Positions 1 through 64,000 of a stretch of 64,000 nt of DNA are shown here, piece by piece. Position numbers and translations under genes: made by a program. Below the pieces are notes generated by a model. That model saw nothing but the letters and a program-made list of their open reading frames with translations, was not told the DNA's origin and did no database searches. Within the stretch, counting starts at the first letter, position 1; each line of letters begins with the position of its first letter. The stretch is from Hemileia vastatrix. Taxonomy: Eukaryota; Basidiomycota; Pucciniomycetes; Pucciniales; Zaghouaniaceae. The stretch lies in NCBI GenBank assembly GCA_030280995.1, contig JASXTE010000003.1:50958974-51022973 (forward strand). Reading direction: 5' to 3'.

Positions 1-449
1 AACAAATTAAATAAGTTATAATACCCTTATAACATTTATTATTTTTTACATAACATTTTAGAAATACAATTCAACAATTTAAATCACACTTCATATAGGG
101 TATCTTTAGAAAGTTCTTCATCTCTGGGACTTGATTATTGCTGTCTCATATAAATTTAAATTATTATAAAAACATAAAAGTCAATCTTTTCAGATCTTTC
201 ACTGGTACACCTTAATTGTTGTTATCAGTATTTCTTTTATCAACAGCCACTTTCTTTAAATCTCAATAAGCGTTAAATATTTTAGAGTTTCATTATTTTT
301 ATCAATCAAATCTAAGTAGATTGGTTAGCTTAGTGATTTAGAACACCCATTTTGTTATTTTAATTGGAAGGACGGGGTTTTCAGCTAAATCCACATATCT
401 CCTCCGGATTCTGCTTACAGCAAGGCGACTGTAAGAGTTTACCTTACCA
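1..449 (+). repeat. 5' LTR of element A, 3' portion
   Basis: This segment aligns base for base with 11618-12066. The shared block ends in TTACCA, the expected CA terminus, four bases before the primer binding site. Differences from the 3' LTR cluster near 115-130 and 300-310. The transcription start and polyadenylation signals of the element should lie in or just upstream of this block, but I cannot place them. Confidence 0.92.
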
Positions 450-453
450 TAGT

Positions 454-470
454 TGGCGCCCAACGTGGGG
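454..470 (+). other. Primer binding site, tRNA-Lys type
   Basis: TGGCGCCCAACGTGGGG begins four bases after the LTR end. From memory this equals the classical primer site for the 3' end of eukaryotic tRNA-Lys(CUU), known from retroviruses as Lys1,2. Minus-strand DNA synthesis would start here. The old relative at 16938 has the same site with two CpG transitions. Confidence 0.85.
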
Positions 471-520
471 TTTGATTTCTCTAGCTTTCTTTAAAGACTT
501 ACTTGGATCAAGAACGTTAT

Positions 521-587
521 TAGCCTGCAAGAGGCTTATTTTCTGGAACTCTAATTGGATTTTTGTTATTGGCCTGCAAGAGGCTTG
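521..587 (+). repeat. Two leader mini-hairpins (duplicated unit)
   Basis: In the untranslated leader, AGCCTgcaagAGGCT (about 522-536) and GCCTgcaagAGGC (about 572-584) each form a 4-5 bp stem with a 5-base loop, within a roughly 50-bp direct duplication. They resemble the hairpin heads of the motif repeated later in the element (3493, 5632, 8732 and on), but lack the TAAACTGG tail. Confidence 0.55.
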
Positions 588-627
588 TTATTTTATCGAT
601 TGTTAACGCTTTTCCTTACTTATTGGG

Positions 628-3237
628 ATGTCTTCTTCTGCTGTTGCTTCTGGATCTTCTAACCCTTTTACTCCCTCAGTTAGAATTGTTTCTTGGGATG
701 GCCCAAAGTTTGATGGGGAGGAGGTTAAATGGTTCATTAGCAGGTATGAAGCTGCTGCTGCTGTTGATGGTGCTTCTCATGTGGATATGGTGAAGCAAGT
801 TAGATTTTTTATTGCTGATAGGGAGGTGGAAAAAGAGGTTATTTCTATGCAGGCATTCAAGGACAAGGATTGGGTTAAGCTTTCTAAAGCTATGGTTGAT
901 AGATGGGGTGTTAGGTTTACTATGATGGACCTCAATAAAATCGTTGGAGACTGGCAAGCAAAAGGTGGTGTTTCTTCTATGGCTGACTTCAAAAAGCTCT
1001 GTGTTCAGTTTGATGAAGTGGTGGAATATCTCATACTGGTGGACGAGTTAGTGCATGAGAACCAAGAAAAAGATTTGTTTTGGACAGCATGTAGCAGGGA
1101 TATTTGTATGGACGTCTTGAAGGATCTTTCAAGAAAAGATTTGATGAAGGAACTGCCTAATGGTGAGCAGAAACTGCCCGCTCTGGAGGTTATCAAGGAC
1201 AACATTCAAGCCCATCTAAAGTTATTGGCGTTGGACAAATATCAAGAGTCATGCACTCAATATGTTAGCAAGGTTAGCAAAGTTTTGGCCAAAAACAATG
1301 ATATTATGGTCAAAGCCCAGGAGGCCAAGAAGGCTCAAATGGGATTACCTGCTGCTAAAGTTGAGGGAAATGTAGATAATAAGATGGTCGATCATTTGTC
1401 CGATTTAACTAAACAGTTAAAAATATTTGTTCAAGAAACCCAGAAGGCCAACAAGGTCCCAATCGCTTCTTCGTCGACGTCGACCTCTTATCAGTCCAGA
1501 GGGTATGAACGTCGAAATTATAATGGCAATAATAATGGTAACCGCTTCCCAGGCAATGGGAGAAATGGTGGGAATGGTGGTAGTAGTTATAGAGGTGGCT
1601 ACGATGAGCCAAAGGTGTGCTCCTATTGTAATAGGAGGGGGCACAGAGCAACAGTTTGTTTTGCTCTTGATAAGGATATGGATGCTGGGCGAGTTTTATT
1701 TGATGGTAAAGTTTATAAATTTCCTGATGGTTCGTTCATCAAGCCCAGTGATGGACAGTCTCCTTCTGATTTGGTCAGAAGAAGTTTAACGGCTGAAAGG
1801 AGAGCCAGATTTGAAGAGGTGACTGATGAAGATGTTAATTCCAAGAGTGGCAAAAATGGTAATGGTAATGGTGGTAAAGCTGACAAGGGTAAGGAGAAAG
1901 AGGTCAGTAAAGCCACATTTTCTACTTCTTTTGGTGGTTTAGAGCTGGCAACGGTTGCCCAGGTGGAGGGTAGCTGTATGGCTGGCGAATACGATGTTAA
2001 TGCTGCTAGAAGAGCAGCCGCTACTAAGGCAAAAAGTAGCATTCAGAGCCAATTGAGGGCTAATCCTGGCAAGGCCAATAACAAAGTGAACCCTTACTCT
2101 AAGGACAAGAATTCTAGTGCTCAAACTTCCGCCAACAAATTGAACCCTTACTCTCAGGACGAATTATATAAAATGCAGAAGGGGATTGCTGATATGGGGC
2201 CCCCTAGTTATGGCAAGTTTGATTTAAATGGTGAGCCTATGCCAGAGGATGATTCGGATTCTGAGGAGGACGTACCGTTGGTGTCTCTACCCAGACCAAG
2301 TTTTAGCGGTCCCATCCCAATGGAGGGTGTAAGAAGGACTAGCAATGGATCAGGATTAGTGCAAGAAGCTGGTGACGGAGTTAGGGTTATAGAAAGTGAA
2401 GATGTTATAATGGGGGGTGAAGATGGCTCGGTTGGACCTCAAGAGGTACCCAGGGCCAAGGTTGTTAAATCAAAGGTCCAGTATGAGCGGCCAGTAGTTT
2501 CTGGTCAAGCTAATGCGATGGACGCAGTTTTGAATAGGGTGAATCAACTGCAGATTCCCTTATCTTTGGGGGAGTTATTTATGATTAGTCCGGCGCTTGC
2601 TGAAAAGAAAAAGAAGCATTTGACGAGGTGTCGGGTTTCCACTGGAGAGGTGGAATATATTTGTGAAAATGCTGAAAAGTTTGGTGAAGATGTAGATACA
2701 CATTTTTCCGCTCCCCTGGGTTACCTGGTGGTAACTCTTAATGGTAAAGAAGTAAAGGCCTTGGTCGATTCAGGGTCTCAAATTAATTTAATTTCATTGG
2801 AGCAAGCAACAAGTATAGGCTTGCCAATTAAAAGTGGAACTGGGGGAAACCTCAGAGGCATTGGAGGGCATGCAACCAAGCTGATGGGTACAGCTGAGCA
2901 TGTCAGGTTAGGCATTGGTGGATCTGTTGGTAAGGTTCACTTTTATGTGGCCAGAGGAGCAGTCAAAACTGTTCTTGGTGGTCCTTTTTTGATGGATTTT
3001 GAGGCCAGGATAGGGTATCAAGGTGTCATGGGGATTAGTTTGGAGATCACTGGTGAAGATATGCGGAGGTTACATATGCGGTTAGCGCCTCCTGGAGTTG
3101 AAAGTTGGGAAATACGGCCAGGGATTACTACTCTGTGCCAGTGTTGTGTTTGCACCAAGAAGAGGCATAAAAAACGGACGGCTTCTGGTGAATTATGTTT
3201 GTTGGAAAAAGATGGATGCCCTCATTTTTTGGGGTAG
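628..3237 (+). CDS. gag: Gag-protease polyprotein of Ty3 element A
   Basis: This 869-residue ORF makes the virion structural protein and, at its end, the retroviral-type aspartic protease. The N-terminal third has the helical capsid pattern of Ty3 Gag proteins (an FDGEEVKWF stretch near residue 28). A CCHC zinc knuckle, C-X2-C-X4-H-X4-C, lies near residues 331-344 after a glycine/asparagine-rich stretch. A low-complexity, charged linker follows. The protease active site, LVDSGSQINLIS, is near residue 712, with a GIGG-type flap region after it. The ATG at 628 is the first long-ORF start after the leader. The ORF is intact, which fits a young copy. It ends two codons after a run of six T, and the -1 frame then continues into Pol. 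A degenerate homologue lies at 17041-19438. Confidence 0.9.
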   Translation: MSSSAVASGSSNPFTPSVRIVSWDGPKFDGEEVKWFISRYEAAAAVDGASHVDMVKQVRFFIADREVEKEVISMQAFKDKDWVKLSKAMVDRWGVRFTMMDLNKIVGDWQAKGGVSSMADFKKLCVQFDEVVEYLILVDELVHENQEKDLFWTACSRDICMDVLKDLSRKDLMKELPNGEQKLPALEVIKDNIQAHLKLLALDKYQESCTQYVSKVSKVLAKNNDIMVKAQEAKKAQMGLPAAKVEGNVDNKMVDHLSDLTKQLKIFVQETQKANKVPIASSSTSTSYQSRGYERRNYNGNNNGNRFPGNGRNGGNGGSSYRGGYDEPKVCSYCNRRGHRATVCFALDKDMDAGRVLFDGKVYKFPDGSFIKPSDGQSPSDLVRRSLTAERRARFEEVTDEDVNSKSGKNGNGNGGKADKGKEKEVSKATFSTSFGGLELATVAQVEGSCMAGEYDVNAARRAAATKAKSSIQSQLRANPGKANNKVNPYSKDKNSSAQTSANKLNPYSQDELYKMQKGIADMGPPSYGKFDLNGEPMPEDDSDSEEDVPLVSLPRPSFSGPIPMEGVRRTSNGSGLVQEAGDGVRVIESEDVIMGGEDGSVGPQEVPRAKVVKSKVQYERPVVSGQANAMDAVLNRVNQLQIPLSLGELFMISPALAEKKKKHLTRCRVSTGEVEYICENAEKFGEDVDTHFSAPLGYLVVTLNGKEVKALVDSGSQINLISLEQATSIGLPIKSGTGGNLRGIGGHATKLMGTAEHVRLGIGGSVGKVHFYVARGAVKTVLGGPFLMDFEARIGYQGVMGISLEITGEDMRRLHMRLAPPGVESWEIRPGITTLCQCCVCTKKRHKKRTASGELCLLEKDGCPHFLG
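3225..3231 (+). promoter_or_regulatory. Probable -1 ribosomal frameshift site at gag/pol junction
   Basis: The heptamer T TTT TTG fits the X XXY YYZ slippery rule in the gag frame. Only one codon (GGG) separates it from the gag stop at 3235. A slip of -1 enters the frame that holds Pol (positions divisible by three). The old copy has T TTT TTA at the same alignment position, also one codon before its stop. I did not identify a convincing downstream pseudoknot. Confidence 0.75.
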
Positions 3238-3959
3238 CAGGGGCTGATCACTCTAATGTTGTAATCTCTCCTCAGGATGAGATCCCGGATTGCAATAGGT
3301 CAGCTCACTTGGAGATAATTCAAGTGGATTCTCAATTATTTTCTGTTAATATTACTTTGGAGTGCAAATAGGTTATGGACTTTTCTATATGTTTATTGGA
3401 TTTACCCTGTTTTTCTATAAAATTTAAAAATGGTGAAAAAGGCAAAATGGGCCAAATTAGGTTGGATAAAAATTGGAAGGGTATGTTTCCGGGCCTCCAG
3501 CAAGAGGTTAAACTGCAATTATCTCCTTCTATTTTGGACCTCCAGCAAGAGGGTAAACTGCAAAAATCTTATCTAAATCCGATTAAAAATCTCAGTATAA
3601 TTAAAACTCAAAAAAATAATTTTTGTGAAAATTCAATTCCGGTCCTGCAGCAAGAGGTTAAACTGCCGACTTTCTTTACAGGTGATTTACTGTTGGATAA
3701 GCGAAGCAAAGGTGTTGGAAAATCTGTTTATAAATTAGACGAGGGAAAGGAGAAAAGGGTAAAATTTAAAAATGAAATAAAATATTTTTCTAATTTTTCT
3801 TATTCCAATTCTGACGATGAAGAAGATTCATTTGATGAAAGTTTTAATGGCAATGTTTTACGTCAAGTTTATTTAGATGTGGATGCAGCCAAATATAAGA
3901 AGGTAGCAAATAAAGTTTGACCTATTAATGAACCGCTACCTGTTGAATTAAATCCACCT
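3232..3959 (+). pseudogene. pol: Pol N-terminal linker in the -1 frame (two in-frame stops)
   Basis: After a -1 slip at 3225 the frame stays open to a TAG at 3369, continues as a 181-codon ORF (3375-3920), meets a TGA at 3918 and runs on into the reverse transcriptase ORF. No known domain is visible. The segment is lysine-rich and carries three copies of an L-Q-Q-E-V/G-K-L peptide at about 3493, 3537 and 3643, which are translations of the hairpin motif. The old copy has a Tyr codon where A has TAG, and AGG where A has TGA. So both stops look like lesions of a once-open frame. The TGA sits in a TTGA context, as expected from CGA by a TpCpG transition. Confidence 0.65.
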
Positions 3960-6374
3960 TTGAGAAGACCAAGGTTATCAAGAGATCCTTATGAAATTCC
4001 CTTGGTAAAGAATCTGCCTGAATTTTCTGAGACGTCAAGAATCACTTTTGAGAGACTGGGTGTTGTTAATTTTGGACCTGATGGTTGGTTGTCTGGAGAA
4101 GAGAAGAAGTTGTTGTTGGATGTGATGGTCAAGCGAGAGAAGGCCATTGCTTTTGTAGAAGAGGAGAGGGGTGTGTTGAAGCATTCCTATGGGGAGCCTT
4201 ACAAGATTCCTGTGGTATGTCATGAACCGTGGCAGCAGAAACCGATTCCTATTCCGGCTGCATTAAAAGAAGCCTATATTGAAGTTGTCAGAGAACGGAT
4301 ACGCACTGGACTGTATGAGCAATCAACATCAAGTTATTCTAGTCCTGTATTTTGTATCAAGAAACCGAATGGAAAGCTTAGAGTTGTTCATGATCTTAGG
4401 GAATTAAATAGGGTTACAATAAACGATGCTGGGATACCACCTAGTGCTGAGGAGTTTGTTGAAGCGTTTTCAGGGAGAGTGTGTTATGGTTTGGGAGATA
4501 TTATGGGTGGATATGATGAGAGAGAGTTACATCCAGACTCAAGGCCTCTCACTACATTCGATACGCCACTTGGACGTTTACAGTTAACAAGATTACCACA
4601 AGGAGCAACAAATTCGGTTGCAGTTTATCAATCTCAGATGGCTTGGATCCTTCAAGATGAAATTCCACAATATGCTGGAATCTTTATAGATGATGGAGGA
4701 ATTAAGGGACCAACAACCGACTATGATAACCAGGTGTTGGAAGAGAATCGCGGGATACGCAAATTCATTTGGGAGTTTGCAATTACTTTAGAAAGAATCT
4801 TGTTTCGAATTGAAGAGGCTGGTTTAACTATTTCAGGTTCAAAATTTTCCTGTTGTGTGCCAGCCTTAGAAATATTAGGCCATGTGGTATGTAGAGAGGG
4901 TAGGATTATGTCCAAGAAGAAAGTTAACAAAATTCAGTCCTGGCCAAGACCCAAGAATACGACCGAAGTTAGAGGGTTTTTAGGCGTTTGTGTATATGTT
5001 AGAATGTTTATTAAGGACTTTTCTTCATTGGCAGCTCCATTGAGACGGTTAACGAGAAAGGATGCAGACTGGGAGTGGGATGAAGAGTGTGAGAAGGCGT
5101 TTGTGAAGTTGAAGGAGGTTGTAGGGAAGGATTTAGTCCTGCACAAGTTGGATTATGGAAAAGAAGCTGGCAGAATTTATTTAGCAGTTGATTCAAGTGA
5201 GGTTGCAGCTGGGGCGGTTTTGTCTCAGATGGATAAAGCTGGTTACATCAGGCCAGTTAGGTATGAATCTGTAGTATTTACTGACGTCGAATCAAGATAT
5301 TCTCAACCAAAATTGGAATTATGTGGTGTGGCAAAAATACTGAAAAAACTTCAGCATATTTTGTGGGGGCAACATTTTGAGTTGCAAGTGGATGCGAAAT
5401 TGTTAATCCAGATGATTAATTCCCCAAGTTTACCAAACGCACCCATGACGAGATGGGTAGCTTTTATTCAACATTTTTCGTTCGATTTAGTTCATAAGCC
5501 TGGTAAAACTTTTACTATGCCAGATGGTTTATCAAGGAGACCACCCACTGAAGAAGATTCAGACTCAGAAGAGTTCGATGAAGATATACCTATTATCAAA
5601 GCCAGCACTAAAGGAGCTGAAGACTTTCCATACCTCCCCCATGAGGTTAAACTGGCAGGACTATTGTGTTTAGATTATAGTGATGATGACCTCCACCAAG
5701 AGGATAAACTGGAAAATAGTTTTTATGTTAATAAAGGTGTTGAAAAAGGTGTAGATAAATTGGGCAGAGAGGAGTTAGAAGAAGATGTGGTGTATGAAGA
5801 GGAAGATGGATTGGTAGTGTGGGATAGTAGTAAATTAAGGAATGGTGTATATGTTGGAGAATTAGAGAATTTAAATAAAAGGGTGGATAAAGAGAAAGAG
5901 GTATTTTCAAATACCGTTTTGGAAGAATCCAAAGGTTCAGAAGAAAAACGTCGACATAGCTTGATTAAAGGCTTATTTAGGGGTCAACGATTATTGGCTC
6001 ATTCATGTGCAGGTGATATTGGTGATAGAGAAGTCCCTATTGATGTTATATTAATAGATTTTCAAGATGAAGTCTGGGGTCAGACTGGTTTTTATTTTTT
6101 GTTAGTCAAATATTGGTTGACTTTAGAGAGGCCAGAAGATTGTGAAGACGATGAATGGGTGGCTATCAAGAGGAATTCATCTACGTTTTACCTATCTGGT
6201 CGACGTTTAATGAGGAGAAGGTATCCAAATCCTCAAGTAGTTATAACTCAAGAGAAGGGGCAAGAATTAGTTTTGAAATCACTGCATGAAGATCTCGGGC
6301 ATAGAGGCGTTGGAGAAACGTTTAGAAGAATTTCTGATCAATTTTGGTGGCCTGGCATGAAGATGGCTGTTTAA
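3960..6374 (+). CDS. pol: Reverse transcriptase, RNase H and integrase zinc domain of element A
   Basis: This 804-residue stretch copies element RNA into DNA. Reverse transcriptase motifs run in order: the template-grip region with a GKLRVVHDLRELN stretch, LPQGATNS, and the catalytic box as FIDD (YXDD family) at about 4685-4697. The thumb and connection follow (ILGHVV, RGFLG). RNase H begins near 5190 with LAVDSS, and PDGLSRRP marks its end near 5520. A charged linker carries two more hairpin-motif copies (5632 and 5688). The integrase HHCC zinc domain starts near 6280 (LHEDLGHRG, WWPGM) and is cut by TAA at 6372-6374. The old copy has TAG at the same codon. The frame has no separate start of its own, so it is read as a Gag-Pol fusion. 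Confidence 0.88.
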   Translation: MRRPRLSRDPYEIPLVKNLPEFSETSRITFERLGVVNFGPDGWLSGEEKKLLLDVMVKREKAIAFVEEERGVLKHSYGEPYKIPVVCHEPWQQKPIPIPAALKEAYIEVVRERIRTGLYEQSTSSYSSPVFCIKKPNGKLRVVHDLRELNRVTINDAGIPPSAEEFVEAFSGRVCYGLGDIMGGYDERELHPDSRPLTTFDTPLGRLQLTRLPQGATNSVAVYQSQMAWILQDEIPQYAGIFIDDGGIKGPTTDYDNQVLEENRGIRKFIWEFAITLERILFRIEEAGLTISGSKFSCCVPALEILGHVVCREGRIMSKKKVNKIQSWPRPKNTTEVRGFLGVCVYVRMFIKDFSSLAAPLRRLTRKDADWEWDEECEKAFVKLKEVVGKDLVLHKLDYGKEAGRIYLAVDSSEVAAGAVLSQMDKAGYIRPVRYESVVFTDVESRYSQPKLELCGVAKILKKLQHILWGQHFELQVDAKLLIQMINSPSLPNAPMTRWVAFIQHFSFDLVHKPGKTFTMPDGLSRRPPTEEDSDSEEFDEDIPIIKASTKGAEDFPYLPHEVKLAGLLCLDYSDDDLHQEDKLENSFYVNKGVEKGVDKLGREELEEDVVYEEEDGLVVWDSSKLRNGVYVGELENLNKRVDKEKEVFSNTVLEESKGSEEKRRHSLIKGLFRGQRLLAHSCAGDIGDREVPIDVILIDFQDEVWGQTGFYFLLVKYWLTLERPEDCEDDEWVAIKRNSSTFYLSGRRLMRRRYPNPQVVITQEKGQELVLKSLHEDLGHRGVGETFRRISDQFWWPGMKMAV

Positions 6375-7346
6375 AAGTGGGTTCAGTCATGCGAAGAATG
6401 TCAAAGACGAAGTTATTTAAGGCCAAAAGAACCTGGACGTGCGACCGGTGAATATACGCTCTTTGGGAAAGTTAGTTTAGATGCCGTTCATATAAAAGAG
6501 GGACGGTATAAATATTTAATTGTGGCCAGAGATGATTTATCTGGTTTGGTAGAGGCAGCGCCTCTTATTAATTTAACTGCCAAAAATGTGGCAGAATTTT
6601 TTTTGAATAATTGGGTATATAGGTATGGGGTGATGAAGTTGGTAACGATAGATGGAGGTCCTGAATTTGGGACAGAGTTTAAAGAGGCCGTATTGAAAGT
6701 TGGATCAAAGGTTAGGGTAGCAACCCCATATTATCCTGAAGCTGAAGGCATGGTTGAAAGAGGGCATCAAGTTATTAAGGATGCTTTAGTTAAAATGTGT
6801 GGGACAAGTGCCAAAAAGTGGATGCACTATTTACCTTTAGTTTTATTTGCTGATCGAATCACTGCCAAAAGGACTACCGGATTTTCACCTTATGAACTTG
6901 TTTTTGGAAAGAAAGCAGTTTTACCGGTTGATTTAGAAGCTGAATCATATCTTGGATTTGACTGGGACACGGTCAAAACTACTGAAGAATTATTGTGTGC
7001 AAGAATGATGCAGCTAGAAAAGAAAGAAGAATATTTAGAAAAGGCATATTCGCCGATGATGAAGATCCGAAATCAATCAGTTAGATATTGGGATGAGCGG
7101 TTGGCACATTGATTAAGGAAACCTTTGAACCCAGGTGATATGGTCTTGGTGTATAATAGGAGTTTGGAAAGCCAGTGGGGAAAGATGTTTGCAGATAGGT
7201 GGAATGGACCATATAAAATCAAGGAGCAAGTTTCCGGCGGTTCATATGTGCTAGAAGAGTTGGATGGAGTAGTATTAAAGAAGAGGGTATCAGCCGATCA
7301 AGTGAAACGGTTCTATCCTAGAGGCACCAGGAGTGCCGAAGTCTAA
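6375..7346 (+). pseudogene. pol: Integrase core and C-terminal domain of element A (in-frame stops)
   Basis: The same frame continues after TAA at 6372. The cysteine pair of the HHCC zinc domain appears in SCEEC. The DDE triad is visible: Asp in SLDAVH (near 6480), Asp in TIDGG (near 6650) and Glu in EAEGMVERG (near 6745). A TGA at 7110-7112 breaks the frame. The old copy has CGA-type Arg there (LAHRLRNP at about 32783), so the ancestral codon was very likely CGA, changed in a TCG context. The C-terminal domain with WNGPYKIKEQ follows and ends at 7346. It would insert element DNA into chromosomes. I see no chromodomain. Confidence 0.82.
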
Positions 7347-7630
7347 CTCTGAAATGAGGATAAACTACAATTTTAACGACTTTTATTAAATTTATAACTC
7401 CAAAATGAGGATAAACTACAATTTTAATGACTTTTATTAAATTTATAACTCCGAAATGAGGATAAACTACAATTTTAATGACTTTTATTAAATTTATAAC
7501 TCCGAAATGAGGATAAACTACAATTTTAATGACATTTATCAAATTTTATTAACCTCCGCAATGAGGATAAAATATGATATCTACGAAATTTTATGGATTC
7601 CTCCGCAACGAGGATAAACTATCTTCTTTT
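7347..7630 (+). repeat. 51-bp tandem array (four units) plus two decayed units
   Basis: The block CTCCGAAATGAGGATAAACT recurs with exact 51-bp spacing at about 7348, 7399, 7450 and 7501. Two looser units at about 7553 and 7601 read CCTCcgcaacGAGG. Each unit holds the mini-hairpin head (CTC/GAG or CCTC/GAGG) and the TAAACT tail seen elsewhere in the element. The array begins directly after the pol stop. Confidence 0.9.
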
Positions 7631-8700
7631 TTTTATCAAAAAATACTTTACTATTGTTACACTGTATATGGTTGACGAAACTATGATGAAACTTAACGAA
7701 ATTCAAGAAGACCTTCTTTGAAATTTTCAAAAACTTAAAATTCTTAAAATATGGGTGAAGATAGTGTTTGAAAACTTTTTAAAATTTATTGGAAGAAGTG
7801 TTCACAGGGGAACCTTCTTAATTTAATATTGGCAAGTGTGGGGGTAATTGATGGGCTGGCTGCTCTATACACAATTACCCCATAATGTTCGTTTCCAAAA
7901 TTTTCCCTGTTTCTAGTTGAATCCTGGCTTTGTCTTTTAATTTTAGGAAGTCCACTAAGACTATAAACTGGAACAAATCAAGAGACACCGCTCTCAACGC
8001 TGGATTCAAGATTTTTTTTTATTTTATTTTTTTTTGATTTTTTTTATGTTAGATTGTGATTTCTTTTCTTTAATATATATTATGAATTATTGTAAAGGTG
8101 ATGCTCACTGGTGGTCTCTAATCATTTTTATAAATTGGAGGGAGCCCACCCAGTGATCATCATTATAAAAATTATCTTCTAAAAACTTTCATTTATTTTC
8201 TTTTCTTTTCAATTTCTCAAAATTGTGTAACCACATCAAGTTGCACTTGGATGTGGGTATGATGTCGAGGGTATGGCTCATCAAATGGCCGGGGGGCATC
8301 TTTTAAAATTTTAATTTTGATAATTTTTTTATTATTACTTTTTTTATCTTTCTTTTCACATTCATTTATCTTTCTTTAAAATTAAATTTTAACTTTTATT
8401 TCAAAACTATCTTTTCTAAAATCTTTTATTTTAAATTAAAAAAAAATTAAAATTAAAAAAAAAAATAAATAATAATAATAATAAAAATAAAAATAAAAAT
8501 AAAATAAAAATAAAATAAATAATAATTAAAAAAAAAAATAATAATAATAATAAAATAAAAATTAAAAATAAAATTAAAAATAAAATTAATCAATTAAATC
8601 AAAATTATTATTATATTTCTTAGTTTTATTTTTTTCAGTCTTCATTCTTTTTAGTTTTATTCATTTAGTCTAGACGGGAAACAGGGTCTAGGGGAACTCA
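7631..8700 (+). other. 3' non-coding region with stem-loops shared with the old copy
   Basis: There is no coding frame. Three inverted repeats occur: GGGGGTAATTG paired with CAATTACCCC (7831-7883); CACTGG paired with CCAGTG around a purine tract (8107-8155); and CCACATC paired with GATGTGG (8229-8254). All three occur in the same order in the old copy (33150-34110). A further hairpin-motif copy lies at 7949-7971. From about 8420 to 8600 the sequence is A/T-only simple repeat. Confidence 0.6.
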
Positions 8701-8731
8701 ATACCTATGGGATTTTACTTCAAGACATCTG

Positions 8732-9552
8732 TTAGTCCTCCAAGACTTTAAACTGGCTACTGTTCAAGACGTTCTTTAAGGTTTTTTATACATATTTTCG
8801 AGCTGTTAGTCCTCCAAGACTTTAAACTGGCTACTGTGCAAGACTTTCTTTAAGGTTTTTTATATACATATTTTGGATCTGTTAGCCCTCCAAGACTTTA
8901 AGCTGGCTACTGTTCAAGACGTTCTTTAAGGTTTTTTTTTATACGAATTTTGGAGCTGTTAGTCCTCCAAGACTTTAAACTGGCTAATTTTCAAGACTGT
9001 CATTAAAAATTTTATATTGGAGCTGTTAGTTCTTCAAGACTTTAAACTGAATTTCAAGGATGTTCAAGATTTTATGGATATTCTTGGAGACGGATTTTTT
9101 TGAATTTTTTTTTATCAATCAAATGTTAGGTCCACCAAGACCTTAAACTGGACTGTTATCAAGCTGTTGGGTCCACCATGACCTTAAACTGGATTTCTTA
9201 TCGATCAAATGTTTGGTCCACCATGACTTTAAACTGGTAGTTCATTCATTGTTTAGTCCACTAAGACTTTAAACTGGAAAATTAATATCTGCAAGAAAAT
9301 TCAACATTCATTGGTCCACTATGACATTAAACTGGATTATCAAATTTATTCAATCTTTGGTCAAGCCTAGGCCTTACTTAGGAATTTATCAAGTTATTTA
9401 TGCACCTAAACGATCTTTGGTCCACCAAGACCATAAACTGGCAATCGATTATATGTTTGGTCCACCAAGACTATAAACTGGAATGTCAATCTTGTTTGGA
9501 TAACTCAATTCAATCTTTTAATTTATCACTGTCCACTAAGACTCTAAACTGG
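8732..9552 (+). repeat. Dispersed hairpin-plus-TAAACTGG motif array
   Basis: About 13 copies of a 24-base motif occur, at about 8732, 8807, 8881, 8957, 9026, 9128, 9168, 9214, 9254, 9311, 9417, 9457 and 9529. Each has a short stem around a 6-base loop (ctccaa, caccaa, caccat or cactaa), then TTTAAACTGG or a close variant. Stem pairs vary in step: AGTC/GACT, GGTC/GACC and GTC/GAC. The first four lie in a roughly 75-bp imperfect tandem repeat, and the others are irregularly spaced. There is no coding frame. Confidence 0.88.
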
Positions 9553-10141
9553 TTATTCAATTATTTCTGGAATTGGGTGCTGATAGCTTTAGGAGGTTAA
9601 AATTTTAGGTGGTGATGATGCTAAAGAAAGCATAATGGTTAATTAGGTGAAATTTGTGGCGCTTTAACATGGTCTAAAGTTAATATTATTATTAGAAGCC
9701 TGGCAAAAGTATTTTATGGGTTTGCTGTATAGCAAAGTTTGAAAATTGTGATGAAGGAATCAGAAGTTAGGATGGTAGTTGGATTTTAGGGAATGATTTT
9801 TTTTAGTGCCTCATAGTTAGGCCATTTTTTTTTGGTGTGAAGCTTGGAGGACCTTATGGCAAGATTGGAATCATAGAATTCGGCTCAGTGGGGGGCCCTA
9901 TGAGGTTGGAATCAGGAGTATTCGGCTCATAGGAAGATCCACTCTCTCAATGCTGTGACAAGAAGGAAGACTGGTATATGGGAGTCTGAAGGGATTCAAA
10001 CCTTGCTCTCAGTAGTGGAATCATCACAAGATTTATATTATTTTATTTTATGTTATATCAAGCCAGAGAAGAAAGAAAACATCATTTATGTTGAAAGTTT
10101 AAGAAGACCAAGCAAAAACAAAATTTTATCAAGTTATAATG
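9553..10141. other. Non-coding stretch of element A, nothing recognised
   Basis: No protein frame or known element is visible. A small imperfect duplication (GGAATCATAGAATTCGGCTC against GGAATCAGGAGTATTCGGCT) lies at about 9868 and 9908. Confidence 0.5.
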
Positions 10142-10835
10142 TTATAAAAGATAATTTCTTTGAAATTGTTCAACATCATTATCAAAGCTTTGCATTAAAA
10201 TTCTTCTTTTCATGAGGTCTTCATGGTTATTAGCTGGAGTTTCTTGAAAATAGGCCAGCATTTTTCGTTTCAACTCATTAGTAAAGTCGAGAAAAAGATA
10301 GCGATGAAAATTTGGGTAATGATTGATATAGTCCGTCTTCACTTTACCAACATCATCAGTGTTGGTTATTTCGACAGCTAGAAGTTCAAATATGTTATTA
10401 AGTCATAGGTTTAGTCAATTTTGTTTAAATGTTTTTTTTTAGTAAGATAAATAGGGTCTTACATTTAGAGCCAGGAAACATAGTCTCAGCAAAGTTAGTT
10501 GGGGGTACTGGTGTTATAGGATTAGGATCTTGTGAAGGCAAAATTAGGCCGGGATCCGCTGATGAAGATTGAACTTTTGAAGCTGTTTTTGATCTTATTC
10601 GTTTTAAGAAGACAGGAATTTTGGATCGCTTTTTAGAAGTTGAGGGATCAGGGAGAGCTGCTGGTCCTAAATATACGTTTGTTTTAGAAGGAACTATTGG
10701 CCAGTTGCATTTGACTTTTTTCACACGGCATAAGTCGCAAGCTGTCCTGCCAGGAAGATTAGGGTTGGAAATTAAACAAGGTACCTGGTATCGAGCGCAG
10801 AGTTCACATGGAGCGACAAGTTCTTTGGAAGACAT
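10142..10835 (-). CDS. Antisense spliced gene with C6 zinc-cluster motif inside element A
   Basis: This gene reads opposite to gag-pol, between pol and the 3' LTR. Exon 1 runs 10835-10463 and exon 2 runs 10377-10142, joined across an 85-base intron with GTAAG donor and CTAG acceptor. The phases fit (373 + 236 nt, 202 residues). Near the N terminus the cysteines are C10-X2-C13-X6-C20-X12-C33-X2-C36-X6-C43, with basic residues in CRVKKVKC. That matches the fungal Zn2Cys6 binuclear-cluster spacing of DNA-binding transcription factors. A Ser/Pro-rich linker and a short helical C-terminal part follow. The usual middle homology domain is absent, so function is inferred only from the cluster. An accessory regulator carried by the transposon is one reading; a captured fragment is another. 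Confidence 0.62.
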
Positions 10836-10946
10836 ATTGATGAAGATGAATTTTATAGTTGATTAAAGGGATGGTGGTTGAAGGTTAAAGATGAATATTG
10901 TGTTCGACCACTTATGCAAAGTTTTAAGAATGGGGACATTCTCAAT

Positions 10947-10957
10947 TGGAGGGAGGA
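10947..10957 (+). other. Polypurine tract of element A
   Basis: The purine run GGAGGGAGGA directly precedes the LTR start TGTGGTAGCC, as expected for the primer of plus-strand DNA synthesis. The same tract, in the longer context CTCAATTGGAGGGAGGA, precedes the LTR-B at 12226. A second such tract (TTGGAGGGAG) lies inside the 3' region near 8137. Confidence 0.85.
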
Positions 10958-12066
10958 TGTGGTAGCCTAAAGTTTAGTATGGCACCTAAGTACGTAAATG
11001 GAGTTATTACGGCGTGCAAGATTGGCGTTATTATTTTTTATATAAGGGTTTTATTTAATTTATTGGAGTTTAAAATATGAAGAAATTGGTCACAAGCGAA
11101 TGCCTACACCAATACAATTTATTTTACGGAGAAAACTTATTTTTACGGTCTGAAAAATTTATAAGTATCAATTCAAGTCACTCAAGAACCTTGGGAAATT
11201 TTCCCAGAATTTTTACTATTTTTCTTATATTTTTAAATGAATTTTAAAGTTTTATAGAAATATTTACGTTTTCAAAAATTACTTAACTTTGATGAATTTT
11301 CACGGGGTAATTAGTGCTGCGCAGACTACGAAAATTAGTTTGGTATGTAAAGGGGAAGTAGCTCTATTATGTGTAATTTTTTTAGATTTTTTATTATAGT
11401 TTTAAGGTTCTAATTGAGTCTGGAAGTCCGGACGGACTCCGCTTTGACTCCATACGGACTCCGTACGGGCTCCAGATTGACTCTGGAAGAGCTCTGGAGG
11501 GGAAAACTTAGGCACGTGACTAGGAATACTTAAGCGCTTCTCAAACTCGAAATTGAGAGGGGGGGACACATCATACAGCTTAATCATTAACCACCACGGT
11601 CTCATTTTTTATTACTCAACAAATTAAATAAGTTATAATACCCTTATAACATTTATTATTTTTTACATAACATTTTAGAAATACAATTCAACAATTTAAA
11701 TCACACTTCATATAGGGTATCTTTAGAAAGGTCTTCATTGCTGGGACTTGATTATTGCTGTCTCATATAAATTTAAATTATTATAAAAACATAAAAGTCA
11801 ATCTTTTCAGATCTTTCACTGGTACACCTTAATTGTTGTTATCAGTATTTCTTTTATCAACAGCCACTTTCTTTAAATCTCAATAAGCGTTAAATATTTT
11901 AGAGTTTCATTATTTTTATCGATCAGATCTAAGTAGATTGGTTAGCTTAGTGATTTAGAACACCCATTTTGTTATTTTAATTGGAAGGACGGGGTTTTCA
12001 GCTAAATCCACATATCTCCTCCGGATTCTGCTTACAGCAAGGCGACTGTAAGAGTTTACCTTACCA
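10958..12066 (+). repeat. 3' LTR of element A
   Basis: This 1109-bp LTR starts TGTGGTAGCC after the polypurine tract and ends TTACCA. Its last 449 bases match the window start. A GC-richer patch at about 11415-11500 repeats ACGGACTCCG twice within several GACTCC/GGACTC words. It is a plausible promoter or enhancer region but unproven. The target duplication cannot be tested because the 5' flank is outside the window. Confidence 0.92.
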
Positions 12067-12225
12067 TAACGTTCTGTATGGATGAACAGGTGGTGTCATG
12101 GCGCAGATTAAATTATTGTTGATGCAGTATTGGCAGGGGCCCATTTCAGAGGCAGATTTGGGAAGTAGGTTAAACATGGTGGTTGGATGAAGAAAGAATT
12201 CAGACATTCTCAATTGGAGGGAGGA
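12067..12225 (+). mobile_element. 3' internal remnant of an LTR-B element with polypurine tract
   Basis: Element A's LTR ends here and a different sequence begins. Its last 17 bases, CTCAATTGGAGGGAGGA, equal the polypurine-tract context of element A and lead straight into an LTR start. So this is the last piece of an LTR-B family internal region, apparently cut by the insertion of A. Confidence 0.65.
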
Positions 12226-13315
12226 TGTGGTCTTCCAACATTGGCAGGGGCCTTTGTTGTGTGATTTGGCGCTGTTTTTGCATGTCTTAATTGAAATCTG
12301 TTAAGGAATTTGGTATTTTTCTGGTTTTATTCCGTGGATATTGGGTCTGCAGGTATGTGGGTACTATCATTGGATAGCCCTGGTGTTTTTCTATATTTTA
12401 TGTCTTGAAGACATTTTTCATATTCTGAGTTTTTAGGGGTCATTTCCTCATTTTTCATTTATAAAAGATTGCTGTTTAATTTTGTTTTTTGTGTTTTTTA
12501 TAGGCTAACCTTAAGTCTTAGGGTTAAGTTCTTAGTACCATTGGATAGAGCTAATTTTTCTCTATATTTCATGTCTCAATGTTGTTATAGTGAAATTCCG
12601 TGTTTTAAAGGTTTTAGTAGTTGTAGCTAATTTTTCTAAGTAGATTAGTGGTTTTCATTGGTTTTCTGGCTTCAGGGAGGCCGGGCCGCTTCAGGCGGCA
12701 TCTCCGACATTGGGCCGCCCGCCCGCCTCTGTTTTAGGAGGTTGGGGAGCGCTCCAGGAGGGTTTTAATGCAATTTGGCAGGTACAGGCGCCAAATTTGT
12801 GGGTGCGCATGGGCTCTTAGTGGTCTGTGTGTACATAGTGAATAAGACAGTTTGGGGAAACCTTAATCATCATACAACCATCCGGAGGTGATCTCATTGT
12901 TCCTCACTCAGTTCTCACTGTTTTCTGGCCACAATTGGCTGTGTTTGTTGCAAGTGAGTTCTTCATTTAAATTAACTTTGGCAACTGTTTTCTCTGTTTT
13001 AGTCTTTCAAGCTATAGCAAGTATTATTGCTGTCTCTGGTGTGGATTTGCAGCCTACATCAAGTATCTTTGCTGTCTCTGGTGTGGACTTTGTTCTACAT
13101 TTCAGTTCTTTGGTCTGGTAGTCTATCTGGTGACTACTTTCTTGGCTCATCAAGCAGTCAAGTGTGTTAAAAAGGGGCTTTAGCAAAACAGGAACCAACT
13201 TACTTTAGCAAGTAAATCTCACTCTATTTTTCTAAAGGGACAGGGGATTTTCTCTCTGGTTTTTCTCCTACTCCATTGGTCAAGGCCTATAGCTAGTACT
13301 ATAGGATTGTCTACA
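12226..13315 (+). repeat. LTR-B, plus orientation
   Basis: It begins TGTGGTCTTCC and ends TTGTCTACA (1090 bp). Reverse-complement copies lie at 14691-15838 and, more diverged, at 35498-36581. The last 100 bp resemble the LTR end of the old Ty3 copy (16840-16933). A polypurine tract precedes it, so it is the 3' LTR of its element. Confidence 0.88.
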
Positions 13316-13833
13316 AAGGACCCGCCTGAGGTAACTGATGCTGATTTTGAGACAGGTAGTCCCACTGAGTGTTTAACCAGTCCCGCTGCCACTTGGACAC
13401 TTCCACCTTTTCTTGGGAGTGGGGAGCCAATTGTTGTTGATCCCTGGGAGGAAGAGGTTTCTTCTTCTCTTGAAGAAAGGTATCTATCCTTCTCACCTTT
13501 TCTTCAAGAGCATCTACCCTTGCCTTAAGTCTCAAGTTTTCTGTCCTTAGCTCCTTTATGTAAGTTGACAGATTCTTTACCTGTTGAGGCAATGGCATCT
13601 TTTTTATCCTGAAACCTTTTGGAAGTTCTTCTGGTGGGTTTATCATAGGCTTCTGATCCTGAGTTGTGTCTACTAGGATTTCTACTTCTTCCATCTCTAC
13701 ATCCTGTTTGGGGAAAGGATTTATTAATCTGAGAAGTTCTTCTTGTTAAAGTAGAACTTACAGAAGTAGGCTCATCATAATCAATCAAGTCTAGTTCCTC
13801 TTCACGTGCAGCAGAACCACTTTTGTCAGTCAT
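13316..13833 (-). pseudogene. Coiled-coil protein ORF next to LTR-B, one frameshift
   Basis: The start at 13833 opens a 102-codon frame (MTDKSGSAAREEELDLIDYD). The coding signal then moves to another frame, with a 127-codon ORF (13694-13311). One indel near 13715, in a CCCCAAA run, would join them. The second part has a clear leucine-heptad coiled coil (around LRTENLRLKARVDALEEKV) and a proline/glutamine tail ending at the LTR-B border. It is the first ORF downstream of the minus-oriented LTR at 14691, where Gag would sit. However, I see no CCHC knuckle or protease, so I cannot assign it. It could be a short non-autonomous element's protein. Confidence 0.5.
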
Positions 13834-14690
13834 TTTAAGATTTAACTGAAATGAAGAAAAGAGACAATTAATTAGTCTTTATTTTTAATTTTTATTTAAC
13901 AAAATTAAAATAAAAATAATAATAATAAATCTTTTTAAGATAAAAATCAACTAAATAAAATTAATTTATTAATTGAAAAATAATTTAAAACCAGGATTAT
14001 AATATAATCAACTGAAGAAATAAATTAAAAAATTTTATTAATAATTTTAATTAATTATTTTCAGGATTTAAATTAACTAATTTATTATCAGGACTTAATG
14101 TCAACTGAAGTAATTAAATATGAATTTTTATTAATTAAAAAAAAAATTTATTAAATTGATCACTTAACTACCAGGACTTAATGTCAACTGAAGTAATTAA
14201 ATATTAATTTTTATTAATTAAAAAAATTTTATTGAACTGATCACTTAACTACCAGGACTTAATGTCAACTGAAGTAATTAAATATGAATTTTTATTAATA
14301 AAAAAAAATTTTATTGTCAGGACAATTTGTCAACTGGAACAAATTAAATTTAAATTAATCAGGACAAAATGTCAACTGAAAGTTTTAATAATTAATATTA
14401 AAATATAATTATTTATTACTTCTGGGACTAAGAACACTATTGCTCTTTTATTTTCAACCAGTAAAAATAAAAATAAAATATAATAATAAAATTAAATCCC
14501 AATTACCAGACACCTCCCCCTGTAAAATGAGCAAATTAATGCCACTTACAGAGTGCTGAGTAAAAGGAAAATACGTAGCAATTGAAAAGTGCAAAGTAAC
14601 CCACAAATAGTAATATCAATAATTACCACAAAATGTATGACGTTTAGTTAATATATGAACCTAATTTTTGGAGCGCGGTTCGATTCCCGT
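13834..14690. other. AT-rich leader of LTR-B element with GGAC/GTC repeats
   Basis: No coding frame is seen. On the plus strand CAGGACttaatGTCAACTG and variants recur at about 14089, 14172, 14252, 14316 and 14360, part of them in a tandem of about 80 bp. Each can pair GGAC/GTC around a short loop and ends in AACTG, which recalls the hairpin motif of element A. Confidence 0.6.
14671..14690 (+). other. tRNA T-arm-like sequence abutting LTR-B
   Basis: GAGCGCGGTTCGATTCCCGT contains the GGTTCGATTCC box typical of tRNA T-loops and touches the LTR end exactly where a primer site would be. In the element's own (minus) sense it would pair with the interior of a tRNA, not with its CCA end. No complete tRNA gene folds here. 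It may be an internal-tRNA primer site or a target-site remnant. Confidence 0.4.
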
Positions 14691-15838
14691 TGTAGACAAT
14701 CCTATAGTACTAGCTATAGGCCTTGACCAAGGGAGTTGGAGAAAAACCAGAGAGAAAATCCCCTGTCCCTTTCGAAAAATAGAGTGAGATTTACTTGCTA
14801 AAGTAAGTTGGTTCCTGTTTTGCTAAAGACCCCTTTTAAACACACTTGACTGCTTGATGAGCCAAGAAAGTAGTCCCCAGATAGGCTACCAGACCAAAGA
14901 ACTGAAATGTAGAACAAGGTCCACACCAGAGACAGCAAAGATACTTGATGTAGGCTGCAAATCCACACCAGAGACAGCAATAATACTTGCTATAGCTTGC
15001 AAGACTATAACAGAGAAAACAGTTGCCAAAGTTAAGTTAAATGAAGAACTCACTTGCAACAAACACAGCCAATTGTGGCCAGAAAACAGTGAAAACTGAG
15101 TGAGGAACAATGATATCACCTCCGGATGGTTGTATGATGATTAAGGTTTCCCCAAACTGTCTTATTCACTATGTACACACAGACCACTAACTAAGAGCCC
15201 ATGCGCACCCACCAATCTGGCGCCTGTACCTGCCAGATTGCATAAAAAACCCTCCTGGAGCGCTCCCCAACCTCCTAAAACAGAGGCGGGCGGGCCGCCC
15301 AACATCGGAGATGCCGCCTGAAGCGGCCTGGCCTCCCTGAAGCCAGAAAACCACGACGTTGGAGGTGCCGCCTGAAGTGGCCCCGCCTCCCTGAAGCCAG
15401 AAAACCAATAAAAACCACTAATCTACTTAGAAAAATTAGCTACAACTACTAAAACCTTTAAAACACGGAATTTCACTATAACAACATTGAGACATGAAAT
15501 ATAGAGAAAAATTAGCTCTATCCAATGGTACTAAGCACTTAACCCTAAGACTTAAGGTTAGCCCATAAAACACGAAAAGCAAAATTAAACAGCAATCTTT
15601 TATAAATGAAAAATGAGGAAATGACCCCTTAAAACTCAGAATATGAAAAATGTCTTCAAGACATAAAATATAGAAAAAAACCAGGGCTATCCAATGATAG
15701 TACCCACATACCCGCAGACCCAATATCCACAGAATAAAACCAGAAAAATACCCAATTCCTTAACAGATGTCAATTAAGACATGCACACACAGCGCCAAAT
15801 CACACAACAAAGGCCCCTGCCAATGTTGGAAGACCACA
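14691..15838 (-). repeat. LTR-B, minus orientation
   Basis: This is the reverse complement of 12226-13315, 58 bp longer because of a short duplication of the GCCTCCCTGAAGCCAGAAAA region near 15320-15410. Otherwise it is very similar throughout. With its partner it makes a >1-kb inverted repeat around 1375 bp. No matching 5-bp flanks are seen for this LTR alone. Confidence 0.87.
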
Positions 15839-16480
15839 CCATTCGCAGCAAAAAATTTTGTCACGTGACGTATGACGTTCGTTATTTTCATTGCTCTCTC
15901 GTCCTTACAGGTACTCAAATGCCGGTGGTCCCTTCGACTTAAGCCCTCAAATCACGATGCGCCATCCATAATTTGGGAAGTTCTTCAATTGTCAAGGGGT
16001 TCTTTTGGGTCTAGAAGTTTATTTGAGGTTTATAAGAGGAAAATTGGGGATTAAATGAACTCTCAAAGTAAAGTACATATTTTCTTAATCAAATTTATTT
16101 ATTTACTCAAGTATAAGAGGTAGGTTTTAAATATTAGTATAATTTATAGATTAGAATTACGCTGTTGTAAATACTAAGCTTATAAAATATAGAAATAAGT
16201 ATTCTTTTGTATTGTAGTAATAAGTAATTGATGAATGAATGTTCTGAAAAGCACAAAGTAAGAGGCCTTTTATAGGCAAAACATGAGGGAATAAAATATA
16301 CAGAATTTACACCATATACTGTAAGAATGTGAGAAAAAGTATGACTAAAAGGAGTACATATATGACATGAGAAATAAATAAACTGGTACGTCAACAAGGG
16401 CATCAAATTTATTAACAATAAAGTTTGAGTTCCTTGGACTTTCACAATTAATTACACAATAATTAATTAATTATATTACT
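15839..16480. other. Unassigned stretch between LTR pieces
   Basis: There is no convincing gene. A palindromic E-box, GTCACGTGAC, lies near 15860. A 60-codon frame at 15872-16054 has no recognisable features. Part of this stretch may be the decayed beginning of the old Ty3 copy's 5' LTR. Confidence 0.4.
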
Positions 16481-16933
16481 TTCAAGGGATTCCAGATCTC
16501 TCACTGAGGTAATTTAATTGTTTTTAAGTTTTTTTATTATAATTTTATTTTTAAATTCTATTCCCATTGACTTATACTATTGAGCACGGTGTTAGGGAGT
16601 AAAATTGTAGGGAACATTTTATTTACACTAATTAATTATACTACTTATTGTACTTAACTAGTTAATTGTAAGTAATACTTAAGTAGATAATTAATTATTA
16701 GTAAGAAGAAGGGGTGTGGCTTCAACTCAGTAAAATAATTAATTATTTTACCGGTTAAGTCTAGTAGCCTGGCTGACAAGAAGTGTGTTGGAAGGGATAT
16801 AGTAACAGTCTCTAATTTTCTGTAACAAATAAATCTCACCTGGTATTTTTCAAAGGGAAAGGGGTTTTTGTCTCCAGTTTTACTCCAACTCCCTTGGTCA
16901 AGGCCTATAGCCAGTACTCTAGGATTGTCTACA
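16481..16933 (+). repeat. 5' LTR end of the old Ty3 copy
   Basis: The last 100 bases resemble the LTR-B end and finish TTGTCTACA, four bases before a primer site. The stretch near 16495 (CCAGATCTCTCACTGAGG) resembles the LTR of element A. The LTR start is not identifiable. Confidence 0.6.
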
Positions 16934-16937
16934 TTTG

Positions 16938-16954
16938 TGGCACCCAATGTGGGG
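16938..16954 (+). other. Primer binding site of the old Ty3 copy
   Basis: TGGCACCCAATGTGGGG differs from element A's tRNA-Lys site only by two transitions, both at CpG positions (GCG to GCA, ACG to ATG). Confidence 0.8.
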
Positions 16955-17040
16955 TGAGGATTTGTTGACTTTTTGGACTTTCTGTTACTTTTGGAATCTC
17001 TTCTGTGGTTGGAAATTAGTTTTCTGGATTCTATTGGACC

Positions 17041-19438
17041 ATGGCTTCTGGATCCTCTATCTCTAGTGGTGGTAGTGGCACTGTTTGTGCTATCAAGCAT
17101 GGTAATCTTGCTGTTTCTGTTAGGCCTTCTGTCAGGATCAAGTCCTGGAATGGGCCTATGTTTATGGGAGAGGATGTGAAGTTGTTTCTACAGCTGTTTG
17201 AGGCTTCTGGTAATGTGGATGGTGCTTCACACTTGGATATGGTGAAGAAAGTCATCTTCTACATTGTTGACAGGGCTCTGGTGAAGGAAGTGACTGCTAT
17301 GAAGGGTTATAGGAGGATAGATTAGAAATAATTGTGTCTGCAGATGACAGAAAGTGGGTATTCAGGAACTCAATGGTGGATCTCAATATTATTGCAAGTG
17401 AATGGTAATCCTATGGAGGTGTGGATGATCTTCATACTTATAGGAAGTTTCTGACTCATTTTGAGCCAGTGGTGGATTTTTTGGTGGATATGCAGGAGTT
17501 GGAGAGTACTGAGTCTGCCAGGGATATTTTCTGGTCTTCTCTGGCTAGGAATGTCAGGATTGATGTGCTGAAGGAGCTGGCAAGGAAGGATAAGATGAAG
17601 ATTCTTCCTAATGCAAATCAGAAATAGCCTGCTCTTTCTGTGGTGAAGGAGTTTGTGGAGGGACATCTAAAACTTTTTGAAGTGGAATCTCACCAGGAAG
17701 CTAGCACCAAGTATGTTAGGAAGGTCAGTGAAGCTATTTCTTATGATGTGGAGCAATCTAGGAAGAAGGAAAGTAAGAAAAAGGAAAGGCCCCTGAGAAG
17801 CCTAAAGAGGTGGGTCCAGTAGTAAAGCAGTTGGCTTATCTGACAAAATAGCTACATAGTTTTGTTCAGAAGGCTAAGAAGGTCAAAAAATTGTCCTTCT
17901 CAGCCTAGAGATTTTGATAGTAGGGTTGGCAGGAGTGATCCTTGGCTCTGCTCTTATTTCAGCAGAAAATTACACAAGTCCAATTATTGTTGGGCACTGA
18001 ATAGGGATGTGTCTGAAGGGAAGGTGGAATTTTATGGGAAAATGTTCAAGTTCCCAGATGATTCTTTTGTGAAGCTTAATGATGGTCAGGCTCTAGTGGT
18101 CTTGATGAGGAAGAGACATAGTTTCAACTCCGGAGGTAAATATTTGAAGAGTTTCCTAATGAGGCTTCTTCTTCTGGTAAAGTTGGAGATGATGGCAAGT
18201 GAAAGGGAAAGAAGGCTAATAGAGTTTCATTTTGATCTTCCTTTGGTGGATTGTAGTTGTAGTCTTGTGGTGGAAAGTTAAGTGGGGAATGCTTGGCTGG
18301 TGTTTATGATGTGGAAGCAGGGAAGGTGGGAGGGCCTAATTACAGTGCTCAGGCCCAATCTAACCTAAGGCTTCAAAGGTTGATTCTAAGATTAATGCAG
18401 CTAGGAAGAAGTATGGAAAACAGGAACTGTACAAGATGCAGAAGGGTATGGATGATATGGGTCCCCCTAGTTTTGGAGAATTGGACATAAATGGTGAGCC
18501 AATACCTATGGATGTTGATTCTGACTCTGAGGAGGATGTTTCTTTGGCTTCATTTCCAAAGCCTGCTGGAGTTAGAGGTTCTGGTGAGGGATCTGTTTTG
18601 ATTCCTGTTGATGGAAAATCTGTTAGTGGTTCTGGTCCTCAAAAATCTTCTATGAACAAGGTAGTGAAGCAAATAGCTCACTTTGAGAGGCCAGTGGTTT
18701 CTGTTCAAGTTAATTTTATAGACTCTGTCCAGGAAAGGATGAATCAGGGTCAGTTTCCCTTACTTATGGGGAGTCGTATGCTATCATTCCTGGGTTGTCT
18801 AATAGGCAGAAAAAGTTGTTGACCAGGAGAAGGGTTTCTTATGGGGAGGTAGAATACATTTTTGATTCTGCTGCAAAATTTGGTGAGGGGTTGCAAACTC
18901 ATTTTTCTGCACCTTTGGGCTATATCAATGTCACCCTGAATGGAATGGAGGCTAGGGTATTGGTGGATTCAGGTTCTCAGATTAACCTGATTGCTTTTCT
19001 TGTGGCTACTCATCTGGGCCTCCCCATCAAAACAGGTATTGGTGGAAATTTGAGAGGGATTGGTGGCCATGTCACTGATTTGGTTGAAACATCTGAGTTT
19101 GTGAAGTTATATATTTTGGAGCCTCAGGGAAGGTTCATTTTTACATTGTTAAAGGCACTGTAAAAGCTGTTTTAGGTGGGCCATTAGTAGTGGATTTTCA
19201 AGCAAGAAGTGGTTGTCAATTCTATGTGGGAATTAGTTTGGAGTTGACTGGTGAAGTAGAGAGGAGACTTCACATGAGGTTAAAATCTTCTGGAGAGGAT
19301 GGTTGGTAGACCAGGCCTGCTTTGTCTTCAATGTTCTAGTGCATGGATTTTTGTAGGAGAAGAAGGGAATTGGGTGTCACCTCTGGTGTTTTGGAGTGTG
19401 GCTCAGGCTCTATTGAGAGTCTGTTTTTTTTAGAGTGA
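17041..19438 (+). pseudogene. Gag-protease of the old Ty3 copy, degenerate
   Basis: Several frames together parallel element A's Gag: a start at 17041, the capsid-like part with FMGEDVKLFL (17041-17325), the middle (17421-17820), the MQKGMDDMGPPSFGELDING stretch (18436-18822), and the protease with LVDSGSQINLI (18795-19163). The CCHC knuckle region near 17935-18000 is damaged. Multiple stops and frameshifts make it non-functional. It ends at TGA 19436, six bases after the slippery run begins. It is the 5' half of the element whose pol lies beyond the CACTA insertion. Confidence 0.82.
19426..19432 (+). promoter_or_regulatory. Conserved -1 frameshift heptamer in old Ty3 copy
   Basis: T TTT TTA lies in the gag frame, one codon (GAG) before TGA. 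Read in the -1 frame, the next residues (VMRADHS) align with element A's VAGADHS. From general knowledge, this heptamer is the one used by HIV-1 for its Gag-Pol shift. Confidence 0.72.
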
Positions 19439-21731
19439 TGAGAGCGGATCATTCTAGTGCTACAACCTTTCCCCAAGATGAGGAAAACCCAGGGTATAGT
19501 AGGTCAGCTCCCTTCACCACAGGAGATCTAGGGGTGAATTGCTAGCAATCCCCTCTCTTGAAATTTATAGTGTCCCTTAATTATGCCAGGCTTATGATTA
19601 CTTTATAAACATAAGTAAATTAGAGTTAGATTTACATTTATTCTCAGATTGATTATAGACAGAATATCAACTGATTCAAAATTATGCACAAGTTGATCCT
19701 CCAGAACTTGATTTTGGTCCTCTGTTGAGCACAAATTGAGCACAAATTTATCTAACCTAAGCTTATGCATATATAATAATTCAGGATACTTGCTCTATTA
19801 AATTTGATAATAAAATAAAATATTGATGAATTTGTATAAAAAAATTATTATGTAAGATATTAAATTATTAATTTAGGCATCATAGGAGGGCACTTAATAG
19901 AACTTAATTATACTTTGTGACACCTCAATACTGTATCACGCAGTTTGAAACATTTAAAACAAAATGTGTCATGATGGGCAATGAAATTGCTTGGACAGAC
20001 ACTTTCAAAATTAATACTGACCATAATACACAAGTATGAAACTTGGCATCTATCCAATAGGGGGTGTCAGTTCTGGCAAATCCGCACTTAACTTAAGTGC
20101 GGATTTCAAACCAAATCAGCACTTACAAATCAGCACTTAAATTTTGCAAAAAAGTCACTTATTTCAAAAAAGGGTGTCAGTTATGACCTCAAATCAGCAC
20201 TTTTTTCCCGTTTTTTTATAACCACATTTTGGCCACAAAACATCCCTTCCTTTCTTACCCCATCCCTGTCACATGTGACACACTGACCTTCTTCGCTACC
20301 TACCCATCAATCCTCGGCACACACCCATTCCTGAAATTTTCAATATTTTGACCAGGCATGTTTACATTCCTTTTTACTTATTTCTTCTACTTCTTAATCT
20401 TTTTTCTATGGGTGTCAGTTCTGACCTCAAATCAGCACTTTTTTTGTGATTTTTTTTTTCAAAACCACATTTTGGCAACATCATCCCTTTCTTTCCTATA
20501 CCATTTTGTACTCTCCAAATGTCCTCTTTGTGAACTTCATTCACTTGGGTTGGTATTTTGGTTTGTTGCATATTCATTTTTTTTGGAATTTATGGTGAAA
20601 ATTTTTTTTTTGGATGGCTCATTGGTTTTCTTTCACCAGCTCAACATGAAATCGCATATTTTCTGAAATCGCATATTTTGTCAGTGATTTTTTTTTTCAT
20701 TCATCCCTCATATCCTTTTCCTATTCTCCTCCAACATCCCTCAAACAATTTGGTTTCATTCACTTTGTCATCTCATCTCTCCAGGTAAGTCACTTTATTC
20801 TTTTTTTTTGATTTTTTGATTACTAATTATAATTTTTTTTGTTTTTTTCTGTTTATTTTATTTTTTTTATCTAATTTTTTTTTGTAAGTGGTTATTTTGG
20901 ATTTCAATGGTATAATTAACCTTTTTTTTCTCTCCCTCTTTACTTTCTTTGTTAGCTCCATCACCCTACTCTTCATCCCTCCTTGGCATGGTCATTATCC
21001 CCCCTTTCCCTTATTTCACTTTTTTTTGGCTCCATTTCATTGAAACACATACATTGCACATTCTTTATGCATTTCACTTACTCCATATTCAATTTCCCCA
21101 CAATTCCAACATCAATCTTTCTCACTCTATTTTTACTACTTTTCAATCAAGGTAAGTTTCATCTCCTTTTTTTCATGCCTATATGATATTTCATTCCATT
21201 TATTAAAAGTTCATACTTAAATATATGTATGACTCTTATCTGGATAACAGTGAACTTATAAAACTCCTTTTGATCTCATCTTCATTACCACTTTTCAAGT
21301 TTTTGTAAAATTTTGAAAATCAGACTCTGAATTAGGGTTAGGTTTATTCGAATCTAATGTTCTTTTTACTGAAGATTCTCCTGAAGGCTACCTTTCATTT
21401 CCCACAAACAGATTTGAATTTGATTCAGTGGTTGTTGAGATATTGACTGTTAAAGTTGAGCCTTTTTTTTCCCAATTTAAATTTTTATTTCATTTTTTTA
21501 TGTAACAAATTAGGGTTAGGTTTATTTAAATCACATGTCCTTTAACTGAAGATTCTACTAAAGAATATCTTTTATTTCCCACAAACAGGTTTGAATTAGG
21601 TTCAGTGGTTGCTGAGATTTTGACCTTTGAAGTTGAGCCTTTTTTCCAAATTTCACTTGTCTTATTTCACATTTTTATATTGCATATTTAGAGGATAAGG
21701 ATTCTGAAACTCTTATATGATTATTATCTAG

Positions 21732-22360
21732 GCATGTATCCGTTGCTCAAGAATATCACTAAAGCTCAAAAAGATGAAGATTTTTGCTTATGGGACACTC
21801 TACCTTCCTTTAACTCTTTTCTTGCTCTTTGACTCAAAAAGCACTGTAATAAAGCATTTGAAAAAAATCATGAACCTGCAACCAAAGTAGGAATACCGAA
21901 TTGGTGTGACTCCGAATGGGAAGATATCAGCCACAAATATCTTTTATTTTCTAATGTTATTATCACTCATTCTGGATTTCATAATAAAATTCACACCGAT
22001 ACCAAGGAAACCAATTTTCTTACTTTTGGTATATTCTCATATATCAAACCGATTACTGGCCAACCAATACCATCTCCAGCTAAAATCAAATGACATGGTT
22101 TATATTTTCCAGACCACCGGTGCATCATTGATTTTGGTTTGGGAAATGTTATCATCGAAACCATTTGGAATTCTTCTAAGGATAATCATCAAACGACCAA
22201 AGCTCCTCCTGGTTTGGAATCCTGTCAAGATTTAACACATTTTGGTTGCTCATTTCAAATCAGTCATAAGTTGATTCAAAGAATCAATAAGGTAATGAAA
22301 GAAGGTAAAGTTAATCTATTTAAAAAAACTTTATTTAGATCCAAAAAGTATGGGGATTAG
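21732..22360 (+). pseudogene. TET/JBP-like 2OG-Fe(II) dioxygenase fragment carried by Harbinger
   Basis: The recognisable part runs from about 21841 to 22360. It has an iron-binding HxD in KIHTDTKE (near 21990), a later conserved block NHQTTKAPP (near 22187) that should hold the distal His, and GCSFQIS near 22248. These match the core of the gene at 44930-46837 and the TET/JBP-like family expanded in basidiomycetes. The residue before GCSFQIS is His where the other copy has Arg (the usual 2-oxoglutarate ligand). TGA codons at 21828 and 22091 and a frame change near the poly-A at 21835 disable it. It converges on the transposase remnant. Capture by the transposon is the simplest explanation. 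An upstream start at 21732 is only a guess. Confidence 0.65.
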
Positions 22361-22659
22361 AGTTGTCATCGAAAATTTTATATTTTTTCGTAAATTTTTA
22401 ATAAATATTTTTTATGTATCAATTTCCTCAACTAAAGTAATGGGCCCACAACCTTGTGTTGTATAAATGGTAATCATGATAACATTTATTTGTTTCATGG
22501 GGTTCCTCTAGCCTATACCTCTGGAAAGTCCCAAACTTTTGTTTCTAGATTTGATCTGCATTTTGGCTTAAGGGATTGTCATTACTTTAAACTAGGGAAA
22601 TTGATATATATTAGATATTTATTTAATAATTTACGTAATTATATTAAATTTAGATGACT

Positions 22660-22860
22660 TCCACCACTTACTTCAATAAAATTCAGGGGGGGTATTGCCA
22701 AATTTTCAAATCTGACATGTGAAATTGATGACTTAGAAAAATTTTGGTGATATCCACCCCTTGCTTCAATAAAATGCAGGGGAAAGTATTGCCAATTTTT
22801 TAAAACAGATATAGAATTTTTTTGACTTGTAAATATTTTGGTGAAAATTTTTGACGAGAA
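22660..22860. repeat. Two roughly 100-bp tandem units breaking the transposase
   Basis: The block with CTTCAATAAAATxCAGGGG, a GTATTGCCAA word and ATTTTGGTGA recurs about 95 bp apart. It starts exactly where the Harbinger transposase frame loses similarity, after NNYFHILVKNF. Confidence 0.6.
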
Positions 22861-23494
22861 TGTGAAAGTAATTGTTTCCACCTTGAGCAGGTTTCTGGCT
22901 CAAAGGAATAGCAGTACCATCAACAAAACCAATACATCCTGGGAAGCCCTCTGCTTGCATAACCTGAGATGATTCAAGTCGCTCTTCTTTTGTTGGCCAG
23001 GTGAGAAGTTGAGATTACAAGGAGTTGATGGCAGTGATACATTGTTTGGTATAAGTGTTAATTGAACCATACCCCAAATCAAAGACATTTTCTAAACGTT
23101 TCAAAGCAGCTCCATTACCATTTGAACCCAAATGACATAGTGTGATGGCCAATTGAATTGAAGGATGTTGTTGTTCTTTTTGAGAATTATTGTGAAATAT
23201 GGGATGATCCTGAATAAGCTCAAGCAATTTAAGGAAACATTTCTGAGAAGTCCTGAACAGCTCTCTAAAACTGGGTGTAGATAGTTTAAGAAGTGTTTGG
23301 ATGGTGTACTTGGGGGTATGAAGTACTTGAGGCTTTCTGGGAAGAAGGTAACGTTTCGTGGCCATTTTTGATAAAAAGACAAAATCTTCTTCTAGATCAG
23401 AATCAGAATCGGAATCAGAGTCCAAGAGCAGTTCAAGAGCCATGAAAGTCATTGCTTTATGTAATTTATCACGATTTGAAAGTGAGGAAGGCAT
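22850..23494 (-). pseudogene. PIF/Harbinger transposase, truncated
   Basis: From 23494 the protein has an acidic N terminus, then a helix-turn-helix region (FRELFRTSQKCFLKLLELI; ALKRLENVFDLGYGSINTYT). Past one in-frame TAA near 23012 comes the first catalytic aspartate block, GFPGCIGFVDGTAIPL, with the typical G-NNYF continuation. This is the DDE_Tnp_4 type nuclease start. The second Asp and the Glu are missing, because the frame runs into the roughly 100-bp repeats. It cannot be active, so the element would depend on relatives. Confidence 0.82.
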
Positions 23495-23788
23495 AACTCT
23501 TATATGATATGATATGAAGATGTAAGTGATGTACGATGTTTTGAGTTATGAAGTGTTATGCTGCGGAGTGCTGCGTATGAATGGGATGATGCTGACAAAT
23601 CAGTGAAATGGGACTTGATGGTGAAATCAGCACTTTTGGTTGAGAAAGTGCGGATTTGAGTGAAATAAGTGACTTATTTCATTTTGAAATCCACCAGTAT
23701 TGGGGCTAGTGTGTTTTGGAAATCGGCACTTATTTAAGTGCGGATTTGGTCAAATTTAAGTGCGGATTTGCCAGAACTGACACCCCCT

Positions 23789-24850
23789 AATAAAAGATTT
23801 TACTTCTGATAAATGGATTTTTCTCTGTTACTCCCTGCTAAAAAGTGTCCTTGTGAGGTTTGTCTGACCTTCAGGGGGGTGATTTGGCCACATCAACCTA
23901 CTTCTATTTCCATGATTGACCAAAACATCATCCTCATTTCCATCTAAAGAGTTGATCTCATCTGACTGTGGCTGATCAAAGAGGTCCACCACAAGTTTAA
24001 CCAAAATTTTGGTGAAAACTTTTTTGATGGATAGTGACCAACTGGTGCTTTCCGAAATTGTCCACCTGAAGTTAGGCTAAACTTCAGGAGGATAAATTTA
24101 ATATGAATACCAAATTATCTGAAGAATACTTTTGCCCTAGCTACTCTGAATCATAAAAGTGTCCAACTGAGGTTTAGCCATAATTCAGGTAGACACTTTT
24201 GGAAAGGCACAGTCTGAATGGTTTAATATCTATATATGGAAACAAGTATCAGTTTTTTATCAACATGGAACTAGAATTAATTTAATATGGCCAAAGTGTC
24301 CACCTGAATTTTGGCCAAAATACAGGTGGAAATTTTTATGAGGATTACTTGATGAAATGAAGAAGACTTGCAATTACTTTCCATCATAAAATTTTCAAAC
24401 TTAAGTTTATCAAAAATTGTGGTGACACTTTTGCCAGATCCAGTCATATGGGATCAACTCTCTATATGGCAATGAGAATCAATTTTTTGTCAATCATGGC
24501 ATTAGAAGTAATTTGATATGGGCAAACTTTCCACCTGATTTTTGGCCAAAAATAAGTTGGAAATGTTTATGAGGAATATAGATTAACTAAAGAAGACTTG
24601 AACCCTACTACTGTCCATCATAAAAGTGTCCTCCGGAAGAATTCTCAAACTTGTGGTTGACACCTTTGGCCTGGTCCAGCCTTATGGGATCAATTCTGCA
24701 TATGGGAAGGAGGATTTAATTTGGTCAATCATGGTACTAGAAGTAATTTGATATAGACAAAGTGTCCAACTAAATATTGGAAAAAAATGAGTTGAAAACT
24801 TCATTTAGTTTTTCAAAAATCAAAGTAAGTACAATTTTATTCCTGATGAT
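23789..24850. repeat. CACTA internal region with imperfect palindromes
   Basis: No gene is seen. Several inverted repeats centre on GGCC, for example CCACCTGAATTTTGGCC paired with GGCCAAAATACAGGTGG (about 24299-24330) and GTGTCCAACTGA paired with a CAGGTAGACAC arm (about 24158-24200). They are diverged relatives of the palindromes in the next array. Confidence 0.6.
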
Positions 24851-27560
24851 GCCCATTTTATCCAACACCTCTTCTGAGCCTTGAAAGTAGGCATTTAGCT
24901 TGAATTTTTAATTTCATATAAAATCCCTTTTATTCAACCTATTTCTTTTTATCCCTTTTTTTCTTTTAGATATCAATTAATTTTTGAAAAAAAATCATTT
25001 TCATATTTTTTTAACATTTTTTAATAATATTATAAAAGGTGTAATATAACATGGCAGGCATTTGGCGCACAAGTTTTTTCTAAACTAATAAAATTAATAA
25101 TATTCTAATGACAAAAAATTAATCAGATAATAAAATATGAATAACACAGAAAGATCAAATACCAGTTGAAACGTTTTAAAAAAACAACAGTTGCACTGAA
25201 GAAGACCTGCACCCTAGCTACTCTCCATCATAAAAGTGTCCAGCACAAGTTCAGCCGAACTTGTTCTGGACACTTTTTGTCAGGTGCAGTCTGATGGGAT
25301 CAATTCTCTCTATGGCAATGAAAAAAATTATTTGATAAGAAAATTCACTAGATGTAGTTTGATATAGCTGAATAATCCACCTAGAGTTCATCCAAACCAC
25401 AGGTACACAACTTTTTATCTTTAAAAAACAATCAATTTAGTACTATTTATCCCTGATGGCTCTCATTTGCTTCAACATCTCTACTGGCCTTTGATATTAG
25501 GAGTAATACTTGGATTTCTTTTTTCATATTTGATCCCTTTAACTTAATTTTTTATTCCTCATATTGCTTTTGGATATCAATTAATAATTTTGAAAATAAA
25601 TTATTTTAATATTTTTATACATTTATTTAATAATATTATAAAAGGTGTAACATCACTCAGTATGCATTTGGCACACAATTTTTAGCTATACTTATATAAT
25701 TAATAATATAATTAAGACAAAAAATTAATCAAACAATATGTATGAGTGAGGCACAAAGATAAAATACCAGTAGACATGTTTGTAAGAAATACCAGATGAA
25801 CTGAAGAAAAATTCTAACCCAGCCACTCTCCATCATAGAAGTGTCCAGCACAAGTTTGGCCATACTTGTGCTGGACACTTTTGGTCATGTGCATTCAGAT
25901 GGGATAAATTCTCTGTATGGCAACAAAAAAATTTTTCTATCAAATTTCACTAGAATTAGTTTGGTTTAGCTGAATCATCCACCTGCTGTTCTGCCCAATA
26001 TCAGGTGTATAATTTTTTCTCTTTAAAGAAAAGGTCACTTATGACAATTAAGCCCTGATGGCTCCCATTTTCTTTAACACCTCTACTGGCACTTGATAGC
26101 AGGAATTTTACTAGTATTTTTTTCATATTTGAACTCTTTGACTTTTATTTTACTCTTTTATTCCTCTTTTTACTTTTAAATTTCTACTTAATTTTTGTAA
26201 AACTAATACTTTCCGTATTTTTTTACGTCTATTTTAAAAAATTATTGAAGGTATAACTTCACATGGTATGCATTTGGCACACAAGTTTTTGCTATACTAA
26301 TAACATTAATAATATAAATTTGATAAAATATTAATCGGATGATAAATATGAAAGATACAGACTGATCAAATACCAGTAGACATGTTTATGAGAAATTCAA
26401 GATGAAGGAACTGAAGAAAATTTCCACCCAAGCTACTCTCCATCATAAAAGTGTCCAGCACAAGTTTGGCCGAACTTATGCTAGACACTTTTGGTCACGT
26501 GTAGTCAGATGGGATCAATTCTCTCCATGGCAACAAAAAAACATTTTTTTATTAAACTTCACTACAAGTAGTTTTGTTTAGCTGAATCATCCACCTGTTG
26601 TTCTTCCCAACCTCAGGTGTATAATTTTTTATCTTTAAAAAAAATGGTCACTTATTAAAGTTTAGCCCTGATGGCTCCCATTTGTTTCAACACTTCTACT
26701 GGCTCTTGAGAGCAAGAATTTTACTAGTATTTTGTTTTTCATAATTGATCTCTTTGAGATTAATTTTACTTTTATATTTCTCTTTTTTTTAATATCTATT
26801 TAAATTATTTTAAAGCTAATCATTTTTATGTTTTTTTACTTTTATTTCATAATATTATAAAAGGTGTAACATCACCTGGTATGCATTTGGCACATGAGTT
26901 TTTTCTATACTTATAATATTAATAATATAATGGTGAAAATAAATTAATCAAATGATATATATGAGTGAGGCACAAAGATCAAGTAACAATGGACATGTTT
27001 ATAAGAAATACCAGATTAACTGAAGAAAAATTCTACCCTAGCTACTCTCTGTCATTAATGTGTCCAGCACAAGTTCAGCCAAACTTGTGCTGGACACTTT
27101 TGCTCACATGCAGTCTGGTGTGATCAATTCTCTCTCAATCATTGCACTAGAAGTTGTTTGATATGGCTAAATGGTTCTGCTGAAGTTTTGTTAAACCTCA
27201 GATTGGCACTTTTTTGTTTTTCAAAAAAGCAATTATAGCCCAATTTTAGTGCCACTGGTGAGCGTTCACCCCAACATGTCTACCTGCTCTTGATGGCAGT
27301 AATTTTATTTTAATTTTTTATTTCATATTTGCTTCCTTTAATTTTACCTTTTTATCCCTCATATTGCTTTTGTATATCAATTTATTTTTCTTAAAACAAA
27401 TCATTTTCATATTTTTTTACCTTTATTTAATAATATTATAAAAGGTGTAACATCACCTGGTATTTGTTGGGCACAAGAGTTTTTGCTATACTTATAATAT
27501 TAATAACATAATGGTGACAAAAAATCAATCAAATGATAAATATGAGTGAGGCACAAAGGT
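24850..27560. repeat. About 610-bp tandem repeat, four units, each with a long palindrome
   Basis: Units recur with spacing of about 605, 614 and 609 bp, marked by the palindrome GTGTCCAGCACAAGTT / AACTTGTGCTGGACAC at about 25235, 25840, 26450 and 27060. Each unit also has GGTGTAACATCACxTGGTAT and a GCATTTGGCACACA word. A second, weaker palindrome (CCACCTG/CAGGTG) lies about 150 bp after each first one. There is no coding frame. Confidence 0.85.
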
Positions 27561-28119
27561 CAAATACCAATTAATCAATAGTTCTTTTTAATATTTTAAT
27601 TTTTTTGATTAAATAAAATGGTAATAATGAATTATATTTTTCATCCACAATTCCACTCTAATGATTCCCACTGCACAAAAAGGGTTCACTCAGTCCTTTT
27701 TTTACTGCTTGTGCATATATTTTATTGCCCACAGTCTACAATTTTTTGTAGTGATTATCTCACATCTGATTCAGGAATATTTTTGAACAATATAAGTTTT
27801 TTTTACAAAAGACCTTATCATATCCAATATCCCACGAAAAATACAACCTGTTTTTGTATTAAAACCCATTAATTATTAAGAAATTGTTAAAATAATTAGA
27901 TTAGACCTTGGCACAGCTAGATCCATACCAACCAACCTAAAGTCTTTTCAATATTGAAAACAATTAAATAAAATTATGATATCATACTAAATTATGGGCA
28001 CCAACCATAATTCAGCACTTCTCATTTGCTCTGCTACAAAATGAGTGCATGTAGCATTTTTCTATTGTCAGACTGTTTTACTTCCTTCCCTCACACCTTT
28101 AGTCCAGAATGAAAATTTA
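27561..28119. other. AT-rich CACTA interior, nothing recognised
   Basis: No gene or clear repeat. An 84-codon frame at 27618-27872 looks incidental, having low-complexity hydrophobic composition. Confidence 0.5.
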
Positions 28120-28560
28120 GTATGAGTGTTGGTCAAGTTGGTTTGCCAGTGTTATCTCTATGCAATATGAATTCATATTGCATATTTCTATTTATGCATA
28201 AAATATACTTGTTAAGCATCATTTTTTTGCATTTTTCAATCATTATGCATATTTATGCATATTCATATGCATATTCATTATACAGATTTATATGCATATT
28301 AATAAATTTTATTTATATACATATATGCACATTTTTTTTTGCATATTCAATATGCATATTCAATATGCATATTTTATGCATATTCAATATGCATATTTTT
28401 TATGCATAATCACTATGCTTATTTTTATGCATATTTTTTATGCATATTTATTCTTCATAGTCATTATGCATACACTTTAGATAGGCATTTCACATCAATT
28501 TTTAACATGCAATAAGTATCCACCATGCAAATTCAAATGCATATGCATCTATATCATACA
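28120..28560. repeat. TATGCATA-rich simple repeat
   Basis: The self-complementary word ATATGCATAT or TATGCATA recurs more than 15 times at irregular spacing, densest at 28240-28450. The long frames across it (28122-28480) are by-products of the repeat. Confidence 0.8.
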
Positions 28561-28856
28561 CGCAACATATATTCAAGTTTAATATTTGAATGTTAAGGTA
28601 TGCTAAGTGATGTTGTTCAACCTTTTGCCAAACCTGAGATTAACTGATGTTCAATGTGGTTCCTAAGCTCTGCTCAAGGAGGGATTGTTCTGGATTCAAT
28701 CTGTGACAGTTTATTTTTTCAATGTTTTTTCATCAGATTTAAAAACATATTTCTGACAGTCTCAGGATGGTTTCCCAACAGTTTCCTGACAAACTCCTGA
28801 TAGTTTCAAATAGAGGTAACTGCTAGCAGTTCACCCCCAGATTTCCTGTGGTACTT

Positions 28857-31800
28857 GGAGATGTACCAAGAGGATTTTCAACTTTTTTTTAATGTTTCTC
28901 TTCTCTGCAAGTATTCTTTATTTTTTATCAAGTGTCTGTTCTCTTTCAAGATTCTCAATTAATTTTAATTCAAGTTCAAAAAAAAAATTGTTTATATATC
29001 TTTATTGAAAAATATGTGGAAAAGCTGTGGAGTGGTGAGATTGGGGTCTTAAATTAATTCCTCCCAATTGTGCACGGCTAGGGTTTCTTCTACACCTTTC
29101 AAAACCATTACCTTGGCCATGTCTGTGAGCATTGGGGAAACCCCTGGTTATTTTTGTGGGATGGAAGAAAACTCAAGAAAATAAAATATAAATTTCAAGA
29201 TAACTGAAGAAAATCAAGAAAAAAATCTTTAGATAATCAAGAATGAAGACAAGAATTATTTTTGTGAAGATCATCATGATCAATTTTTGGACCTCCATCA
29301 TGAGGCTAAACTGCACAAATGTTTGAAGAAAGTAGATCAGAAAGATAAATATTTGGACCTCCTGCATGATTATAAACTGCAAAATTTTAGAAGATGTGAT
29401 TCAGAAGATGAATCAAGATTTGAAGATTTAGAAGATGGAAGTGAAATTGAAGATGTGGGATTGCGGAAAAGTTTTGGAGTGGTGTGATTGGGGAATAAAA
29501 GTAAGTCCTCCCAATTGCACACCACTAGGTTTTCTTCTGCACCTTTCAAAAACATTTTGTTGGCCACACATGTGAGAAGTGGGGAAACCCTTGGTTTTTG
29601 TTCCAGGTCTGGTGGTGAAGATGTCCTGAAGATCCCTCAAGTTGAAGGTGGTGCTGCAAATTAAAAGAAGGTAGCATAGAATATTAGGCCTGTAAATGAG
29701 CCTGTGCCTGCAGGTTTGAATCCTCCTTTGAAGATACCTCCATTGTCAAGAGATCCGTACTGCACTCCTCTGGTGAAGAATCCACCTTATTTTGTGGAAA
29801 CTGCTCAGGTGACTGTGACAAGGTTGAAAGTTATTAATTTTGGTCCTGAAGGATAGTTGTCTGATAATGAAAATAAGTTTTTGTTGAATATTATTGTGCT
29901 CAGGGAGAAAGTGGTGGCATTTGTGGAAGAGGAAATGGGTGTGTTGAAACACTCTTATGGGGAACCTTACTTGATTCCTGTGGTCTGACATGAACCTTGG
30001 AAAATCAAACCTATTCCAATTACAGCTGCTATTAGAGATGATTTTGTAGAGATTTTTACGAAAAGATTCAGGAATGGGTTATATGAACAATCAACATCTA
30101 GTTACTCAAGTCTGGTTCTCTGTGTAAAAAAGCAGAATGAGAAGCTGAGGGTTGTACATGATCTTAGAGCCTTGAATAGAGTCACTATCAAGGTTGCGGG
30201 GATGCCGACAAGTGCAGAGGACTTTGTGTAAGCTTTTGCTGGTAGGGTGTGTTATGGTTTGAGACATATTATGGGTGGTTATGATGAAAGGGAACTTCAC
30301 ACGAATTCACAGCCGCTTACAACGTTTGAGACTCCTCTGGGAAGATTTTAGATCACTAGCTTGCCTCAAGGAGCAACTAATTCAGTAGCAGTATATCAAG
30401 CACCAATTGCTTGCATTTTACAGGATGATGTTCCTACTCATGCTGGTATTTTTATTGATGATTGTAGAATAAAAAGACCATCCACTGATTATGGGAATGA
30501 GCTGCTGAAGGAGAATCCAGGTATAAGAAGGTTTGATTGGAAGTATGCAATTAATCTAGAGAGTATTTTTTAGGATTGAAGAGGCTGTGTTGACCATTTC
30601 TGGGTCAAAATTTTGTTGTTGTGTTCCTTCTGTGGAAATTCTGGATAATATGGTATGTAAAAGGGGAAGGATTATGGCAAAGAAAAAATTTAAGAAAATT
30701 CAGTCATGGCCAACACTTAAAAATACTACTGAAGTCACGGGATTTTTGGAGGTTTGTGTGTATTTCACAATTTTTATTAATGATTTTTTTGGTGGCTTCA
30801 CCTTTGAGGAAGTTGACTAGGAAAGAGGCAGAATGGGTGTGGACTGAAGAGTGTGAAGAGGATTTTCAGAAGTTAAAGAAGGTGGTAAGTGAAGATATTA
30901 TTCTTCACAAGCTGGATTATGGAGTGGGCCCTGGAAAGATTTTTCTGGCATTGGACTCAAGTTATATTGCTGCTGTTGCTGTTTTGTCTCGGGAAGATAA
31001 AACTGGGAGAGTCAGGCCAGTAAGGTATGAGTCAGCGGTATTTAATGAGGTTGAATCTAGATATTCTCAACCTAAGTCGGAATTGTGTGGTGGGGAAAAA
31101 ATTTAGAAGAAGCTGCAGACTGTTTTGTGGGGGCAGCATTTTGAGCTGCAGGTGGATGCAAAATCTCTGGTTCATATGATTAATACACCTAGTCTTCCAA
31201 ACGCTCTAATGCCTAGGTGGGTGGAATTTATTCAGCATTTTTCTTTTGACCTGGTACACAAACCTGGAAAAACTTTTACAATGCCAGATGGATTATCAAG
31301 GAGACCACCCACAGATGAAGATTCAGACTCTGAATAATTTGATGAAGATTTTTGAGTGGATAGGGCCAGCACAAAGGGTGCTGGAGATTTTTCTCTCCTT
31401 TCCCATGATGCTAAACTGGATGATTTTTTTCTCCTCCCCCATTAGGCTAAACTGGATGATCGTTTTCTCCTCCCTCAAGAGGTTAAACTGGCTGGTTCTG
31501 ATCTTGATTCTGGTGATCAGGATGTTTTTGTTGATGAAGATGGAGTTGTTGTTTGGGACAGCTCAAAACTGGAAAAGGGTGTTTTTGTTAGTGAACTGGA
31601 TTCTCACAAGGTTCAGTGGAAAGAGAAGGACATGCCAAAATTTAAGGATTGGTGTCCTGGGTGGGCTGCTCAATTGGCTCATGTTCATACTGGTGATTTT
31701 GATGACAGAATTGTACCCTTGGATGTGGTGTTGTTGGATTTTGAAGATGAGACCTGGGGTCAGACTGGGTTTTATTTATTATGGTTAAATATCTGTTAAA

Positions 31801-33023
31801 CTTGGAGAGGCCAGATTTTTTTGATGATGATGCTTGGGTGGGAATCAAGAAGAAGAGTCCTGGTTTCTATGTGTCAGGAAGGAGGTTAATGAGGAGGAGA
31901 CATCTAAATCCTCAGGTAGTGGTGACTCAAAAGAAGGTTCCAGAGTTGTTATTGAAGTATTTGCATGAAGACCTTGTTCATAGAGGCTTTGGGGGAACAT
32001 ATAGAAAAGTAGTAGGTAGATGTTAGTGTCCAGGTATGAAGTTGGCTGTGTAGGGTTTGGTTCAATCTTTTGAATAATGTCAAGGAAGGAGCCAGTTGAA
32101 ATCTAAAGAGGTTGGCTGTGCTACTGGTGAAACAACTGTGTTTGGAAGAGTCAGTCTGGATGCTGTCCATATCAATGAGGGCAGGTATAAATACTTGATT
32201 GTTGCCTGGGATAATTTGTCTGGTTGGGTTAAGGCACTGCCTCTGGTTAATTTTTCTGCCAAAAATGTGGCAGAATATTTGAAGAAGGAATGGGTGTTTA
32301 GATATGTGTTGATAAAGTTGGTGACTATTGCTGCAGGGGCAGAGTTTGGAGCTAAATTTAAAGAAGCTGTGGCAAGTATTGGTTCTAAAGTCAGAGTGGC
32401 TACACATTATTATCCTGAAGCTGAAGGCATGGCTGAAAGATTCCATCAAGTTATCATGAATTATTTGGTGAAATTGTGTGGAGATAGTGTTGAAAAGTTG
32501 AGGCATTATTTACCCTTGGTATTATTTGCTGATAGGTTCACTGTGAAAAGGACAACTGGATATTCTCCTTATAAATTAATGTTTGGGAAGAAAGCTGTTC
32601 AACCAGTGTATTTGGAAGCTGTGTCTTATCTTGGAATAGATTGGGATGATGTATCCTCAACAGAAGATTTGCTCTGCTCCAGGATACAACAGTTGAAATG
32701 TAGAGAGGAATGTTAAGAGAAGGCATAATCTAGAATTATGAAGATAAGAAATCAATCAGTCAGATACTTTGACAAGAAGTTGGCCCATAGACTCAGAAAT
32801 CCCTTGAAAACTGGTGGTTTGGTTTTGGTGTATAGCAGAAGTTTGGAAAGTCAGTTAGTTAAAATGTTTGCTGACAGATGGAATGGACCTTACAGAGTCA
32901 GATCTCATGTGTCTGGAGGTTCTTATGTTTTGGAGTAGTTAGATGGTGCAGTCTTAAAAGAAAAGTGGCTGCTGATCAGGTGAAGAGATTTTACCCAACA
33001 GGTACTAGAAATGAAGAAGATTA
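28857..33023 (+). pseudogene. Pol of the old Ty3 copy, degenerate
   Basis: The frame resumes after the CACTA insertion with LEMYQEDFQ, matching element A. The linker has hairpin-motif copies at 29290 and 29355. Reverse transcriptase follows (about 29700-30900) with LPQGATNS and GIFIDDC, then RNase H (about 30940-31310) with PDGLSRRPP and integrase (about 31900-33023). Stops are frequent, for example near 29852, 29986, 30228, 30350, 31104, 31335 and 32051, and frameshifts occur near 30570 and 30790. In integrase the second catalytic Asp is replaced (TIAAG where A has TIDGG). Arg in LAHRLRNP shows the ancestral residue at A's TGA of 7110. It is a dead relic, useful as an outgroup to element A. 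Confidence 0.88.
31393..31491 (+). repeat. Three tandem hairpin-motif copies in the old pol
   Basis: Copies at about 31393, 31432 and 31470 end in GCTAAACTGG, GCTAAACTGG and GTTAAACTGG. They lie in the pol linker at the place where element A has copies at 5632 and 5688. The last keeps a full CCTC/GAGG stem around a cctcaa loop. Confidence 0.7.
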
Positions 33024-34560
33024 ATTCACAATGATGATTAACTGAGGACCATTCTTTAATTTGGACTTTGGTGATGCTGTGCATCTGTTTTTTTAGAAAC
33101 TTTTTTTTGATAGAAGGTACCCATGGGTGGGGCTTCTTGATTTTATTTTGGAAATTGTGGGGGTAAATGATGGGCTGGCTGCTCTATCAACATTGACCTC
33201 AGATTTTCTGTTTCAAACCCCTTCTCTTTATTTGGTTGAACCCTAGTATTGGTTTCTTTTCACAGTTTTTAGTGCTCTATGACTTTAAACTGAAAACTCT
33301 TTTGGTCTTCAAGTGCTGGAATCTTAACTCTTACTGGTTTTGGTTTAATGTGTTAGATTTTGTGTTTTTGTTAGAAGGTACCCAGGGGGGGCTTCTAGAT
33401 ATTTTTTTGGCAAGTGTGGGGGTAACTGATGAGCTGGCTACTCTGTAGAGCAGTTACCCCATAATGTCTGTTTCAAGTTTTTTTTTGTCCTAGTTACATC
33501 CTAGTTCTGGTTTTTCTATGCAGGTTTCAAGTCCACTATGACTTTAAACTGGCTTACTGGCTTGGGACCTGCTTCTTTGGTCTATTTGGACTAGTGGTGG
33601 ATCACTGGTGGTTTCTCATCATTTTTACTTATTGGAGGGAGCCCACCCAGTGATCATTTTCTTGGACTGGACTTTCTATGGAGCCAAAATTTGTCTTTTT
33701 CTTTTCTTTAAATTTTGTGTCTATGGTTGTGTTTGATGGTAGTTTTGGATTATTTTCTTTTTTTCTCTTTTTTTTCTTTTAATTTTTTTATGGGGGTTAT
33801 TAGGATATAAAGAGGGAAAAATCACAAAATTATATTATATGGTGTCACCACATCATGGTTACATGGATGTGGGCAAGCATTGGTGTGGAAAGGCTCATCA
33901 ATTGGCTGGGCAATGTATTTTCTTTTTTATCTCTATCTCATTTTTTATTATTTTCTTTGATTTCTATTTATATAATAATTTCTTTATTTAAATTATTTTT
34001 CTTGATTTATTTTTTTTCTCAATTCACTTAAAAATTCTTTAAAGGTGTATACACATCAAGGTACACTTGGATGTGGGTAAAGTATCACGGGATCAGCTCA
34101 TCAATTGGCTGGGGGAGACCATTTTTAACTATAGTTTATCTCATCTTATTATTATTATTATTCATTTCATTTTAATTTTTTTCATATCTCATATTTTTGG
34201 TTAATTTTGTTTGTTATTTTCAAGTTTTTTTAGTATGTTAGTAGTTTAAAATAAAAAATAAATTTAAATTTAAAATAAAAATAAAAATAAAAATAAAAAT
34301 AAAAATAAAAATAAAAATAAAAATAAAAATAAAAATAAAAATAAAAATAAAAATAAAAATAAAAATAAAAATAAAAATAAAAATAAAAATAAAAATAAAA
34401 ATAAAAATAAAAATAAAAATAAAAATAAAAATAAAAATAAAAATAAAAATAAAAATAAAAATAAAAATAAAAATAATAATAAAAATAATTAAAAAAAATA
34501 AAATAAAGTAAAAATAAAAAAAATTTATATATATATCTATTAATTATTATTTTTATCTCT
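33024..34560 (+). other. 3' region of the old Ty3 copy with conserved stem-loops and simple repeat
   Basis: The GGGGGTAA...TTACCCC block of element A occurs twice (about 33160 and 33417). The CACTGGTGG...CCCACCCAGTG hairpin with its purine tract is at 33600-33652. The CCACATC/GATGTGG hairpin occurs near 33848 and, in variant form, near 34050. Hairpin-motif copies lie at 33270 and 33529. From 34257 to 34480 is a pure (AAAAAT)n microsatellite of over 35 units. No 3' LTR in plus orientation follows. Confidence 0.7.
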
Positions 34561-34593
34561 ATTTAGTGACTTATTAATTTCTTTCTTTTTATT

Positions 34594-35472
34594 TTAATGT
34601 ATGGAAGAACAACCCTCCATCGGTTGGTCTGGATTATGGTGGCGTTTTTTCTTTTTGTGAGGATTGGAGGAAGAACTGTGTTCTTTGTGATGTAGATGTC
34701 TGGAAATCATATCTGGTTTGTAATGGTCAGGGACTGTAGTAGAAGGTAATCTTTGTGAAGAAATGGAAGAAGCGGGGATAGAGTGTTTGAAGGTGTGCTT
34801 GATTATTCTAGACATCTTCCAGTGGTCATCAAGGAGCTTTTTCCTCAGATTTATTTCAAACTAATTCAATGGACCGTGGAGAGAAAAGTCCTTAAGCATG
34901 TTTGAACACATCATGCTTAGGTTTTGTTTCATGTTGGCGTAATCCAGCATTAAGGTAGTTTCTAGAGGTTGGACAATCCAAATGGCAGTTTTAGGAGGCG
35001 GGATTCCAACTAAACAGAAGAATTGGATCAGTGATTGTTCTTTATTAAAGAAATTGTATTTATTAATTTGGTACTTACAGATTGGGAGCTCATCAAATTT
35101 GTAAGCGGCCTGAATCTGGACTGTTGAAGAATGCTGAATGGATTTTGAAGGAGGATCAATATGATGGAGGTATGGATTCTCATGATCATTTGCTAAATGG
35201 TGTTGGGAAGATGGACTAGAAGAAGGAGTTTCCTGCAGACTGGGTTGAATGGCAGGTCTTCTGTTGTTGGTGTTGTTTATATTATTGCTTGGCGCAGGTG
35301 TGTTACATATTGGCAGAGGAGTTCCACGTTGGTTGTAGGAAGGACCAGGAGAAGGTGACCTGGAAGCTGATTGTGTTCTTCTAGATGAAGATTTAGAAGA
35401 AAGGGAACTATCAGAGGAATAATTAGCTGCCAGAAGAGAGGTGTTGTTAGTTCTTTTTGGTGGAACATGCAA
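34594..35472 (-). pseudogene. Unknown ORF beside minus LTR-B, one in-frame stop
   Basis: A frame of about 292 codons starts at 35472, 25 bases inside the LTR-B end, and is broken by a single TAG at 34861. The first 130 residues are Ser/Pro/Asn-rich and low-complexity. Then comes a structured-looking part (KYNFFNKEQSLIQFF; PPKTAIWIVQPLETTLMLDY), and after the stop a basic His/Lys/Ser-rich tail. I do not recognise the family. Position right after an LTR in the same orientation suggests a Gag-like role for the minus-strand element. Equally, it sits where element A has its antisense gene, so it may be an antisense accessory ORF of the old Ty3 copy. I cannot decide between these. Confidence 0.45.
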
Positions 35473-35497
35473 TTTTATTTTGGCAGCAGTGTTGCAT

Positions 35498-36581
35498 TGT
35501 AGAAAATCATATAGTACCAGCTATAGGCCTTGACCAAGGGGGTTGGAGAAAACCCAGAGAGAAAATCCCCTGTTCCTTTAGAAAAATAAAGTGAGATTTA
35601 CCTGCTACAATAAATTGGTTCCTGTTTGCTCAAGCCCCTTTTCCAACACACTTGACTGCCTGATCAGCCAAGAAAGTAGTCTCCAGACAGACTACCAAAC
35701 CAAAGAACTGAAACGTAGACCAACGTCTACACCAGAGAAAGCAATGATAGTTGATGTAGGTTGCAAATCCATACCAAAGACAGCAATAATACTTGATATA
35801 GCTTGCAAGACTATACCAGAGATACCAGTTGCTAAGTTAAGTTAAAAGAGGAACTCGCCTTGCAACAAACACAGCAAATTGTGGCCAAAAAACAATGAAA
35901 ACTGAGTGAGAACAATGATATCACCTCCAGATGGTTTTATGATAATTATAGTTGCCCCAAACTGTCTTATTCAGTATGTACACACAGACCACCATCTAAA
36001 AAATAAATTCACAGCAACAAATTTGGCGCTTTTGGCAGGAAAACTGAATAAAAACCTTCTAGAAGCCCTCCCCAGCCTTCTATAACCGAGGCAGGTGGCC
36101 TTCCTAGAAGCAGCCAGACCTCTCTGAAGTCAGAAAACCACCAAAAATCTCCAAAAAAGCCCAAAATACTTAAAAAAATCCGCCAAAACTACTAAAACCC
36201 TTAAAACACAAAATTAAGCTATGACAACATTTTGACATAAAATATAGAGCCAAATTAGCTCTAATTAATTGTACTAAGCACTCAACCCTAAGACTTAAGG
36301 TTAGCCCTTAAAACACAAAAAACAAAATTAAACAGCTATCTTTTAGAAATGAAAAATGAGGAAATGACCCCTTAAAACATAGAATATGAAAAATGTCATC
36401 AAGACATAAAATATAGCAAAAGCCCGGGGCTATCCAATGGTAGTACATACATACCCATAGTCCCTATATTCACTGAATAAAACTAGAAAAACACCCAATT
36501 TTTTAACCAATGTCAATTAAGACAAACCAAAATAGCATCAAACAGACCAACAAAGGCCTCTGTCAATGTCGGAAGACCACA
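35498..36581 (-). repeat. LTR-B, minus orientation, diverged copy
   Basis: The left border is TGTAGAAAATC and the right border GGAAGACCACA, the reverse complement of the LTR-B start. It aligns along its length with 14691-15838 but has many transitions (for example GCCGCCTG-type words lost their CpGs). No matching 5-bp flanks are seen, so it belongs to a rearranged or truncated element. Confidence 0.82.
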
Positions 36582-36977
36582 GCGCTACAGTTCAATCACT
36601 TATTTACATCATGTATTTTTGTATTGCAGTAAAGGTAGTAAAATTTTAATTTTTAAGGTTTATTCTATGACTTTTTTACAGGGTCTATAGTCTTTTTAAG
36701 GAAAAGTAGAGGGAGCAAAGTTAGGTGCTACAAGATTTAAAAGCCAACTAATATTGAAGACAGGTGTAAAAGAATAGCACTGTGTCTAGGATGTTTATTT
36801 AAAGGCATAGAAAAAATAGAGACTATGTACAGAGATATTGGAAAAAGAAGGCTTATAGGGAAAGTGCTAGTGGGTTATTCAGTTTTTTTTTAAAGCTATG
36901 AGGATATCTTTTCCATTCTTGAGGAATGACAAAGCAACAAGGATTGGCAGGGAATCTAAGAATAGTCAAAGAACTGA
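36582..36977. other. Unassigned spacer
   Basis: No gene, repeat or recognised element. This is the flank of the CACTA-type terminus that begins at 36978. Confidence 0.45.
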
Positions 36978-37040
36978 CACCACAAAAAAAATGGGAGGGT
37001 ATTGCTAGCAATACCCCTTGCTTGAGCTCCGTTGAGCCAC
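36978..37040 (+). repeat. CACTA-type terminal and subterminal palindrome
   Basis: The end CACCAC, an A-rich spacer and a perfect palindrome GGGTATTGCTAGCAATACCC repeat the design of the ends at 19515, 28853 and both ends of the MITE at 42713. Subterminal TTGATCT/TTGAGCT words follow to about 37210. Confidence 0.65.
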
Positions 37041-38921
37041 AAATCTATGCTTGAATTATGCACACATCATCACCATGTAGGAAATTGTTTGGCCTTACAT
37101 TTAGTCAGAGATTTGTCACAAATTGAGCTCAAGATGAACCTACATTGATCACCGTTTGATCTTGTAAAATCCTAATTTGATCATCAGTTAAGCTCCCTTT
37201 GATCTCACTTTGATCTAACATAAGCTTTTGCATATCCAATATGTCAACTATTCACTTTCAAAAAGATTTGTAATGAATTTCACATGGAATATTAGAAACA
37301 AAACCAGTAATTTTGAGTAAATGTCTCATCAAAATGATTAATCTACAACAAAATACCATCAAAATTCAATCTGATTACTGAAAACTTTTGTTAAAATGAC
37401 TAATAGATATTTAAATTGGAAAATAATATTCCATTTCTCAATTTCAAATTCAAAATATAAATCCTCGTTTGAAATGTGAATTTTGTAGATTCCTTTCCTT
37501 CCTATATTATGAGTAATATTTGAGGTATTTTACACCTTTGTAAATATGGTGTTGTGCTGCTAGAAATTATCTCTGTTTCAATTCAACTTTATTGAAGCTT
37601 GATTCCAGAATGATACATATTTTATAACTATTTTGAGAAAAAAGTCACTAGTAATGAATTTAGCCTTTTATCTGTCCTTTATTAAACCTCACTTAATCCT
37701 ACTTAAATCCAAATTGACCCACAAAAACCTTATTTGGGATATTTTTTAGCCCAGGATGATTCAAGATTGGAGCAAAATATTATTTTAAATATCCAATATG
37801 CCTATTGATTAAATTTCTTCAAGCTTACTTTAAATTCACATTAACATTAACTTTCACAGGAAATATTAAACACAAATCTTGAAAATATAGTATTTAAAAT
37901 CATTATAAATATAATATAATATGCTTACAACAAAATTTTCTTTCTGGATTAATTGAAACAAAAAATTGTTCATTTGTGAAAATAGAAAAAATACTATCCA
38001 TCCTGAATTTAGAATTCATTTTTAAAAATTTAATGCCCCCTCACTTTCAAGTTTATCATGTATTTTGAAAATTATATTTTTAATAATTTTGTGAATAGTA
38101 CACCTGAGATATAAACTTGGGGATATCAAAAACTAAAACATCAGCAAATTGAAATGTTTTTTATTGTTATGAATGGAAATAATGATTGAAAAACACCATT
38201 AGAGCAAGTTTGATTTTGAATAATAGGCATACTTTCTCATGTAAATTTCAATAAAAATAATTTTTATTCTTACTTAAGTTGCGGTGGATACATTTGAGCT
38301 CAAAAAGAATTAAAATTGATAAAATAAGACTTCTATAGTTCATATTCAAAAATGAAATCACCCTTCATTATCTACCTGTAAACTATTTTAAATTGAATAA
38401 TTTCAAAGTCAGTATATACTGATGTTATTTTTTCTTTAAAAAATTTATTATATAGATTAATAGTCATAAACAGTTGACATAGATGTTAAATTTATATAAG
38501 CAATCTTTAATTCATAAAATGATAAAACTATCTTTTATGTAAAAAGTGATGAAGGAAAAAAATATTATTAAATTTTTGATGCACTATCAATAAAATTGAA
38601 GATAGAGCATATCAAAAGTTTAAACTTAATTTCAATTTTGATATCATCATTTTATTTTATTTTACTTGAGTAGAAAACAGATTTTAAATCTCAATATAAT
38701 TTTAAATCCCATTAGTTTGTAGATTTCAACATTTGAAACTATGAAATAAATATTTATGAAAGAATTTTACAATATTTGCCCTTCTAAAAACTCATAAATC
38801 CAACTTCAAATCTTCTAACCTTCACAAGTAACCACAATGCATTCTGAAAATACTCTATATTTAAATAATTAAAGGTAAATAAAATTATGTTTTTATTCTT
38901 TATTTCAATTTTTGATAAATA

Positions 38922-38952
<31 letters not shown>

Positions 38953-40661
38953 ATTTCTTAAAAAGTCTAAGAGGGAACTTAATAGTGGTTTTGGCATTAG
39001 ATATATAGATTCAACTTTCAAAAAATTTGTTTGGAATAAATTACAAAGACAAAAAGGATATATTTTGATGAAAGAATACTGATTTAGGTTCTCTTAAAAT
39101 TTTATTAACCATTTTTATGGAATATTAATCCATGGTTATCATTCTTTATGATATTATCATAGAATTTTTTCCTTTTTTAATATAATGATTTTCTATTGTG
39201 TGGTATGTAGGCTAAGATAAGTTTAAAAGATTTATTGAAGATATATATACCAGAAACAGTATAATCTGTAGATTTATAACTATAACTTACTTTTCTGATG
39301 TTTTACATCATTGATAAGTAGCTCATGCATTACACAAGTAAATAATTATAGTCTCTGGAAATAATTCCTTGTGAATTTCAAATTTTTTGTTATTCTTAAA
39401 ATCATTGCTCAAATAAAATAAAAATTTCTTCAAATATTGATTGAAAGAAGGAGTTACAAAATCTTATTTTGTAGTTATAAAAGTTTGAGTTATTTTTCAT
39501 CTTATCAAGTATAATGAACATTTGTAAATTTTAACTTGAAAACTAGTGATCATAGCAAAGTAATACTGGAAGAATCAGATAAGAAGGGTGGAATAAAGTC
39601 ATAGCACAACAGGAAATGATACAAAATTGTTGATTTTTATCTCACAAAATTCAACATATTTTTAACATATTTTACCACCTTTAGATAATGTTTAGTGGAT
39701 TTTAACATTATTATAACAAGCAAACTTAACAATGTTTTGATTTTTTTAACAAAAATAAATATTGTTAGATCATTTTTTTAAAAAATATGACTTATTTTTA
39801 TGCTTTATCTACAATAGTTAGTAGTTTTTTTTGCAGAAATTACTTGTTTTGATATTCTATTTTTGAATTTTTTAAGAGACTTCATTGCATTAAAGTTTTG
39901 TAATAATTTTTCATTAAAGCATTATATTTTAAATCTAGAGAATTGGTTTTGAAATAATATATATTTTCACGTAAATTGACTCATTATTTTTGGATTGATA
40001 AATTATGTTAAAATTGGGATTGCTTATTTCTAGTGAGTGTACATCATAGTTTGTTTTCAAATCAAAGATTAATAAATGGTGAAATTTGGTAAAATTTTAA
40101 ATATCTTTTAAACCTTTTTGATTTAAATAATGTTTAATGTTATGTAATCATTCTATAAGTAGAACACAGTTAAAATCTGATAATGGTACATTGCTTTCAA
40201 TTTCTAATACTAAAATTCTATTCTACTTGAAACAATGTAAACTAAAGCTTGGTATCTCATAAGAAACTCACAATTTTCAAAAATCATATTTCCAACTTTT
40301 TAAACATGATACACATTAAAATATATTTTTAGAATAATTTCCTAATTAGTTTCAAATACTAGAAAATAATGACCTCAATTTATTTTAATACTTAAACCAT
40401 TCTGATGAGTGAATTTCACAATCCTCTAAGTAACATATGGTTACCATTTATACACATATGCATGATTTCTCCTTTTGTTTAATTTTAGCTGAATCTAAAA
40501 AGTAAAATCACATGTTGAATATCATCTATAGATAAACTTCTTATATTAGAAGCTAATATTTCATATGAGAAATTTGTTATTGAGTTTGGGAAACATTAAT
40601 AAGTGTTGGGTATTATAATTGAGCCATTTATTCAAGTAAATAAAAAAGGATGACGTTCTAA

Positions 40662-40702
<41 letters not shown>

Positions 40703-42712
40703 AAAATTAATTATATAGTAGCATTTAACCATGTTTTTATACTAATGTCATATAAAAAAAGGGATTGAACTAAAACTTTCAGTAAAGAAAATAAAAATAA
40801 GATAAGTTAATATTCTTGTTTATATTCTCATATTTTTGAAATGGCTTACTTAAGGGAGAAAATTATTTGGTTTTAGAGTACAAGAATTTCTAGATAAAAA
40901 TCTTCACAATATAGTTTGACCCTCTCAAAAAGAAAATTCCTCAAATTTTACTATCACATTTTATATATTTGTTAAGTAATAGAAAATGGAGTTGTGTCTT
41001 TGACAATGAAGCTTTAGAAAATGAAATAAATGATTTAAATTTATAATATAATTTTTGAAACAATAAATCATGTATTCAAAAAAATTTATATATCTTACAA
41101 TCAAGATAACAGTATTAATTAAGCAACTCTAACAACTTTGGAAAGAAAACAAGAAAAAATAATTAGTAAAATGCATAAGTTATTTTTAGAATTTAAGGAA
41201 ACTTAATAGCTCTACCTGTAAACTAGCCTTAAAGCAGGTTTGGATTTAACATGTGGAAATTCATACATAGTACCCTTCCATCATTAGAGCAGAATAAAGT
41301 TTATGTAGTTTTATTTTTTTAATTTATAATAGTATTTTTATTTTTGGCTTTTTCATTAGTATAACTATATATTTTTTAACTTTTTTGTTTTTCATAACAT
41401 AAGTTCAAAGCTGCACATCACTACTTCAAGATGAAACTCCATATAATGTAATCAATGAATGATATATTATAATGAATTTTACTAGAGACTTTTCAAAAAT
41501 GGTGAATAAGAATACTTATTATAACTTTTTAAATTTTTATTATTATTCTATCTCTTGAAAGGAGATGGCCATATCTCAATTTAATTAGTTTTTCCTCAGA
41601 AAAATTTATTCTTGATCTAAATAAAATTGAATCACTATTAACTAGATGTTATTATACAATTTTAACAATTTTTTTATCTGAACATAGTTGAAAGTATGTA
41701 TAAATTAAAGTGTTTCCACATAGTCTTACTATTATCCCACCATTATTTTCACATTTAGATTTCATTATAACTGTAAAATAAGTTTTTCAATAATTTTAAT
41801 AATACCTTAATATTTAATAATTTAGTTACATAGTAGATTTTTTATCCTTTTTTTATATGAGGCTTATTATATAAACACTACTTTTAGATTTTATCCATTT
41901 TGATGTCTGATAATTTAAATTTTCATTTAACTACCCAAATTATATCAAAAAAAATTCAAAAGTATATTTTTTAATGTACTCTTTTTGATAAACTTATCAT
42001 TTCTTATAGGTTATTCTTCAACTATTTATTGTAATTAACTATCCACTCATTTATGGTCTGTTATTGTTGTTCATTACATACAGACAAAATAAGGATACTC
42101 TCATATTATATTGGAGTTTTAAATTAAAAAGTAAATACTAGTGGCTGGTATTAAATATGAAGTTGTTATAACTAAGTTGAACATTAATTAGTTATTAAAT
42201 GGCATTTTATATTACAAATTTTATTGAATGTATATAAAAATAACACTCAAGAAATATATATAAGATATATATATAACCATTGTATATCAAAAATGAAGTA
42301 CTTATCAACATGGTCTTTTTAAATGATTTTCAAATTTACTTAAAGAGACATTAATATTACCAATTCAAATTTTATATCAAATACAACAATATTATTATTT
42401 CATTTTTAATTATTTTACAAAAAATTTGAGTTTCAAAGTAATTTAATTCAGTATTTAATGAATGTTTTTGAAAAATATTTTTAAAAATAGAAATAACCCC
42501 TCACAAAAAAAAATATAATTTTTTTTACTTACAATTTGCACCATATTTCTACCCTTAAAATATTTGTATTCTTCTAACAAAAATATTTTTTAAATAAATT
42601 TAAAATTTTTTTCATTATTCAATTACAAAATGTCAAATTTATAATTTATTTTACCTTACTAAAAAATTTAGTTGAAAATTTAATTTTGTATTTCCAAAAA
42701 ATAAACTTAAAT
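37041..42712. other. 5.7 kb AT-rich region without genes
   Basis: I see no coding frame, RNA gene or recognised transposon. The first 200 bp continue the subterminal TTGATC/TTGAGC words. (AT)n runs lie at about 38925-38952 and 40669-40700. The rest is unstructured AT-rich sequence. Confidence 0.55.
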
Positions 42713-42973
42713 CACTACGCAATATAGGGGGTGGACTTGCTAGCAAGTCCTCAACCTGAACTCAGATGGAACTCAGATGGAACTCAGACTGAACTCATAC
42801 TGAACCCATACTGAACTCTACTTGAACACCCACCTAAAACTGTTCTGCTGAGTGGTGTTCATCCCTGATTGAATGGTTCCTTTATCAATAGCTCAATGTG
42901 TGTTCAATCTATGGTGAGTTTGGGTCCAAGGTTGCGGACTTGCTAGCAAGTCCGCCCCCCATATTGTGTGGTG
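42713..42973. mobile_element. CACTA-type MITE, 261 bp
   Basis: The ends CACTACGCAATATAGGGGG and, reversed, CACCACACAATATGGGGGG form a roughly 37-bp terminal inverted repeat. It includes the palindrome GGACTTGCTAGCAAGTCC at both ends. Flanks are AAT at 42710-42712 and 42974-42976. The left subterminal part repeats ACTGAACTCA-like words about seven times. There is no coding capacity. It presumably moves with a TNP2-type transposase. Confidence 0.87.
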
Positions 42974-43118
42974 AATGTCAAAAATTAAAAAAACAAAATT
43001 ATAAATATAATTATGAGAAAGAGGTAGATTAAATTTATAATATTCATATAAAAAAATTCATATATTTTATGGTGTTTGAATTTTAAATTTAATGTATTAA
43101 AAAATAATTATTAAATAA

Positions 43119-43885
43119 CCAAGCCAAATGAAATTGGCTTGGATTTTTGGTATCACTAGAACTTATTTTTTTTCTTATACTCACATTTTAATTTTTAATT
43201 TTTTTTTTTTTCTACATTTCTCATTTTTTTTTTTATGATTTTTAATGTTTTTAAGACCGAAGTTGCTTTCAAACAACTTCGGTCTAACGTTTCTCTCACT
43301 TTCCCACCAGATTGCACCTGGTAGGGAAAGTCGCTTCCATTTTAGAGACCAAAGTCCCTTGCAGGGACTTTGGTTTCTCTGTGTGCATTGCACAGCCAGA
43401 AAAAAACTGGCTGTGCAATGCACTTCATGCAGCACATGCAACACGCATCGCTGCTGCAAGTAATGCGCATTGCATGCAGCAGAAATGCGCGTTGCATGCA
43501 GCCTGCATTGCTGCTGCATGCAACGCGCGTTTCTGCTGCATGCAGCACGCATTGCACATGCTGCGCATATCTCATGCAGCTGACTTGATATCAGCTGCAT
43601 GAAATATGGTAGCGATTGTGCAACACGCGTTACTTGCAGCAGCAACGCGCGTTGCACACTGCTTTGGCCACCTCCCAGCCTAGTAAATTAGCTGGGAGGG
43701 TGGCAAACATTACAGCAAGCAATCGAAGTCGCTTTTAGCGACTTCGATTGCTTGAAAGAGACACTTCCAGCCAGGGGAAACCTGGCTGGAAGTACTAAAT
43801 TGCAATGTAAGGGACCCAAGCCAATTTCAAAGGCTTGGGTCATAAATTAAGGTTTCTAAAAAGCAGCCAGTATAAATCTGGCTGC
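43119..43885. repeat. Chain of about 13 different strong stem-loops
   Basis: Consecutive inverted repeats lie at 43119-43142, 43254-43285, 43298-43331, 43346-43375, 43383-43423 (17-bp perfect stem, A7 loop), 43472-43543 (31-bp stem, one mismatch), 43573-43601, 43618-43657, 43667-43704, 43716-43754 (18-bp perfect stem, 3-base loop), 43763-43793 (13 bp), 43813-43841 and 43863-43885. Stem sequences differ from one to the next, though several share a CAGCC/GGCTG or CCAAGCC core. The tract is GC-rich compared with its surroundings. Long frames across it on both strands are by-products of the symmetry. Confidence 0.9.
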
Positions 43886-44929
43886 AATAAAAAGTAAATT
43901 TTTTAAATAAAATACATAAAAAAATAAAAATTTGTTCAAATAAAATATACAACACTCTTCAGCCAGTAAGAAACAGCCTTCCATTGTTACACATAGAAAC
44001 AAAATCAAATGTTTCTTTCATCAACATTGGCCATGTTTCAATATTTTGAACCAAGTAAGATCAGGAAAAAGGTCACGGCAAAAAAATTGCATAATTAAAA
44101 GTCTCCCAATTTAATATGGTGCGGAGGTTCATATTTTAGAAATAGGTGGTGCACATTATAGTTTCCTTTAAAAAAATTCAAAAATGAATTAATTTTGGCG
44201 CAATGTAAATTTAAATGTGATGAGTGTATGTTTTTTAGCTACGTGAAACATGGTAGCTAGAATTATGTGGCGTCAATTTTTTTTAGATGTGAAATTAAGT
44301 GTTCCACAAATGTGCATCTGTACAACATGCAGCCAAGTAAATTCTAGCTGGAATTAGTATATGCATAGGAAAAAATGATCATGCTGTGTACAGTGCCTTG
44401 GCAACATCATTCTTGGAATTTAGATGAAGTTTATCATATGACTTGGAGAGCTGCATTTTTTTGAAAATGTGATCAGTGAAAATTCATGATATATACATCT
44501 GTTTGCCACCCAATTTATTTTTCCTTTCTCTTTCTCACTTACCTTTTTCAAAAATTATCAATCATATTTTTGCTTTATCATTTTGAATTATTGGTACTAT
44601 TTTCTTGACCTTATCTGATTACCGGTAAGCAAATTTTTCTTGCTATTGCATTTCATATCATTTTGGTTTGTTACACTTTTTTACACTTTTGACAAGTTAA
44701 TCTAATGATTCTAATTCTGAATTTATTTTTATGGTATCTTTTACTGTACCCTTTCGATTCATTATAAAATAATTCTTTTTCAGTTAACTTAAAGTTTTTT
44801 TATTTGTTTGTCAATTTACTTTTCTTTATTCCTTATCAAAAATGTTCAATTTATTTATCTAACCATTTATTTTTTAAAACAGTGATTATAAAATAAACTT
44901 TATAATTAATTTTGATCAATCAGCTACAA
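43886..44929. other. Upstream region of the TET/JBP-like gene
   Basis: Non-coding. Weaker inverted words such as AGCTAC...GTAGCT (about 44238-44260) and CAGCC...AGCTGG (about 44331-44352) look like decayed members of the preceding hairpin chain. It should contain the promoter of the gene starting at 44930, but no TATA box can be assigned with confidence. Confidence 0.45.
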
Positions 44930-46837
44930 ATGGAAGAAGATTTTATAGACATGTAAGTTCATGTTTTGCTTATCATTTTTCTATATTTCTTTAATACTTT
45001 CTCAACCATTATATTATTAATATGAAAAGTAAAACATCATCTCGTACTTGCTGAAAGCATACAGGATAATGTTTTGCTTTTCATAATAATAATTAGATTG
45101 TTTGTACTTTACCTTTAATTTATTGATTTTTAAGTTGTTTCAAAGTCTCGTACTTGCTGAAAGCATACAGGACAATGCTACAATTTAAAAATTAATAATT
45201 CATTGAAGTATAACTTTCTAAGTCAATATATTGATCAGAGCAAGATTTTTCATTTTATATATGTGGATATCATAATTCCGTAAATTTTTTAATATTACTA
45301 GTGTATTGGAGTTATACTTTCATTATATTATTAATATTAAGTGTAGAGCCAAATCTCGTACTTGCTGAATGCATACAGGATAAAGCTATACTCTTTATAT
45401 GTATAATTTAATAAAGTATACCTTTGAAACGCTTTCTTAATATTTGAAATAAAGAAAAAGTATATAAATTTACTAATATGTAGATATGCTAACTTTTGTA
45501 TTTCTAATATTGAAGATATGATAAAGTTAAAGGTATCATTGACTGATAATTGAAATTATGTTACTATTTTCTAATTTTTGATTTTTTTCTATTTTAAATC
45601 AAATTGAATTCTCTTAGGATTGAACCATCAATGAGTAACAATTTGAAAAAAAAACGGCCAGGGAAGAACTCTAACGATAGGTGGGCGAAAGACATTGCTA
45701 CTGGAATGAAACTTGTAAACGCTCTTGGAATGGATACAAACGGGAAGAAGCCACATTTCTATGCACGATCTTATACAAATAATATGACAGATTGCAATAA
45801 TTATTACAATTTTTTTCCTGGATGTAGTATTTATAAACCAAAAGGTGTCTTAATACCTAATGTTCTTGTGCAGACTTTTGAAATTCATGAGCTTAAAGAA
45901 CTAGATATGTTAGAAGCTACGGTGTGATGCATTAAGGATCTTTCTTACTGCGAACATGAAATTAAAAATAATGGTTATCATCAAAGAGCTGGTGGTTTTG
46001 GAAAAATGTTTGGTGGTGGCTTTATTTTAGATAGAAAGAAATCTTTACATATTCGTAAGCATCACTTTTTTTAATTTAAATACTGAATTTTTGAATGCTT
46101 TTCCTTGCAGATGAATACCCTGATGATATTGTAAAAACGGATGAATATAAAAAACGAATGAAGAGGATTGCAATGTACTTTGAATATTTTTTAAAAAAAT
46201 ATCATATGTAAAGTACAATGAGGCAACTAATCTTTGCGCAAAACTTGGTATTCCTGGATTTTCAAAAGTTTCTAGTGAAGAAGAGGGTGTACCGTTTGCT
46301 AGTAATTTAACTTGGACATCTGGAGGGAATGGTAATGGGTTCTCTAATGAGGTTCATCTCGATAAGGATGCAAGTGAGTATACTTTAGGAATATTTTTTC
46401 CTAAAGATACAGAAAAAAACACCATTCATATGAAGTATGATAAGACCCAACCACGACAAATAGGTGGAGAACTTATGTTTCCCGAAATTCGAAGTAAAAT
46501 CAACTTTGAAGCAACTAATGGAATAACAGTGACATTATGGCCTGCAAATCAACTTAGGTATTTTACCTCAAGATGTCATGAAATTCCTGGCTTCACTAGG
46601 ATAGGTTCTTCTATTCAAATCAGCACTAGACTTTTTCATGCTATAGAAAAGCTTAATGTTTTTGATATTGATATTTCAGAATACTTAGAAATTAAAAAAG
46701 AAAAATTTAGGTTAGAATATTTGATTAGTGCTTTGAGAGTTTTTTTGAAAAGAGATGACTTAATAGAGGAAGAAATAGAATCAGCAAAGTATTATTTATC
46801 TAATGTTAAGACAAATCTAAAAAATCTAGATATATAA
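44930..46837 (+). pseudogene. TET/JBP-like 2OG-Fe(II) dioxygenase gene, lightly damaged
   Basis: Exon 1 (44930-44952) gives MEEDFID. A 665-base intron (GTAAG...TTAG) joins in phase to exon 2 (45618-46054), and a short intron leads to exon 3 (46111-46837). The catalytic core has an HxD pair in EVHLDKD (near 46350), GIFFPKD, a distal His in SRCHEIPG and an Arg in FTRIGSSIQIS (near 46610). This is the double-stranded beta-helix order of Fe(II)/2-oxoglutarate oxygenases of the TET/JBP group, which oxidise 5-methylcytosine or thymine in DNA. A TGA at 45925 (CGA-like context) and one frame change in an A/T homopolymer near 46190 interrupt it. The latter could be an assembly error. It shares its core with the Harbinger-borne fragment at 21841-22360. 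TET/JBP genes are known to travel with transposons in basidiomycetes. Confidence 0.68.
45040..45384 (+). repeat. Three copies of a 30-base motif inside intron 1
   Basis: TCTCGTACTTGCTGAAAGCA, continuing TACAGGATAA, occurs at about 45040, 45146 and 45354, nearly unchanged while the surrounding sequence is diverged. The interior TGCTgaaAGCA can form a 4-bp hairpin. All copies lie within the 665-base intron of the TET/JBP-like gene. Confidence 0.85.
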
Positions 46838-47636
46838 ATATTAAAAATTTATATTATATATACACAACTTAATGCAAATTTAAACATGATAAATACTGGG
46901 AGTAGCTGTAACATTTTCAGTTTTGATAATTATAGTATTATCTATTTTTTTTATTTGTGAAATAAAATAATTTTTTTTCATAATATTATAAGAAAATTTG
47001 ATTTACTTTTGAGGAAATATATAAGTTGTGAAATCTTTAAATGTCATTTTTATTAAATTGGTAGCAAAGGTTCTAAAATAAAAAAAACTATAATAAAGAA
47101 TTTGAAATATATTAGCCATAAAAATGTGCTTTTAATGCTACCAAATTAACTGTATAGTATTTTAGGTCAAACAGGCTTATTAATAAAAAAGGTAATAATA
47201 AAGAGTTGAAGAAAGAATTTTGAATCAATAATAGATTAAATTGTATTTTTTTAAGAATGTACTCATTTAATTATTTAAATTGTTCTACTTCTGATTAAAA
47301 ATGTTACAATCAACGAAAATATTTGTAATAATTAATAGATTATATAATATTAAAGGTAAAGTAACAAAACTAGAGCAGTTATCATATTTTTATATAAACA
47401 ATAAAATATTTAAGAATTTAATACAAGTATTTGAAATCATATAAGTAGATTTTAAAATCTTTGTTATTGCTGGACTTACAATAATTTTTTTTAATAATTA
47501 ATTTAGAAAATCATGTCAAAGGTTACTTAATAAATTTTAAAGATGGTCACATTTTTGACATATTTGAAGGAAAATAACTTGAATTATACAAGATATATCA
47601 TATAGACAGAACTTTATCTATTTACATGTTGGAATA
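46838..47636. other. Intergenic, nothing recognised
   Basis: AT-rich spacer between two converging genes (the TET/JBP-like gene on plus, an unknown gene on minus). No clear terminator or repeat. Confidence 0.5.
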
Positions 47637-50065
47637 TTAATTTATTGAAAGGCTATGTTTAGCAAAAAAAGGTGATACTGGCTGAATGGAGCTCCAGTGA
47701 TTAAGAAAATCTGCAGAAATAGCCCTAGCGATTCCCGGAGGACTTGGGGTATCAAATTTTAAAGGAAATGGATCACACTTGCCTATAAAAGGTTTTATTA
47801 ATGTTAAAATATAGTTATTTAAATTTTTCCAAATTATTTCTTCCATCAAATGATTTTTTTTCATGTAAATTAAGAAACTTAACTTCTGATATTACCTCCA
47901 AGCAATCAGCTGCTGAAGCCAATCTATGATCTTGAGAGCTCAGAAATAAACCACGGACACCATCAATTATATAGAATGTGAAAGATTGATATCAGTGGTG
48001 GGAGTATTCAGAATTTATTTTGTTTAGTGCAGCCTTTTGTTTCTCTCTCATTATAGTCAGTTCAGTATTTTCGTTTTTCTCACTTGATTGTTGAGCTTCA
48101 CTAGTCTTGCCACTTGATATTGTTGCAGCACAATATTTTGATTTAAGAATGATAATTGACATAATTATATCAATGATAATATTGCTGATTTGAAGAAGAG
48201 TTGACATTGATATATCACGGGTTTGAAGTGCAGTGGGACCAACTTCTAAGCCATCAGAAATCGGACTCTTCAGATTTGAAAGGTGAGCTAGAAGCTGAAG
48301 ACCATGTTCAATTGGACAATCTGAGTTAATGTTTTGATGTGATGGAAGCTGGCTGAATTCATGTGCGGTCAGATAAAGTGAAGATGATATAAGAGATACC
48401 CATGAAGAACGGCAGTGGTCACTTGGGATGATTAATCTCATGAGCATTCGGATAAGATTGGATTCAGGGTGATCTGTTTTCTTTGTTGAGGAAAGAATTT
48501 CAGTATTTAAACCATCAGGATCACATAAATCTTCCATTTTTTTGAAATCAATATTATCGAGTACCCATAGCTGTGAGCTATCAATCTCTAAAAAAATATT
48601 TGCTACAAAAGGAAAAAAAAATAAGTAAAAGAACAAAAGTCAAGACTAAAAATTATGGTAACTTACATAACTCAGTAAGTTTTGAAAGCCAATCTTCTCC
48701 ACAAGATTTTTCCCAATGAAAAGTAAACATTGGAATATTTGACATGGGTTCTTGGGAAGAAGTAGAAGAGCGTAATTCGAGGAGAGTAACAATTTCCAAC
48801 CACGACCTGAGGACCTTTGCCGTGCTGATTCTACCTTTATAAAAATTATGAATTTTACAGAATTCCTCCTGCAAATCAGATTCTTTTAGAACTGAGGGTG
48901 AATAAGTTAGAGGTTTTTTCGATATCTTGATTGGAGTTGATTTCATTGGTAGAGAAGCTTTCAAAGAGGTCAAAGTAGGTAATTTAGGAGGTGATGGGTA
49001 TTGCTTCTTAGAAATGAAGGAATTTGGTGATGAGCTGTTTGAATCATCATCTTTATCAAACATATCAACATGTCTTGAAGAAGATTTTAAACTTTGCTTT
49101 TTTTGATGAACAAGCATAGCTTCATATTCTGATAGTTGATCATCGCTATTTTCATTGCTCTTTTCATCATCTTCATCAGGGAGAGGGCGTTTATGGATGG
49201 AACAATCTACAGCAGGTGAGTTTCTGGTACAAAATATCAAAAGAAAGATAAAAAGTACAATATGTAAGCAATAAAAGAGATATATGATTGAATTTTAAAG
49301 ATAAAAGAATAACAATAAAAAAAAAAGGAAACAAGAATATACTCATTATCAAAACCTTTGCTTTTTTTTTGAGATTTATTATTTGATACATCAGAAAATT
49401 CATTAGCAGAAGCCGGTTTAATACGTCGAACAAAAGAGGAGCCTTGGGATAATCTCTTTTTCTTGGAGTGGATAACAGGTGTTTCAAGATTTTCCTTAGA
49501 AGTTGAAGCATGAGTTGAAGCTGATGGTTCATCTGTCTCATCATCATCCCTAATGACAATGACTTCATCAGGAGGAATCATACCCTCCTCATAAGCTACA
49601 AATATATATGAAGAAAAAAAAATATTAATAATCTTATCTACTAATTTAAAAGGAGACAAAAAAGGTGATGAACATACATTTTTCAAGGCTTTTCACATAT
49701 TGGAGTAATTCATTACAAGGGTTAGATAAATATGAAGGAGAAGGATTATTGTTAAGGATCTTGACAAGCTCTTCTGTTTTATCTCTAGCCAATTCAAGTA
49801 AATTGCGATACTGAACTCTTGTTATTTCCTGCCTCTCATTGCTAAGTACAAGAGGGTTAGGTGCCATGCCATGTGGCAGACATGGTGCAAGCTCAAAAGC
49901 TTCAAAGCGAGTATCAATCAGAGAGTGGGATGAAACACATTTGGGTGCTGGAAAATCAAATTTTTGAAAAAAAAAGATATAGAACATAAGTGAAATATAT
50001 AAATTAAGAGAGAGGAACATGATATACATACAAAGTGGAGGTGTAGGATTTTGTATACTAGACAT
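47637..50065 (-). CDS. Unknown multi-exon gene
   Basis: From ATG at 50065 (MSSIQNPTPPL) several short introns with GTATGT donors and TTTCAG/TTGTAG-type acceptors connect exons at about 49946-49678, 49596-49340, 49210-48660 and 48600-47992. A further stretch to 47637 is likely. The N-terminal exon has a structured part with ARDKTEELVKIL. The middle is acidic and Ser/Lys-rich (VIVIRDDDETDEPSAS; KRPLPDEDDEKSNENSDDQ). The C-terminal half looks folded (LRSWLEIVTLLELRSS; FTFHWEKSCGEDWLSKLTEL; DSSQLWVLDNIDF). A TGA at about 47990 is followed by more in-frame coding-like sequence (YQSFTFYIIDGVRG), so it may be a CGA-to-TGA lesion. I do not recognise the family. Confidence 0.55.
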
Positions 50066-51099
50066 ATTGATTAATGAATATTAAAAAAAAGTATTCGATA
50101 TCAAAAAATTATGATGTAATATGATGAATAATTATAAGAAACTCTATTCTAGAAAATTGAAGTTGATATTTTAATAGGATAAAAAATTGAATAAGATTAA
50201 AATTAAAGTGAGGATGAAAGAAACAGAAAACATAAAGAGGGGGATTTTATATTATTTGAGCTTTTTTTAACATGTATTATTCATAGTGGGGTAAACTAAG
50301 TAACATGCTAAATCACAATCTGTTTATATTGAAGCGAAATTTGATGTAGCTAACAGAAAATACTAGTAATTCTTTGGGGACTTTTAGTGTGAAAAACAAA
50401 TAATAACAAATGTATATCCCATATGCAAATTGCCACGGGTAAATACAAAATTTTTTAAATTAGAATTTACTCCTAAACAATGGAGATACACTTAATTAGT
50501 ATATTATATGAAAAAAAAAGGATAATCCTTTATGAATATTTGTTAAATTTAATTTCAGATGACAATGCGAGATTCACATATATACTGATATGCCTCATCA
50601 AACAAGAAATGAATTATAAATATAAAATTGGTAACATTAGAATTTAAGATAAGAATTTGTTTTTTAAGTGACAGGAGGAGTGTCAGGCTAGGGTGTGGGC
50701 ACCGTGACCAAACCTTTGATAAACTTGGATACAACTAAGGGAAAAAAAAAAATTGAATAGTTTTATTTTGCAATATATCTTAGTCTGCACAAGATATTGC
50801 ATTGTTGTCCCTAACTATACCAAAATTGTTACTTTTCAAAAGTTATAGGACTACTAAGTTGATAAAATATTATTATGAATCACCCAATGAAATACCTTAA
50901 GCAACATTCAAAATTATTAAAATATTAATATTCAATTTGAGATTTGGATTAGCTAATTTTTCACAACTTACCACAGTTTTGATTAATATAATAAAACTTG
51001 AAAAAAATTGTTGAGATAACCTAGAAATGGGTGCAAGAAAATGATGAAACATATGACTTGAAACTTAACTCATACACTATTGATAAACTTCATGGATCC
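50066..51099. other. Intergenic, nothing recognised
   Basis: AT-rich sequence upstream of the unknown minus-strand gene. No gene or repeat found. Confidence 0.5.
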
Positions 51100-53045
51100 T
51101 GATTAATTTCTATCGAAATTAATTTTGAGACTAGCATATTGAATTTTAGCTATGACCAAGTACTGTAAGTGCCATGGTTTGTATTCAATATATTGGTGTT
51201 GAAATTAATTTTGATAGGAATCAACAAGTATCAGATGGCACCATGCATGAAACACTGACAGAAACCATCAAATTTATGAGGCAATGAACCTCATAATTTC
51301 GATCGAAATTAATATAGACCCCTGCATATTGAATACAAGCCATTTCACATGGACTACACAGACATAGATAAAATTCAACATGCATGGCTTAATATTAATT
51401 TTGATCGAAATTAACCAAGGCATTAAAACATCAATTTTTATATGGTGTACTTGATCAAACCAGTTTATCTAACTGCTTAGCTTACCTATACTTATAGGAA
51501 TTTTATGCATAGTCCATGTCCATATTAATTTCAATCGAAATTAATGTTGACTAATACATAATGAATACATGCTATGCCACTTACACTTGCCAGGCATAGC
51601 TACCATTAAATATGCCAGTATCAAAAATTAATTTCGATCGAAATTAATGAGCATGATAATCATGAATTTCTGGAGTCAACTGCTTATTTTTATGCATGGT
51701 GCCTTGCCAACATTAATTTGGATCGAAATTACTTTTGATACTGGCATATTGCATGTATATATGCCTGGAAAGTGTAAGTGGCATAGTGTGTATTCATTAT
51801 GTATTGGTCAACATTAATTTCGATCGAATTTAATGTTGACATTTGCATATTGAACCCAAGCCAGAAAACAACCCAGAAGATTCTTCATAAAACTTCCCAT
51901 TAATTTCGATCGAAATTAAGGCTGACCATATACATATTGAATGGTAGTTATATCTGGTCTGAGTAAGTGGAGATTACTTATATTCAATATGTATTGGTCA
52001 ACATTAATTTTGATCAAAATTAATGAGCATTTTGATCATGAACTTTTTCAGTCAGTTAGTTGTTTCAATGCATATTGGCATTCCAACATTAATTTTGATC
52101 AAAATTAATGTTGAAATGATATAATGCTTTTTTGCATGACATGTAAAGGACGGCAAGTATTTTTAAGTATTGAAATTTACTATACATGTTGAGGGTAAAT
52201 ATAAAATTTACATATCCATATTAATTTCTATAAAAATTAATGTTGACCAATACATAATAAATAGTAAATATGCCTGGCTAGTGTAAGTGGCATAGCTTTT
52301 TTTCAATCTGCACTTGGCAACATTAATTTCGATCGAAATTAAGGTTCATGATTATCATCAATTTATTCAGTCAGTTGCTTACTGTTATGAATGGTAACAT
52401 GTCAACATTAATTTTAATAAAAATTGAATTTGACATGCTACCAAGCATTTTTATGTAAGATGAAAAGTAGGGCACTATATTCTTAAGTAAACACATTACA
52501 ATGCATATTGAGCATGTAAATATCATTTACACATTAATATTAATTTCAATCAAAATTAATGTTGACCAATAAACATTGAACACAAGCTTTACAACTTACA
52601 CACACCAGATATAACTACCATTCAATATGTATATGGTGCTCACTAATTTCGATCGAAATTAATGAGCAGTTTTATGAAGAATTTTTTGGGTCGTTTGCTG
52701 GTTTGGGTTCAATATGAAAATGTCAATATTAAATTCTATTGAAATTAATGTTGACCAATACGTAATGAATACACACTATGCCACTTACACTTTCCAGGAA
52801 TAGACACCATGCAATATGCCAGTATCAAAAGTAATTTCGATCAAAATTAATGTTGGCAAGGCACCATGCATAAAAATAAGCAGTTGACTCCAGAAATTCA
52901 TGATTATCATGCTCATTAATTTCGATCGAAATTAATTTTTGATACTGGCATATTTAATGGTAGCAATGCCTGGCAAGTATAAGTGGCATAGCATGTATTC
53001 ACTATGTATTGGTCAACATTAAATTCGATTGAAATTAATATGGAT
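51100..53045. repeat. Palindrome-punctuated mosaic array
   Basis: About 19 copies of a 22-base palindrome with core AATTTCGATCGAAATT occur roughly every 100 bp. Examples are at about 51300, 51627, 51813, 51899, 52322, 52643, 52830 and 52915. Some variants keep symmetry with TTTTGATCAAAA. The spaces between are filled by a few recurring modules, one with AATACATAATGAATAC and CACTTACAC, another with ATGATAATCATGAATTTCTG. Both occur in forward and reverse orientation. The blocks 51527-51836 and 52735-53045 are near-identical inverted copies of about 310 bp. There is no coding frame. Confidence 0.92.
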
Positions 53046-53254
53046 ACATAAATGTGACATAAAGAGGTATGGACCATCAATTTGTTGAAAATACATTTTT
53101 ATATCTCATACATTATTTGTTTTTCTTAAATGAAATGTTACTCTCTCTCAATATCACTTTATAACATTTACCAAGCTGCTTTGAAAAAAAACAGAATACA
53201 TAAAATTCAATATAAGATAGCTATATTACACAGAAGATCACCGTTATACCTAAG

Positions 53255-54932
53255 TTATGATGATGTTGATGCTCTATTAATTGATTCCCGAATCTTTACC
53301 AGATCAATATCAGCTCCAACCCCAAGTGACTCACATTCATTCACAGATAATCCTTGCAAAAATGTTGCTGAATAGCAATTCTTGGGGAGGTATTTGGGAA
53401 CATTGAATATACCATTTTGTGCAACTGTCCTTTCTGATGACCGTGAATATGTTTTTAATGCTGATTTTTTTTGAGCTGGTGTATGGGCTAAGTCCTTTGT
53501 CATCTTATCCATTTTTTTAAACAAATCATTGAGTTCAGGATTTCGCCATCCAGGAATAGCTCGGATAGGTGCAGTTGGGGCTGGTGCTGGGCCTTCCTCG
53601 ATATCAGAGATGCACCTAGTATCATGAAAAAGCACAACAAAACCTGGCACATCACTGCAGAGATCTCTTGCTAACTTGTAGCGTGCACTAGCAATCTGAA
53701 TTCCAACTAAATCAGCTTCATAATAACAAAAAGCAAAGTAAAATAAAAAACTTACCTTGGTCCGATAACGTTTTACTTGTGCCCTTGCCCTCTTTTCAAT
53801 CTTTTCTCTTGCTACCCTTTCCTCTTCTTGCCCAAACAACCTTATCATCTCCTTCCCCTTATTAACTACCCATTTCTCAATAACGCATTGAGTGAACTGA
53901 AGCTTTGACTGATCGATTGTATTCAAGGTGGTGAGCCATCTGGTACAGTGGTCGCATACTATGCTTCCCATGACTTGATTCCAAGTTGATTCTGAAAAAT
54001 CACGGCAAGTCCAATCAAACGCGAATTTCCGAAAACCTTTTTCTTGCAATTTACGCTCTAAGTTTCTTTTGACAGAAAGTGGGATCGGTGCTCCTCCTTT
54101 TAGTCCTTGAGGCTCAGCTGCTGGAAAAAATTCGGGTAGTCGAATTTTGGATCGCAATAAGGCTATAGAATTGGTTATCAGAAACTGTCGATCAGCTGCA
54201 GAATTGGCACGGTTAGAAGATTGGACTTGGGTTAGGACAGTTTGAATGGTTTTTAGTTTGAATTGGCTCCAATCTTTCCAATTTTCAATCTCCAAAGGTG
54301 TTGGGCTCGCAGGATATTTTGTTATTTGTGTTGGTCCCCCAAGACAATACTTCAGAAAGTGGTAAATATTTCTATTTAGACTGTCCAAGCTCCTGGGAAC
54401 ATCATTCCTTCTAACTAAGCCTCTTACAGCCCTTAACCCCTGTTCTCGCTCATGAGACTCTGCTGAATTGAGTCTGTGGTAATCACTGATACCCATAATG
54501 ATTGAGGGATTCACTAACAATTCAAATAAGTTAATTAAATTGGTTATTTTTCAATAAAAGAATACACTACAAATTTGACTTACCTGCTCCACTTGTGCTT
54601 GCTCCTTGGCTAGGCTAAGCAGATGATGATTGGTCTCCGAAAAATTCCCTCAATACTTCACTAGCCCAATCTCTTCCTAGCTGATCAGCTTGCTGATCAG
54701 CACTTTCAGAAGCAGAAGGATGATTGGGATTAAAATTTCTCGGTTCTGAATGAGACTCTTGGCCTGGATTGGGATTAGGTGGTGGGTTAGGATTAGGTGG
54801 TACAGATTGAGATGCATCTGGAGGTGGATCAGCAGAGGGTGGTGGAGGAGTATTTCCAGTATTAGTATGTTGAGGCGGAAAACAATCAGAATTGGTTGGG
54901 TCAACAGACATCCCTTCAAAATTATCATCCAT
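53255..54932 (-). CDS. Unknown protein, paralogue of 59812-60933, three exons
   Basis: Exon 1 is 54932-54584 (acidic/proline-rich N terminus, PPNPNPPPNPNPGQE), exon 2 is 54513-53756 and exon 3 is 53695-53255. Phases agree (349 + 758 + 441 nt, about 515 residues), with GTAAGT donors and TTAG/TCAG acceptors. One TAG lies in exon 1 at 54615. The folded part has FDWTCRDFSESTWNQVMGSI, a basic helix (EKIEKRARAQVKRYRTK) and a C-terminal block PKYLPKNCYSATFLQGLS. The paralogue at 59812 matches these as FAWNLDWFDKWNQVLANI and PRGLRNDCYSPLYLASLN. I know no function. The basic region suggests nucleic-acid binding, and linkage to the transposase suggests an element-borne accessory protein. Confidence 0.6.
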
Positions 54933-55358
54933 AATGAACTGTAATAAAATAAAATAAAATAAAAATAATCAGTTGTTAAAATTTATACCTATCAAAGCTA
55001 AAGTAAAAAAAGATACTATGTATATAGTCTTGTAAACGTGTATGTTCTCTTGTCGAAAAATAAAGTGAATAATATATAGCTATCAGCTAAAGTTGGAAGG
55101 TCAAACTATTTATAGTAGATGAATGAGCAAGAAGATCATTCATTAAGTAAAAATTTTATCATATTTCTCATTATCATGATTTTATTTCTTTCATTCTTAC
55201 ATTTAAGATAAAAATGACTCATTGAAAGCATGGGTTCTCTCGCAATAAAAGCAACCAAAGTAATTGTTCACTGATTTATGATAAGTTAAGTTGGATGCAT
55301 TGCATTTTTTAATCGAGAATTGAATTATTTCTTTCGCCATTTACAAATATCACCAATC
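54933..55358. other. Spacer between two minus-strand genes
   Basis: AT-rich and short. It lies downstream of the transposase gene and upstream of the paralogue gene, so it should contain the latter's promoter. No motif can be assigned. Confidence 0.45.
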
Positions 55359-58300
55359 CTACAAATTTCCCCAATCCCAAATTAACACAAAGATGTTAGT
55401 CAACAGAAAATAAATTTGATTAATTTTTTCACTCACTACTGTCTGTAGTCCAATGGCAGTGACAACCTCGTCTTTGATTCCAAACATTCCTTTTTTGTGC
55501 TCGACAGTAGCTGCATGTCCAATTATTGCATCTTTCTTAATCACAATTTGAGTTGCTTTGGCTACTCTTACTAACTGACAATGCACTTGTGGGAAAATCT
55601 CATAGGGATCCTTTGATGTTTCTTCTGGACGGAGCTCTTTGAAAGGACTTACTATTAAATATATTTGATCATTCTCTTCCTTTGATCTGAAAATATCATC
55701 AATTTGCCCAAACTGGCTATCTTTTCCATAGTAGAATTCAATTGTTGAATTAGCAATGTGTCAATGGTAACTAGTAAACCTCTTTCCATGTATCAATATG
55801 CTTGCTACATTTTCAACTACCCAATCCCCACTTTTCTCTGATGGTGTCAAAGCCTGTCTTGAAGTTTCTTTTCCCATTTGTGCCCTTACCCATTTAGTAA
55901 ATAATGCCATACTTAGATGGATCCATTTGTTTTGTTTATCGAGATCAATATGGATTTTTTTAGTCTCACATTGATCATTATCTTCAGCTTCACCAAGATC
56001 TAATACCCTAGACTTCCGATACCAATGTTTGAGCATTGTTAGCGGTATCTCTCCTGTGGTAAATATTAATAAATTAGCACAGCTGAGTTTTTAAATCATT
56101 GCTTACAAACATTACATACGTGGATGGTGATTGTTTGGAATTTCAGATAATATATGATTCACCCGCTCTCCAGACCAAGTAGCTGTACCTGATGGTGGAC
56201 CAAGACGCTTTATCATTTCAGGATAATGTTGAGTGATATGCAGATTTGGCTTTGCATTAATATTCTTCCAACCCTCTTCAAGGCACTCACAATACTCTAA
56301 CAGAAATTGATCTAGATCTTTAAGCTCATTAGTCTGTATATTTTTAATGTCAAAAAATTGGTGATCGAGCATAATGTTACAAGTGACTTGAGAAGATAAT
56401 ATTCTCTTGGTTTATCAGCTGAGGAAGCTGAAGATTCAGATTCTTTAAATTTTTCAAACCAAAGGGGTATAAGTGACAAAGGGAAGTAGAGAGTATACAG
56501 CATGTGCCATTCTGCTGCCTTGAGGGATCCTGCCTTTTTAGATCCTACTGATTTTGGAACTCGTGTTAGCCAGGAAGGTCTTCTTACTTGATCAATCATC
56601 TTCCATACAACCTGTAGCTCTGCTGCTGTGATTCGTGGATTACTACTACCTTCATTTTCTTTCTCCTTACCTTTCCTTTTATTTTCTTCATCTCTAGCTG
56701 TCTCATTTGATGAGTGAGATCCTTCACTCTGTGATATGCTAATGCTTCTTTGCCTTAAGTTATACAATGAATTCCTACTGTCACTGCTGTGAGACTGTAT
56801 TGAGGCCACATCGCTATATGGAGGAATAAATTTGGAGCTGGATGACCTACTCTGGCTTCTTGATCGATTTGTTCCCAATCCTTCATTATCTAGTCCATGA
56901 TGACTTGATGACTGTCTTGAACTCGTACGTCTTTGCCGCTTGTGCTGTCTCGTGTGTCCTGTATCATCATCATCATTATTCGTGGTGCTTAAGCTACTTC
57001 TACGTTTTTTCGAATGTTTGTGCAGTGAAGTATCAGAAAAGAAATCATCATCTTCTTCTCTTACATGCCAATTTTTATCCTTTTCCAGCTTTCTTTCTAG
57101 ATCTTTTGCTGCATTTTGGATTTGAAAATAGCTTAGACTGTGATCTTTTAGGTTGCCAAGCATATGTGAATGCATAACATCAATTGAGCAATATTCAGTT
57201 GGACGCCAATATTCAAGGTTATTCAGCTCACTCCATCGTACCCCATGATTTTGAACAATTGATACACGCTCCCAATGTGACTTAGAATTTTTCCACTTTG
57301 TTGCCCAGCACATATGATCCTCATGATTCCGTATTGAAAAATTTCCCACATTCTTTTCACTAATTTCATCTTTAGAGATATTACAGAAAGAGCAGAACAT
57401 TTTTGCAGAGTGACTCGAAAAGCCAGCCAATTTTTGTATTGCAGGAATGTCACCTATCAAAGAGAACAATGCAACTCTTAATTTCCGGCCTCGTGGATAA
57501 AGATGTGTCTTTTCAATCAATATACCATCCCATAGAGTTTGTAGATCATTAACCAGTGGTTTTAGAAGGTGATTAAGCTGTTCACTTGTGGGTTCTGTGT
57601 GTCTGGGTATAATAGAATACAAAAAAAGATTTTCCATTTTGTATCTATCTTCTTGAGGTAGGTTCATACACACCATCATAATATTGCCTACAGACTTCTG
57701 ATGACCTCCAATCCTATTGCCACCAGGCCTATACCAGTCGACATATAAAGTAAACATTAAGTTGCCTGAAGTTATCGTATATTCATCATCATTGCTATCC
57801 AGAGCTGGAGTGGTTATGGGAAAGTTTTTCCAAATTGAACCATCACAAACATCCTTCATCAAATCACACTCTACACGTTCTGCCACAGGGGTTTTCTTCT
57901 CAATCAGAAGCTCAAATTTGAACAGTTTGATCTTTTCCTTAAGCCAGTCGATAAAAGAATGGTGATGAAATGTTTTAAGAGATAAGTATTTTACATGTTC
58001 TTGATGTTCCTCCATCAAATACAGCCTTTCATCACATTTAACTGAAATTTGTCCTGCTCCAAACATTTTTAAATAGCGCTTTGATGATGAAAGAAACGGT
58101 TGATTGCAACATAGTATAGATGGTTGAGATTCAGAGTTATACTCATAAAGAGCAAAGCATTTAGGACAGCATGTTTTAGTGAAAAATGATTGATTGAGCT
58201 TTAATCGACTAAAAACTGTATCTATCAAGCGTGGGACCAGGCGGACAATGCTATCAGAATCCAGTATTCCACTATCACCTAGAAGTTTGAGCTTCTTAAT

Positions 58301-58736
58301 TTCTTCATCCAAAAATTGAGTACAACCTTCTTTGCTCAAATGATGAATCAGAGAAAGCTTTGCTGCCTGCCACATAATTATTTGGCTATACCGTTCCCCA
58401 AGATTTGAGTTTCTAGAGACTGTTGAAGATACTTCTGCCCCCAATAGCAACTGCCCCTATGTAATAAATCATTGAAACATCATAAAGACTTTAATTCTCA
58501 CATTGAACTATAGATATACAGCTTACTGTTTCTGTGGAGCGGGAACTTCCAATGTTAAGTGGATTGTTGGAAGAAATAACCATCTGGGCCTTCCTATTTC
58601 TTTCCTCTTGATGTTTTGCATAAGAATTAGAGCTTTTGAAAGCCATACCAACTTCAAAGGACCCAGAAGAAGTTTGATACTTTCTATTGACACATCCAAG
58701 ATCTTGACATTGACATACATGAAAAAATGGAGGCAT
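55359..58736 (-). CDS. TNP2-type transposase of CACTA/EnSpm class
   Basis: Exon 1 is 58736-58527, exon 2 is 58456-56381, exon 3 is 56333-56120 and exon 4 starts at 56053. All junctions are in phase, including a 47-base intron. The protein shows the fungal TNP2 pattern in order: a cysteine cluster (CCPKCFALY), a catalytic block YVDWYRPGGNRIGGHQKSVG, then RPLxNDL-type LKPLVNDLQTLWDG, LIGDIPAIQKLAGFSSHSAK with CSFC, and GVRWSELNNLEYWRPTEYCS with DVMHSHMLGNL. A Ser/Arg-rich linker and a C-terminal GPPSGTATWSGERVN block follow. It would cut and join CACTA-type ends such as those at 36978 and 42713. A TGA at 55758 in TTGA context interrupts the C-terminal part, which continues in frame (STIEFYYGKDSQFG) to about 55440. 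Confidence 0.85.
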
Positions 58737-59811
58737 TGTAATTGTGATAATTGTAGGAATAAGTTAGCTATTCGAAGTTACCGATTGAAGGTATTCCTTT
58801 TTTTGAAAGGCACTAGCTAATATAAGCTACATTTTTTTATCAAAAGAATATGATGGAATATGTGTTGAAATTATTTAAGTTTAAATGTTTAATTTTTAAT
58901 CGGATAAATTATATATTAATTTAAAGTTATGCAGTCTACTTTATTTGTATTCTGTATACTCTCTGCATTTGTACAACAATGCATGCATGTTTATCAGAAT
59001 ATTTTCTATCATAGAAAAAATTCTGTTGTACGCACAAGCATCTTAATTATTTTTCTATCAAATGCCTTCTGAGTTATATCTAACTACCCTATAATTATTT
59101 GATTTTGATAAAAATTCTTAGTTATGGACTATAAGAAAAGTAATCCATATTTTTAACATAATTATTTAAAAAATTACCCCAAAAATCAAAGTTAAACCCA
59201 AAAATAAGTTTAATATTTTGTAAAAAACAATCACAAACATATTTCTTTCAATTTGAAAATTGGTCTGTACTAGGTAGAATTTTCTATAAAGAAAAAATCA
59301 AAAATACTCAAATAATAGATGCTACAAAAGTGTAAACCTTAAAGAATTACATAAAAGCTGAAACCTTGTATAACTTTTCATACATAAATGTGATGAAGTG
59401 ACACTCTAGTCTATTTATTCAGGTTGAAAAAAATTACTCAAAAGAATATGTATTACTATCATATTGGACCAAAAATAATTTTTTGGTAATCAAAAAATGA
59501 ACATAGCCTCACATTTAACAAATTATTTTTGTGGAAGAATTTTTTGAAAAGAAAAAAAAATCCGTTTCTTAAATGAGTCTGCTTTTATCACATAATCATT
59601 CTCTTTATTTTATACCATTCCTTTTGAGTTCAAGTTGCATATAAAAATATAATTTATGCATATTATAATTCCATAAAGTCGAAATATTTCTTATTCTTAA
59701 TTTTTGTGATATTTCTCCTTAAATCAACTTTGATCATAAAGTTTTGGAGCTCAACAATTTATCCTTCCTCTTTGTTTAATTTAATTGAACACTTTCTTAA
59801 TCTAATTATTT
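58737..59811. other. Divergent promoter region
   Basis: About 1.1 kb of AT-rich DNA lies between the transposase gene (leftward) and the unknown gene at 59812 (rightward). It is the likely shared upstream region of both. No repeat or binding-site cluster stands out. Confidence 0.45.
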
Positions 59812-60933
59812 ATGAACCCTAGTAGCTCTTACTTTCCTCATGGAAACCTGCCCACAAACACAAGAACACTTAATAGAATTTTTAATGAGACTTTGCCTCC
59901 ATTCAATTCTCACTTTTGTAGATCTATACACAATTTTTGTCGTTCACTTTTGGATATGTCACCAGAATCAAATGGATGGAAACAAAACCCTACTGAAGAG
60001 CAATTAGACAGATTTTCATCATTCGACATGAATTCTTGCAACATTGCCTTTGAACTACCTCATCCAGAATCAAATTCAGCGGTTTCAGAAAAGTTTCCAC
60101 CAATTTTCCGTGAATCTTTTATTGAGCACCTTCGCATGTGTGGTTTCCCAGGATCAACTTTTGCTTGGAACCTAGATTGGTTTGACAAATGGAACCAGGT
60201 CTTGGCAAATATTCTCATTAAACACTGGGACAATGCCTTAAAAACCAATAATTTGATTGCATATCCAATTGACTCAACTCAAATTAGCTTCTCAAATCAA
60301 ATAGGAGTTCTTCACCGTTGGTTTTTAGGTCATTCTGATAGATTAAGACTTGGGAAGGATTCTCATAGCTCTCAAGAAATAATCAAAGTGAGAAAGCATA
60401 AATATAGAATAAAAAAAAAAGTATGAAAATCCCTTTTTTTTCAACCGTTTTTATTTATGACCTTTATTTCAAATAACAAAGATTCTTAGAATTCAGTTAA
60501 CCGAACTAAACTTCTTAAACAACTTCCACATTGTGAAACTTATCACAACCTTTTCACAAACATCAAATGTTGTTCAGACACCGAAATTGATAATGATGGA
60601 TTGTTAAGATGTATCTTAATGCAATGGAGGTCTGAAGATTTTTCTAAAGTTGCACAATATCTTGACCAACAACACTTTGATATTCGAGATAATTCAACCT
60701 ACTCTGGCAGTGTGCTAAAAGACTTGGCCTTGTACAAAAGAATCAGTTTGGTTTCAACATTATCCCCTAACCTTAATCCTTCTCATGTCCCCCGGGGTTT
60801 GCGGAATGACTGTTATTCTCCCTTATATCTTGCATCTCTAAATCCTCAACAACTCAGACTTTTAAATCCTAAAAATCCCATAAATTTACCTGCTCTCCTT
60901 GAAATTCTTTCTTCCTCTAATGTGAGTGATTGA
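59812..60933 (+). CDS. Unknown protein, paralogue of 53255-54932, two exons
   Basis: Exon 1 is 59812-60420 and exon 2 is 60490-60933, joined in phase across a 69-base intron (GTATGA...CTTAG). This gives about 350 residues without internal stops. It shares with the minus-strand gene the FAW..WFDKWNQVLANI block, the following helix with Gln/Trp-rich RWFLGHSDRL, a Lys/Arg-rich stretch at the intron, and the C-terminal PRGLRNDCYSPLYLASLN motif. It lacks the proline-rich N-terminal exon. It is the least damaged gene of the right half. Function is unknown. A pair of such genes around a transposase suggests roles in transposition or element regulation, which is inference. Confidence 0.6.
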
Positions 60934-61069
60934 CAAACTCCCTTAATAATAGGTTTGCACACTCATACTCCTCATTTCCACTGTTTGGGACACTTAGCCT
61001 TGAAAACAAAAACATGATTTTAATGATTACTATTATCATTAAAATTTATAGAAATGAAATTTGGCTTAC

Positions 61070-63345
61070 ATTGTTAGCTCCATTTTTTTCCTTTGAATCT
61101 TATACATGCTGAATTCTATACTTCCTTGTACAAAATAATTCAAAACATTTACTTCATTTTGCTGCCCCATTCTATACAGCCGATCAACAGCCTGTTGCTC
61201 AACTGCTGGATTCCAATTTGGCTCCTATTTCAACATTGAACATATAAAAAATTTAATATTTTTGTTCTTAATATGAAATAAAAGACATTGAGCTCACCAT
61301 TATATATACATTTTGAGCACACCTGAGATCTATACCCACTCCTGCAGCCTGAATCGTTCCAACCAAAACTTAGCAATTTTTATTAAAATGGAATTCATGC
61401 ATATTTTTGTCTCGCTTTGTCCGGCTGAGTTCACCCGTAAGCTGGGTATACCTAATATTGTGGTCATCTAAAGCCATTTTTATTCTATTTTGAAATATTA
61501 GAAAATTGTTTTTAATAAGCCAACACAATTTTGTAAAACAATTCATTATAGAATCACTTACATCTGCAAAAAGTCTGCAAAGTTGGAGAATATAACAGCT
61601 TTTGGAAAATTTATATCCCTTTCACCAGACAAAAAGTTTTTTAAGTGGCCTATAAGATGACAAATCTTTGTGGAATGCTGCCAGGTGAAATCAAAAGTTG
61701 GAGTTTCATCCAGATTTTCGTAGATTGGATGGTTGCAGAATTTTCTTAAAATCATCAGCTCTCTTAGAAACTCAGATGAGTCCCAAGGGAAGTCAGTGCT
61801 TCTGGAGGGCCCATATTGCTCAGTGAATCCTTCTTGAAGCACATCAAGTTTAGACCTCCATGGATCTGCTAATTGAACCAATATCCCCCTTTGAATCTTT
61901 TTTGGAAGAGACAAAATTGCATCCTTTGTTCTACGTAGGCTTATGACTTTCATTAAGTGATTGATTGATTTAATAGAATTAGCCTTTCCTTTTTGAAAAC
62001 CTGGAAAAAGGAAATTCTTCCATAACCAGTCTTCTTGCCACTTTTCGATTCTAAGAAAAAATATGAGACTTTGAAGGTCAGTGGGCCTGTTCTGAAGTGG
62101 AGTTCCAGTCAAGCATAGTCGGTGTTGGGATTCCAAGTCAAATATTGTTTGAGTCCTCTGCGAGTAAGGATTTTTAATGTAACTAAAAGAATATTTATAA
62201 AAATTGATTATAAAAATTAAGTTTTAAGTTTTATATATAGAAATGGACACTAACTGAGCTTCATCTAAAACAACTCTATACCAAAAGAGCATTTGAGTCA
62301 CCGGTATCTTTTTTTGGCTTTGATTTTTTGACATCGTTGGGCTAGCTATTTCATAGGTCGTTAAAACAATAGCAGTGTCCTGTAGCTCATTGACATTAGT
62401 ATTTTGACAATCCTTCCCATAAAGAACCTTGAAAGGAAGTGCATTATCTTCAAAGTGCACACTTATTTCATTGATCCAATTCGATAGTGTTGCCAGGGGG
62501 CATATAATCAGTGTGGCTGAACTCCGATTAATACCTTCTTGATTTTCTGATACCTGGAATTGTCTTGCTTCACCTTAAGTTGCACTTATAAGAGAAGGAG
62601 TTGAAAGTGTCTTTCCCAAACCCATATCATCAGAAAGTATTGACCCGTTTCCTTCAGGCGGCAATTGATTGTTAGGAAACTGATCTTTATAGTCATCGAA
62701 TCCAGTTCTAAGCCAATGGTTGTCCTGGTGCCTCCACATGATATCCAACTTTTCCTTTAACATTCGTTCATTGTCAATCATAAAATTTATTGCTTGAAGT
62801 TGATGTGTTTTGAGAACTGTTTTGATTCCTCGGATAAGTTGATCAGCTTTCCAATCTTGAGTACTCTGAGATATTTGGAAAGAGCCTTCAAAAATTACAT
62901 GCGGGATATTAAAAAAGATAGTGGAGTCATAGTTCAGGATTGGACATAAATCGATTTGTGCAGAAGAAAATGCTTCTTTAGCAAGACTGATTAGTGTACA
63001 TGAAGAAAAGAGGCATCCCCAAAGTTGATACTGATTACCAAAAACTGGAACCAAGTAAGCATGAAAATAGAAAGGCTTCATAGGATTCAAGGCACTTCTT
63101 TGGTTTAAATGGTGAGATCCAGAGCCAATGTCACCCAATAGTGGTCCAATGTGCTGACTCTGCACTTGAGAAAGATTACCAACAAGGGTTGGTTTTCTTT
63201 CTTCAAATAGTCCAAAAATATGAACATTCGAATGGCCTCGCTGTAAAATTGTGGGGGTCGGTGAGTTTTGAAATCTTGAAATTACATTCATATAAATTTG
63301 ATCAATTGTTATTGAGAACTTTCCAACACATCTGAGACTTGACAT
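61070..63345 (-). pseudogene. SNF2/RAD5-type helicase-like ATPase, two in-frame stops
   Basis: Exon 1 runs 63345-62255, exon 2 from 62155 to about 61564, exon 3 from 61484, and a last exon from about 61230. The Walker A motif is DDMGLGKT (near 62615). Then come LIICPLATLSNW, VLDEAQ (Walker B), CLTGTPLQNRPTDL, RRTKDAILSLP, FCNHP, AAGVGIDL and the arginine-finger motif QQAVDRLYRMGQ. This is the full motif series of SNF2 remodellers, closest in style to RAD5/HLTF. The N-terminal 190 residues are unassigned. TAA codons at 62575-62577 and 61370-61372 interrupt it, so it is a pseudogene or needs readthrough. No RING finger is seen between the helicase lobes. It would translocate on DNA or displace nucleosomes. 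Linkage with TET/JBP and TNP2 genes suggests an element-borne chromatin function. Confidence 0.78.
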
Positions 63346-64000
63346 ATTAAGTAAGAATAGTATCTGAAGATAGTGGTTGTTAAAAGATGAATTGAAGCAA
63401 AAAATGAAGAATCAGTTTTGAATAAAACGACAAAATAACTTTTTAGCATATGCTATGCTAACCTCATAATTCTTTCACATGTATTATTATTATCTTTTTA
63501 ATAAATATTGGAAGTAAATCAATGATAACTGGAATGAATAATATGTCTTAAAAATAAATCTTGAGCCTATAGAGTAAATTTTGGTTTGTGGAGGAAGAAA
63601 AATTTTCTCAATAAAAATGTGCATTATTGTTACATTATAATCACAAAATAGAATAATTTCACTCTTATTACACTTATTTATGTTTCTGTCTAATAGTAAA
63701 ATGCTTTAGATGTCAGTTCAAAATCCAAATTGAAACTACTACCTAGAACGATATCTTGATACTAACATACTTTTTGTAAGTCTTTGGAAAGACACTTATG
63801 GTGATCTCAATAATATTAAAATTGATTTGAACTGTATGTTTTATCAAATATCTATGTAGTCTAGTGTAATAATTGAGATACTACAGTTTAACCTTCTGTT
63901 ACCAACTTGGCAAGAAAATATATGTAGATATTCTTAGAACGAATATCAAATTTTGCTTTCCACAAGATGGGAAAGTGAATATTATGATATGTTAAGTGAT
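63346..64000. other. AT-rich end of window, nothing recognised
   Basis: No gene or repeat. It would be the upstream region of the SNF2-like gene. No CACTA-type right terminus is visible here. Confidence 0.5.

What the first reader, a model, noticed from the sequence alone, without database searches (positions are those of the whole stretch)
3493..9552. A mini-hairpin followed by a TAAACTGG tail is repeated about 25 times in element A, with paired stem changes
Seen directly: 4-5 bp stem, 6-base loop, then WTAAACTGG. Stems differ between copies but stay paired: CCTC/GAGG (3493, 3537, 5632, 5688, 7601), AGTC/GACT (8732, 9254), GGTC/GACC (9128, 9168, 9417), CTC/GAG (7348 array). Copies lie both in pol, always in one frame, and in 3 kb of non-coding DNA, so a peptide cannot be the only reason for conservation. 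Inference: an RNA element bound by Gag (packaging, dimerisation) or by a host RNA-binding protein. I know of no described retrotransposon signal of this form.
Basis: partly seen in the sequence, partly recalled or inferred. Interest (0 to 1): 0.9.

Follow-up and report, generated by a model that had tools for sequence, protein, structure and literature searches.

The report
Repeated mini-hairpin in rust retrotransposons
A 22-letter signal that can fold into a tiny RNA hairpin is repeated about 25 times in one jumping gene of a rust fungus and about 110,000 times in its genome, and it is kept even where protein coding would let it drift, so it probably acts as a many-copy tag on the element's RNA.

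Summary
Element A is a Ty3-type LTR retrotransposon of a rust fungus, almost surely Hemileia vastatrix. It has 25 sense-strand copies of a 22-nt unit, XYTCCNNNAWGAY'X'NTAAACTG: five in pol linkers, twenty from the end of pol through the 3' UTR. Shuffles give 0.04. The genome holds 109,914 exact core matches (control 11). In a 200-kb random sample, copies occur only with one clade of elements; both subclades have it, so it predates their split.

The constraint is on nucleotides: in 16 coding copies from five diverged elements synonymous choices are frozen (CTC 12 of 15 against 5.6% background, CTG 16 of 16 against 12.3%) while neighbouring amino acids vary. The stem is supported but modestly: 92% of pair cells pair against 72% shuffled, from few independent events; a genome-wide wobble test showed no asymmetry, and flanks do not favour folding. 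Larger hairpins share the UTR. A pol-less family (at least 40 places) keeps the motif array in five of five copies read, which points to a cis-acting signal.

Best explanation: a dispersed, multivalent RNA recognition signal, perhaps for packaging. The binder is unproven.

The parts
1..451 (+). part of the 5' LTR of element A (the window seems to start inside the LTR)
   Evidence: 98.9% identical to 11618-12068
10958..12068 (+). 3' LTR of element A; 5' border inferred from GGAGGGAGGA/TG at 10948, a recalled PPT-LTR form
   Evidence: 11618-12068 repeats 1-451; L009 3877-5016 matches 10949-12068 at 93%; stretch located; border is inference
454..470 (+). primer binding site-like TGGCGCCCAACGTGGGG
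   Evidence: regex; also in L009, L028 and, with one change, L019
628..3237 (+). gag-protease ORF (869 aa); CX2CX4HX4C knuckle at 1618-1659
   Evidence: Pfam aspartyl protease at residues 702-784; knuckle at residue 331
3494..3515 (+). motif copy, PR-RT linker (CCTC/GAGG)
3539..3560 (+). motif copy, PR-RT linker (CCTC/GAGG)
3644..3665 (+). motif copy, PR-RT linker (CCTG/GAGG, one broken pair)
3960..6374 (+). pol ORF: RT, RNase H, start of integrase
   Evidence: Pfam RVT_1, RT_RNaseH, Integrase_H2C2
5633..5654 (+). motif copy, RNase H-integrase linker
5690..5711 (+). motif copy, RNase H-integrase linker
7346..7621 (+). six motif copies starting at the end of pol (7346, 7397, 7448, 7499, 7553, 7600), tail TAAACTAY, mostly in a 51-bp array
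7840..7882 (+). larger conserved hairpin (block I) in the 3' UTR
7949..7970 (+). motif copy (AGTC/GACT) 67 nt after block I
8105..8156 (+). larger conserved hairpin (block II)
8231..8256 (+). larger conserved hairpin (block III)
8734..9049 (+). five motif copies (8734, 8808, 8884, 8961, 9028), AGTC/GACT type, period about 76
9129..9551 (+). eight motif copies (9129, 9170, 9215, 9255, 9313, 9419, 9459, 9530), mostly GGTC/GACN, uneven spacing 40-106
29292..29379 (+). two motif copies in the PR-RT linker of the diverged element B
31397..31490 (+). three motif copies in the RNase H-integrase linker of element B, period 36
33271..33551 (+). two motif copies in the 3' UTR of element B, each after a block I hairpin (33159, 33418)

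Best explanation
A dispersed, multi-copy, cis-acting RNA signal of one clade of rust Ty3 retrotransposons. Each 22-nt copy in the sense transcript forms a short hairpin (two variable outer pairs, two nearly fixed inner pairs, loop CNNNAW) with a single-stranded NUAAACUG tail. The copies sit where the RNA tolerates them: linkers between pol domains, ORF ends, the 3' UTR. Many weak sites together are bound by an RNA-binding protein, most likely the element's own Gag (zinc knuckle), marking the genomic RNA for concentration and packaging into particles. Shown: the repeat, its strand, its age, nucleotide-level constraint, its presence in a pol-less amplified family. Supported but not proven: the hairpin. 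Inferred: protein binding, Gag as the binder, packaging as the purpose.
For: 25 sense copies, 0 antisense, in A. 109,914 core matches in the genome against 11 for the reversed pattern. The 5 of 20 random 10-kb loci with copies all carry pieces of this clade; loci whose RT pieces are only 21-24% identical have none. Frozen synonymous codons with varying amino acids. Motif less diverse than spacer: 0.027 v 0.059 in 9 A-family UTR stretches, permutation p 0.033; 0.068 v 0.114 in 5 pol-less copies, no permutation. Pairing 92.2% v 71.7% shuffled, covariation 0.488 v 0.170. Pair 1 by hand-sorted site: A-U 15, G-C 5, G.U 3, A.C 0. Pol-less family with the array. 16 of 16 block I hairpins looked at are followed by a motif 67-75 nt on. 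In yeast Ty3, packaging depends on UTRs or POL, sites not defined (PMC4974528 and PMC11381356, passages).
Against: No wobble asymmetry at pair 2: 469 G.U v 497 A.C, though decay of dead copies may swamp it; the mirror test in the C-G class was asked and never answered. A-U at pair 2 is nearly absent (15), so covariation there may be one ancient event. 8 of 25 copies in A have a broken pair. Natural flanks do not favour the stem (0.36 v 0.39, p 0.54, 78 copies). Two gag-like ORFs (L009, L019) lack the knuckle yet sit with the motif. The same review (PMC4974528) reports nt 429-4979 of yeast Ty3 dispensable for retrotransposition when proteins are given in trans. No binding data.
Confidence: 0.42

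Rival explanations
1. RNA signal bound by a host protein and used for nuclear export, stability, localisation or translation control of the long transcript, not for packaging.
For: Same sense-strand, nucleotide-level data. Copies lie around ORF ends and in a structured 3' UTR. Elements with knuckle-less gag-like ORFs keep it.
Against: Found only with one element clade in the random sample; a host signal might be expected in host genes too, but only 200 kb were sampled at random.
Confidence: 0.22
2. DNA-level binding site (insulator, silencer or transcription factor array) read in double-stranded DNA.
For: Short fixed core TCCNNNANGANNNTAAACTG resembles a multi-finger DNA site (impression, not tested); arrays of zinc-finger sites are known in Drosophila gypsy (recalled). 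Wobble test shows no strand preference.
Against: Outer pairs change together, which a DNA reader does not need; copies lie on the sense strand; none before 3494 in A, that is none in the LTR part and leader read.
Confidence: 0.15
3. No function: an old repeat unit that spreads by slippage or template switching inside the element and is copied with it.
For: Tandem arrays of periods 36, 41, 51, 76 and 45/105 with variable copy number.
Against: Copies with unlike flanks share the 22-nt unit; synonymous positions are frozen across diverged elements; lower diversity than spacers.
Confidence: 0.13
4. Target or decoy for small RNAs of about 22 nt (host silencing or escape from it).
For: Length and copy number.
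Against: Many positions are free and the outer stem changes in pairs, unlike a perfect target; no small-RNA data.
Confidence: 0.05
5. Peptide motif LxxExKL (cleavage or docking site) in the polyprotein.
For: 10 of 11 coding copies checked share one frame; the exception is in the decayed copy L023. One public relative (P0120) has LRNESKL in the stretch before its RT.
Against: Frozen synonymous codons, variable residues 2 and 5; 14 UTR copies in A beyond the array after pol; the linker has no protein homologue at E up to 10.
Confidence: 0.03

Closest known systems
Dispersed packaging signals of single-stranded RNA viruses (MS2, satellite tobacco necrosis virus, hepatitis B pregenome; PMC6281560, passages read)
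   Same: Many short stem-loops with a shared recognition element spread over the genome.
   Different: Here the shared part is also a 3' tail; copies are near-identical and often in tandem; the carrier is a Ty3 retrotransposon; no protein binding shown.
Cis-acting regions of yeast Ty1 and Ty3 (PMC4974528, PMC11381356, passages read)
   Same: LTR retrotransposons; Ty3 RNA packaging depends on UTRs or POL.
   Different: No repeated motif appears in the passages read; minimal Ty3 donors keep only the two RNA ends.
Drosophila gypsy Su(Hw) site array (recalled)
   Same: Array of about a dozen short sites in an LTR retrotransposon.
   Different: DNA-binding sites in the 5' part; here sense-strand copies in pol and 3' UTR with pair-wise changes.
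Retroviral psi and Gag-binding hairpins (recalled)
   Same: Small hairpins bound by a zinc-knuckle protein.
   Different: Few copies at the 5' end; different loops.

Membership tests
Ty3/gypsy LTR retrotransposon (element A) | LTRs, PBS, order PR-RT-RNaseH-IN, zinc knuckle | tested here: met
   RT tree among Pucciniales elements
Dispersed packaging signals | many dispersed copies of one stem-loop motif on the sense RNA | tested here: met
Dispersed packaging signals | stem kept paired with free sequence | tested here: inconclusive
   for (three of five measures); searches give no support
Dispersed packaging signals | specific binding by the coat/Gag protein | not testable with these tools
   no binding data
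Dispersed packaging signals | needed for encapsidation | not testable with these tools
   indirect only: pol-less family keeps the array
Zinc-finger DNA insulator array (gypsy type) | location in the 5' transcribed region | tested here: not met
   no copy before 3494
Zinc-finger DNA insulator array (gypsy type) | bound as double-stranded DNA | not testable with these tools
   no binding data
Any Rfam 15 family | covariance model match in window 1-12100 | tested here: not met
   0 matches up to E 1

The most novel reading that the evidence does not exclude
A retrotransposon clade uses a distributed RNA assembly code: some 25 near-identical hairpin-plus-tail sites spread over pol and 3' UTR that a Gag protein reads cooperatively, and that pol-less relatives keep in order to be carried by the autonomous elements.
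Probability: 0.3. Interest if true: 0.88.

Novelty: new variant of a known kind. Interest (0 to 1): 0.72.

Why it matters
Where Gag recognises Ty3-type RNA is not precisely defined even in yeast; the 2024 Ty3 structure paper says so and points to UTRs and POL (PMC11381356, passages). Here is a sharply bounded 22-nt unit in the pol linkers and 3' UTR, in about 110,000 genomic copies with natural variants and a pol-less family as a natural comparison. If it is a packaging signal, it would extend the dispersed-packaging-signal idea to LTR retrotransposons and offer a reason why one clade of elements became so abundant in a 748-Mb fungal genome.

Tried and rejected
Peptide-only explanation: rejected on codon data. 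Chance: rejected. Pairing of the tail to another place in the element: the reverse complement of TAAACTG occurs once in A (4621), so no leader partner was seen. Known RNA family: none in window 1-12100. Relatives outside this genome: a loose peptide pattern was sought in the 120 proteins listed of 206 found; 4 of 120 match, about what I estimate for chance, and one of them (P0120, LRNESKL) does lie in the stretch before RT, so presence in relatives is open; DNA of other rusts could not be searched. The linker ORF has no protein homologue. The one IMG/VR pattern match (L029) shows no similarity to the loci then held and reads as chance. Wobble asymmetry at pair 2: not found. Flank folding: no support. 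Paper searches showed no such motif in their listings; I saw listings with the starts of abstracts, passages of PMC4974528, PMC11381356 and PMC6281560, a term search of PMC12210899 without hits (121), and PMC10652848 in full but for the end of its reference list (33). They cover only the held open-access library.
Full report
What and where. The window lies in a 747.6-Mb genome. One contig is 35,997,290 bases, and the published Hemileia vastatrix Race I assembly has N50 35,997,362 and 747.98 Mb (PMC10652848), so the organism is almost surely the coffee leaf rust; this is inference. Element A seems to run from before the window start to 12068: 1-451 and 11618-12068 are 98.9% identical, a primer binding site-like stretch lies at 454, then gag with a CCHC knuckle, protease, RT, RNase H and integrase.

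The unit. A weight matrix from 24 seed copies finds 25 copies in A, all on the sense strand, spacings 40 to 1989; 100 dinucleotide shuffles gave a mean of 0.04 hits, at most 1. Identity among copies is high only inside the unit (offsets 2-4, 8, 10-11, 15-20) and 0.24 to 0.55 outside. Of the 25, 14 have four Watson-Crick pairs, 3 need a G.U and 8 have one broken pair.

Genome. The exact core TCCNNNAWGANNNTAAACTG occurs 109,914 times; the reversed pattern 11 times. A CCTC-type pattern with up to 2 mismatches occurs 32,507 times, control 0. In 20 random 10-kb stretches of one chromosome, 5 hold copies, 29 in all, and all five hold gag or pol pieces of A's kind (up to 98% identical); stretches whose RT pieces are only 21-24% identical have none. 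One stretch (L016) has a 52-residue RNase H piece of 65% identity at its edge and no copy. Of 243 hits in the loci then held, 153 lie in a locus with a gag or pol piece: 147 on its strand, 6 not, and these 6 are L019 copies nearest to a different element while L019's own gag-like piece is on their strand; 90 hits had no such piece in their locus.

Age. An RT tree puts A, L023, L030 and B, L028 in one clade (100/99) apart from Puccinia, Austropuccinia and unnamed relatives. Both halves have the motif in the pol linkers and the 3' UTR, so it is older than their split. Among 120 listed public relatives 4 match a loose form of the peptide, about chance level by my estimate; one of them, P0120, has it before RT.

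Nucleotide-level constraint. In 16 coding copies of five diverged elements codon 1 is CTC in 12 of 15 leucines (background 5.6%), codon 7 CTG in 16 of 16 (12.3%), codon 4 GAG in 13 of 13 glutamates (48%), codon 6 AAA in 16 of 16 (50%), while residues 2 and 5 take five and six different amino acids. Copies are not independent, so the printed p values overstate, but the linkers around them fall outside the blastn matches between A and B. In 9 A-family UTR stretches the motif differs at 2.7% of pairwise sites against 5.9% in spacers (block permutation p 0.033); in five pol-less copies 6.8% against 11.4%, no permutation run.

The stem. On 93 distinct 23-mers 92.2% of pair cells pair (shuffled 71.7%), covariation 0.488 (shuffled 0.170; best slid version 0.295); but pairs with changes on both sides (2 v 2.2) and further pair types (8 v 8.8) do not exceed the shuffles. 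Pair 1 occurs as C-G, A-U, G-C, G.U and U.G; pair 2 as G-C, C-G and one U.G; pairs 3 and 4 hardly vary. By distinct UTR site, sorted by hand, pair 1 is A-U 15, G-C 5, G.U 3, A.C 0, G/A 1, U/U 2 (Fisher p 0.0017 on the first four). Among 94 distinct 23-mers G.U cells are 21 and A.C 4 (p 0.0009), but 12 and 4 without the pair-1 G.U (p 0.077). Genome-wide at pair 2: C-G 34,274, C/C 269 (123), G/G 200 (111), G.U 469 (72), A.C 497 (90), A-U 15 (96) of 109,914; the G-C count was not run, nor the mirror wobble test in the C-G class. At pair 1 G.U is 5,330 (103) and A.C 263 (97), but most of the 100 listed G.U copies are two fixed sites. So crossed stems are rare, but the two pair-2 states look like one ancient switch, and wobble is not preferred there. 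If changes were independent about 3 A-U copies would be expected; 15 is an excess that uneven copy age could explain. Predicted folding is weak: mean stem probability 0.36 in natural flanks, 0.39 in shuffled flanks (78 copies of the window, L019, L028 and L030, p 0.54). The hairpin is the favoured reading, not a proven one.

Surroundings. The 3' UTR holds three larger hairpins conserved among A, B, L019 and L038. Block I has 93.8% paired cells on 8 sequences (shuffled 91.8%, 6 of 500 as high) and one pair with three types (C-G, A-U, U-A). In eight sources 16 of 16 block I copies are followed by a motif 67-75 nt later.

Pol-less family. L019 has LTR-like sequence shared with L028 and B, a PBS-like stretch at 3925, a gag-like ORF of 465 aa without knuckle, then a motif 2 nt after the stop codon and ten more copies. 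The 901-nt junction from gag-like ORF to UTR matches 40 scored places (of 1,310 candidates), itself included, the others at 93-96%, nearly all over the full length. Four further copies were read in part: 5, 7, 9 and 9 motif copies in 2.4 kb, block I in all four, no pol piece. Their LTRs, and L019's 3' LTR, were not examined. An element without pol that multiplied with this array points to a cis-acting role, though passive retention is possible.

Mechanism. Shown: many sense-strand copies under nucleotide-level constraint. Supported: hairpin plus tail in RNA. Inferred: cooperative binding by Gag during assembly, by likeness to dispersed packaging signals (PMC6281560) and because yeast Ty3 packaging depends on UTRs or POL (PMC4974528, PMC11381356); the same review also reports nt 429-4979 of Ty3 dispensable for retrotransposition in trans. 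The knuckle was found by regex in the gag of A, L030, L028 and L023, not in L031 or the split element B, and not in the gag-like ORFs of L009 and L019, which weakens the knuckle as sole reader unless such elements are served in trans.

Verdict. Real, old, abundant and constrained; RNA structure likely, binder unknown.

Noticed in passing
window 7840-7882, 8105-8156, 8231-8256: Three larger hairpins conserved among 3' UTRs of this clade; block I is present once in A, twice in B and L038, three times in L019.
   Followed up: partly
L009:5160-6369: Element with A-type LTR and pol in which gag-protease is replaced by a 403-aa gag-like ORF without knuckle; a motif copy lies 2 nt after its stop codon.
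   Followed up: partly
L019:3720-7320: Pol-less family (40 scored junction matches of 1,310 candidates) of gag-like ORF plus structured UTR.
   Followed up: yes
window about 16800-34600: Element B appears split by some 9.3 kb inserted between about 19514 and 28854 (seen by comparison with L028).
   Followed up: no
window 8433-8605 and 34248-34523: A-rich (AAAATA)n stretch at a like place in the 3' UTR of both A and B.
   Followed up: no
window 12226-15838 and 35497-36581: Repeat with long inverted arms (96% identical) and a third, 82% copy elsewhere; looks like a DNA transposon.
   Followed up: no
window 24586-27134: Overlapping long direct repeats at offsets of about 0.6 and 1.2 kb, 77-78% identical.
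   Followed up: no
L010:5394-9942: Long tandem array of about 0.6-kb period, about 75% identical, also matching the window near 26-28.5 kb.
   Followed up: no
   Followed up: partly
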